A stretch of DNA of 36,574 nt from a virus: positions 1-36,574 of IMG/VR virus record IMGVR_UViG_3300034018_002633; one strand, written 5' to 3'. Both the position numbers and the translations under genes were made by a program. Under the pieces are notes generated by a model. It had not been told where the DNA came from and made no database searches. It saw nothing but the letters and a program-made list of their open reading frames with translations. This document shows positions 1-36,574 of the stretch, in pieces; within the stretch, counting starts at the first letter, position 1, and each line of letters starts with the position of its first letter.

Positions 1-2
1 AA

Positions 3-2099
3 GGTTCCCAAGGTACTCAGGGAGCTCAAGGGGCAAGTCAAGGTGCTCAAGGTGCCACAGGACCACAAGGTGCCCAAGGTGTCCAAGGTGCTCAAGGTGC
101 GAATCAAGGAGCTCAAGGTGCCACAGGAGCCCAAGGTACTCAGGGTAGTGTCGGTGCTCAAGGAGGTACCCAAGGTGCTCAAGGAGCTACAGGTCCACAA
201 GGGGCTCAAGGTGTTCAAGGAGCTCAAGGTGCTAATACAGGGGCCCAAGGTGATACAGGTTTTCAAGGTGCCACAGGTTTTCAAGGTGCACAAGGGGCAA
301 ACCAAGGAGCACAAGGAAATCAAGGAGCTCAAGGGGTTCAAGGTTCCACAGGTGCTCAAGGAGCAAACCAAGGAGCCCAAGGAGCTCAAGGGTTTCAAGG
401 TCCACAGGGAGCTCAAGGGGCTCAGGGTGCGAATACAGGTGCTCAAGGTTCTCAAGGAGCTCAAGGAGTTCAAGGTCCTCAAGGGGCTCAAGGTGGTGTA
501 TCAGGGGGACAAGGACATACAGGGGCTCAAGGTGCTCAAGGTGATACAGGAGCTCAAGGTTTGTTTCAAGGTGCTCAAGGAGCTCAAGGAGCTCAAGGAC
601 CTAAAGGAGATACAGGAGCTCAAGGAAATGTGGTTGGTGATATAGGGGCAACTGGACCTCAGGGAGCTCAAGGGGCTCAAGGTTTTCAAGGTGGTGTTCC
701 AGGTGATGTGGGAGCTATAGGACCTAAAGGTGCTCAAGGAGCTCAAGGTGCACAAGGTTCTATTCAGGGAGCTCAAGGGGCTCAAGGACCTCAAGGTGCT
801 CAAGGAGCTCAAGGGGCTCAGGGTGCGAATACAGGGGCTCAAGGAGCTCAAGGAGCTGTAGGTAATACAGGAGCTCAAGGTGCTCAAGGTGCGAACCAAG
901 GAGCTCAAGGAGCTACAGGGGCTCAAGGTAATACGGGAGCTCAAGGGGCTCAAGGAGCCAATCAAGGTGCTCAAGGTGCCACTGGAGATACAGGAGCTCA
1001 AGGGGCTCAAGGTTCTCAAGGTGCTAATGTAGGGGCTCAAGGTGCTGATGGAGCTCAAGGGGCTCAAGGAAATCAAGGAGCTCAAGGGGCGGTAACAGGT
1101 GCTCAAGGTGCCACTGGAGGTACAGGTGCTCAAGGTGCTCAAGGTTCTCAAGGTGTAAATACAGGAGCACAAGGTGCTGAAGGATTTAAAGGTGTACCTG
1201 GAGCTCAAGGGGCTCAAGGTGCGAATCAAGGAGCTCAAGGTAATACAGGTCCAATAGGTTTTCAAGGTGCTCAAGGTAATGCGAGTGCAACTACAGGAGC
1301 TCAAGGTTCTCAAGGTGATACGGGAGCTCAAGGTTTTCAGGGGCCCGCGAATATTATTACTGGAGCTCAAGGAAACCAAGGTGCTCAAGGTTCCAATCTA
1401 GGAGGACCTGTAGGTGCTCAAGGAGCCGTAGGAGCTCAAGGAAACCAAGGTGCTCAAGGTTCTCAAGGACCTGTAGGTGCTCAAGGATTCCAAGGACCTC
1501 AGGGTACTCAAGGCTCTCAAGGACCTAAAGGGGTTCAAGGTTCTCAAGGCACCTCCAATGTTCCTGGAACACCAGGACCAACAGGTGCTCAAGGACCTGC
1601 AGGTTCAACAGGACCTAAAGGACCTCAAGGTGCTCAAGGAGCTCAAGGAGCTCAAGGGGCTGGAGGAGCGTCAGGACCTACAGGGCCTACAGGGTCTCAA
1701 GGTGCTCAAGGGGCTCAAGGTAATCTTGGTCCAACAGGGCCTAAAGGACCGCCATCAGATAAAAGACTTAAAGATAATATTCAAAATTTAGAGAATGTTT
1801 TAAACATTGCAAAACAGATTGAAGGTGTAACTTTTGTATGGGACTCTGAACATGATAAAATAAAAAACAATAAATCAATTATTTCTTATACAGCCTTCAA
1901 GGGAAAATCAATTGGTGTTATTGCACAACAAGTAGAAAAAGTTGTACCTAATTTGGTATTTACTGATAACGACGGTTACAAATCAGTTCAATATGATTTG
2001 ATGGTTAGTATAGGTGTTGGTAGTGTTAAAGAACAACAATTAAGAATTGATTCAATGTATAGTAGAATAAATAATTTAAAGGATAAGATAGGTGGCTGA
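3..2099 (+). CDS. Collagen-like fibre protein with C-terminal S74 chaperone domain (5' partial)
   Basis: The frame is open from the left window edge, so the N-terminus is missing; about 698 codons are visible. Roughly the first 584 residues are Gly-X-Y repeats dominated by Gly-Ala-Gln. They are broken about every 5-15 triplets by short interruptions such as GANQG, GANTG and GNVVG, which would kink a triple helix. From codon 1755 a peptidase S74 (endosialidase-type intramolecular chaperone) domain of about 114 residues begins with SDKRLKDN. Family knowledge makes this Ser and the Lys five residues later the self-cleavage dyad, and both are present. The likely role is a trimeric tail or side fibre whose chaperone folds the trimer and is then cut off. 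The stop overlaps the GTG start of the next fibre gene by 8 bases, suggesting translational coupling. Any internal start within the repeats would be an artefact of degenerate codons. Confidence 0.9.
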
Positions 2100-5028
2100 A
2101 AATATAGTAATAATACCTTCAGGTGGAACGATTAATTTCTTTGATACTGGTTCAACTCAAACTAATTGGGTGATAGAGTCTGGTACCTTAAAATTTAAAA
2201 GAGGTGCAACCACTTATTTATCGATGGATAATACTTATCCGAATTACCGAGTAAATGTTGATTTAAGATTAAATAGATTTTTAATAAACACTTTTGGAAA
2301 CCTAATTGGTGCTCAAGGTTGGTTAGGTAATGCTCAACCTCCAGGACCAACAGGGGCTGTAGGTTCTCAAGGGGCACAAGGTTCTCAAGGTTCTCAAGGA
2401 GCTAAGGGTGCCACGGGTAATCAGGGAGCTCAAGGAACTCAAGGTGCTCAAGGTGTTACAGGGCCAGGTGGAAATACAGGGGCACAAGGTGCTCAAGGAC
2501 CTAAAGGCGCTCAAGGTGCTCAAGGTTCTACAGGCGGACAAGGTTCACAGGGGGCACAAGGTTCACAGGGTGCGGTGGGTAACCAAGGTGCTCAAGGAGG
2601 ACAAGGTGCTCAAGGAGGACAAGGTGCTCAAGGAGATACTGGTAACCAAGGTGCTCAAGGAGGACAAGGTGCTCAAGGAGTTCAAGGTGGACAAGGAGCT
2701 CAAGGTGGACAAGGTTCTCAGGGAGGACAAGGTGCTCAGGGGGTACAAGGTGCTCAAGGAGTGGTTGGTAGTCAAGGTGCCCAAGGTGGACAAGGAGCTC
2801 AAGGAGCCCAAGGTGCTCAAGGGAATAAAGGTAATCAAGGAGCTCAAGGAGGACAGGGTTCTCAAGGGGCTCAAGGTTCTCAAGGTGCCGTAGGTAATAC
2901 AGGAGCTCAAGGAGGACAAGGTGCTCAAGGGGCTCAAGGGTCCCAAGGACCGCAAGGCTCACAAGGTTTTCAAGGAGGACAGGGTGCTCAGGGACCACAA
3001 GGTTCACAAGGTAATGTAGGGCCGCAAGGTGCTCAAGGAGGACAAGGTGCTCAAGGTGCTCAGGGACCACAAGGAACTCAAGGTGCTCAAGGCGCTCAAG
3101 GAGGACAAGGTTCACAAGGAGGAAAAGGTTCTCAAGGAGCAACTGGTAATACAGGAGCTCAAGGAGGTCAAGGAGCTCAAGGCGCTCAAGGACCACAAGG
3201 TTCTCAAGGTTCTCAAGGTGCTCAAGGAGGACAAGGTTCACAAGGAGGAAAAGGTTCTCAAGGTGCTCAAGGTAATCAAGGTGCTCAAGGAGGTCAAGGT
3301 TCTCAAGGTTCAATTGGGTCACAAGGGGTGCAAGGTGCTCAAGGTGCTCAAGGAGGACAAGGTACTCAAGGTGCTCAAGGACCACAAGGACCACAAGGAG
3401 CTCAAGGTTCACAAGGTGGACAAGGAGCTCAAGGTACGACAGGTGCTCAAGGAGGTAAAGGACCGTTTGGAGCTCAGGGAGGACAAGGAGCTCAAGGGGC
3501 TCAAGGAGCTCAAGGGGCTCAAGGTAATCAAGGTGCCCAAGGAGGTCAAGGTGCTCAAGGTTCACAAGGTGCACCAGGACTACAAGGAGCTCAAGGTGCT
3601 CAAGGAGGTAAAGGTGCTCAGGGTGCTCAGGGACAACAAGGTTCACAAGGTGCTCAAGGTGCCCAAGGTGGTAAAGGTGCTCAAGGTGCTCAAGGACCGC
3701 AAGGTGCTCAAGGTTCACAAGGTTCACAAGGTGGACAAGGTGCTCAAGGGTCTCAAGGACCACAAGGACCGCAAGGTGCTCAAGGTTCACAAGGTGGACA
3801 AGGAGCCCAAGGAGCTCAAGGTTCTCAAGGACCACAAGGTGCTCAAGGTACTCAAGGTGGACAAGGAGCTCAAGGAGCCCAAGGTTCACAAGGTAATATT
3901 GGACCTACTGGACCTGTAGGGGGTCAAGGTGCTCAGGGTGTCCAAGGTTCTCAAGGTGCACAAGGAGGTAAAGGTCCTCAAGGTGGACAAGGAGCTCAAG
4001 GTGGACAAGGAGCTCAAGGTTCACAAGGTAATCAAGGTGCTCAAGGAGGACAGGGTGCTCAGGGAGTTCAGGGTGCTCAAGGTGCTCAAGGTGGTAAAGG
4101 TCCTCAGGGTGGCCAAGGAGCTCAAGGTGTTCAAGGAAGTACAGGAGTTCAAGGAGCTCAAGGTGCTCAAGGAGGTCAGGGAGCTCAAGGTGCTCAAGGT
4201 GGTAAAGGACCTCAAGGAGCTCAAGGTGCTAATGGGGGACAAGGTGCACAGGGACCTAAAGGTGCTCAAGGTAGTCAGGGACCCACTGGTAATACAGGAG
4301 CTCAAGGAGCTCAAGGAGCTCAAGGAGCCCAAGGAGCGATTGGAGGTCAAGGAGCTCAAGGTGCTCAAGGTGCCCAAGGACCTGCAATCGCCACAGGAGG
4401 TGTGGGTGCTCAAGGACCAAAAGGTAATCAAGGCTCACCAGGGCCAAGTCCTCAAGGTGCGACAGGTGCTCAAGGTGCTCAAGGAGGTATTGGATTAGGT
4501 GCAACGGGAGCCCCTGGTAATACAGGGGCACCAGGAAGTAATGGACCTACGGGGGTACAAGGTTCTCAAGGAAACCAAGGTGCGATTGGAGTTGCAGGTC
4601 CACCAACACCAGGACCTACAGGACCTCCAGGACCTCAAGGAGCTCAAGGAGCTCAAGGTGCTGCAGGACCAACAGGACCAACAGGACCTCCAGGACCATC
4701 AGACGAAAGATTTAAGAAAGATATTAAACCAATTACAGACTCACTTGAAAAGGTGAAAAAAATGAGAGGTGTTAAATATTTTTGGAAAGATGACAGAATA
4801 ATAACAGGTAAAGAAATTAAAGATGAGATTGGATTTATTGCGCAAGAACTTAATCACGTTTTACCTGAAGTTGTTTACGGAAGTGAGGAAACGTCATTTC
4901 GAGTTAAGTATCACGATATAATTGCATTATGTATTGAAGCAATTAAAGAACAGTCAGTTCTTTTAGATATTACGGAAGAAAAGTTGTTAGAACTTGAGAA
5001 TATAGTAAAAGAAAAGGGATTAAATTAA
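2092..5028 (+). CDS. Collagen-like fibre protein with S74 chaperone domain (second, complete)
   Basis: 978 residues starting at a GTG that overlaps the upstream stop. Residues 1-80 form a non-repetitive, mostly beta-like head, probably the attachment domain. Residues about 81-869 are roughly 263 nearly uninterrupted Gly-X-Y triplets, mostly GAQ, GGQ and GSQ, with Lys in the Y position (GGK, GPK) and Pro-rich triplets (GPTGPP) towards the end. The S74 chaperone starts at the Ser codon 4699 (SDERFKKD) and keeps the Ser/Lys(+5) dyad; about 109 residues would be released. It contains the usual IGFIAQEL segment and a C-terminal coiled coil. Compared with the upstream fibre the helix is longer and straighter, so the pair may be proximal and distal fibre parts or alternative receptor binders. 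The nearly identical nine-base repeats favour slippage and recombination. Confidence 0.92.
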
Positions 5029-5039
5029 TCCCTTTTTTT
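5012..5039 (+). terminator. Rho-independent terminator after the fibre genes
   Basis: A 12-bp inverted repeat (AAAAGGGATTAA / TTAATCCCTTTT) overlaps the fibre stop codon and runs into a T-tract. The opposing gene ends at 5038, so it may act in both directions. Confidence 0.85.
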
Positions 5040-6039
5040 ATATGTAATCGTTAAAGTATATATTAATATTTTTATCTACCTCTCTTGAGTCAGCGTAATC
5101 CGATGGATATACACTTAAACATTCGTCATCCTCGGTTAATACATCTATATAACTCCCCCAATATTCGAGAGTACTGTTATATCCCCACCCTTTACTCTGA
5201 TTCAAATAGTCTAATATATTACTTTCAAAGTTATGTATTGGAACTTGGAAGATTTCAACTTGGGTATCTTTTTTATAGGTGTGTGGTCGACTCGACCATT
5301 TACCGTTTGGCATGTCAAAGTATTTTTCTAATTTACCAGTAACCTCATTATATAATTGGTCTTCGTATGCTGTATTATATGAGGTTTCGTAAACATAATA
5401 TAATTCATTTTTCAAATCAGATAACTCATCTCTCATGAGTTCTTTCATAGTTTCTTCATCATCAACAATTTCGTCTATGTTATCGTTATTGATGGTTGCG
5501 TAGTCAGTACCTTGAGTTTCGGCAATTGATTCAAGTAATTCTGTGTCAGTACCAACTTGGACTCCTGTAAGTGTATCTACAATGTATTCTTTTAATCTTG
5601 TTAAGTTGACTTTAGTTAATTCTTCAATCACATCTCTATAGACATTGTCTGTAAGGTCATAACCATTCCATCCACCCCAATCATTATCACCATTAAGAAT
5701 GGATTCAACAGTACCACGAGATAAATCATTACGTCTATTATCACAGAACAATTTGGATAAATCACCACCTTTGTTGCTAGTTGTTAAATAAGGTTTACCA
5801 TCAATCATATCGACATCATTCAAATATTCTTCGGTAATTAATCTATAAAATTCTGGTTTGTCTATTGAATATAAGAATAATAGATACTCATTTTGATGTT
5901 CATCTAAAATATCTAATTTATCGAAAAATCCTCGTCTATGTGCATATTTGAAAAACACATCAAGGCCGTCACCAAAGTATTTCATCCATTCGGATTCATT
6001 ACCATTATTATAATCATCTATTAGGTCTTCAATATCCAT
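5038..6039 (-). CDS. Hypothetical acidic protein, 333 aa
   Basis: I do not recognise a family. The protein is very acidic and rich in Asn, Asp and Tyr, with no signal peptide or membrane segment. A helical, Glu-rich centre (about residues 175-230) is followed by a Trp/Tyr-rich C-terminal half. I chose the ATG at 6039 (MDIEDLIDDYN) over the upstream TTG because a TATTTATA element lies only 4 bases before it and a terminator of the upstream minus-strand gene ends just beyond. It is convergent with the fibre operon and shares its terminator region. Style and composition resemble other acidic hypotheticals in this window (6366, 18825, 19333), which may be virion or host-takeover proteins. Function unknown. 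Confidence 0.8.
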   Translation of the reverse strand: MDIEDLIDDYNNGNESEWMKYFGDGLDVFFKYAHRRGFFDKLDILDEHQNEYLLFLYSIDKPEFYRLITEEYLNDVDMIDGKPYLTTSNKGGDLSKLFCDNRRNDLSRGTVESILNGDNDWGGWNGYDLTDNVYRDVIEELTKVNLTRLKEYIVDTLTGVQVGTDTELLESIAETQGTDYATINNDNIDEIVDDEETMKELMRDELSDLKNELYYVYETSYNTAYEDQLYNEVTGKLEKYFDMPNGKWSSRPHTYKKDTQVEIFQVPIHNFESNILDYLNQSKGWGYNSTLEYWGSYIDVLTEDDECLSVYPSDYADSREVDKNINIYFNDYI

Positions 6040-6043
6040 ATAA

Positions 6044-6051
6044 TATAAATA
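6044..6051 (-). promoter_or_regulatory. TATTTATA element before the 333-aa gene
   Basis: TATTTATA read on the minus strand, 4 bases upstream of the ATG at 6039 and directly after the T-tract of the preceding minus-strand terminator. The same octamer recurs upstream of several genes in the window. Confidence 0.5.
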
Positions 6052-6052
6052 C

Positions 6053-6082
6053 AAAAAAAAGGGATAATTTTCATTATCCCCT
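6053..6082 (-). terminator. Rho-independent terminator of the 53-aa minus-strand gene
   Basis: GGGATAAT-TTTC-ATTATCCC forms an 8-bp hairpin; on the minus strand it is followed by eight T residues. Confidence 0.85.
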
Positions 6083-6107
6083 CCTTAATTTCTTTAATGT
6101 TAAAGAA

Positions 6108-6269
6108 TTACTTGCTCGTCTTGTTCACGTTGTAATACTTCTCAACCGTTTTTTTGATGGCCGCTTTAACACTTTCGTTAGTTTGTTGTCTTTGAGCCGC
6201 AGCCTGTTGAACCTGTTGAGGTGAAGGCTGTTGTGATTGGTTTCCGTTATTTTTGCATCCGCATCCCAT
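6108..6269 (-). CDS. Small Cys-rich-start protein, 53 aa
   Basis: A 54-codon frame (stop included) with a clean ATG. The protein starts MGCGCKNNGN, continues through a Gln-rich low-complexity stretch (PQQVQQAAAQRQQ), and ends in a basic amphipathic helix (AAIKKTVEKYYN). It has its own terminator immediately downstream, which supports it being a real transcription unit. A TATTTATT element lies on the same strand at 6306-6313. Many phages carry short MGCGC-start proteins of unknown function; that resemblance is the only family hint. The N-terminal cysteines could bind metal or be lipidated or disulfide-linked, but nothing decides this. Confidence 0.72.
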   Translation of the reverse strand: MGCGCKNNGNQSQQPSPQQVQQAAAQRQQTNESVKAAIKKTVEKYYNVNKTSK

Positions 6270-6292
6270 GGTATTGTAATTTAATTTGTTTA

Positions 6293-6322
6293 TTTGTTTC
6301 TTAACAATAAATACTATCTTTG
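6293..6322 (+). promoter_or_regulatory. Host-type promoter (weaker spacing) before the WCTA protein
   Basis: TTTG at 6293-6296 and TATCTTTG at 6315-6322 with 18 bases between them, one or two less than the window norm. A TATTTATC element follows at 6345-6352, 13 bases before the ATG at 6366, so this gene may have both promoter types. Confidence 0.5.
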
Positions 6323-6365
6323 TTGAAATATACGACTAAAAGAATATTTATCAATTAAAAGTATA

Positions 6366-8123
6366 ATGGATTTTTTAAAATTAATACAAGAAGGAAGAGT
6401 TGACGATTTCAGAGCCAAGTACTCCCAAAAATTTGGTGAGGAGAATATAAAGAAAATACTCAAGGTGGTTCCACAGAAATATTTGGACTGGGTCGGTAAA
6501 AATATGGATGGGGTTAATTTCGATGAGAATCTATCCAAGTTGGAGAAAGTATTAAATGCATTTCAAAAGATTTCAAGTAACCTTCCAATCACTGACTTAT
6601 ACCAATATAAAAGTATTGGTCAATTATTTTCTACTTTAACTGACTACCAAACAAGACAAAGACGTATTGTTAAGAAAGTTGATGGTGGTAATGTTGTGTA
6701 TGATGACGGTAGATTCTTTGTGGTTAATCCATTAACTCATGATACGTCTTGTTATTATGGTAAGGGTACTAAGTGGTGTACTGCTGCATCTACTGACCAT
6801 CAGTTCAAAAGGTATAATGAAGATGGTAAGTTGTTTTATATATTAGACCGACAAGCACCATCTGATAATAAGTTCTATAAGGTTGCCTTATTACAAAAGT
6901 TTGATGGAGACCGAACATATTATGATGCTTTGGATGCCACGGTTAATAATGGGTGGATTATTGGAACGAACAAATTGAATGAAATATTAGGTTCGGTTGA
7001 TGAATATATTAATGACCAATATCCTGAACAAGTTAAGATTTATAAGGATAAAGAGTTGGCTCGAAAAGAAAAGGAGCGTTTGGAACGAGAAAGACAGGCT
7101 CAAATATTAAGACAACGAGAAGATGAAGCTCAAGAAAGACGTATTGAAAACGAATGGGCTTTGGGTCCTGATTGTCCTGACCAAGGTTTAAGAGCTCACG
7201 CTTTATTGGAGTTTTTATCTGATAACAATGACGCTGAGATATTAACCAATGTGGACCGAGGTGAGATTGCCAGAATCGAAACTGAGATTGACCGACTTCA
7301 ATCCGAATATGATAATGACGATGAGGTGAGAAATGATTTGTTGGCGGAGATTGAAGAACTTGAGGATGAGTTGGAAGAGTTGAAACAAAAGATTGATGTT
7401 TATAATATCATCCCAACAGGTTCTTATTATGATACAGATGAGTTTGAAGTAATTGGTGTTCCTGAATTGGAAGACCGTAGATATGCGGTTGGAAACGAAC
7501 GTGAAATGCAAACAAGTGCTGAAGAATATGTTGAACAATTGATTGATGACATGGGGTTTGAGGGATTCAATTCTAATTTCGTGAGACAACACCTTGATTA
7601 TGATGCGGTTATTGCATATGCAGAAGATTTATTTAATCAAGATGTTTATCAAAATCCTGAAATTTACATCGAAGAATCAGAAAGGGAATTGTCAAGAAAA
7701 CAAGAAGAAGACGTTAAAGTTAGGGAAGATAAAATCCAAAGATTGAGTGAGTACATCTCAAGATTGGAAAGTGATATGGATGGTGAAGACGATGAAGAAA
7801 TCCAAGAAAAAATTGATGAACTACAAGAATCGATTGATGAGATGGAACAAGAGATTGAAGAAATTAAGGAGGACCCAGAAGGTGACTTCCCTGATGAATT
7901 AATTGAAGAAATTATCTCAGATAGAGTTCGAGAAGCAAACAATGATATAGAAGGGTTTATGAATGAGTGGGGATTGGAATGGAATGAATACGTCGATAAA
8001 GATGCGTTCATTAAAGCGGTTATTGATGAAGATGGTTACGGTCACACATTAAATGGATATGACGGAAGTGCCGATGAAGTTACTATTCAAGATGAGTTAT
8101 TTTATGTTATGAGAATTGATTAA
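6366..8123 (+). CDS. WCTA-domain protein with long acidic coiled coil, 585 aa
   Basis: Function not recognised. Residues about 110-200 hold a compact domain with the signature YYGKGTKWCTA (130-140), then FKRY and a GKLFYILDR strand. A second gene at 16967 carries the same arrangement, so this is a repeated phage domain. The N-terminal 110 residues are helical. From about residue 215 to 585 the chain is dominated by Glu/Asp/Lys-rich coiled-coil segments, including a KEKERLERERQAQ stretch and several heptad runs (285-320, 440-510). There is no signal peptide. The Trp-Cys pair is strictly kept in both paralogues, suggesting a structural or catalytic role. It stands alone between opposite-strand genes and a small-gene cluster, with promoters of both classes upstream. 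Confidence 0.85.
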   Translation: MDFLKLIQEGRVDDFRAKYSQKFGEENIKKILKVVPQKYLDWVGKNMDGVNFDENLSKLEKVLNAFQKISSNLPITDLYQYKSIGQLFSTLTDYQTRQRRIVKKVDGGNVVYDDGRFFVVNPLTHDTSCYYGKGTKWCTAASTDHQFKRYNEDGKLFYILDRQAPSDNKFYKVALLQKFDGDRTYYDALDATVNNGWIIGTNKLNEILGSVDEYINDQYPEQVKIYKDKELARKEKERLERERQAQILRQREDEAQERRIENEWALGPDCPDQGLRAHALLEFLSDNNDAEILTNVDRGEIARIETEIDRLQSEYDNDDEVRNDLLAEIEELEDELEELKQKIDVYNIIPTGSYYDTDEFEVIGVPELEDRRYAVGNEREMQTSAEEYVEQLIDDMGFEGFNSNFVRQHLDYDAVIAYAEDLFNQDVYQNPEIYIEESERELSRKQEEDVKVREDKIQRLSEYISRLESDMDGEDDEEIQEKIDELQESIDEMEQEIEEIKEDPEGDFPDELIEEIISDRVREANNDIEGFMNEWGLEWNEYVDKDAFIKAVIDEDGYGHTLNGYDGSADEVTIQDELFYVMRID

Positions 8124-8149
8124 GATTTTTATTTGGTTATAATTGTTAT

Positions 8150-8926
8150 ATGGGGAGAAGAAAGAAAATGGCGTTTAAGCTAAATCCAGAGTGGATGTTA
8201 AAAGAACCTTTGGACTTTGAATATAACAAATATACCTTGTTGGACTATATTCAAAAATGCGAAAAGAATTTGGAGAATTTTGAGATATATCCTGACTTCG
8301 TTGAGTTGTCCCTTCATCTTGCCAATATCCAATCCTTACATAAAGAAAATACTCTTTTACTTACAGACAAAAAATTTGATTCATATGATGATGAAATCAT
8401 GTTAAAAGATTTGTACCCAAAAAAACCAAGAGAATTAAATAAAGATGAAAAGGATGAGTTATATAAAACATTGAGTTACTCAAATGTTAAGTTGTTTGAC
8501 ACATTTAATTCTGCCAAGTCAATTTGGAATATGGTTTTTGATAACGTTGAAATTTCCTTAAAGAAAGGTAAGGATTTATTGGTTTCAGGGTCTGGATATA
8601 TATTCTACTATAGAAAGTCTGATGATAAAATATATGTTTGGGAATATCAAATAAAGAAGGGTCGAAAAAACTCGGTAGATAAAACACAACTTACCAAGAT
8701 TTATGAAGACCATCCCGACAACACAACTCTATTGTCTATAATTGAGAAACATTCCAAATTTAACAATACTGACTACTATAAAGATTTACCAGTCTTTGAA
8801 ATGATTTGCAATCAGGACTTCCCAATGGAACAAACTATTATTCCTATTATGAAAAGAAAAGTTATGTCATATATTCTTCAAATTGTTAATATGAAAAAGA
8901 TAAATAACTTTGACTCTAAGATTTAA
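8150..8926 (+). CDS. Hypothetical protein, 258 aa
   Basis: Not recognised. A soluble, Lys/Asp/Tyr-rich protein without signal peptide or transmembrane segment. The central part (about residues 135-170) looks like a beta-rich unit (LLVSGSGYIFYYR, then KIYVWEYQIKKG). An alternative start at 8168 (MAFKLNPEWM) follows the purine-rich run GGGGAGAAGAAAGAAA and may be the true one. It lies 26 bases after the WCTA protein on the same strand and probably shares its transcript. Its 3' end contains the -33 element of the promoter for the next gene, so transcription restarts here. Confidence 0.75.
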   Translation: MGRRKKMAFKLNPEWMLKEPLDFEYNKYTLLDYIQKCEKNLENFEIYPDFVELSLHLANIQSLHKENTLLLTDKKFDSYDDEIMLKDLYPKKPRELNKDEKDELYKTLSYSNVKLFDTFNSAKSIWNMVFDNVEISLKKGKDLLVSGSGYIFYYRKSDDKIYVWEYQIKKGRKNSVDKTQLTKIYEDHPDNTTLLSIIEKHSKFNNTDYYKDLPVFEMICNQDFPMEQTIIPIMKRKVMSYILQIVNMKKINNFDSKI

Positions 8927-8940
8927 TATACCTATATTTG
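8909..8940 (+). promoter_or_regulatory. Host-type promoter inside the end of the 258-aa gene
   Basis: TTTG (8909-8912), exactly 20 bases, then TATATTTG (8933-8940), matching the Bacteroidetes primary-sigma pattern TTTG-N19/20-TAnnTTTG. The GTG of the next gene is only 5 bases away, implying a very short or absent leader. Confidence 0.6.
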
Positions 8941-8944
8941 TGTC

Positions 8945-9145
8945 GTGGGGTTCAACAAACGACATATCAATTACGAAAGAAGTGTCTTGGCACTTGAAAA
9001 AAATAAATTGGAAGAGTATTATGGTAACAGTGATGCTCTTTTTTTTATGGATAAAGAAAGTCATCAGATTTATAAACTCCACACCGAAGGAAAATCGGAT
9101 ACTGAAATTTTAGAAACAATTAAAGAGTTATGGACGATAAAGTAA
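8945..9145 (+). CDS. Small hypothetical protein, 66 aa
   Basis: The GTG start gives a 66-residue basic, helical protein (NKRHINYERSVLALEKNKLE, then a DTEILETIKELW end). The GTG sits 5 bases behind a host-type promoter, so either the message is nearly leaderless or initiation is at a later codon such as TTG 8990. The reading frame overlaps the next start by 16 bases, typical for this operon. A competing frame at 8910-9113 lacks both codon style and context. Function unknown; the size and helical C-terminus resemble small phage regulators, which is only a guess. Confidence 0.6.
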   Translation: MGFNKRHINYERSVLALEKNKLEEYYGNSDALFFMDKESHQIYKLHTEGKSDTEILETIKELWTIK

Positions 9146-9318
9146 CAAAAACCTTGATGTCTAAATTAAGACAACCAATTCACATTAACTACATTGCATC
9201 TCACATCCTTAGAGTTTCTGAGGGTGAGACAAGGACCATCCTAAATAATCTAATTAAAGAAGGAGTTATCGAGGAATCCAAGTATGCGAATGACTATTAT
9301 GTAATTAAAACAGTATAA
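9130..9318 (+). CDS. Small winged-helix-like protein, 62 aa
   Basis: The sequence pattern suits a compact winged helix: a first helix (TLMSKLRQP), then INYIASHILRVSEGETRTILNNL as helix-turn-helix, and a two-stranded wing (GVIEESKY...YYVIKT). The family is common as stand-alone small DNA-binding or putative regulator proteins in phages of Bacteroidetes. It overlaps the upstream gene by 16 bases and lies 4 bases before the next, so it is likely co-transcribed from the promoter at 8909-8940. Target DNA is unknown. I see no dimerisation or ligand domain. Confidence 0.7.
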   Translation: MDDKVTKTLMSKLRQPIHINYIASHILRVSEGETRTILNNLIKEGVIEESKYANDYYVIKTV

Positions 9319-9322
9319 AATT

Positions 9323-9487
9323 ATGGAACTACTATGTACTGTATTTGGGATGTGGATAGGTGCTGCGATGATGTACCTAATGATTATCAGACCACTTCGT
9401 CGAGAAAACGAAGACTTAAAAGAAATTATCCATCAACAACCAAAAATTGGTTTTTACGAAGAATTAAAACAAGAAGAATATGAGTGA
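9323..9487 (+). CDS. Single-pass membrane protein, 54 aa
   Basis: A short frame missed by length cut-offs: 54 codons from ATG 9323 to TGA 9485-9487. Residues 2-22 are a hydrophobic membrane segment with small residues (LLCTVFGMWIGAAMMYLMII), followed by positively charged RPLRREN. By the positive-inside rule the C-terminal tail, helical and acidic, should face the cytoplasm. It is embedded between two co-directional genes and overlaps the next start by 8 bases (ATGAGTGA), which supports translation. Function unknown; holin-like or anchoring roles are possible but unsupported. Confidence 0.65.
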   Translation: MELLCTVFGMWIGAAMMYLMIIRPLRRENEDLKEIIHQQPKIGFYEELKQEEYE

Positions 9488-9695
9488 ACAAGTTAATCAC
9501 CCACAACATTATGGTGGTGAAGATAATCCATATGAAGCAATTAAAGTGATTGAGGCATGGGATTTGGATTTCCATCTTGGGAATACTGTTAAGTATATCT
9601 CAAGGGCGGGTAAAAAAGGTACTGATAAAGAACTCCAAGACCTTAACAAGGCTCTATGGTATTTGAAAAGAAAGATTGAACTTTTACAAAAATGA
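9480..9695 (+). CDS. DUF3310 protein (putative nucleotide-kinase family)
   Basis: 71 residues almost entirely made of the DUF3310 signature: VNHPQHYGG, then YEAIKVIEAWDLDFHLGNTVKYISRAGKK and a C-terminal LNKALWYLKRKIELL helix. The family is nearly phage-exclusive; T7 gp1.7, which contains it, phosphorylates dGMP and dTMP, so a role in nucleotide supply is the best available inference. The start overlaps the preceding membrane-protein gene and the stop overlaps the kinase gene (ATGA arrangement), placing it first in a block of nucleotide-related enzymes. The length matches the minimal family form. Confidence 0.88.
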   Translation: MSEQVNHPQHYGGEDNPYEAIKVIEAWDLDFHLGNTVKYISRAGKKGTDKELQDLNKALWYLKRKIELLQK

Positions 9696-10138
9696 TATAT
9701 TGGTTTACAGGACAACCTGGTCACGGAAAGACCATTTTGGGGAAAATGTTAAAAGAATATATGAATGTTAATCATCCATTTAAAAATGTTATTCATATTG
9801 ATGGGGACCAACTAAGAAATATTTTTCAAAACCAAAACTATTCTCGTGAGGGTAGGGAACAAAATATCAGAAGAGCTCAGGATATTGCAAGATTTTTGGA
9901 CTTTGAAGGGTACGATGTAATCGTTAGTTTGGTTGCACCATATCGTGAATTAAGAGAAGAGTTCAAGAAAATGAATAACGTATCTGAGATTTATGTTCAC
10001 ACTTTAGAAGTAAGAGGTAGAGAACAAAATCATGTTGAAGACTACGAAGAGCCATTAGAAAACTTTATTGACATTGACACTACGGATATAGAACCTATGG
10101 GTAGTTTAGTTCAAATTATTAATGAATTGAATTTATGA
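9692..10138 (+). CDS. P-loop kinase of the adenylylsulfate kinase (CysC-like) type
   Basis: 148 residues. Walker A GQPGHGKT at 7-14, then HIDGDQLR (35-42), where CysC proteins have DGDxxR for APS binding, then an RRAQDIARFLDFEGYDVIVSL helix-strand unit and APYRELRE. This matches the APS kinase/gluconate-kinase-like P-loop family. APS kinases make PAPS from adenylylsulfate, but a phage homologue could phosphorylate another 5' nucleotide or 3'-OH substrate. It overlaps DUF3310 and the nucleotidyltransferase by 4 bases each. Such kinase plus HxGH nucleotidyltransferase pairs suggest a coupled activation reaction. It is shorter than bacterial CysC (about 200 residues), so the C-terminal part is trimmed. 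Confidence 0.8.
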   Translation: MIYWFTGQPGHGKTILGKMLKEYMNVNHPFKNVIHIDGDQLRNIFQNQNYSREGREQNIRRAQDIARFLDFEGYDVIVSLVAPYRELREEFKKMNNVSEIYVHTLEVRGREQNHVEDYEEPLENFIDIDTTDIEPMGSLVQIINELNL

Positions 10139-10542
10139 TGACCGAGTGGGATAAAAAATTACATGTCCAATCTTCATTGAATAGAAAAGACGGTCAGTTT
10201 TCAATGTTTGTCGGTAGGTGGCAACCTTTACACAAAGGACACCAAGAACTATTCAAACAAGCGATGAATGAAGGTAAGAATGTTCTTATCTGTATTAGAG
10301 ACGTTGAACCTGACGAAAAGAACCCATTCACTGCGGAGGAGGTTAAAAATAATATTTCAAGTTTTTACTCTCAAGAGTGTATCGATGGAAAAATTAGTGT
10401 TATAATTATACCTGATATATGTTCAATTGAGTTCGGTAGAGGTGTGGGATATGACATTATTGAACACATACCACCAACAGAGATTGGTGAGATATCTGCA
10501 ACAAAAATCAGAGAAGAATTAAAAAAAGAAGGAAAATTATAA
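10135..10542 (+). CDS. HxGH nucleotidyltransferase (NMN adenylyl-/cytidylyltransferase-like)
   Basis: 135 residues. The nucleotide-binding signature GRWQPLHKGH is at 27-36, with the HxGH motif as HKGH, and the second family motif ISATKIR at 120-126. This is the cytidylyltransferase/NMNAT superfamily, which transfers an NMP from an NTP with release of pyrophosphate. Candidates are NadM-like NMN adenylyltransferase or a sulfurylase-like or cofactor enzyme. The single-domain length and ISATKIR end fit the NadM/NMNAT side. Its coupling to the CysC-like kinase (4-base overlap) and to the methyltransferase (1-base overlap) suggests a common pathway, perhaps NAD salvage, sulfate or nucleotide modification. 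The acceptor cannot be read from the sequence. Confidence 0.82.
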   Translation: MMTEWDKKLHVQSSLNRKDGQFSMFVGRWQPLHKGHQELFKQAMNEGKNVLICIRDVEPDEKNPFTAEEVKNNISSFYSQECIDGKISVIIIPDICSIEFGRGVGYDIIEHIPPTEIGEISATKIREELKKEGKL

Positions 10543-11393
10543 TGATAGAAACAGGAAAAATATTAAATGGAGATTGTATTGAGGTGATGAAGACATTACC
10601 TGAGGGTTGTGTTGATTTGGTTGTAACATCTCCACCATACAACGTAGGGATTGACTATGATAGTCATGATGACCGTATGAGTATGGAAGATTATTGGGAG
10701 TTCACCCGACAGTGGTTAACCGAAGCGTACAATCGATTGAAAGACGACGGTCGTATTGCGGTAAACATTCCTTACGAAGTAAACGTACAGGATAGAGGTG
10801 GACGAGTATTGTTCATGTCAGAGTTTTGGACCATAATGAAACAGGTTGGATTTAAGTTCTATGGTCTTGTTGACCTTGATGAAAACTCACCACACAGAAG
10901 TAAGACCACGGCTTGGGGTTCATGGATGAGTCCGTCAAGTCCTTACATCTACAACCCAAAGGAGTGTGTTATCTTGGCTTACAAGAAAGACCGTATCAAG
11001 AAAATTAAAGGGGAACCTCAATGGAAGGCCGACATGGTTGATATGGAACAAGAGGATGGTACTGTAAAAACTAAAGCGGTATATCAAGAAGATGATAAGA
11101 AAGAGTTTATGTCTTTGGTATATGGTCAGTGGGAATATTTTGCGGACACCAAACAACAAACTAAAGCAACCTTTTCAATGGATATTCCAATGAAAGCAAT
11201 CAAGATTCTTACATATAAAAACGATGTGGTTATGGACCCATTTGCAGGAAGTGGTACCAGTTTATGTGCTGCCGAGATTAGTGGTAGACGATGGATTGGA
11301 ATTGAGTTGAGTGAGAATTATAGTAAAGTCGCCAAGGAAAGGGTTCAACATTTTGTTGACCGAAATAAACAAATGGAACTGGATTTGAAATAA
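10542..11393 (+). CDS. DNA adenine-N6 or cytosine-N4 methyltransferase (beta class)
   Basis: 283 residues. Catalytic motif IV TSPPYN at 29-34 precedes the SAM-binding motif I DPFAGSGTS at 232-240, the order of beta-class amino-methyltransferases. GRRWIGIEL follows as motif II. The target-recognition region lies between them, about residues 115-215. SPPY occurs in N4-cytosine and some N6-adenine enzymes, so the modified base is uncertain. No restriction endonuclease is nearby, so it is probably an orphan enzyme protecting phage DNA or marking it for regulation. It is last in the operon, with a strong terminator right after the stop. Confidence 0.92.
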   Translation: MIETGKILNGDCIEVMKTLPEGCVDLVVTSPPYNVGIDYDSHDDRMSMEDYWEFTRQWLTEAYNRLKDDGRIAVNIPYEVNVQDRGGRVLFMSEFWTIMKQVGFKFYGLVDLDENSPHRSKTTAWGSWMSPSSPYIYNPKECVILAYKKDRIKKIKGEPQWKADMVDMEQEDGTVKTKAVYQEDDKKEFMSLVYGQWEYFADTKQQTKATFSMDIPMKAIKILTYKNDVVMDPFAGSGTSLCAAEISGRRWIGIELSENYSKVAKERVQHFVDRNKQMELDLK

Positions 11394-11418
11394 AAGGGTT
11401 TAACAACCCTTTTTTTTG
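11393..11418 (+). terminator. Rho-independent terminator after the methyltransferase operon
   Basis: AAAGGGTT-TAAC-AACCCTTT hairpin followed by a run of T residues. Confidence 0.9.
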
Positions 11419-11427
11419 TTTTATGGA

Positions 11428-11435
11428 TATTTATA
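11428..11435 (+). promoter_or_regulatory. TATTTATA element before the 372-aa gene
   Basis: TATTTATA lies 13 bases before the ATG at 11449 and directly after a terminator, so it is the only visible promoter candidate for the 11.4-14.8 kb block. Confidence 0.55.
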
Positions 11436-11448
11436 TTAAAAAACTTAA

Positions 11449-12567
11449 ATGGCCAGCATTATAATTACAGAAAAACAAATGGGACTTATTGTTAAACAAA
11501 CAGAGTTCCAAGAAAACTTGAGGATTGCAGAGGAAAATTGGGTCAAATTATCCAAACAACAGAAACAATACGTTTTAGAAATTTGTAAGGTATTCTATCC
11601 ACAAAATAAAAAAGTTATTAAAGAAAGTTCATGGTACAATACTGTTGGTGATATATTAGGAATTGCCGACCCAACAGGTATTATAGATATTGTTAACGGC
11701 ATATCATATTTTACTCAAGGGGACCATTTATTTGGATTACTTAGTTTAATTTCGGCAATACCATTTGCTGGTGATGTGGTAGCTAAACCTGTAATGGGAG
11801 CCCTTAAAATTGGTGGTGGAGCTAGTAAAGGACTTAAAAGCGCGATGAATTTAGCTAAGGCAGGTAAAACTGTTGAGGCAAGTGCCGCATTAGCAAAACT
11901 TGCAGAAAAACCTGGTATCGTTGGTAAATTTTTACAAAGTGCAAAAACTTGGGCACCTAAAGTGGCGTCTAAAGTTGAATTAATGCCAGGAGGACTTTTA
12001 AAAGGATTTAGAAGTACTATATTGGATTATCTAAAACTACTTGAAAATGCTGGTGCTAAAAGTTTAAAGTTCCAAAAGGCAACTGGTAATTTAGCAAAAT
12101 ACATGGGACATGCAGTTAAACCTGTAGAGAATATTAAGACACTACAGAATATCTTGAAAAATGACAAAATATTCACAGGATTAACTAAGAAAGGTCCATT
12201 GTCTAAAATTTTTATAGGTGGAGCACCAAGATTATTTGGTAATCGTGAAATGAGAATTTTGATGAGAAAAACTAAATGGTGGTTAGGTTTCTTAGATTAT
12301 ATTGGTGTTGGTAATTTTGTTGGTCCTGAAGAATTATCGAAACAAATGAAAGAGAGTGACATCATAAATAAAATGAATAGTTATAATCAAACTGAAGATG
12401 CTAAAAGATATGCAGAATCTGATTTTAGCGGACAAAGTTACGGTGAGTCAGGAACAAACTCATCATCACAAACGCAATCTCAAGGAGAACCACAACAAGA
12501 CCCAATCCAAGGATTTATGTCTGATATATTTGGAGGACAGATGAAAAACGTATTATTTGCATTGTAA
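11449..12567 (+). CDS. Putative virion-associated protein with hydrophobic Gly-rich core, 372 aa
   Basis: It starts with MASIIITEKQMGLIVK, a short amphipathic opening also seen in variant form in the genes at 12949 and 20590. Residues about 60-125 are hydrophobic and Gly-rich (VGDILGIADPTGIIDIVNG, then LFGLLSLISAIPFAGDVV), resembling the membrane-associated PT-TG type segment that precedes toxin domains in bacterial exported proteins. Residues 130-300 are basic and Ala/Lys-rich helices. The tail (330-355) is a Ser/Gln-rich low-complexity linker. No catalytic motif is visible. It could be an ejected internal virion protein that helps DNA or effector delivery, but that is inference. First gene of a four-gene block with a TATTTATA element upstream. 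Confidence 0.7.
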   Translation: MASIIITEKQMGLIVKQTEFQENLRIAEENWVKLSKQQKQYVLEICKVFYPQNKKVIKESSWYNTVGDILGIADPTGIIDIVNGISYFTQGDHLFGLLSLISAIPFAGDVVAKPVMGALKIGGGASKGLKSAMNLAKAGKTVEASAALAKLAEKPGIVGKFLQSAKTWAPKVASKVELMPGGLLKGFRSTILDYLKLLENAGAKSLKFQKATGNLAKYMGHAVKPVENIKTLQNILKNDKIFTGLTKKGPLSKIFIGGAPRLFGNREMRILMRKTKWWLGFLDYIGVGNFVGPEELSKQMKESDIINKMNSYNQTEDAKRYAESDFSGQSYGESGTNSSSQTQSQGEPQQDPIQGFMSDIFGGQMKNVLFAL

Positions 12568-12577
12568 AATATAAAAT

Positions 12578-12949
12578 ATGAAAGAAGAAATAATCATTAA
12601 ATTAGTACAAATTCAAACACAATTTAGATTTGTGCATTGGCAAACTACTTATGATGCCAAACATAGGGCGTATGGTAAAGTTTACGATAAGATGGGAGAC
12701 TTAATAGATAATTTCGTTGAAGCTATGATGGGTAAATATGGGAGACCTGCGTTTGATAGTGAATTCGGAATAATGTTCCAAGATTTAGAGTCAATGAAAT
12801 TACAAAACTTTATTGATGGTACTTGTGAATTTTTAATTTCACTTACAGTACAATTAAACCCTACTATGGATACTGATTTATTGAATTTACGTGATGAAAT
12901 GTTACTTTTAGTAAACAAATTAAAATATTTATTAACACTTAAATACTAA
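12578..12949 (+). CDS. Dps/ferritin-like helical protein (DUF5856-like)
   Basis: 123 residues predicted as a helical bundle. The opening FRFVHWQTTYDAKHRAYGKVYDKMGDLIDNFVE reads like the metal-site helices of Dps/ferritin-like proteins: HW at 20-21, His29, Asp42 and Glu48 at the usual spacing. T4-like phages carry a comparable short family, which I believe is DUF5856; confirmation needs a profile search. Most ferroxidase ligands beyond this stretch are not obvious, so iron storage is not assured. The stop overlaps the next ATG by one base. A structural or DNA-protecting virion role is possible. Confidence 0.6.
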   Translation: MKEEIIIKLVQIQTQFRFVHWQTTYDAKHRAYGKVYDKMGDLIDNFVEAMMGKYGRPAFDSEFGIMFQDLESMKLQNFIDGTCEFLISLTVQLNPTMDTDLLNLRDEMLLLVNKLKYLLTLKY

Positions 12950-13356
12950 TGGCAAAAAAAATTATAAGATTAACCGAATCGGATTTAGCTAAAATAGTTA
13001 AAAGAGTTATCCAAGAAGAGGAGAGTATGTCAGTTTCAACTAAAGGTTCATTAACTGATATTGCAAAAAAAGATTTTTCACAAAAATCTGATTTCTCAAG
13101 AGAATATAAATGGATGTTAACTCCTGATTATGTTTGGGAGGTAGCTGCTGCTCGCGGTGTAAAAGTTGGAGGAGTTCCAAACCCAATTGGTAAACAATTT
13201 AAATCTAGTGATTTTATTGAAATTACAAAACCTGATGGTGATTTGACATTTGTACCTAAAGGTGATTTAGCGAAAATCAAAAGAGGTGATATGGGTGTTA
13301 TGTTTGCTGTTAACTTAGGTTCTAAAGGAATTAGAATAAATGCATATTGGGATTAA
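12949..13356 (+). CDS. Hypothetical protein with IRLTESDL amphipathic N-terminus, 135 aa
   Basis: The N-terminus AKKIIRLTESDLAKIVKRVIQEEE is a strongly amphipathic helix that recurs in variant form in neighbouring genes and is common at the start of many proteins in phages of Bacteroidetes. A Ser/Lys-rich linker follows. The C-terminal half (about 60-135) is beta-rich and ends in RINAYWD. No enzyme motif. Because the N-terminal helix is shared by otherwise unrelated proteins, it may be a sorting or packaging tag, similar in concept to the capsid-targeting sequences of T4 internal proteins; that is inference. One-base overlaps on both sides (TAATG) show tight coupling. Confidence 0.7.
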   Translation: MAKKIIRLTESDLAKIVKRVIQEEESMSVSTKGSLTDIAKKDFSQKSDFSREYKWMLTPDYVWEVAAARGVKVGGVPNPIGKQFKSSDFIEITKPDGDLTFVPKGDLAKIKRGDMGVMFAVNLGSKGIRINAYWD

Positions 13357-14753
13357 TGAAAAGAATAGTTAAAGAATCAGGGATTAGAGATATTTCGGCG
13401 TTAAGAAAAAGATACCCTAAAGCTGAAATATACTTCCACCAAGATTTGGATGGAGTGACGACTGCAATCGCAATGAAGAGATACCTTGAAGACAATGGTA
13501 TTGATGTAGTAGGTGCTCACGTAATCCAATACGGTGACAAAGAATTTGCAGTAAAAAAGAACGATGCTCAGGGAGACGTGATGCCAGTTCTAGTAGACTT
13601 TGCTCACGGTAAGCCAATGTTCGTAATTCATACGGACCACCACGACAGACAAGCAGGTGCTGAAGATACCAAATCAACATCATTCAGACACTCAAGGTCA
13701 AATGTTGAAACAATATCACAAGTTGTATCACCTAAAGAGTTATTTCCATCTTCAGATATATTATTGATTAGTACTGTGGATTCTGCAGATTACGCTAAAC
13801 ACGACATTAGTCCTGACGAAGTTGTAAATTATATCTATAGAGTTGATAAGGAAAAACCTCTTCAAAGAAACAAGATGTTGTTAGGTTTGGTAATTAACAA
13901 ATTATTATTGGCGTTTAAAAACAAACCAGGATTTTTAGAAATGTTGGTGATGGATTCCGAACCATCATTAATGTCTATTCTTACCAACATTAAAGAATGG
14001 ATGAAAAAAACAAATGCCGCAAACCCTGAAGAACTTCAAAAGAATGCTGAGGATTATAAGGAAAAAATGAAAAATTTTCCAAAAGTTAGTGATGGTATTA
14101 TTTTTCAATATGGTGGTGGTAGTATGTTTAAACCAGGTTCTTATGATAGATATACACCATTTAGAAACAATCCTGAAGCCGACTTCTTAATTATGGCTTG
14201 GCCTATGGGATTGGTTCAAGCGTCTTGTAATCCTTTCAAAAAAGGAAGAGAATTAAAAGGGGTTAATCTTGGAGAAATAGCTCAAGAAGTTTTAGGTAAA
14301 TGGGAAGAACAATTAAAACAAAGGACAATTCCGTTATCAACAATCAAATGGGTTAGTGAAACTGCAGTAACCCCTGAAAGTATTGGATTCACATTTAAAG
14401 ATTTTATGGCGTTGTATGGTGATAAGTTCACAACGATGGATGGAGGTGAAAAAATATTAGACCGAATTCAAGATATGATGGAAACACCGTTCAAAGAGAT
14501 ATCTGAAGAACAGAAGGAAATGTTAGATAAGATAGGTGTTAATGCTTGGGATTTGATTCAATCTAATTCAGGTGGACACAAATGTATTACAAACATTTCT
14601 GGTTTAAATTATTTAGGTAGAAGTAAAAGACCACCACAAGGTCAGTATAGATACGATTCTGAAAAAGACGACTCACCATCAGTTAAGTTTACGAAAATGA
14701 TTGCAAATGAGTTTGAAAGAAAACTTAAAGAAAAGATAGAAGAATCAAAATAA
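13356..14753 (+). CDS. DHH/DHHA1 phosphoesterase
   Basis: 465 residues from ATG 13356 (TAATG overlap with the previous stop). DHH-superfamily metal motifs are in order: HQDLDG (28-33), VDFAHG (80-85), the DHH signature in HTDHHDR (92-98), and TVDSADY (140-146). The DHHA1 substrate-binding motif SGGHK (405-409) is near the C-terminus, so both domains are complete. The family includes RecJ nuclease, NrnA nanoRNase/pAp phosphatase and cyclic-dinucleotide phosphodiesterases. A phage enzyme could recycle short RNAs or destroy nucleotide alarm signals. A large insertion (about 185-330) separates the two domains. It is last in the block and overlaps the convergent DUF192 gene by 9 bases. Confidence 0.85.
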   Translation: MKRIVKESGIRDISALRKRYPKAEIYFHQDLDGVTTAIAMKRYLEDNGIDVVGAHVIQYGDKEFAVKKNDAQGDVMPVLVDFAHGKPMFVIHTDHHDRQAGAEDTKSTSFRHSRSNVETISQVVSPKELFPSSDILLISTVDSADYAKHDISPDEVVNYIYRVDKEKPLQRNKMLLGLVINKLLLAFKNKPGFLEMLVMDSEPSLMSILTNIKEWMKKTNAANPEELQKNAEDYKEKMKNFPKVSDGIIFQYGGGSMFKPGSYDRYTPFRNNPEADFLIMAWPMGLVQASCNPFKKGRELKGVNLGEIAQEVLGKWEEQLKQRTIPLSTIKWVSETAVTPESIGFTFKDFMALYGDKFTTMDGGEKILDRIQDMMETPFKEISEEQKEMLDKIGVNAWDLIQSNSGGHKCITNISGLNYLGRSKRPPQGQYRYDSEKDDSPSVKFTKMIANEFERKLKEKIEESK

Positions 14754-15092
14754 GTATTCAACCGTATTACCAGCTTCAATACCCAAATCTTCACAGGTAC
14801 CACCAGAGACTTCTAAAACAATATTTCCATTACCACCATAACTTGGACACTCATTTCCACGACATGGAGGACAATCATGGTGAATATTTACAATAACATT
14901 ATTCTTAATGATAATGATGTCTAATGGTATGATACAATTTTTCATCCAAAAAGATTGTTTGTCACCACCCATCAAAAATAGTAGACCATCAAAGGTAGAA
15001 TCAAATTCTTTTCCCATCATCCCAATTGCTTTAGACTTTCGGTCAATTAATGTTCTAACCTTAAAAGTGTTATCGTTGATTCTAACTTGCAT
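14745..15092 (-). CDS. DUF192 family protein, cytoplasmic form
   Basis: 115 residues matching DUF192: MGMMGKEF-like start of the fold (AIGMMGKEF), the family hallmark FWMKNCIIPLDIIII (48-62), and VLEVSGGTCEDLGIEAGNTVEY at the end. Bacterial members are usually exported and carry a signal peptide; this one starts directly with the first beta strand and has none. A cysteine-rich insert CPPCRGNECPSYG (74-86) is visible in the middle. The biochemical role of the family is unknown. It is on the minus strand with a TATTTATA element 3 bases before the ATG, so its message may be nearly leaderless. Confidence 0.88.
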   Translation of the reverse strand: MQVRINDNTFKVRTLIDRKSKAIGMMGKEFDSTFDGLLFLMGGDKQSFWMKNCIIPLDIIIIKNNVIVNIHHDCPPCRGNECPSYGGNGNIVLEVSGGTCEDLGIEAGNTVEYLF

Positions 15093-15095
15093 ATC

Positions 15096-15103
15096 TATAA
15101 ATA
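15096..15103 (-). promoter_or_regulatory. TATTTATA element before the DUF192 gene
   Basis: TATTTATA on the minus strand, 3 bases from the ATG at 15092. Confidence 0.5.
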
Positions 15104-15139
15104 CAAATAATAGTCGAATATGACTTAATTTGAACTTTT

Positions 15140-15186
15140 TTTCAAAAAAAATTTGACTTTACTATATAATTATAGTACTTTTGAAA
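15140..15186 (+). promoter_or_regulatory. Host-type promoter 1 of the RNA island, flanked by an inverted repeat
   Basis: TTTG (15152-15155), 20 bases, TACTTTTG (15176-15183). Flanking arms TTTCAAAA (15140-15147) and TTTTGAAA (15179-15186) are perfect inverted repeats. No coding frame follows. A TATTTATA element lies downstream at 15197-15204, and GAAACT/AGTTTC could form a hairpin in the transcript start. Confidence 0.6.
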
Positions 15187-15196
15187 CTGTTGGAGA

Positions 15197-15204
15197 TATT
15201 TATA
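15197..15204 (+). promoter_or_regulatory. TATTTATA element without an adjacent gene
   Basis: A perfect TATTTATA octamer in the non-coding region between promoters 1 and 2. No start codon with a convincing frame follows, so it either drives a short RNA or contributes to the island's transcript. Confidence 0.35.
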
Positions 15205-15237
15205 GTTTCAGTCAGAAATGACGGACATCCCCAAAAA

Positions 15238-15290
15238 GTTTCATAATATATATTTGACAGAATGAGAATTTTGTTTTAACTTTGTGAAAC
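15238..15290 (+). promoter_or_regulatory. Host-type promoter 2 of the RNA island, flanked by an inverted repeat
   Basis: TTTG (15253-15256), 20 bases, TAACTTTG (15277-15284). Flanking arms GTTTCA (15238-15243) and TGAAAC (15285-15290). A TTGAGA/TCTCAA hairpin lies downstream (about 15293-15310), followed by A residues, so it is not a plus-strand terminator. Confidence 0.65.
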
Positions 15291-15316
15291 ACTTGAGATG
15301 AGAGTCTCAAAAAAAA

Positions 15317-15370
15317 ATGTCCCACAGGCATTTGATTATTCGAAAAAATAGTTTTATCTTTGTGGGACAT
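15317..15370 (+). promoter_or_regulatory. Host-type promoter 3, inside a 10-bp perfect inverted repeat
   Basis: TTTG (15331-15334), 20 bases, TATCTTTG (15355-15362), about 40 bases before the initiator tRNA. Arms ATGTCCCACA (15317-15326) and TGTGGGACAT (15361-15370) are exact inverted repeats with a 34-base spacer that contains the -33 box and most of the -7 box. This is the best promoter for the tRNA. The repeat looks like an operator or a structure overlapping the transcription start. Confidence 0.75.
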
Positions 15371-15402
15371 TACTTTGAAAGTTCTTTAAAATAATAATAT
15401 AT

Positions 15403-15475
15403 CGCGGGGTAGTAGCAGTGGTAGCTCGCAAGGCTCATAACCTTGAGGTCGGAGGTTCGAATCCTTCCCCCGCAA
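15403..15475 (+). tRNA. Initiator tRNA-fMet (anticodon CAT)
   Basis: Acceptor stem CGCGGGG/CCCCGCA leaves the C1xA72 mismatch that marks bacterial initiator tRNAs. The D-stem keeps the initiator-type A11-U24 pair. Anticodon stem CAAGG/CCTTG encloses loop CTCATAA (anticodon 15436-15438), variable loop AGGTC, and T-arm GGAGG-TTCGAAT-CCTTC. Discriminator A73. CCA is not encoded. Oddities: an extra T at 15413 would bulge in the D-stem, and the usual three G-C pairs below the anticodon loop are reduced to two plus an A-U pair, which may weaken P-site selection. It sits between host-type promoters 3 and 4. Confidence 0.93.
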
Positions 15476-15486
15476 CTAAAAAAAAA

Positions 15487-15536
15487 GTTTACGAAAGTAC
15501 TTGACAAATTGAAAAAGATGTCTTAACTTTGTAAAC
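15487..15536 (+). promoter_or_regulatory. Host-type promoter 4, for the large non-coding RNA
   Basis: TTG (15501-15503), 20 bases, TAACTTTG (15524-15531). Flanking arms GTTTAC (15487-15492) and GTAAAC (15531-15536). Transcription would start near 15538 and run to the terminator at 16471-16505. Confidence 0.75.
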
Positions 15537-15537
15537 C

Positions 15538-16505
15538 AATTAAGAGAAAACGTTCTTTGAATTTAAGATATTATCCGTTCAGGAAACACAAAAGTGTCGG
15601 TGATATTATCCACCGAGTAAATGGCAGAAAGTCCGCAGCTTGAGTGTAACTGATAAAGATATTGGCGGTCTATAGTCAATAAATAAACCACGAAAGTGGT
15701 ATAAAGTGAACCATTTGGTTAAGTGGTTTGCGGCTTTCGCAAGAGAGCTCGAGTAGACAAGCGAGATATCGTTGGACCTTGAGTACCGAGGGTGACACTG
15801 TAGGGAAACTGGTTTGATGACCAAGCGATGTGGGTCGTTTGGTTGAGATGGGAACATCAATAAGAATAACTCGTAGAATTATTACAAGACATATGGTCAT
15901 CCAACCATACAATTGTGTTATTCATTACAAAAGTGGGTTTAAAACCGAAAGGTAAGAGTTCGTACAGGTGGTGCTGTTGTCTCCTTCTTAACTTCTCTAC
16001 CAAGGGAACTGAGATGAAACAAACTTGAAGTATCGAAATGGGGACATTTCAGAGAGTAGTTAAGTATCATGTTGTTCAAAAGATAGCATGGCTTGGTCGG
16101 CGAACCGCTACTTTCATCATCCACAACCGCAAAACTTTGACTTTTAAAGTGTCAATACTTATAAACGAAAAGGAAAAGCGTTCGCCAGTCGTAGTTGACA
16201 GGTCACTACATAGTCATGAGATGTTCATGGCCGTAAAGGGTCCCAAGCCCAATACGATTGTTGTGAAAGTTCTCTAAGTCCGCAAGACTTAATCAGGGTG
16301 GCAACCTTGAAGAGCAACGAATAATAACAGAGTAGATTACGACTTAAGGATTGGTTAATCTAATTGACCGTGACTGAGAGGTACTTCTCAAAAGGAAGTG
16401 GAAATCGGAGGAAAAAATAATCTCCTGTAAAGTCTCTCACAAGAAGGTGTATTCTCAACCTGAAGCCAAGAACCCCGACAAGAAATTGTTCGGGGTTTTT
16501 TGTTT
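15538..16505 (+). ncRNA. Large structured non-coding RNA candidate, about 0.95 kb, family unidentified
   Basis: A dedicated promoter and a strong terminator bracket about 950 bases without a convincing protein. Local hairpins are dense: CGGTG/CACCG (15598-15615), ACCAC-GAAA-GTGGT, the 9-bp ACCAAGCGA/TCGTTTGGT (15820-15843), GATG-GGAA-CATC, TATGGT/ACCATA (15893-15910), AAGTC/GACTT, AGGGT/ACCTT, AGATTA/TAATCT competing with GGTTAA/TTGACC, GGAG/CTCC, and a GAGAG/CTCTC closing stem near the 3' end. TTCAGG (15578) can pair with CCTGAA (16459), joining both ends. Size, phage origin and tRNA adjacency fit the giant ornate RNAs GOLLD and ROOL. AGAAAGTCCG and GGTAAGAG recall RNase P RNA but are not in a convincing P4 context. 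No tmRNA tag or T-arm is visible. A family assignment needs covariance models. Confidence 0.6.
16471..16505 (+). terminator. Rho-independent terminator of the large RNA
   Basis: AACCCCGA and TCGGGGTT arms, extended by CAA/TTG around a GAAA loop, then a T-run. The T-run doubles as the -33 region of the smpB promoter. Confidence 0.93.
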
Positions 16506-16530
16506 TATATCATTTTTTGTATTATCTTTG
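16499..16530 (+). promoter_or_regulatory. Host-type promoter for smpB
   Basis: TTTG (16499-16502) within the terminator T-tract, 20 bases, TATCTTTG (16523-16530). The smpB ATG is 5 bases downstream, so the transcript would be leaderless or nearly so. Confidence 0.75.
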
Positions 16531-16535
16531 TTCCC

Positions 16536-16961
16536 ATGAAAGAGGGAGTCAACATAGTGAACAGAAGGGCGAAGCATGAATACGAGTTCTTGGACACGTA
16601 TCAAGCGGGTATGGTCTTGACTGGTGTTGAGGTTAAATTCATTCGTGACGGTAAGTTATCTTTTGTTGATTCTTATTGTATGTTCCATGGTGGGGAGTTG
16701 TTTATGAAAAACGTATCCATCTCTGGTATTGGTACAGACAACATTAAAAGAGACCGTAAGTTATTACTCAGAAAACGTGAGTTGGTTAAACTTCAAAAGA
16801 GTTTGGACAAAGGTTTGAGTATCATCCCTTACCGTATTTACCAAAAGAAAAACACCCTCAAGGTTGATATCGTTCTTGCTCGTGGTAAGAAATTACATGA
16901 CAAGAGGCAGACCTTGAAAGAAAAGGATATTCAAAAAGAAATAAGTAGAACATTAAAATAA
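16536..16961 (+). CDS. smpB: SmpB, tmRNA-binding protein
   Basis: 141 residues covering the whole SmpB fold: VNIVNRRAKHEYEFLDTYQAG, VLTGVEVKFIRDGK (the GTEVK-type tmRNA-binding loop, with Val for Thr), RKLLLRKRELVKL, LARGKKLHDKR and the basic helical tail KEKDIQKEISRTLK that occupies the mRNA channel. SmpB brings tmRNA to ribosomes stalled on broken messages. ATG 16536 is preferred over GTG 16557 because Bacteroidetes SmpB proteins have the same short N-terminus before the N-I/V-x-N-K/R-R-A segment. GTG 16557 has a GAGGGAG run upstream, so it stays possible. It follows the large RNA's terminator and precedes the second WCTA gene by 5 bases. No tmRNA gene is recognisable in the window, so it would use host tmRNA or one elsewhere in the phage. 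Confidence 0.95.
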   Translation: MKEGVNIVNRRAKHEYEFLDTYQAGMVLTGVEVKFIRDGKLSFVDSYCMFHGGELFMKNVSISGIGTDNIKRDRKLLLRKRELVKLQKSLDKGLSIIPYRIYQKKNTLKVDIVLARGKKLHDKRQTLKEKDIQKEISRTLK

Positions 16962-16966
16962 AGATT

Positions 16967-17842
16967 ATGTCAAAAGTAGATGAACTAAGAACAAAATTCC
17001 CTCAAGTAACTAACGGAACATTCATCAAAATGGTTCAGTTTGATTTTACAGGTACTCACAAATATTTGGAGTATATGTTAAAAAATTGGGTATACGAACG
17101 CACTCAACGTGGTATGAATTATACTCTTAATCGACTTATGGAGGAGGTCAAAAAATTTGATGAGTTACTACCATATCACACAAATAAAGACATTTATTCA
17201 GTGGACTTTGAACATTATCGTAAATTGATTCAAATGAACGAGAAGGCTCAAACTGTGAAAGATGACAAAACGTTTGTTAAGGCAGAACATGTTGACGTAC
17301 TTTACGAAGATGATAATGTCATTATGGTTTCACCTAAGACTCATAGAGGTTCTTTAAAATATGGAGCTGGTACCACATGGTGTACCGCATCTAAAAGTAA
17401 TCCTGATACGTTCAAGAGATATTCCAAAAACGGATGTTTGGTATATCTGGTGGATAAGACAGAATCGACGAAAAGGAATTATCAAAAAATTGCGTTTTAT
17501 AATAACACTGGAAAAAGTTTATCAGGTGAAATTGAAATCTACACTCAAAATGATAATCAGACTAGTGAGACAAGTTTAGTTAATAATGGTTGGAAGCCTG
17601 AGAAATTAGCAGAATTGATGTTAAGATATCGTGCTTATCATGTAGATAAGGAAGCAGTCAAAAGAGCAAAGAGTAAAGTTGAATCTCTTATTGAAGCTAT
17701 GAAGAACCTTGACCTTGACGAACTTTATACGAATTTAAAATATCTTGAAAACCGAGGTGAGAATGAGTTCAAAGATGTTAAAAATGTTGTAAACGCTTTT
17801 GTTAGTACGGTTGAAAAAAGTTTGGAGAAATACAAAGTTTGA
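16967..17842 (+). CDS. WCTA-domain protein, short paralogue, 291 aa
   Basis: Residues 112-165 carry the same signature as the 585-aa protein at 6366: VIMVSPKTH, LKYGAGTTWCTA (130-141), FKRYSKNGCLVYLVDK, then a Q-K-I-A-F strand and a later LVNNGW motif also present in the paralogue (ATVNNGW). The N-terminal 110 residues are helical; the C-terminal 80 are a Lys/Glu coiled coil. There is no signal peptide. Function unknown. It directly follows smpB and is probably translated from the same message, which hints at a role linked to RNA or translation, but this rests on position only. Confidence 0.85.
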   Translation: MSKVDELRTKFPQVTNGTFIKMVQFDFTGTHKYLEYMLKNWVYERTQRGMNYTLNRLMEEVKKFDELLPYHTNKDIYSVDFEHYRKLIQMNEKAQTVKDDKTFVKAEHVDVLYEDDNVIMVSPKTHRGSLKYGAGTTWCTASKSNPDTFKRYSKNGCLVYLVDKTESTKRNYQKIAFYNNTGKSLSGEIEIYTQNDNQTSETSLVNNGWKPEKLAELMLRYRAYHVDKEAVKRAKSKVESLIEAMKNLDLDELYTNLKYLENRGENEFKDVKNVVNAFVSTVEKSLEKYKV

Positions 17843-17875
17843 TTTGGTAGTTACGAATTAATCACTATCTTTGTA
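17831..17875 (+). promoter_or_regulatory. Host-type promoter before the 93-aa gene, with inverted repeat
   Basis: TTTG (17843-17846), 19 bases, TATCTTTG (17866-17873). Arms TACAAAG (17831-17837) and CTTTGTA (17869-17875) are perfect inverted repeats. The ATG is 19 bases downstream. Confidence 0.72.
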
Positions 17876-17892
17876 ATCTAAATCGAAGGGAT

Positions 17893-18174
17893 ATGAACAC
17901 AACATCGCACAACATCAAGATTCAACACGAAACATTCGGAGTATTGTTAGACGAGACATTCGTTAACCCAACTCAGTTCAAATTGTTTTTGAAAATGGTT
18001 CACGGTTGTATTGAGTTGAAGAATGATTTGACTTTCTTCAATGGTGTGGAGTTCTTTGTTCATATCCCATACAAACACTTGGTGAATTCAATCATCACAA
18101 CTAACGTAGATTTATACACCTTGGCTGACCACTTGGTTGCCAAATCAAAAATGGAGGCAATAGAAACAAAATGA
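17893..18174 (+). CDS. Hypothetical protein, 93 aa
   Basis: Not recognised. A soluble alpha/beta protein with no Cys-rich or catalytic motif: strand-like starts (NIKIQHETFGVLLDETF), a central helix (PTQFKLFLKMVHGCIEL), a beta hairpin (LTFFNGVEFFVHIPY) and a C-terminal helix. It has a clear promoter of its own and a purine-rich AAGGG before the ATG, and it shares an ATGA overlap with the next gene, so it leads a three-gene operon ending at 18742. Codon use shows C-ending and G-ending codons as in the other promoter-proximal genes at 20817 and 23212, perhaps a highly expressed early set. Confidence 0.75.
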   Translation: MNTTSHNIKIQHETFGVLLDETFVNPTQFKLFLKMVHGCIELKNDLTFFNGVEFFVHIPYKHLVNSIITTNVDLYTLADHLVAKSKMEAIETK

Positions 18175-18431
18175 GTAGACTTTTAAGTGGTTTAGTAAAG
18201 GCCGCACTCGGAGTTGGTGTGGTATACGCAGCGTACAAAATTGGTGAGGATAGAGGTAAGAAAGGGAAAGAAGAAGAACTTGCCGCAGCAAAGAGTGAGT
18301 TGGAAATGGAAATTGAATTCGTTGAGGAATTGATTAGAGATTACGAGGTCATGCCAAATAAGACTCAAAAAGAGTGGGATAAAAAACAATTTTTGGAAAT
18401 CAAATTAGAACAATTGAAACGAAAGTTATGA
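18171..18431 (+). CDS. Membrane-anchored coiled-coil protein, 86 aa
   Basis: A hydrophobic N-terminal segment (residues 4-22, LLSGLVKAALGVGVVYAAY) followed by a basic stretch (GEDRGKKGKEEE) and a long Glu/Lys coiled coil to the C-terminus. By the positive-inside rule the coiled coil should be cytoplasmic. Phages often carry such small inner-membrane proteins with unknown jobs, for example superinfection exclusion or lysis control; nothing here selects one. It overlaps both neighbours by 4 bases. Confidence 0.72.
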   Translation: MSRLLSGLVKAALGVGVVYAAYKIGEDRGKKGKEEELAAAKSELEMEIEFVEELIRDYEVMPNKTQKEWDKKQFLEIKLEQLKRKL

Positions 18432-18742
18432 TAACAATTAAAGATATTAAGAAATGGGCTAAACCACATCCCGCTACTGCATTCCGTAGTGGTAATGGTA
18501 AACAAGCTCGTTTCGGTAATGGTAAAGTTGAGTTCTCAATTGTTGGTGGGGATATTGGATTGTATGGTGACTTTGAAAGCACCTTTGAGGTTGCAATATT
18601 CGATATGGAGTCTAGAAGTTTTATTACTCGATTTTTTTATCCTGAAACTAGTGATGATGTAATTTCTTACATGAGTTCAGATGAAGTTGAAAAACTTGTA
18701 AACTCTGTGGTTAAACGAGAAGACCTAAGTATTGAGGTATAG
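18428..18742 (+). CDS. Hypothetical protein, 104 aa
   Basis: Not recognised. Starts with a short helix (MITIKDIKKWAK), then a Gly-rich beta region (FRSGNGKQARFGNGKVEFSIVGGDIGLYGDF) and a strand-rich middle (TFEVAIFDM...FITRFFYP), ending in a helical acidic tail. Last in the operon begun at 17893; two hairpins and a terminator follow. No signal peptide, membrane segment or metal motif. Confidence 0.72.
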   Translation: MITIKDIKKWAKPHPATAFRSGNGKQARFGNGKVEFSIVGGDIGLYGDFESTFEVAIFDMESRSFITRFFYPETSDDVISYMSSDEVEKLVNSVVKREDLSIEV

Positions 18743-18744
18743 TT

Positions 18745-18827
18745 TCCTTGTTTAGAAAAACAAGGTGGTGGAAGTCTGACATATCCTGTCGGTCCCAAAA
18801 AGAGAGGCTTCGGTCTCTCTTTTTTTA
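18745..18827 (+). terminator. Two-hairpin 3' end with Rho-independent terminator
   Basis: CCTTGTTT-AGAA-AAACAAGG is an 8-bp hairpin right after the stop. The true terminator is AGAGAGGC-TTCG-GTCTCTCT (18801-18820) followed by T residues. A small GACA/TGTC stem lies between. The first hairpin may protect the message 3' end. Confidence 0.85.
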
Positions 18828-19331
18828 TTGTTGTGCGTCGAAGTGTATCATAAACTCTGTTTGTTTGTATACTTCGTATTTTACATCATCTTGAATTGAA
18901 TCTATTAGTTCATCCCATTCACCAATTTCGCCTAAACCTACTTCTTCATATGCGTCTTCAAGAGTAACATGCTCATCATCCTCACCCCAAACTAATCGAC
19001 TATCACCCCAGCTATAATTTACCCAAACGTGGAATGGAAATTCTCCATCTTCATTATTTTGAATTATATCAATCGAATGTATTATCAGGTGAACATAATC
19101 ACCATTATCAGAATCCAACATTACTTTATAACCTGGACTTGACATTAAACCTAATTTGTAAAAAGTTCTCTGAACAAAATCTGCGGTACCAACTACTCCC
19201 AAGTTAGCCAACAAATCATTTTGAAATTCGTTAGGACTATAACTAACATATGTTGAAACTTGTAATAGGTTTTCAGTTTGATTTGGGTAATCAATCTTGT
19301 TAAGATATTTTAGATAAGATTTAAAGTTCAT
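18825..19331 (-). CDS. Hypothetical acidic protein, 168 aa
   Basis: Not recognised. Acidic, with a helical N-terminus (MNFKSYLKYLNKIDYPNQ), a middle that is beta-rich (YVHLIIHSIDII, FHVWVNYSWGD) and a Glu-rich C-terminal helix. I used the ATG at 19331, one base beyond the stop of the upstream gene, rather than the earlier in-frame ATG inside that gene. The spacing indicates coupled translation with the zinc-finger protein. Third gene of the minus-strand operon 20525-18825, convergent on the terminator at 18827. Confidence 0.7.
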   Translation of the reverse strand: MNFKSYLKYLNKIDYPNQTENLLQVSTYVSYSPNEFQNDLLANLGVVGTADFVQRTFYKLGLMSSPGYKVMLDSDNGDYVHLIIHSIDIIQNNEDGEFPFHVWVNYSWGDSRLVWGEDDEHVTLEDAYEEVGLGEIGEWDELIDSIQDDVKYEVYKQTEFMIHFDAQQ

Positions 19332-19332
19332 A

Positions 19333-20118
19333 TTATAATCTATATATATCAAATGATTGGCTATCATCCCAATGAATGATTAGGTTATTATTTGCCATCA
19401 ATAATCTTGGCTCATCTTCGTAGGTGATACAATACATTTCATTTATGTCAACAAAACTTCTTAATTCGGATTCGTCTCCCTGATAAAATAATGTAAGATA
19501 GTTGTCACCACGTAAACGGTCAAAATCGTATTCGGACATTGCAGGTTCTTTTGTACCTGATTCTAATTCACAAGCACTTTTAATCTCTTCACTCCAAGTA
19601 CATATATAATAATGTTCGAAGTTGAATCTATCGGTTTCAACTTCTCCTGTACCAGAACATTCATCACATCTTATATCACCATCACCACCACATTGGTCAC
19701 AATATACATCACCGTTACCTTGACAGTCATTACATGGTTCATCCTCTGATTCATAACCAGTTCCGTCACATGTGGGACATTCTACTCTACCATTATAATC
19801 ACAATTATCACAACTTACCGTGGCAGAACCTTCACATGCAGGACATTCCTCATCTGCGTAATTACCACTGGTTGTGAATAGTGATGCGAATGAGAGATTA
19901 TTGATTATTTTATCTCCTAATGCGAAACTACCTGTATCTTTAAGTGAGTAAATGTAGAAAACTAATTTGATGATATTTTCAGGACCTAAATTACGGAAGT
20001 AGTCCGATTGGCTACTATACACTACTGAAAACGCGTCATATACATCTTGAGGGTCTCTTAGGTCTTCAGGTAATAACTCTGATACGCTATTGGCTAATCT
20101 TTTTAATTTATCGTTCAT
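19333..20118 (-). CDS. DnaJ-type zinc-finger protein without J-domain, 261 aa
   Basis: Residues 92-160 contain six CxxC pairs (92/95, 103/106, 114/117, 129/132, 140/143, 151/154), several followed by xGxG as in the Cys-rich domain of DnaJ/Hsp40 (CPTCDGTG, CDECSGTG). There is no J-domain, so it cannot recruit DnaK in the usual way; the domain could bind unfolded protein or act as a structural zinc module. The N-terminal 90 residues are helical and the C-terminal 100 acidic. Six pairs, rather than the four of DnaJ, suggest one extra repeat unit. Flanked by two hypotheticals in one minus-strand operon with 1-2 base junctions. Role inferred only from the domain: fibre or virion assembly, or takeover of a host chaperone. 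Confidence 0.8.
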   Translation of the reverse strand: MNDKLKRLANSVSELLPEDLRDPQDVYDAFSVVYSSQSDYFRNLGPENIIKLVFYIYSLKDTGSFALGDKIINNLSFASLFTTSGNYADEECPACEGSATVSCDNCDYNGRVECPTCDGTGYESEDEPCNDCQGNGDVYCDQCGGDGDIRCDECSGTGEVETDRFNFEHYYICTWSEEIKSACELESGTKEPAMSEYDFDRLRGDNYLTLFYQGDESELRSFVDINEMYCITYEDEPRLLMANNNLIIHWDDSQSFDIYRL

Positions 20119-20525
20119 TATTCTGGAATTGTAATAAAAGTTGCTAATCTGAAAGTGTGAGTTTCCTCGTATTTATAGTCAATTCCAACAATCATTGGTT
20201 CTGAAACGTAAGATTTTGAAGAATCACTAATAATTTTATATTCTCGTGTTGGGGTATATTTTGATAATGCTGATACAAAATTATCGCACATAATTTTTAA
20301 ATCACGACTGAATAAATATGCCTCATCACCATCAAGTCTCCCGTCGTATTCAAAATCCACTTGAACAACCGCTCTTTCAAGAACCCACTCACCAGATTCA
20401 AGTTGGTCTTCTTCAAAATCAATATCAATATCGAATACTTGAAATTTCCTTTGGGATAATTCCATCTTGTATAGATAATTTAGTTTATCTACAAGTACCT
20501 TCTTTTTGGTTTTATCATCACTCAT
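20118..20525 (-). CDS. Hypothetical protein, 135 aa
   Basis: Not recognised. A short Lys-rich start (SDDKTKKKVLVDKL), then alternating strands with acidic loops (FQVFDIDIDFEED, RAVVQVDFEYDGRLDGDEAYLF, MIVGIDYKYEETHTFRLATFITI) that look like a beta-sandwich. First gene of the minus-strand operon; a TATTTATA element is 3 bases before the ATG. Its stop overlaps the start of the zinc-finger gene by one base. Confidence 0.7.
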   Translation of the reverse strand: MSDDKTKKKVLVDKLNYLYKMELSQRKFQVFDIDIDFEEDQLESGEWVLERAVVQVDFEYDGRLDGDEAYLFSRDLKIMCDNFVSALSKYTPTREYKIISDSSKSYVSEPMIVGIDYKYEETHTFRLATFITIPE

Positions 20526-20528
20526 GTC

Positions 20529-20536
20529 TATAAATA
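20529..20536 (-). promoter_or_regulatory. TATTTATA element, minus-strand member of a divergent pair
   Basis: TATTTATA on the minus strand, 3 bases before the ATG at 20525. A matching plus-strand copy is at 20564-20571, so the two divergent genes share a 64-base control region with one element each. Confidence 0.55.
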
Positions 20537-20563
20537 GATTTATTTATTAAAAATGAACCATTA

Positions 20564-20571
20564 TATTTATA
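20564..20571 (+). promoter_or_regulatory. TATTTATA element, plus-strand member of a divergent pair
   Basis: TATTTATA 18 bases before the ATG at 20590. Confidence 0.55.
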
Positions 20572-20589
20572 ATGTAAAGAAATAACGAT

Positions 20590-20763
20590 ATGGGACAATA
20601 CTTAATCATTACCGAAGAAGAAATTAAAAACACCCCAAACGATTTCGAGTTGGGTAAACTTGTTAGAATGAAATACATTCAAGCCAATAAAGTAAAAGAG
20701 GAATGCCCAATATGTGGGGCAGAGAAAAAGTGCGGTCCTGAAAAAGAAAGTTGTGAAAAATAA
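20590..20763 (+). CDS. Small zinc-ribbon-like protein, 57 aa
   Basis: A 57-codon gene with ATG at 20590. It opens with MGQYLIITEEEIKN, which resembles the IIITEKQM and IRLTESDL openings of the 11449 and 12949 genes. The C-terminal third holds four cysteines (39, 42, 48, 55; CPICGAEKKCGPEKESC), enough for a small zinc ribbon. The TATTTATA element upstream and the terminal cysteine motif support a real gene. Function unknown. The promoter of the next gene starts immediately after its stop. Confidence 0.72.
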   Translation: MGQYLIITEEEIKNTPNDFELGKLVRMKYIQANKVKEECPICGAEKKCGPEKESCEK

Positions 20764-20804
20764 ATTTGTATAATTGAATTATTGTTGTATCTTTGTATTC
20801 ACAA
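20751..20804 (+). promoter_or_regulatory. Host-type promoter before the 156-aa gene, with inverted repeat
   Basis: TTTG (20765-20768), 19 bases, TATCTTTG (20788-20795). Arms TTGTGAA (20751-20757) and TTCACAA (20798-20804) are perfect inverted repeats. The ATG is 21 bases past the -7 box. Confidence 0.72.
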
Positions 20805-20816
20805 AACGATAAAGAT

Positions 20817-21287
20817 ATGACAAACACAACCACCAACACAATCATCAAAGTAACAGAAGGAACAATGTCAGGAGACGTATTCTACGGCTCATTCAACACC
20901 CAAATCAAGGGTAAAACTACCTCTGTAATGGTTTCTAACCATATCAAAGACCTTAATAAAGAATATGAATTCCGTATCGCAGGGAAATGTCGGGCAGGGT
21001 TCATTAATATCCACGACAAGAAAGGTACTGCTCATTCTGTAATTGCAGGGTACAAGAAAAATACTTTGGTAAACATCCAAGTTAAAGTTACTTACGACAA
21101 CGGAGTTGAATACTGGCACAATGTTTTCACTACTAAGGGAAACAAGTGGCACGGAATCGATAAAGGTTTCTTGGACGTATTGACTGTTGGAGACATGAGA
21201 AGCTCTTTCCCTGAAATGTGTGATATGAACATTTGGGAGATGATGGGAGCTAAGACTTGGGCCGACAAATCTTTCACCAAGAGTTAA
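20817..21287 (+). CDS. Hypothetical protein, 156 aa
   Basis: Not recognised. After a Thr/Asn-rich start (TNTTTNTIIKV) it is a beta-rich domain: MSGDVFYGSFN, TTSVMVSNHI, YEFRIAGKCRAGFINIHD, then VNIQVKVTYDNGVEYWHNVF. The C-terminal 40 residues are helical. No signal peptide. A monocistronic unit with its own strong promoter and terminator and many C-ending codons, so probably well expressed. ATG 20817 is used because the -7 box of the promoter lies over the earlier in-frame TTG. Confidence 0.75.
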   Translation: MTNTTTNTIIKVTEGTMSGDVFYGSFNTQIKGKTTSVMVSNHIKDLNKEYEFRIAGKCRAGFINIHDKKGTAHSVIAGYKKNTLVNIQVKVTYDNGVEYWHNVFTTKGNKWHGIDKGFLDVLTVGDMRSSFPEMCDMNIWEMMGAKTWADKSFTKS

Positions 21288-21297
21288 AATCTAAAGA

Positions 21298-21326
21298 GAC
21301 CCCTTGATTATTCAAGGGGTTTTTTA
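21298..21326 (+). terminator. Rho-independent terminator
   Basis: ACCCCTTGA-TTAT-TCAAGGGGT, a 9-bp hairpin followed by T residues. Confidence 0.93.
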
Positions 21327-21368
21327 TACCTTTAAAAAAGAAGTCTAACCATTTAAAAACAAAAAAAC

Positions 21369-21698
21369 ATGGAAAATCTAAAAGAAAAAATCGGACAGGT
21401 AATGAAACAACTTTCATTCTACACAGTAATCTCAATCAGCCTTATCGTAGGTTTCTCAATCGGATATTATTATGACTTGGTTAAGAAAAGTTTTCACAAA
21501 GAGGCCAAATTCACTTCAGTAAGAAAATCAGAAATCAAATTGGCAATTGATGAGAACAACAACTTGTTAATCATCAAAGAAAGTGATGGTTCATATACAG
21601 TGTATCAGGATTCAATTGGATATACAATCTTTGGTCTTTACGCTAAAAATATTTGGGGACAAGCATCGGCACCATCAACTCCTAAAACTGAGAAATGA
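21369..21698 (+). CDS. Membrane protein, 109 aa
   Basis: One transmembrane helix (about residues 17-35, FYTVISISLIVGFSIGYYY) after a Lys-rich amphipathic start, then a 70-residue domain with a beta-hairpin character (NNLLIIKESDGSYTVYQDSIGYTIF) that would be periplasmic if the N-terminus stays inside. The stop overlaps the lytic transglycosylase start (ATGATG), so the two are coupled. That makes a lysis-related or spanin-like accessory role reasonable, but no motif proves it. A-rich leader AAAAACAAAAAAACATG without SD. Confidence 0.75.
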   Translation: MENLKEKIGQVMKQLSFYTVISISLIVGFSIGYYYDLVKKSFHKEAKFTSVRKSEIKLAIDENNNLLIIKESDGSYTVYQDSIGYTIFGLYAKNIWGQASAPSTPKTEK

Positions 21699-22240
21699 TG
21701 TTGAAGCAAGGTCTTAAATTCTTATATGTCTTGTGCCTCATTGTGGTTGTCTTAGCCACAATGAGCCTCACAGACAAGTATGTTCGTCGAGATGAATATA
21801 AGTTAAGTGAATTGGGTGGACAACCAAATTCACCATTCTGTTTACAGATGTATACCTCAATTGAGAAATACAGTGACATGTATAAAGTTCCCAAGTATAT
21901 TGCATACAACGTGGCATATCTTGAGACACGTTATCAGGGACCGTTCCATTGGAACTATGACCACAGACAGATTTCATCGGCAGGAGCTCAGGGACCGATG
22001 CAAATCATTACAAGATGGGCTCACAGTTATGCGGAGAGAAGGGTTAGTGAAAGAGAATTACGTAATAATATTGACCTAAACGTTAGAGTCAGTATGAAGA
22101 TGTTGAGAACACGATATGATATGACTCGTGATTGGATGTTGGCTTGTGGTGGGTACAACACTGGTTCACCTGTTAGAAACTCATACGCGGTGTTCGCAGC
22201 AACTAATAAAAATTATAAAAATAACTGGATTAAGTATTGA
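21695..22240 (+). CDS. Membrane-anchored lytic transglycosylase (SLT domain)
   Basis: 181 residues. An N-terminal membrane segment or uncleaved signal anchor (7-23) places the enzyme in the periplasm. SLT motifs: catalytic Glu77 in AYLETRY, then SAGAQGPMQI (95-104, the S-x-G-A-x-G-x-M-Q motif), ERELRNNIDLNVRVSMKML, and GGYNTG (152-157, the A-Y-N-A-G equivalent). It cleaves the MurNAc-GlcNAc bond of peptidoglycan, for lysis or for DNA entry. The signal-anchor design resembles SAR-type phage endolysins. An alternative ATG at 21698 removes one residue. The stop overlaps the TTG of the next gene. Confidence 0.88.
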   Translation: MMLKQGLKFLYVLCLIVVVLATMSLTDKYVRRDEYKLSELGGQPNSPFCLQMYTSIEKYSDMYKVPKYIAYNVAYLETRYQGPFHWNYDHRQISSAGAQGPMQIITRWAHSYAERRVSERELRNNIDLNVRVSMKMLRTRYDMTRDWMLACGGYNTGSPVRNSYAVFAATNKNYKNNWIKY

Positions 22241-23145
22241 AAACACATGTAGTTGTAACGGGAGCCTATGGGTTCATAGGTTCCCATTTTGTGAATAAAA
22301 TTAAAGAGTTACATCCTGAATGGGAAATAACGATAATAGATAAATTAACATACGCCGCAAATCGTGATAACATTAAGTGTGATGTTAATTTTATCCATGA
22401 GGACATTTGGAATATGGAATATCTACCCGACTGTGAATATATCGTTCACTTTGCGGCAGAAACTCACGTAGATAATTCCATTAAAGATGGTAGACCTTTC
22501 ATGAGAACAAATGTTGAAGGGACATTCAACTTGGTTGAGTTGGCTAAGAACCTGAAGAAACTTAAAAAGTTCGTTCATGTTTCTACCGATGAGGTTTACG
22601 GTGACCGTTTCATCAAAGGGAAATTGGTTTTGGCTACAGAGGACTCCAACCTACATGGAAGTTCTTATTATTCATCATCAAAGATTGGTTCAGATATGAT
22701 TGTTGAAGCGGCAGGAAGAACATTTGGATTACCATACCTCATTACCAGGACTTGTAATAACTTCGGTGAGAACCAACACCACGAGAAGATGTTACCAAAG
22801 ATTATCCAATGTGTTAAGAACGGAGAGACAATCCCTGTTTATGGTGATGGAGAACAAGTGAGAGAATGGATTCATGCCGATGATAATTCACAAGCAATTT
22901 ACAATTTGTTAATATCGGATATCAAAAATGAAGTATTTAATATAGGGAGTGGTTATAGAATTACAAACAACCAACTTATCGCGAAGGTTGGTGAAGTAAT
23001 TGGAAACACACCCAAATACGAATATGTGAAGGATAGATTGGGGCACGACAGGATGTACGGATTACATTGTGAGAAGTACATTGAAAAATTCGGACCAATT
23101 TCAACCATCACATTAGACGCCTGGTTAAAAAAAATGTTGTCATAA
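22237..23145 (+). CDS. dTDP-glucose 4,6-dehydratase-like SDR (RmlB family)
   Basis: 302 residues from a TTG start overlapping the previous stop; no later start is possible without losing the NAD-binding motif GAYGFIGSH at 9-17. HFAAETHVDNS (71-81) and STDEVYG (116-122, with the catalytic Asp118-Glu119 of dehydratases) are present. The catalytic Tyr145 and Lys149 lie in YSSSK, and TRTCNNFGENQHHEK is the substrate loop. It would oxidise and dehydrate a nucleotide hexose to the 4-keto-6-deoxy sugar, feeding deoxysugar glycosylation. It is slightly shorter than bacterial RmlB (about 340-360). The first sugar gene of the cluster, although a zinc-finger gene and small genes separate it from the glycosyltransferases. 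Confidence 0.88.
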   Translation: MKTHVVVTGAYGFIGSHFVNKIKELHPEWEITIIDKLTYAANRDNIKCDVNFIHEDIWNMEYLPDCEYIVHFAAETHVDNSIKDGRPFMRTNVEGTFNLVELAKNLKKLKKFVHVSTDEVYGDRFIKGKLVLATEDSNLHGSSYYSSSKIGSDMIVEAAGRTFGLPYLITRTCNNFGENQHHEKMLPKIIQCVKNGETIPVYGDGEQVREWIHADDNSQAIYNLLISDIKNEVFNIGSGYRITNNQLIAKVGEVIGNTPKYEYVKDRLGHDRMYGLHCEKYIEKFGPISTITLDAWLKKMLS

Positions 23146-23157
23146 CCGAAAAAATGT

Positions 23158-23188
23158 TTTGGCGGTTCCAATAATTGTCTTATCTTTG
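23158..23188 (+). promoter_or_regulatory. Host-type promoter before the 244-aa gene
   Basis: TTTG (23158-23161), 19 bases, TATCTTTG (23181-23188), 23 bases before the ATG. Only a weak 5-bp inverted repeat (TGTTG 23135 / CAACA 23192) surrounds it. Confidence 0.72.
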
Positions 23189-23211
23189 TATCAACAAAAA
23201 CACTAAGACAT

Positions 23212-23946
23212 ATGACAACTACCACCACTCAAAAAGTTAAAAATTACAAAGGTCAAAACTCTTTCATCCTTAAGATGAAGGATACAGTATCTAAATACGG
23301 TTCATTAACTATGGCACAATCAAACGCAGTAGAGAAAATCCTCAACGCTCCTGTTGAAGCAAAACAGGTTGAGTTGACTGAAGACATGAAGAAAATTCAA
23401 GCCTACACAGGTGAGAACAACTTCGTAAAAGAAATCCAATCCAAACTTGAGAAGTACGGTAAGTTGACTGACAAACAAGTGTCAGCAGCAGTTGCTCAAA
23501 TCGTAAAAGAAGAGAACAAAAACAAGACCGTAAAGATGAATTGGCCAACTGAGGGTGAGTCTATCATCTTGGCTCGTAAAATCGGTCAACAGTTGAAAGA
23601 GACTTACGGTTTGGAATTCAACCCTGTATTGATTGACATCACTCGTTTGTTGGGTGTTAGTCCAAAGGCAGTTAAGTTTGCAGGTAAGATGACCATAAAA
23701 CGTGGTAACATCTGTATGTGTTGCGGACGTGAGTTGAGTGACGAGTTCTCAATGTTGACTAAGATGGGTAAGACATGTTCTAAACACATGAAGGTGGAAT
23801 ACATCAAGGACAAGTCTGAGGTTGAACGTTTCCGTAACGATTACTTAAAACGAGTTGAGGAAATCGGTGAGATGGAGTTTTGGGTTCCAAAATCACAAAT
23901 CAAAAAATGGAACGGAATGACAGAAAGTATTGTCAAATCCTTCTAA
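23212..23946 (+). CDS. Zinc-finger protein with two N-terminal repeats, 244 aa
   Basis: Residues 12-44 and 65-97 are a degenerate repeat of about 33 residues, each of the form Y-x-G-x-N-x-F-x(7)-K-Y-G-x-L-T-x-x-Q-x-x-A-V. After a linker comes a helical region and a zinc site built from Cys168, Cys171, Cys189 and probably His192 (CMCCGRELSDEFSMLTKMGKTCSKHM), resembling the CxxCGRxL zinc modules of phage proteins such as DUF6011. No catalytic residues are evident. The architecture suggests nucleic-acid or protein binding. Single gene with strong promoter and terminator; C-rich codon use like 20817. Function unknown. Confidence 0.78.
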   Translation: MTTTTTQKVKNYKGQNSFILKMKDTVSKYGSLTMAQSNAVEKILNAPVEAKQVELTEDMKKIQAYTGENNFVKEIQSKLEKYGKLTDKQVSAAVAQIVKEENKNKTVKMNWPTEGESIILARKIGQQLKETYGLEFNPVLIDITRLLGVSPKAVKFAGKMTIKRGNICMCCGRELSDEFSMLTKMGKTCSKHMKVEYIKDKSEVERFRNDYLKRVEEIGEMEFWVPKSQIKKWNGMTESIVKSF

Positions 23947-23956
23947 AAAAAAAGAA

Positions 23957-23988
23957 ATCCCCAGCCTTGAAAGTTGGGGTTTTTTTCT
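23957..23988 (+). terminator. Rho-independent terminator
   Basis: CCCCAGC / GTTGGGG, a 7-bp hairpin followed by seven T residues. Confidence 0.85.
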
Positions 23989-24000
23989 TATCATTGGTGT

Positions 24001-24204
24001 ATGAGTTACATTATTATTAAAATGGTAAAAGACGCCAGTCGAGAAAAAGAATTACCTGTCATCATTTTGGACAGTGCTGATGATGTATTAGAATTTGAAA
24101 CAAAAGAAGAAGCAGAGGAGATGAGACTTAGATTTGAAATCAACTCTGACTCAGGACACAAGTATAGAGTTAAAAAAATAGGTGACCCACATGATAACCA
24201 TTAA
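24001..24204 (+). CDS. Hypothetical protein, 67 aa
   Basis: A small alpha/beta protein: MSYIIIKMVKDAS, VIILDSADDVLEFETKEEAEEMRLRFEINS, then YRVKKI. The pattern strand-helix-strand with E-T-K-E-E-A-E-E is that of small phage proteins adapting a beta-alpha-beta sheet. The frame ends with an overlap of 14 bases into the next gene. I prefer ATG 24001 to an upstream TTG/ATG inside the terminator region. Function unknown. Confidence 0.65.
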   Translation: MSYIIIKMVKDASREKELPVIILDSADDVLEFETKEEAEEMRLRFEINSDSGHKYRVKKIGDPHDNH

Positions 24205-24529
24205 CAAAAAAGAACAAGAATTAATTGATGAAGTGATTAACAACTTCGACTTCTATAAATGCCAAATAATGATGGAATTTATGGGTTGGAGATGGTTGAC
24301 GTATGACGGGTATAGAATCCCAACAAAGTACGATTTAATCAAGTCGGCTAAAGATAGAATCCAATCTGCTATTGAAGGGATTAAAGAAGCGGGTAAAATG
24401 GGTTTAAACGAGTCTTACGGGTCATCAAGTGGTGGTTTGAAGGCGACAGTATACAAGAACCGTTACAATCAAATAACTTTCATTAAATTGGAATTTATAT
24501 TAACTGAATGGGATGCAGGTGATGATTAA
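24191..24529 (+). CDS. Hypothetical protein, 112 aa
   Basis: Helical start (INKKEQELIDEVINNFDFYKCQIMMEFMGWRW) followed by P-T-K-Y-D-L-I-K-S-A-K-D-R and a GGLKATVYKNRYNQITFIKLEFILTEWD beta end. It resembles short phage proteins with an N-terminal F-x-K/C-x-x-x-M-x-x-x-x-W-x-W segment, common in tailed phages, of unknown function. ATG 24191 overlaps the previous gene; an in-frame GTG at 24182 is the alternative start. Confidence 0.7.
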   Translation: MITINKKEQELIDEVINNFDFYKCQIMMEFMGWRWLTYDGYRIPTKYDLIKSAKDRIQSAIEGIKEAGKMGLNESYGSSSGGLKATVYKNRYNQITFIKLEFILTEWDAGDD

Positions 24530-24543
24530 AACAAATAAAGAAC

Positions 24544-25254
24544 ATGATTAATTTAAGATTATCTAAACAATTGGCGACCCAATACCAATTGGCGAAACCA
24601 TTTCCGTATATTGTCATTGATGACTTTTTACCTGAAATGGTATTAAATAATGTTGTTGATGAATTCAACAATAATGATAAATGGTGGTATGACCGAGTTA
24701 AATGGACTGAAGAGTTCCAAGTTAATAAATTTTACTGGCCGCATGATATCGAAAGTGCTAAAAATATGTCTAATGATTTACCGACGATATCTAAGTTAGT
24801 TAATTATTTGAATTCTCCTGAAATGTTAAAATATTTAGAAGAGTTAACTGGTATTGATAATTTAATTAGTGATGAATCATTAATGGGTGGTGGTTTACAT
24901 AAGATAACTTCAGGAGGTAAATTGGCAATTCATAGAGATTATAACGTACATCCAATTAAAAAAATCTATCGTAGATTAAATCTTTTAATTTATCTTAATA
25001 AAAATTGGGAAAAAGAATGGGAGGGTAATCTTGAATTATGGGATAAGGACTATAATAACGTACAAGTTAGTGTAGGTCCAATATTTAATCGAGCGGTTAT
25101 TTTTACAATTAGTGATGATTCTTTACATGGACACCCAACGGCATTAAAAACTCCTGAAAATGTAAGTAGAAATTCAATTGCACTTTACTATTTTACAGAA
25201 ATAAACCCTGATGAAGGTAATGAACATTCAGTAGTTTTTTACGATGAAAAATAA
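24544..25254 (+). CDS. 2OG-Fe(II) dioxygenase (prolyl-hydroxylase-like)
   Basis: 236 residues. Opening PFPYIVIDDFLP is the usual first strand of phage 2OG-Fe(II) enzymes. The iron ligands appear as HxD in AIHRDYN (His130, Asp132) and a distal His in SLHGHPTA (His195 or His197); Arg209 in VSRNS is placed for 2-oxoglutarate binding, followed by SIALYYF. RRLNLLIYLNKNW is the typical core strand. Substrates in this group include protein prolyl and lysyl side chains and carbohydrate or nucleotide carriers. The phage has collagen-like fibres, whose Y-position Lys and Pro are the classical targets of related enzymes, but the gene sits among glycosyltransferases, so a glycan target is equally possible. 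Confidence 0.87.
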   Translation: MINLRLSKQLATQYQLAKPFPYIVIDDFLPEMVLNNVVDEFNNNDKWWYDRVKWTEEFQVNKFYWPHDIESAKNMSNDLPTISKLVNYLNSPEMLKYLEELTGIDNLISDESLMGGGLHKITSGGKLAIHRDYNVHPIKKIYRRLNLLIYLNKNWEKEWEGNLELWDKDYNNVQVSVGPIFNRAVIFTISDDSLHGHPTALKTPENVSRNSIALYYFTEINPDEGNEHSVVFYDEK

Positions 25255-25260
25255 AATATA

Positions 25261-27093
25261 ATGGCGCATAAAGCTCAAAGGGAATTCTGTGATAGTGTTA
25301 GGGTCAAGTACCCTGATATGTTTAAAAATAAAAAAGTTTTAGATGTTGGTTCATTAGATAATAATGGAAACAACCGTTTTTTATTTGAAAATTGTGAGTA
25401 CATAGGTATTGATGTAGGTGAAGGACCTAATGTTGATGTGGTCTCTTCAGGTCATGAGTACGATGCTCCTGATGAATACTTTGATGTTATTATTTGCACT
25501 GAAGTATTTGAACATGATATGCATTATCATAAAACAGTTACAAATATAATTAGGATGTTAAAAACAGGTGGGATTTTTATATTCACCTGTGCTGCACCCG
25601 ATAGACCTGAACATGGTACACGAAAAACTTCTCCATGGCATGCTAAACTATTAGAAAATGTTTCAGAGGAGTGGTCGGATTACTATAAAAACTTAACTCA
25701 CTTAGATTTTAAAGAAATTGTTAATTTTAATGAAACTTTTCCAAATGGGTATTTTGAACTTAGAACTGCAAATATTGCAGAGGCGTCCGATTTGTATTTT
25801 TATGGTATTAAAGGTGATGAAAGTAAAAAAGAAATTACAAATGATATGAAAACAAAAAAACCTAGCGCCATAGTTTATGGGCGAAACATAAACGGAGAGG
25901 AAATTTTAATTTCTGATGTTTATTTTGAGGAGGCATTATATGATGAGGTAATAGTATATTCATTACCTTATACTAATAATGTGGTAGAGGACTACTCCAA
26001 ATATAAACCTGATTTAATTATATCAATGGGTGTTGAAATTGATATCCCTCACTACCATCTCCGCAATATTCACATAGGGTATTCTGAATTATTACCTGAT
26101 AATGTATTAGCGAATGATATTGTGTGTAATACTGTTTTTAAATATTGTGCTGTAAACAGACCGAGGTTTTCAATTTTTACACCAACATATAAGACTGGAG
26201 AAAGAATAAAACGTACATACGAAAGTTTGGCCAATCAAACAATGACAAATTGGGAATGGGTGGTAGTTGATGATTCTCCTGATAACGAAACATGGAACAT
26301 ATTAAATGAAATTGCAAAAAATGATTACAGAGTTAAATTACATAGGATTTTACCTTTATCGGGTGGGAATGTCGGTTTGGCAAAACATAGAGCGGCTACC
26401 CTTGGAAGTGGTGATTGGCTTGTTGAGCTTGACCATGATGATGCTTTAACGACAGAGTGTCTTGAGATTTGTAATGACGCCATCTTAACATATCCTGACG
26501 CAGGGTTCTTATATTCTGACGTATGTGAAATGTATGATGATGGTGAAATGAAAACTTATGACCACGATTGGTCAGGTAATTGGTATGCGAGACATGACAA
26601 CTACTTTGACTTTGGATATGCTGGTCACACATGGGTTAATGTGGATGGTAAAGACATCTTGGCACATTGGTACCCTGACATCAATCCATTATCTATCCGT
26701 TTCAACATAAGTATGCCAGACCACGTTAGAATGTGGGATAGAAATTTATATCATCAGATAGGTGGACATAATAAGAACACACCGATTGCAGATGACTTGG
26801 AAATTATTATTAGGTCTTTTTTGAATACACGTATGATTCACGTAAAAAAAGTCTTATACTTCCAATACAATAATAGAAATAGTACCGTCGATAATAATGC
26901 GACAGACATAAACCGAAGAGCCAGATTGATTAGAGATTACTATGATTTGGCAATTCATAATCGTATACATGAATTAGGATTCCATGATTGGAATTGGGAT
27001 GATGAATTAGGTCACTCACAAAAACTTCAAAACAGGGTCCCAATTAGAAAGTATTACGAAGAAGAACAAGTAATGAATTACATTTATGAATAA
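25261..27093 (+). CDS. Methyltransferase - linker - family 2 glycosyltransferase fusion, 610 aa
   Basis: Three parts. Residues about 1-185: class I SAM methyltransferase (KKVLDVGS at 24-31, YIGIDVGEGP, FDVIICTEVFEH, LKTGGIFIFTC). Residues about 200-300: a compact alpha/beta domain (SAIVYGRNINGEEILISD) of unclear type. Residues about 301-560: GT-A fold glycosyltransferase (FSIFTPTYKTGERIKRTYESL, WVVVDDSPD at 333-341, SGGNVGLAKHRA, and ELDHDD, the metal-binding DxD, at 389-394). It would transfer a sugar and methylate a sugar or acceptor in one polypeptide. Codons are AT-rich. The stop overlaps the next glycosyltransferase start. Confidence 0.85.
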   Translation: MAHKAQREFCDSVRVKYPDMFKNKKVLDVGSLDNNGNNRFLFENCEYIGIDVGEGPNVDVVSSGHEYDAPDEYFDVIICTEVFEHDMHYHKTVTNIIRMLKTGGIFIFTCAAPDRPEHGTRKTSPWHAKLLENVSEEWSDYYKNLTHLDFKEIVNFNETFPNGYFELRTANIAEASDLYFYGIKGDESKKEITNDMKTKKPSAIVYGRNINGEEILISDVYFEEALYDEVIVYSLPYTNNVVEDYSKYKPDLIISMGVEIDIPHYHLRNIHIGYSELLPDNVLANDIVCNTVFKYCAVNRPRFSIFTPTYKTGERIKRTYESLANQTMTNWEWVVVDDSPDNETWNILNEIAKNDYRVKLHRILPLSGGNVGLAKHRAATLGSGDWLVELDHDDALTTECLEICNDAILTYPDAGFLYSDVCEMYDDGEMKTYDHDWSGNWYARHDNYFDFGYAGHTWVNVDGKDILAHWYPDINPLSIRFNISMPDHVRMWDRNLYHQIGGHNKNTPIADDLEIIIRSFLNTRMIHVKKVLYFQYNNRNSTVDNNATDINRRARLIRDYYDLAIHNRIHELGFHDWNWDDELGHSQKLQNRVPIRKYYEEEQVMNYIYE

Positions 27094-28243
27094 AAAAACA
27101 AAGATTGTATTGAATGCCATGGTGGGTAACGAAGCTAACACCATTACCAGAATGTTGGAATCAACCGTACCTTATATTGATTACTACGTAATCCAATGCA
27201 ACGGTAAAGAAGATAATACTCAAGAGATTATTGATAGTTTCTTTGCGGAACGTGGTGTACCAGGTTTTACTTACATTATTGATTGGGATTATCCAGGATG
27301 GAATCGAGACCATACACTTCAGACATGTTTAAAGGCTGACCATGGATGCGATTGGATTCTTCGAATGGATGCTGACGAAAGACTTCATGTTGACGAAGAT
27401 TTTGATTGGTCTGTACTTGATGACACTAGTGTTGATAGTTATAACCTTTGTGCTCAGAATGGGGACTTAAGATACTTCAGAACTTGGTTTTGGAATGCAA
27501 GAAGACCATGGTTTTTCCAACACGACAAAAGACATGAGACCATTCATTTACCTGAAGTTGGTGAAAACTTTGAAAGAAGAATGATGCCGCTTGGGTTTAG
27601 ACATTTGGTTTCTCAAGACGGTTTTACGTGGGCGGTTCCTCGTAAATTCTTACGTGATGCATTGGAATTAGAAATTGATAAAGTTGTTGGGTATAAGGTA
27701 TTAGAGGATTATTACCACCTTTGGTACATTGCTAAAAGTTATTCAGATTGTTATGGTAACTCTGATGAATTACCTTTTGGTAAGATGCATTCAGATGAAT
27801 ACGCAAGACGTTCTATTTGGTACTACGAAAGGTTCTTACACTTGACTAATGATTGGGATAACTCAAAAACTGCAAAAAGACAAGATGAGATGTGTTATTT
27901 TGCACTAATCATGATGGGACAAGCTCACAAGTTTATTGGTAATGTTGCAACTGCATTAGAACAATACGAACTAGCTGAACAATTCTCACCAATGAGAAAC
28001 GAACATTTATTACATTTGATGTTCTACTTGGATGAGTTGGGAAGACAGGAAGATGCTCTTGAAGTTGTGAATAAAATGATGCAACCTGAAAGAGTTAATC
28101 CATTCCCAAATTCATCATTCTTAATTGAAGGTAGGGCTTATTATAATACAGGAACGTTGTTGAGTGAGATGAAAGAAAAACTTACCAAGAGAATTGAGGA
28201 ACCAATCATAGACATGAATAGTATTCCATTTGATTTTAAATAA
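27086..28243 (+). CDS. Family 2-type glycosyltransferase with C-terminal TPR-like helices
   Basis: 385 residues. N-terminal GT-A domain with KIVLNAMVGNEANTITRML, DYYVIQCNGKEDNT and the metal-binding RMDADERL (DADE at 95-98). A Trp/His-rich central insert with HETIHLPE and a C-terminal helical repeat (ALEQYELAEQFSPM, HLMFYLDELGRQEDALEVV) resemble TPR-containing glycosyltransferases of the SunS/WaaE-like group and those in large phages. TPRs often hold a protein acceptor, which suits a fibre target. Overlaps the upstream fusion gene by 8 bases and the mutase by one base, so the three form one coupled unit. Confidence 0.86.
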   Translation: MNKKTKIVLNAMVGNEANTITRMLESTVPYIDYYVIQCNGKEDNTQEIIDSFFAERGVPGFTYIIDWDYPGWNRDHTLQTCLKADHGCDWILRMDADERLHVDEDFDWSVLDDTSVDSYNLCAQNGDLRYFRTWFWNARRPWFFQHDKRHETIHLPEVGENFERRMMPLGFRHLVSQDGFTWAVPRKFLRDALELEIDKVVGYKVLEDYYHLWYIAKSYSDCYGNSDELPFGKMHSDEYARRSIWYYERFLHLTNDWDNSKTAKRQDEMCYFALIMMGQAHKFIGNVATALEQYELAEQFSPMRNEHLLHLMFYLDELGRQEDALEVVNKMMQPERVNPFPNSSFLIEGRAYYNTGTLLSEMKEKLTKRIEEPIIDMNSIPFDFK

Positions 28244-29352
28244 TGTTAATGAAGACCCCTAAATATGATTATCTGATTGTCGGAGCGGGTATATACGGTT
28301 CAGTGTGTGCCAACGAATTAACCAAAAAAGGTAAGTCCTGTTTGGTTATTGACAAACGGGATGTCATTGGTGGAAATTGTTATACTGAGAATGTTAATGG
28401 TATACATGTTCACAAATATGGTGCTCACATATTCCACACAAACGATAAGAAACTTTGGGACTATGTTAATCAATTTGCCGAGTTCAAACAATACACACAT
28501 AATGTAATTGCAAACTATAAGGGGAAGATGTACACTCTTCCCTTTAATATGTGGACATTTAATCAGATGTGGGGTGTGAATAATCCTGAAGATGCTAAAG
28601 AGTTTTTAGAGTCACAAAAGTTCACAGGAAAGATTACTAACCTTGAAGAACAGGCTACGTCAATGGTTGGTAAAGACATCTATGAGAAACTAATTAAAGG
28701 TTATACTGAAAAACAATGGAACAAACCGTGTAATGAATTACCACCATCCATTATTAAAAGACTACCTGTAAGGTTTAGTTGGGATAGTAATTATTTCAAT
28801 GACAAATACGTTGGGATGCCAGTTGGAGGTTATACACAAATCTTTGAAAAAATGTTGGAAGGTTCTGACGTGGAACTTGGAGTTGATTACTTTGAAAATA
28901 AAAAGTATTATGACTCAGTTGCGAATACGGTAATTTATACGGGTCCTATAGATAAGTTTTTTAATTATCAATTTGGTGAATTGGAATATAGAAGTTTGAC
29001 ATGGATAACAGAAACCAAGAGTGAAGACAATTTCCAAGGAGTTCCTGTAATGAACTATACTGATTCCAATACCGAATATACACGAATATTGGAACACAAA
29101 TGGTTTGACCATCAAAATCAAAAAGGGACTATAATAAGTTATGAATACCCTGCGGATTACGATGGTACCAACGAACCATATTATCCTGTTAGAGATGATA
29201 GAAATACTAAAATCTACCAACAATACCATGACCTAACCAAAGGTATGGGTAAGTATATCTTTGGTGGTAGATTGGGTTCCTATGTTTATTATGATATGCA
29301 TCAGGTGATTGCACAAGCACTTTTAATGATTGGGGAACTTGACAAATCATAA
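28243..29352 (+). CDS. glf: UDP-galactopyranose mutase
   Basis: 369 residues, the normal length for Glf. FAD-binding GAGIYGS (14-20), VIDKRDVIGGNCYTE, the family-specific HKYGAHIFHTND (57-68), LPFNMWTFNQMWG, GYTEKQWNKP, YTGPIDKFF and the C-terminal FGGRLGSYVYYDMHQVI are all present. It interconverts UDP-galactopyranose and UDP-galactofuranose, so the cluster probably makes a Galf-containing glycan or decoration. The start may be ATG 28243 or 28249. One-base overlap with the preceding glycosyltransferase. Confidence 0.95.
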   Translation: MLMKTPKYDYLIVGAGIYGSVCANELTKKGKSCLVIDKRDVIGGNCYTENVNGIHVHKYGAHIFHTNDKKLWDYVNQFAEFKQYTHNVIANYKGKMYTLPFNMWTFNQMWGVNNPEDAKEFLESQKFTGKITNLEEQATSMVGKDIYEKLIKGYTEKQWNKPCNELPPSIIKRLPVRFSWDSNYFNDKYVGMPVGGYTQIFEKMLEGSDVELGVDYFENKKYYDSVANTVIYTGPIDKFFNYQFGELEYRSLTWITETKSEDNFQGVPVMNYTDSNTEYTRILEHKWFDHQNQKGTIISYEYPADYDGTNEPYYPVRDDRNTKIYQQYHDLTKGMGKYIFGGRLGSYVYYDMHQVIAQALLMIGELDKS

Positions 29353-29388
29353 TTAACAACTATACTTTACACACAATCAAAAAAAAAT

Positions 29389-29829
29389 ATGAAAGTAAAA
29401 CAAGCACTTAAGTACAAGAAGAAGTTAGCTTCAAAAATGAACCAAGAGTTCGGTAAAGTTCAAATGTATAATTCTGTTGAGGAAGGCTCAACACGAGTTT
29501 ACGATGTTAAAGAATCAATGGAGAATTGGTTGAGGATGAGTGAAGAATTGGTTGAATTAAAAACCAAGTTACACTTGGCAAATGCACCTGTATACGGTAA
29601 AATTTTCCGTATGTCTGAGTTGAAATCTCAATTGTCGAATCTAAAACAATTGGATTGTGTTGAGGGTAAATATTCTGACCGTTATGGTAGAATGAGTGGA
29701 GATACTCCAATCGTAAAAACCGCACAAATTGGTATCTTGGAAAGAGACCAAATGGTTTCAATTATTGAAGAAGAAATCGAAAGAATCCAAGAAGAATTGG
29801 ATGAGCATAACGCAACCACATCCATCTAA
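29389..29829 (+). CDS. DIP1984-like coiled-coil protein, 146 aa
   Basis: Helical throughout, with the pattern of the DIP1984/septicolysin-like family: QALKYKKKLASKMNQ, then NSVEEG, LVELKTKLHLANAPVYGKIFRMSELKSQLSNLK, and a C-terminal Glu-rich helix (IEEEIERIQEELDEHN). The family is of unknown function. The leader is A-rich without SD. A TTGAC...TATACTTTAC arrangement about 30-50 bases upstream resembles the host-type promoter but lacks the final TTTG. Assignment rests on pattern only. Confidence 0.6.
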   Translation: MKVKQALKYKKKLASKMNQEFGKVQMYNSVEEGSTRVYDVKESMENWLRMSEELVELKTKLHLANAPVYGKIFRMSELKSQLSNLKQLDCVEGKYSDRYGRMSGDTPIVKTAQIGILERDQMVSIIEEEIERIQEELDEHNATTSI

Positions 29830-30024
29830 GATATTGGGTTAAGTTGAGAGAGGGAAGGTAATACGTCACGTACAACATATCTGGAAACTTTGATACATGA
29901 ACTGATAAGTATTCAAATCTCAGTATTCAAAGCGTCAAACTTGTTAAACCCTCAAATGTTAAAATTCTTTTAGACATTTTATCTAACTTTTTTCACTTAA
30001 CCCTTTTTATTGTATTTATTATTA
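29830..30024 (+). other. Intergenic region, 195 bases
   Basis: No reading frame of note, no tRNA fold and no clear terminator. The last 25 bases become AT-rich and contain TATTTATT (30013-30020) just before the zincin gene. Confidence 0.5.
30013..30020 (+). promoter_or_regulatory. TATTTATT variant before the zincin gene
   Basis: TATTTATT is 4 bases before the ATG at 30025, the same close placement as the minus-strand TATTTATA copies. Confidence 0.4.
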
Positions 30025-30429
30025 ATGAAAGTATGTTTCAAAAATATTACTAAATACATCACTCCAAAACAAATTGAAGCGACCAAAGAGTTTGTTAAGT
30101 TATTACAGACGGAACTTCCTTTAAAAAAAGATGTGTATTTTACGTTCATGGGTGGTAGAGATGTACCTATGACAACTGGTGTTAGAATGCCAGGAAGTAA
30201 AATATTTGTGTTAGCCGAAAAAAGAATGTTAATTGATATCTTACGAACCGTTGCACATGAATGGGTTCATGAATTTCAATACCAAAAAATGGGACTTAAA
30301 GATAATGAAAAGATACAGAACATCGGTGGTCCTGAAGAAAACATGGCAAATACTTTATCAGGTATATTTGTCAAAAAATTTGACAAGATGTTTCCTGAAC
30401 ATTCAGGTTCTATTTACGAAGAAGAATAG
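30025..30429 (+). CDS. Putative zinc metallopeptidase (HExxH), cytoplasmic, 134 aa
   Basis: HEWVH at 78-82 is the HExxH zincin motif inside LRTVAHEWVHEFQYQ; GGPEENMAN (101-109) may provide the third ligand Glu, as in short minimal zincins. The N-terminal 60 residues are a helix and strands with no signal peptide. Small HExxH proteins in phages are often of unknown substrate. ATG 30025 chosen; an in-frame TTG lies 15 bases upstream. Convergent with, and overlapping by 20 bases, the minus-strand lipoprotein gene. Confidence 0.75.
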   Translation: MKVCFKNITKYITPKQIEATKEFVKLLQTELPLKKDVYFTFMGGRDVPMTTGVRMPGSKIFVLAEKRMLIDILRTVAHEWVHEFQYQKMGLKDNEKIQNIGGPEENMANTLSGIFVKKFDKMFPEHSGSIYEEE

Positions 30430-30655
30430 TAACACTATCACCAACATTTGTTGGATTTTGGGTTCTTACCCACATATCACTCTCTTTCAAATGTATTCTC
30501 CAATAAGGAGTTGTCTGTAATGAATTGTCTTGACCAATTCCATGATATTCTGCAGAATCCACAACACACTTCAATTCACTTTCTGTAAAATCATTTTTTA
30601 CATAACAAGACGTAAGTCCCACCAATACAAATAATAAATTAATACTCTTCTTCAT
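30410..30655 (-). CDS. Lipoprotein, 81 aa
   Basis: Signal peptide with lipobox LTSC (Cys17) after KKSINLLFVLVG, so it should be lipidated and placed in the inner or outer membrane. The mature part is about 64 residues and contains two further cysteine-free strands (YWRIHLKESDMWVRT, DSVTILL) resembling a small beta domain. Unknown function. It is translated from the end of a minus-strand trio (31338-30410) and overlaps the upstream gene by 17 bases. Bacteroidetes phages use such lipoproteins for superinfection exclusion or envelope modification, a possibility only. Confidence 0.72.
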   Translation of the reverse strand: MKKSINLLFVLVGLTSCYVKNDFTESELKCVVDSAEYHGIGQDNSLQTTPYWRIHLKESDMWVRTQNPTNVGDSVTILLRK

Positions 30656-30845
30656 AACTTTCTATTTTTTTAGTTACAAAAGTACGCATTTCTCTCATTT
30701 TTTCCAAAAGTTCTTTTCTTAATTTGTGAAAATCCTCATCTTCGATTTCTTCGAATGAGCTGTAATTTTCAAAACAGTATTCCATACCTTCATTATCAAT
30801 TCGGTATCTAACCATTTCCCAATTTTCGTATTCTTCTTCTGTCAT
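30639..30845 (-). CDS. Hypothetical acidic protein, 68 aa
   Basis: A soluble, Glu-rich helical protein (MTEEEYENWEMVRYRIDNEG, then a long C-terminal KLRKELLEKMREMRTFVTKK helix). ATG 30845 preferred over an upstream ATG that would add a hydrophobic, poorly conserved-looking tail of 15 residues. Middle gene of the trio. Function unknown. Confidence 0.65.
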   Translation of the reverse strand: MTEEEYENWEMVRYRIDNEGMEYCFENYSSFEEIEDEDFHKLRKELLEKMREMRTFVTKKIESYEEEY

Positions 30846-30882
30846 AATATTCAATTTATTCAAAGGTAAATAAAAAAATGTG

Positions 30883-31338
30883 TTAATCAAAAGAAGAATA
30901 TAATCTTATCTTATCTTTTGCATTACCAATCAACCAAGGTTCAACATTTGGAACTTTATTGAGAAATTCCAATTCGTATTTATAACACCTTAACTCTTCT
31001 TCATGTGGAGGAAGTTTTATTTTATTTTTTAGATAAAATAAATGTTTGGATTCATGTATGATTATCGCTGCAATATTATTTATTGAACCATGTAACATAT
31101 CCTTTTGAGTAATTAAAATAGTGGATGAATCCTCAATGGTTGAAAACCCGCCATTCCAATAAGAGATGTGGTCACAAACCTCTATCAATAGTTCATACTT
31201 ATCTGAATCCGTATTTCTTATTAGTGCAACAGCACTATCAACTCTTAATTTCCATCCATCACCAACATCATCAATTTTAACTTGAGAGTGAATTGGTGCG
31301 AATAATACAACGAATAATATCAAAAAAAGTGACCTCAT
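30883..31338 (-). CDS. Exported HExxH protein, 151 aa
   Basis: Type I signal peptide (MRSLFLILFVVLFAPIHSQ; cleavage near residue 18) and a 130-residue mature part containing HESKH (95-99) inside AAIIIHESKHLFYL, then an acidic Glu/Arg-rich segment (EEELRCYKYELEFL) able to supply the third metal ligand. Three cysteines allow one disulfide. It is likely a periplasmic or outer-membrane metallopeptidase. A second zincin is encoded on the opposite strand 0.5 kb away without a signal. A TATTTATA element lies 8 bases before the ATG. Confidence 0.75.
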   Translation of the reverse strand: MRSLFLILFVVLFAPIHSQVKIDDVGDGWKLRVDSAVALIRNTDSDKYELLIEVCDHISYWNGGFSTIEDSSTILITQKDMLHGSINNIAAIIIHESKHLFYLKNKIKLPPHEEELRCYKYELEFLNKVPNVEPWLIGNAKDKIRLYSSFD

Positions 31339-31346
31339 AATTTAAT

Positions 31347-31354
31347 TATAAATA
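31347..31354 (-). promoter_or_regulatory. TATTTATA element, minus strand, divergent from the T9SS gene
   Basis: TATTTATA on the minus strand, 8 bases before the ATG at 31338; a plus-strand copy is at 31386-31393 for the divergent gene, repeating the arrangement seen at 20.5 kb. Confidence 0.55.
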
Positions 31355-31385
31355 GTAAAAATAAGGTCGAATGATAAACCAAGAA

Positions 31386-31393
31386 TATTTATA
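31386..31393 (+). promoter_or_regulatory. TATTTATA element before the T9SS-sorted protein
   Basis: TATTTATA followed by an A-rich, unstructured leader (AATAAACCAAAAACAAAAA) to the ATG at 31431, 37 bases downstream. Confidence 0.5.
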
Positions 31394-31430
31394 GTCAATA
31401 GTAAAAAAAAAAATAAACCAAAAACAAAAA

Positions 31431-33350
31431 ATGCTAATGAAAAAAATTCTCCTTTCCCTAACGTTCTCGTTATTAACCATTTTTGGTTTTGGGCAAACCA
31501 CAACTTGTCCAATACCATCGACCGCAGGTGTTTACATTAACTTGGACACTTCGTACTTAGCAGGTACCGTTGCTCAAGGCTTTACTAATGTGGATTTATG
31601 TTTCTACAACAATACCTCGACAAAGATTACCGCTTTCCAATTTAGAGTTTTCTATGATAACTCGGCTTTTTCAGGTATCGATACCATAACTTCACTGAAT
31701 ACTTCATTTGCTCAAAACTTGAAATATTCTGTGGCTCAGGCATCTGGTTCAGCAACAATCACTTTCACTTATACAGGTAGTTTATCAACATTTGAATTAC
31801 CTTCAGGTCCGATTGTTAGGTTAAAACTTGACCATGTATCAAACTTCGCATCACTTACTTCAATTGCGAACATGACATTTGGAACAGTATCTACATATCC
31901 AGCAGTTGCGGCTAAACAAGATGGTACAGATAATACATTAACTCTACAAAACTACGGTGGTGTAATCGCACCTCAAACAATGTCATTCAAAGGTACTTTT
32001 ACCAACGTGACAGGTACAGGTGCTAAAAACCTTACAGTTGCTTTGGGGAAGAAACTTAAACCAAGTGGTTCGTGGGTTCAAGTAACCAGTCAACTTACAA
32101 ACACACAAGGTAAGTTTAATTTCGTAAACGTGGCAATCGATACTACAGGTTACTTTGTGAGAATTAAAGTACAAGGTGATACTATGGGTGTAGGTAACGT
32201 AATATCCACGGCAGATGCTCAAAAAGTACAGGACTATGTATTAGGAACACAAACACCAACAGGTTTTGATTACTATGCAGCTGATGTCAACGGTGACAAT
32301 AACTTAACCATCTCCGATGCTTGGGGTACATTTGGTAGAATCTCAGGTAGATTCTCTGTATGGCCTAACAACGTAAAAGATGTTAAGTTCTTTACAGTAT
32401 CACAATATGGAACTATCAACGGTTCATCCACTAACTATACTTCATCAATTGCAGGTGTAACCAACTTCACTTATGATATCATCGCAGGTCAACCTGACTC
32501 AGTTACTTACTATGTTTTAGTACCAGGTGATGCGAACGGAACAGGTTATAACATGGCACGTATGACACCAATCGAAGTGTTAATCACACCTCAACCAGGT
32601 GTTGAACATCAAATCTATAATGTGATTGATAGTAGAGTTGAATATGATTTCCCAACAACAACTATCGAAGTTAACGTACCAAGATTATCAGTACAAGAAG
32701 GTAACTTGGTTAATGTACCTGTTAAGGTTTTAACTAATGGTACTGAGTTAGGTTCATTACAGTTCGGATTAAAATACAATGATACGTTACTTGAGTTCAA
32801 AGGTGTTGAAACAAAATCAGCAACTTCAAGTTGGGTATCATACTTGAACACAAACGACAACCAAATTGATTGGGGTGGATTCGATGTGAATAACCACACT
32901 AAACCACTTGTTGACGGAGCTGAGGTTGTTACTTTACAATTCGTTGCAAAGAAACCACAAGCGGAATGGACAGTTAGTCCCTTATGGACAACAAACAAAT
33001 TCGCAGGAAACAACCAATGTAAAGATTTGGAAATCACACCAACAAACGGAATCGTTCAAGTATATAAGATGGCTTTCGGTGGTGATTTAACAGGTAGTGA
33101 TGAGATTATGGTTTCACCAAATCCAACTGATGATTTCACAACAATTACATTTAAAGTTAAAGAATACGGACCTGTTAAACTTTCAGTTAAAGATTTAATG
33201 GGTAGAGAATATGAAGTTGTTTTGGACGGTTCAGTACCAAAAGGAGAATATTCTTACATGGTTGATTTAGGTAACTTATCACCAGGAGTTTACGTGGCAA
33301 TGTTAAGAAGAGTTGACACAAACATCGCAACAAAAATAGTTGTACAATAA
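31431..33350 (+). CDS. Secreted cohesin/dockerin-like protein with T9SS type A sorting domain, 639 aa
   Basis: A signal peptide (MKKILLSLTFSLLTIFGFG, cleaved before Gln) is followed by a cohesin-like domain (about 30-165), a beta domain (about 180-250) and a dockerin-like segment (about 255-305) with AADVNGDNNLTISDAWG, the Ca-binding loop. A second cohesin domain spans about 411-545 (VNVPVKVLTNGTELGSLQFG, then LLEFKGV). The last 85 residues are a type A T9SS sorting domain: VSPNPTDDFTTITF, VKLSVKDLMGREY, then GVYVAMLRR and KIVVQ. Bacteroidetes export such proteins through the T9SS and anchor or release them. Finding it in a phage context is unusual. ATG 31437 may be the start. Confidence 0.85.
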   Translation: MLMKKILLSLTFSLLTIFGFGQTTTCPIPSTAGVYINLDTSYLAGTVAQGFTNVDLCFYNNTSTKITAFQFRVFYDNSAFSGIDTITSLNTSFAQNLKYSVAQASGSATITFTYTGSLSTFELPSGPIVRLKLDHVSNFASLTSIANMTFGTVSTYPAVAAKQDGTDNTLTLQNYGGVIAPQTMSFKGTFTNVTGTGAKNLTVALGKKLKPSGSWVQVTSQLTNTQGKFNFVNVAIDTTGYFVRIKVQGDTMGVGNVISTADAQKVQDYVLGTQTPTGFDYYAADVNGDNNLTISDAWGTFGRISGRFSVWPNNVKDVKFFTVSQYGTINGSSTNYTSSIAGVTNFTYDIIAGQPDSVTYYVLVPGDANGTGYNMARMTPIEVLITPQPGVEHQIYNVIDSRVEYDFPTTTIEVNVPRLSVQEGNLVNVPVKVLTNGTELGSLQFGLKYNDTLLEFKGVETKSATSSWVSYLNTNDNQIDWGGFDVNNHTKPLVDGAEVVTLQFVAKKPQAEWTVSPLWTTNKFAGNNQCKDLEITPTNGIVQVYKMAFGGDLTGSDEIMVSPNPTDDFTTITFKVKEYGPVKLSVKDLMGREYEVVLDGSVPKGEYSYMVDLGNLSPGVYVAMLRRVDTNIATKIVVQ

Positions 33351-33357
33351 TTATAAT

Positions 33358-33377
33358 GAGGTCACTTCGGTGACCTC
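33358..33377 (+). other. Strong UUCG hairpin in the intergenic leader
   Basis: GAGGTCAC-TTCG-GTGACCTC, 8 bp with a stable UUCG loop, 8 bases after the T9SS-protein stop. No T-run follows, so it is more likely an mRNA stabiliser, processing site or attenuator than a terminator. An A-rich leader (AATAAACCAAAACAAAAAC) runs from it to the next ATG. Confidence 0.6.
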
Positions 33378-33416
33378 TTAGCCAAAATAATAAACCAAAA
33401 CAAAAACAAAACAAAA

Positions 33417-33752
33417 ATGAGTGAAGAAACACAAGAAACAAACGACGGAACTTGGTCTGGCCTTAAAAAGACCCTAATCGGAACAATATCAACAGCGGTT
33501 TTAGCTGGTGGTACTTGGTTTACAACAACACTTTTCGGTGGCGAAAGTTCTGATGACAAAGAAGAACCTAAAACTGAACAGGCAGCACCTGCATCACAAC
33601 CTGTTATTAATTTGAATGTTCAACAAAACCAAGAGAACAAACAAAAAACTGAAACAGGTGGTGGAACTCACGTAATTGAGAGAGTGGTTGAAAAACCTGC
33701 AGCATCTCAACCAGCACAATCACAACCTAAAAAAGAAGAAGATAGTTGGTAA
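33417..33752 (+). CDS. Single-pass membrane protein with Gln/Pro/Ala-rich tail, 111 aa
   Basis: One membrane helix (about residues 17-40, LIGTISTAVLAGGTWFTTTLF) after a polar start; the rest is an acidic and then Gln/Asn/Pro-rich low-complexity tail (QAAPASQPVINLNVQQNQENKQ). The leader is the same A-rich type as the T9SS gene. The stop overlaps the CsgG-like start by one base (TAATG), so this anchor and CsgG are translated together. Possibly a scaffold or partner of the exporter; no motif identifies it. Confidence 0.7.
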   Translation: MSEETQETNDGTWSGLKKTLIGTISTAVLAGGTWFTTTLFGGESSDDKEEPKTEQAAPASQPVINLNVQQNQENKQKTETGGGTHVIERVVEKPAASQPAQSQPKKEEDSW

Positions 33753-34468
33753 TGAGAAAGTTGTTATTGATTACACTACCATTATTTTTGTTCTCTTGTA
33801 AAGCAAGTGCACAAATTGGTACGGTAAAAACTGAAGAGTATCAGGCAGATTTCGAAAAGAAACAATCTATGGCGGTAGTGTCGGATTACACCGACACAAT
33901 CGTTATTCCTATTCAAGTCCTTAAGATTGGTATCAACGAGGAACTTTATGAAATGTACCCTGAACTTAAAGATAAAAGAGTTGGGTTAGGGGTTGCAAAC
34001 ATTGTGTTAGAATACTTGGAGTCGACAGACAGATTTAAGTTCACTGAAGACCGAGAAGAGATTAAACAAAAGATGATTGCACAAGACAAAGCATCTGATA
34101 AGGGTATTTCGAGTAATAAAATTGAAGTTAAAGGTAACGTTATCTTGGCCAAATATTTTGTGTATATCGAGGTATATGACTTTTCAGTGTCTGAAGACGA
34201 AGTGGTTAAAGCGGTTGACGGTGCGAAAGCAACACAGACAACTCGTTTGGGATTACAAGTTAGATTTGTTGACGCTGAGACGGGTGAGATTATCACAGGT
34301 AGTGGTTTAGGTGAGTCCTCAACCGTTAAGACATCTTCAATTTTGTCGGATGTGGAAGAGATTAAGTTTAATCAATCAACAATAGGTATTTCGACCAAAA
34401 AAGCTCTCGAAACGGCATCGTCAAGAGTTGTGTCAAAATTAATAAAAAAGGGTGTCTTTAAATCTTAA
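33752..34468 (+). CDS. CsgG-like outer-membrane lipoprotein
   Basis: Lipobox FLFSC (Cys16) after a 15-residue signal peptide. The mature domain reads as the CsgG fold: LKIGINEELYEM, RVGLGVANIVLEYLESTDRFKFTEDREEIKQKMI (the helix-strand unit of the CsgG/curli secretion channel), VKGNVILAKYFVYIEVYDF, TTRLGLQVRFVDAETGEII, and the C-terminal ALETASSRVVSKLIKKG helix. CsgG forms a nonameric outer-membrane pore that exports curlin subunits. Phage CsgG homologues are known from large marine phages. The start ATG 33752 overlaps the upstream stop. No curlin (csgA-like) repeat is visible here, so the cargo is open; the adjacent exported proteins are candidates. Confidence 0.78.
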   Translation: MRKLLLITLPLFLFSCKASAQIGTVKTEEYQADFEKKQSMAVVSDYTDTIVIPIQVLKIGINEELYEMYPELKDKRVGLGVANIVLEYLESTDRFKFTEDREEIKQKMIAQDKASDKGISSNKIEVKGNVILAKYFVYIEVYDFSVSEDEVVKAVDGAKATQTTRLGLQVRFVDAETGEIITGSGLGESSTVKTSSILSDVEEIKFNQSTIGISTKKALETASSRVVSKLIKKGVFKS

Positions 34469-34474
34469 AAAAAA

Positions 34475-34822
34475 ATGAGTTTAAAAAAATTATTAATGGG
34501 TGAAAACAGTTTCACAAAGGTAGACGACAAGAATCGTTTCTACTACATGTTACAACAAATGCAATCAAATCGTTGGAGAATTACTGCAATCGTATTGGGG
34601 TTATTCTTCTTCATTATCTTAGGTATCAACTCAGCAGTGTTCTTTGGAATTGAAATCAAAGAAGATTGGAAAGAGATGTTACTTATTCTTTTAGGTGCGT
34701 TCGTTGGTAACTTAAATAAAGTGGTTGATTATTGGTTCAATTCAGAAGACCGTGATAAAATGTTAATCCAAAAAGTTGACGAAGAAGACGGTAATGTTAT
34801 GTCTGACGTGACAGAAATCTAA
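34475..34822 (+). CDS. Two-helix membrane protein, 115 aa
   Basis: Two hydrophobic helices (about 36-58 WRITAIVLGLFFFIILGINSA and about 69-85 MLLILLGAFVGNLNKVV) joined by a short loop, with an acidic C-terminus (DEEDGNVMSDVTE). Basic residues before the first helix place the N-terminus in the cytoplasm and make both ends cytoplasmic. It lies 6 bases after CsgG and 1 base before the next gene. The size and hairpin topology resemble class II holins, but the neighbourhood (exported proteins) suggests an envelope role instead. Confidence 0.68.
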   Translation: MSLKKLLMGENSFTKVDDKNRFYYMLQQMQSNRWRITAIVLGLFFFIILGINSAVFFGIEIKEDWKEMLLILLGAFVGNLNKVVDYWFNSEDRDKMLIQKVDEEDGNVMSDVTEI

Positions 34823-34823
34823 T

Positions 34824-36287
34824 ATGAATATTAAGAAAATTTTATTTACTTTAAGTTTTCTGTTCAACACAATAATGGTTTTAGGGCAGGGGTTTTCGTA
34901 TACATTTACGGACCCCTGTACCTTTAAACAGAAACAAATTTATATCGACAATCCATCGGGTAATGTCTTACTTACCTATAATGGTTCGATACAAAGTTTT
35001 ACCGCAGCTGAATTACAATCAGGTGCGATGGAACAGTGGGTTAACCAAGTTAATTCACAAAATCCCAACGGACCATGTAGTGGTGTTGGTTTAGCCCAAA
35101 ACACAAATATGAATGTGTTAATAACTCAAAATAATATTGCGGTATTGACTAATGTGATGTCAGCATTAACCGACATAGGTTCAATTGGGGGTGCGAGTGT
35201 CGGTGGAATTGTCGAGGCGAAAGAAAAATCTGCATCAGAGGACAACAAAAAAAAGAACAACAACTCATCGAATAATAATAACACGACATCAAATAGTAAT
35301 CCTACCACTAATGGTCAGGGTAGTCAAACCATTAACAATCAAAAACAAGGAAATGGGCAAACTAACGAGGGAAATAATGGTAGCTCTGGAGGAACTCAGA
35401 CAAATCAACCAAACCAAACAGGTGGAAACACTAATCCAAATGGTGGAGGACAAACTCAAGGAAGTGGAGAAACGTCACAGACATCAGGAGGAAACACAGG
35501 AAATCCGAATACAACAACTCAAGGAGGAGGTCAACAGACTCAGTCGACTGTAAGTGGTAATGGTCAGAATAGTAATACACAAACTCCTGACGAAACACAA
35601 CAAAATCAAAGTACAGATAATGCGAGAAGTACATCAAGTGCAAAAGAGAAAGTTGCTAATGCAAAACAAGGAGGGATTGTATTGAATGGTGATATAGTTG
35701 TAATTAATAGCGCGACACAAGGAGAACCACAACAATTTAGAATGAATATGAGTGTTGTTAAAAGTAATACCAACAACACAGTTGTTAAGGGTGCGTTACT
35801 TAACTATACAACCAGTATTAACAATTCAAGTTTAACGTTATTCATGGGTAGGAAAGTTAAAAGTTTTACAGGGATTGTTGCTAATTCATCAATGTTAAAC
35901 TTTGAGAGAGATTTGTTCAATACTACTTCTTTAATGACTTCATACAAGTATAAATCAATTACATCAACACTTGGGGTTAATTTTACTACGGGTAAATTGG
36001 GTGAATCAAGATTCCAAAGTTTATCTGCACTTGGTGGTGGAGTTGGAACATTCAAAGTAAGTAAGAAGATAACCAATACAACCATGATGGTTGTGGTTTA
36101 TTCGCCTTTCGTTTATTACTACGAAGGTTTATGGTATAAGTCAGGTTGGTTAATGGTTCCATTCACAGCATTCGATTATAGATTAACAAAGAAATTTAAA
36201 CTTAACTTGAGCTTCAGTGGGGTTCAACAAATAAAAAGTACCACAATAAATTACCAAGTATTACTTGGAGCAAAAGCACTATTATAA
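34824..36287 (+). CDS. Exported low-complexity protein with C-terminal beta-barrel-like domain, 487 aa
   Basis: Signal peptide MNIKKILFTLSFLFNTIMVLGQ. Residues about 22-130 form a Cys-containing domain (TFTDPCTFKQKQ, NPNGPCSGVG). Residues about 132-272 are an Asn/Gln/Gly/Thr-rich disordered linker. Residues about 273-487 alternate hydrophobic and polar residues with Tyr/Phe-rich strands (MMVVVYSPFVYYY, FKLNLSFSGVQQI), as expected for an outer-membrane barrel or beta-rich shell domain. It follows the CsgG-like gene in the same operon, so it may be a partner or cargo of that channel. Function not recognised. Confidence 0.72.
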   Translation: MNIKKILFTLSFLFNTIMVLGQGFSYTFTDPCTFKQKQIYIDNPSGNVLLTYNGSIQSFTAAELQSGAMEQWVNQVNSQNPNGPCSGVGLAQNTNMNVLITQNNIAVLTNVMSALTDIGSIGGASVGGIVEAKEKSASEDNKKKNNNSSNNNNTTSNSNPTTNGQGSQTINNQKQGNGQTNEGNNGSSGGTQTNQPNQTGGNTNPNGGGQTQGSGETSQTSGGNTGNPNTTTQGGGQQTQSTVSGNGQNSNTQTPDETQQNQSTDNARSTSSAKEKVANAKQGGIVLNGDIVVINSATQGEPQQFRMNMSVVKSNTNNTVVKGALLNYTTSINNSSLTLFMGRKVKSFTGIVANSSMLNFERDLFNTTSLMTSYKYKSITSTLGVNFTTGKLGESRFQSLSALGGGVGTFKVSKKITNTTMMVVVYSPFVYYYEGLWYKSGWLMVPFTAFDYRLTKKFKLNLSFSGVQQIKSTTINYQVLLGAKALL

Positions 36288-36288
36288 C

Positions 36289-36574
36289 ATGAAAAAACTA
36301 TTACTAACATTAGGATTTATTTTACCATTATTCGTTTACGGACAAAAAACATTAAGAGATTCAATTTATGTCAAGACTGACATGTTTGAGTTGGTGTATT
36401 CAGAGAAATTACAACAGCCTAAATTTATTAGATACACGGTTCAATGTCCAAATGGAACCGCACCAAGAAAGGGTATGGACTTTTACGTTTGTGATTCAAT
36501 CCTAACCTCAGATGATAAGGACTATGCAAACAATCCATATGATAAAGGACATTTGGCACCTGCAGCTGATTTTA
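36289..36574 (+). CDS. Secreted DNA/RNA non-specific endonuclease, NUC1 type (3' partial)
   Basis: Signal peptide MKKLLLTLGFILPLFVYG, then a nuclease start in which the family motif appears as YDKGHLAPAADF at the right edge. NUC1 enzymes carry DRGH; here Lys replaces Arg (DKGH), while the catalytic His is kept. It would degrade DNA or RNA outside the cytoplasm, in the periplasm or outside the cell. The gene runs off the window, so downstream metal ligands cannot be checked. It follows the preceding gene by 1 base in the same operon. Confidence 0.85.
   Translation, partial: MKKLLLTLGFILPLFVYGQKTLRDSIYVKTDMFELVYSEKLQQPKFIRYTVQCPNGTAPRKGMDFYVCDSILTSDDKDYANNPYDKGHLAPAADF

Follow-up and report, generated by a model that had tools for sequence, protein, structure and literature searches.

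The window is a viral record 36,574 bases long, and its stretch at positions 15538-16505 encodes a phage GOLLD RNA, a member of a known RNA family. About 0.95 kb lies there between a predicted promoter and terminator without a credible gene, flanked by a tRNA-Met gene and smpB. The Rfam scan of the window gave two matches only, the tRNA and GOLLD (RF02032), the latter at 16052-16461 on the plus strand with 329.2 bits and an E value of 7.8e-94 over model positions 1-416 of 416; the gathering score of RF02032 is 150 bits and the Rfam model describes only the 3' half of GOLLD. The initial annotation had proposed a phage RNA of the GOLLD or ROOL class between an initiator tRNA and smpB. The cmsearch with Rfam settled this in favour of GOLLD (329 bits over the full model), and both flanking genes were confirmed. 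The features of the locus are as follows.

15332-15362, plus strand: Bacteroidota-type promoter (TTG ... TATCTTTG) before the tRNA, recognized from sequence
15381-15389, plus strand: GTTCTTTAA, a boxA-like motif within the leader of the tRNA
15403-15476, plus strand: initiator tRNA-Met (CAT) with a C1 x A72 mismatch, CCA not encoded (ARAGORN, Rfam, initiator hallmarks)
15501-15531, plus strand: GOLLD promoter of Bacteroidota type, TTGAC-N18-TAACTTTG (sequence; type conserved in 19 of 27 relatives)
15552-15561, plus strand: GTTCTTTGAA, a boxA-like motif of the antitermination type in the leader of GOLLD, after the promoter and ahead of the 5' domain
15575-15655, plus strand: variable module of the 5' leader, which close relatives lack or have replaced by another sequence
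15660-16051, plus strand: GOLLD 5' domain, outside the Rfam model (homologous in 156 of 157 listed loci; covarying helices 2-20)
16052-16461, plus strand: GOLLD 3' domain, RF02032 positions 1-416 (329 bits, E 8e-94)
About 16097-16165, plus strand: variable linker inside the 3' domain (alignment columns about 540-620 variable)
16473-16501, plus strand: intrinsic terminator of GOLLD (sequence and fold; same place in close relatives)
16536-16961, plus strand: smpB, encoding the tmRNA-binding protein, 141 amino acids from ATG (PF01668, 152 bits)

Other identities were considered for the RNA. It resembles ROOL in size class, phage origin, tRNA adjacency and in being of a cage-forming kind, but differs in sequence and fold, and ROOL was rejected after giving no match at the gathering score in the window nor up to E 1 in a lax scan of the region. 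RNase P RNA was likewise rejected, with no match up to E 1 in the lax scan, and the RNase P-like words pointed out earlier are chance occurrences; nothing besides the GOLLD match was found in that scan. That the RNA represents a hitherto undescribed class of large structured RNA with no relation to GOLLD, the fallback of the initial annotation, could be argued from the 5' half, which lies outside the Rfam model and has no Rfam match of its own. It is nevertheless exceedingly improbable, as the full-length match of 329 bits rules it out, 156 of 157 listed loci have this 5' domain together with GOLLD, and its core motif CAGGTGGTGCTG occurs at nearly the same distance in the GOLLD of an Acinetobacter phage.

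The phage origin of the RNA is seen in the tail-fibre genes of the window and in the viral record itself, and a tRNA-Met lies nearby, as is often the case for GOLLD. The tailed phage most likely infects Bacteroidota, a host assignment taken from the promoter type only. A blastn search with the 3' half of GOLLD against named phages gave no match. The exact 3' GOLLD pattern was absent from GTDB genomes, so the GOLLD subfamily of the window is not a common prophage element. Elsewhere in the window the following genes were found.

43-5028, plus strand: tail-fibre genes with very long collagen-like repeats, their products ending in S74 chaperone domains
22237-29352, plus strand: sugar gene cluster
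31431-33350, plus strand: protein of 639 amino acids containing a cohesin domain, with a type IX secretion sorting domain (Por_Secre_tail) at its C terminus

The sugar cluster contains an epimerase, a 2OG-Fe(II) oxygenase, a methyltransferase-glycosyltransferase fusion, a glycosyltransferase and a UDP-galactopyranose mutase. The Por_Secre_tail on the phage-encoded 639-amino-acid protein is a surface-export signal of Bacteroidota.

Structure of the two RNA domains

Two pattern scans of viral contigs yielded at least about 170 GOLLD loci. Exact words from the GOLLD subfamily of the window served as search patterns and the loci were counted from the matches listed, which biases the sample towards the window's relatives; the contigs are fragments, and near-identical ones were collapsed through k-mer clustering alone. 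Since the Rfam model covers only the 3' half, a separate test was made of the 5' half. A common 5' domain was present in 156 of the 157 listed loci with enough upstream sequence, the exception being the Acinetobacter phage, which shares the core word at nearly the conserved distance.

For the structure test, 26 non-redundant GOLLD RNAs were aligned and then folded, giving 194 pairs. Over both domains 97.1 % of cells were paired and 138 of the 194 pairs had compensatory changes on both sides (covariation score 0.554), figures which are favoured by the derivation of the consensus structure from the same alignment that was used for counting. Shuffled alignments gave 80.8 % paired cells, 82.7 pairs with changes and a score of 0.228, none of 500 being as good, and structures slid by 1-3 columns gave about 40 % paired cells, 41-59 pairs with changes and scores of about 0.1. 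Given the effect size and the outcome of the shuffles, the covariation is beyond doubt; it had been named earlier as a check on the RNA, and the 5' half is as structured as the 3' half. The window RNA also folds more strongly than its shuffles (z -2.9) and has the layout of GOLLD, with a conserved 3' domain, a separate 5' domain, a variable linker and a length of at least about 800 nt.

The longest stop-to-stop frames in the 26 homologues were 52-166 codons, compared with 52-181 in shuffled sequences, and were scattered over places and strands, which excludes coding as the cause of the covariation. The earlier statement that no credible protein is encoded therefore holds, and the proposed comparison of homologues revealed no conserved coding frame. 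The pairing suggested between the ends of the RNA, TTCAGG (15579-15584) with CCTGAA (16459-16464), did not stand, since it is not conserved in relatives: L007, L025, L088 and L013 lack the 5' stretch bearing TTCAGG, and L112 and L071 have another sequence in its place, but CCTGAA is retained. The first 80 nt of the transcript (window 15575-15655) appear as an exchangeable module among otherwise very similar relatives.

A cage structure, a D7 14-mer solved by cryo-EM, is known for GOLLD env-38 only (PMC12286853). The window RNA is like env-38 in its full-length 3' domain match, its separate, less conserved 5' domain and its variable linker, and also in being phage-borne with a Met-tRNA upstream. 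By analogy with the solved GOLLD (PMC12286853), the window RNA very probably self-assembles into a hollow homo-oligomeric cage. Unlike env-38, it has an rRNA-type boxA leader, an initiator tRNA and, immediately downstream, smpB.

Transcription signals of the GOLLD gene

The elements of the GOLLD promoter are TTGAC at 15501-15505 and TAACTTTG at 15524-15531, from which the transcript is predicted to start near 15537-15540. The same promoter type was found within 110 nt after the tRNA in 19 of the 27 loci with an upstream tRNA-Met (0.15 expected from shuffles). The host-type promoter described in the initial annotation was thus seen directly and recurs in relatives, and the strong terminator it described was confirmed by folding as an intrinsic terminator with the sequence CCCCGACAA-GAAA-TTG-T-TCGGGG-TTTTTT.

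The motif G[CT]TCTTT[AG]A was present in the GOLLD leader of 71 of the 76 non-redundant listed loci, against 0.3 expected, and its density was 4.75 per kb in the leader vs 0.08 per kb elsewhere in the loci (61-fold). It thus stands as an rRNA-type boxA at the level of the motif, the consensus lying in the leader between promoter and structured RNA. Bacteroidota carry the same motif 60-130 nt ahead of their 16S rRNA. When GTDB genomes were scanned for GTTCTTTGA with a 16S start after it, at least 120 loci were obtained, mostly in Bacteroidota with some in Bacilli and mycoplasmas, and in 29 of 119 of those leaders a TAnnTTTG element lies at most 60 nt upstream. BoxA and Nus factors have been proposed to prevent Rho termination in E. 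coli rRNA (PMC4807359). The leader motif resembles the boxA of rRNA operons, suggesting that antitermination may operate at GOLLD. The arrangement is like that of Bacteroidota 16S rRNA leaders, in which a promoter is followed by the motif and then by a long untranslated structured RNA, but the window motif precedes a phage RNA and its link to Nus factors is a prediction from sequence.

In four loci (L089, L129, L014 and L083) one or two extra small RNA-like units are located between tRNA-fMet and GOLLD, each having its own promoter and some a boxA-like word, with a recurring stretch like CCTGTCCYATTAAGAGTRGGGGGT; such units are absent from the window. A short element, ATGGAGCNACCGGTAAA, lies between the GOLLD end and the terminator in L004, L024, L030, L047 and their relatives, which have no tRNA.

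Initiator tRNA, smpB and tmRNA beside GOLLD

The tRNA directly upstream or downstream of GOLLD is nearly always tRNA-Met and, by its sequence, mostly of the initiator type. The window tRNA has the CAT anticodon, the 1-72 mismatch and GG/CC next to the CTCATAA loop; where a third G-C pair would complete the anticodon stem (29-41), this tRNA and most of its relatives have A-U, as do many other tRNAs of initiator type on viral contigs. In 16 of 28 loci the 150 nt preceding the upstream tRNA-Met contain a boxA-like motif.

The association was assessed in 72 non-redundant clusters of loci fetched by GOLLD patterns only, loci found with the tRNA pattern having been removed in order to avoid selection bias. 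A tRNA was taken as near when it was on the same strand and at most 1.2 kb upstream or 250 nt downstream of GOLLD, and as an initiator when it had at least two hallmarks. Of 40 near tRNAs, 31 were tRNA-Met and 23 initiators, compared with 8 and none of 71 farther tRNAs in the same clusters (initiators 23/40 vs 0/71, Fisher p 2e-13). No nearby tRNA was found in 30 of the 59 non-redundant clusters with full flanks. On well-supported branches of the GOLLD tree the state of the upstream tRNA-Met changed at least 8 times and that of the downstream one at least 6 times, and the link to tRNA-Met has thus been gained or lost repeatedly. GOLLDs of other phage lineages adjoin tRNA-Asp or no annotated tRNA, and the initiator link was not seen there. 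The converse, that a phage initiator tRNA implies GOLLD, was unsupported, a GOLLD match being present in 7 of 115 loci newly fetched by the initiator-tRNA pattern; initiator tRNAs are common on viral contigs. A text search of the literature gave no report of GOLLD with an initiator tRNA, though the key GOLLD papers were outside its coverage and earlier notice is possible.

Some huge phages have tRNA-Glu(TTC)-like genes around GOLLD with 8-nt anticodon loops (CTTTTCGG or CTTTTCAG), several with D-loop insertions, which ARAGORN cannot type.

L001, 9659-9756, 10855-10953 and 11034-11124: tRNA-Glu(TTC)-like genes
L002, about 9783-9903 and 10837-10910: tRNA-Glu(TTC)-like genes
L130, 12 nt after GOLLD: tRNA-Glu(TTC)-like gene

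Just 3' of GOLLD in L163, L279 and L146 there are tRNA-like hairpins with an acceptor stem and T arm, lacking an anticodon arm, in the place occupied by the tRNA in other phages.

In the window, L078, L160, L112 and L071, GOLLD is followed at 71-72 nt by smpB; in L007, L025 and L088 the distance is 651-1593 nt. A general GOLLD-smpB pair was rejected, the adjacency being confined to relatives of the window; in the phages of 634 and 642 kb, GOLLD is followed by a gene other than smpB. Among contigs of 80 kb or more, tmRNA was found in 24 of 35 with GOLLD vs 4 of 24 controls and, among non-redundant contigs, in 17 of 26 vs 4 of 24 (p 6e-4), the controls being contigs carrying tRNA-Met whose hosts may differ from those of the GOLLD set. 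It was within 4 kb of GOLLD in 18 of the 24 (114-3811 nt), compared with 1.4 expected from random placement. The two genes were nearly exclusive, with only one contig having both, and 8 of the 35 large GOLLD contigs had neither tmRNA nor SmpB. In the clade of the window, SmpB takes the place held by tmRNA in other GOLLD phages. The unrelated phage DSS3_MAL1 has tmRNA 58-113 nt after GOLLD and a tRNA-Arg inside the GOLLD linker.

The presence of tmRNA has been reported in 2.3 % of phage genomes (PMC9004378), and tmRNA and SmpB were already known from huge phages (PMC7162821). Like those huge phages with translation genes (PMC7162821), the GOLLD megaphages LR745206 and LR756502 encode SmpB, but unlike in the window their smpB is 67-88 kb from GOLLD; the main text of PMC7162821 does not mention GOLLD. 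The closeness of tmRNA or SmpB to GOLLD was unreported in the literature text search, the coverage of which excluded the key GOLLD papers. ARAGORN predicts long tag frames, for example ANVELSTMTFEDAMAWMNSFDYAVAA, in the tmRNAs of L044, L057, L058, L060, L079, L163, L205, L275 and L348, the predicted tag lengths varying widely.

A possible role in translation takeover

The rRNA-style start signal, the start-tRNA and the ribosome-rescue genes beside GOLLD point to takeover of host translation, and the likeliest role of GOLLD is in such a takeover late in infection. Ribosomes are reported to bind GOLLD in pull-downs, and GOLLD to rise during lysis (PMC12286853). In the mechanism proposed, boxA would recruit Nus factors, so that an untranslated RNA of about 0.95 kb could be made at an rRNA-like rate without Rho termination, the phage tRNA-fMet would keep initiation going, tmRNA or SmpB would rescue ribosomes that have stalled on damaged mRNAs, and the cage would capture, store or shield parts of the translation machinery, either ribosomal subunits or tRNA. 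The complete explanation, a GOLLD gene of a Bacteroidota tailed phage within a late-infection translation-takeover island, comes close to an even balance of probability without reaching it. That the locus serves as such an island late in infection is plausible, with rather more weight against than for it. It is suggested tentatively that GOLLD might be the RNA core of the system, combining rRNA-like antitermination with tRNA-fMet and tmRNA/SmpB, and, late in infection, capturing or shielding initiator tRNA or parts of the ribosome with its cage.

The genes for tmRNA and tRNA often cluster in phages, so a shared location need not mean a shared function. GOLLD might have no special tie to translation, with tRNA, tmRNA, SmpB and large RNAs sharing one non-coding or accessory island and the role of GOLLD lying elsewhere, in lysis timing, genome packaging or other cargo. 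This is also a tentative possibility, consistent with the GOLLD known from mycobacterial tRNA arrays (PMC6582537), the GOLLD in a mixed tRNA array of an Acinetobacter phage and the loci without a nearby tRNA (30/59), but it does not predict that the nearby tRNA in Bacteroidota-type phages is specifically an initiator (23/40 vs 0/71), usually outside arrays, nor that tmRNA is enriched both contig-wide and close to GOLLD. Alternatively, the adjacent tRNA or tRNA-like hairpin could serve to make RNA ends, RNase P cutting before a tRNA 8-22 nt after GOLLD and so setting its 3' end, the identity of the tRNA being incidental. Downstream tRNAs do mostly start 8-22 nt after GOLLD, L163 and L279 have the hairpin of acceptor stem and T arm without an anticodon arm at the place of the tRNA, L146 has a sequence similar to those hairpins, and L010 and L095 have no terminator between GOLLD and the tRNA. 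This explanation is rather unlikely, however, as in the window and most loci the tRNA lies upstream with a promoter of its own and GOLLD is equipped with a separate promoter and terminator, and the initiator identity of the tRNA is left unexplained.

Beyond the initial annotation, the analysis adds the boxA-like leader motif, the association with initiator tRNA in particular, and tmRNA or SmpB as neighbours. The 5' domain of GOLLD is constrained as strongly as the 3' domain modelled in Rfam. For an RNA with a solved cage structure and no known function, the gene context gives a concrete and testable pointer, translation, and the initiator tRNA, tmRNA and SmpB contexts name partners to look for in GOLLD pull-downs.
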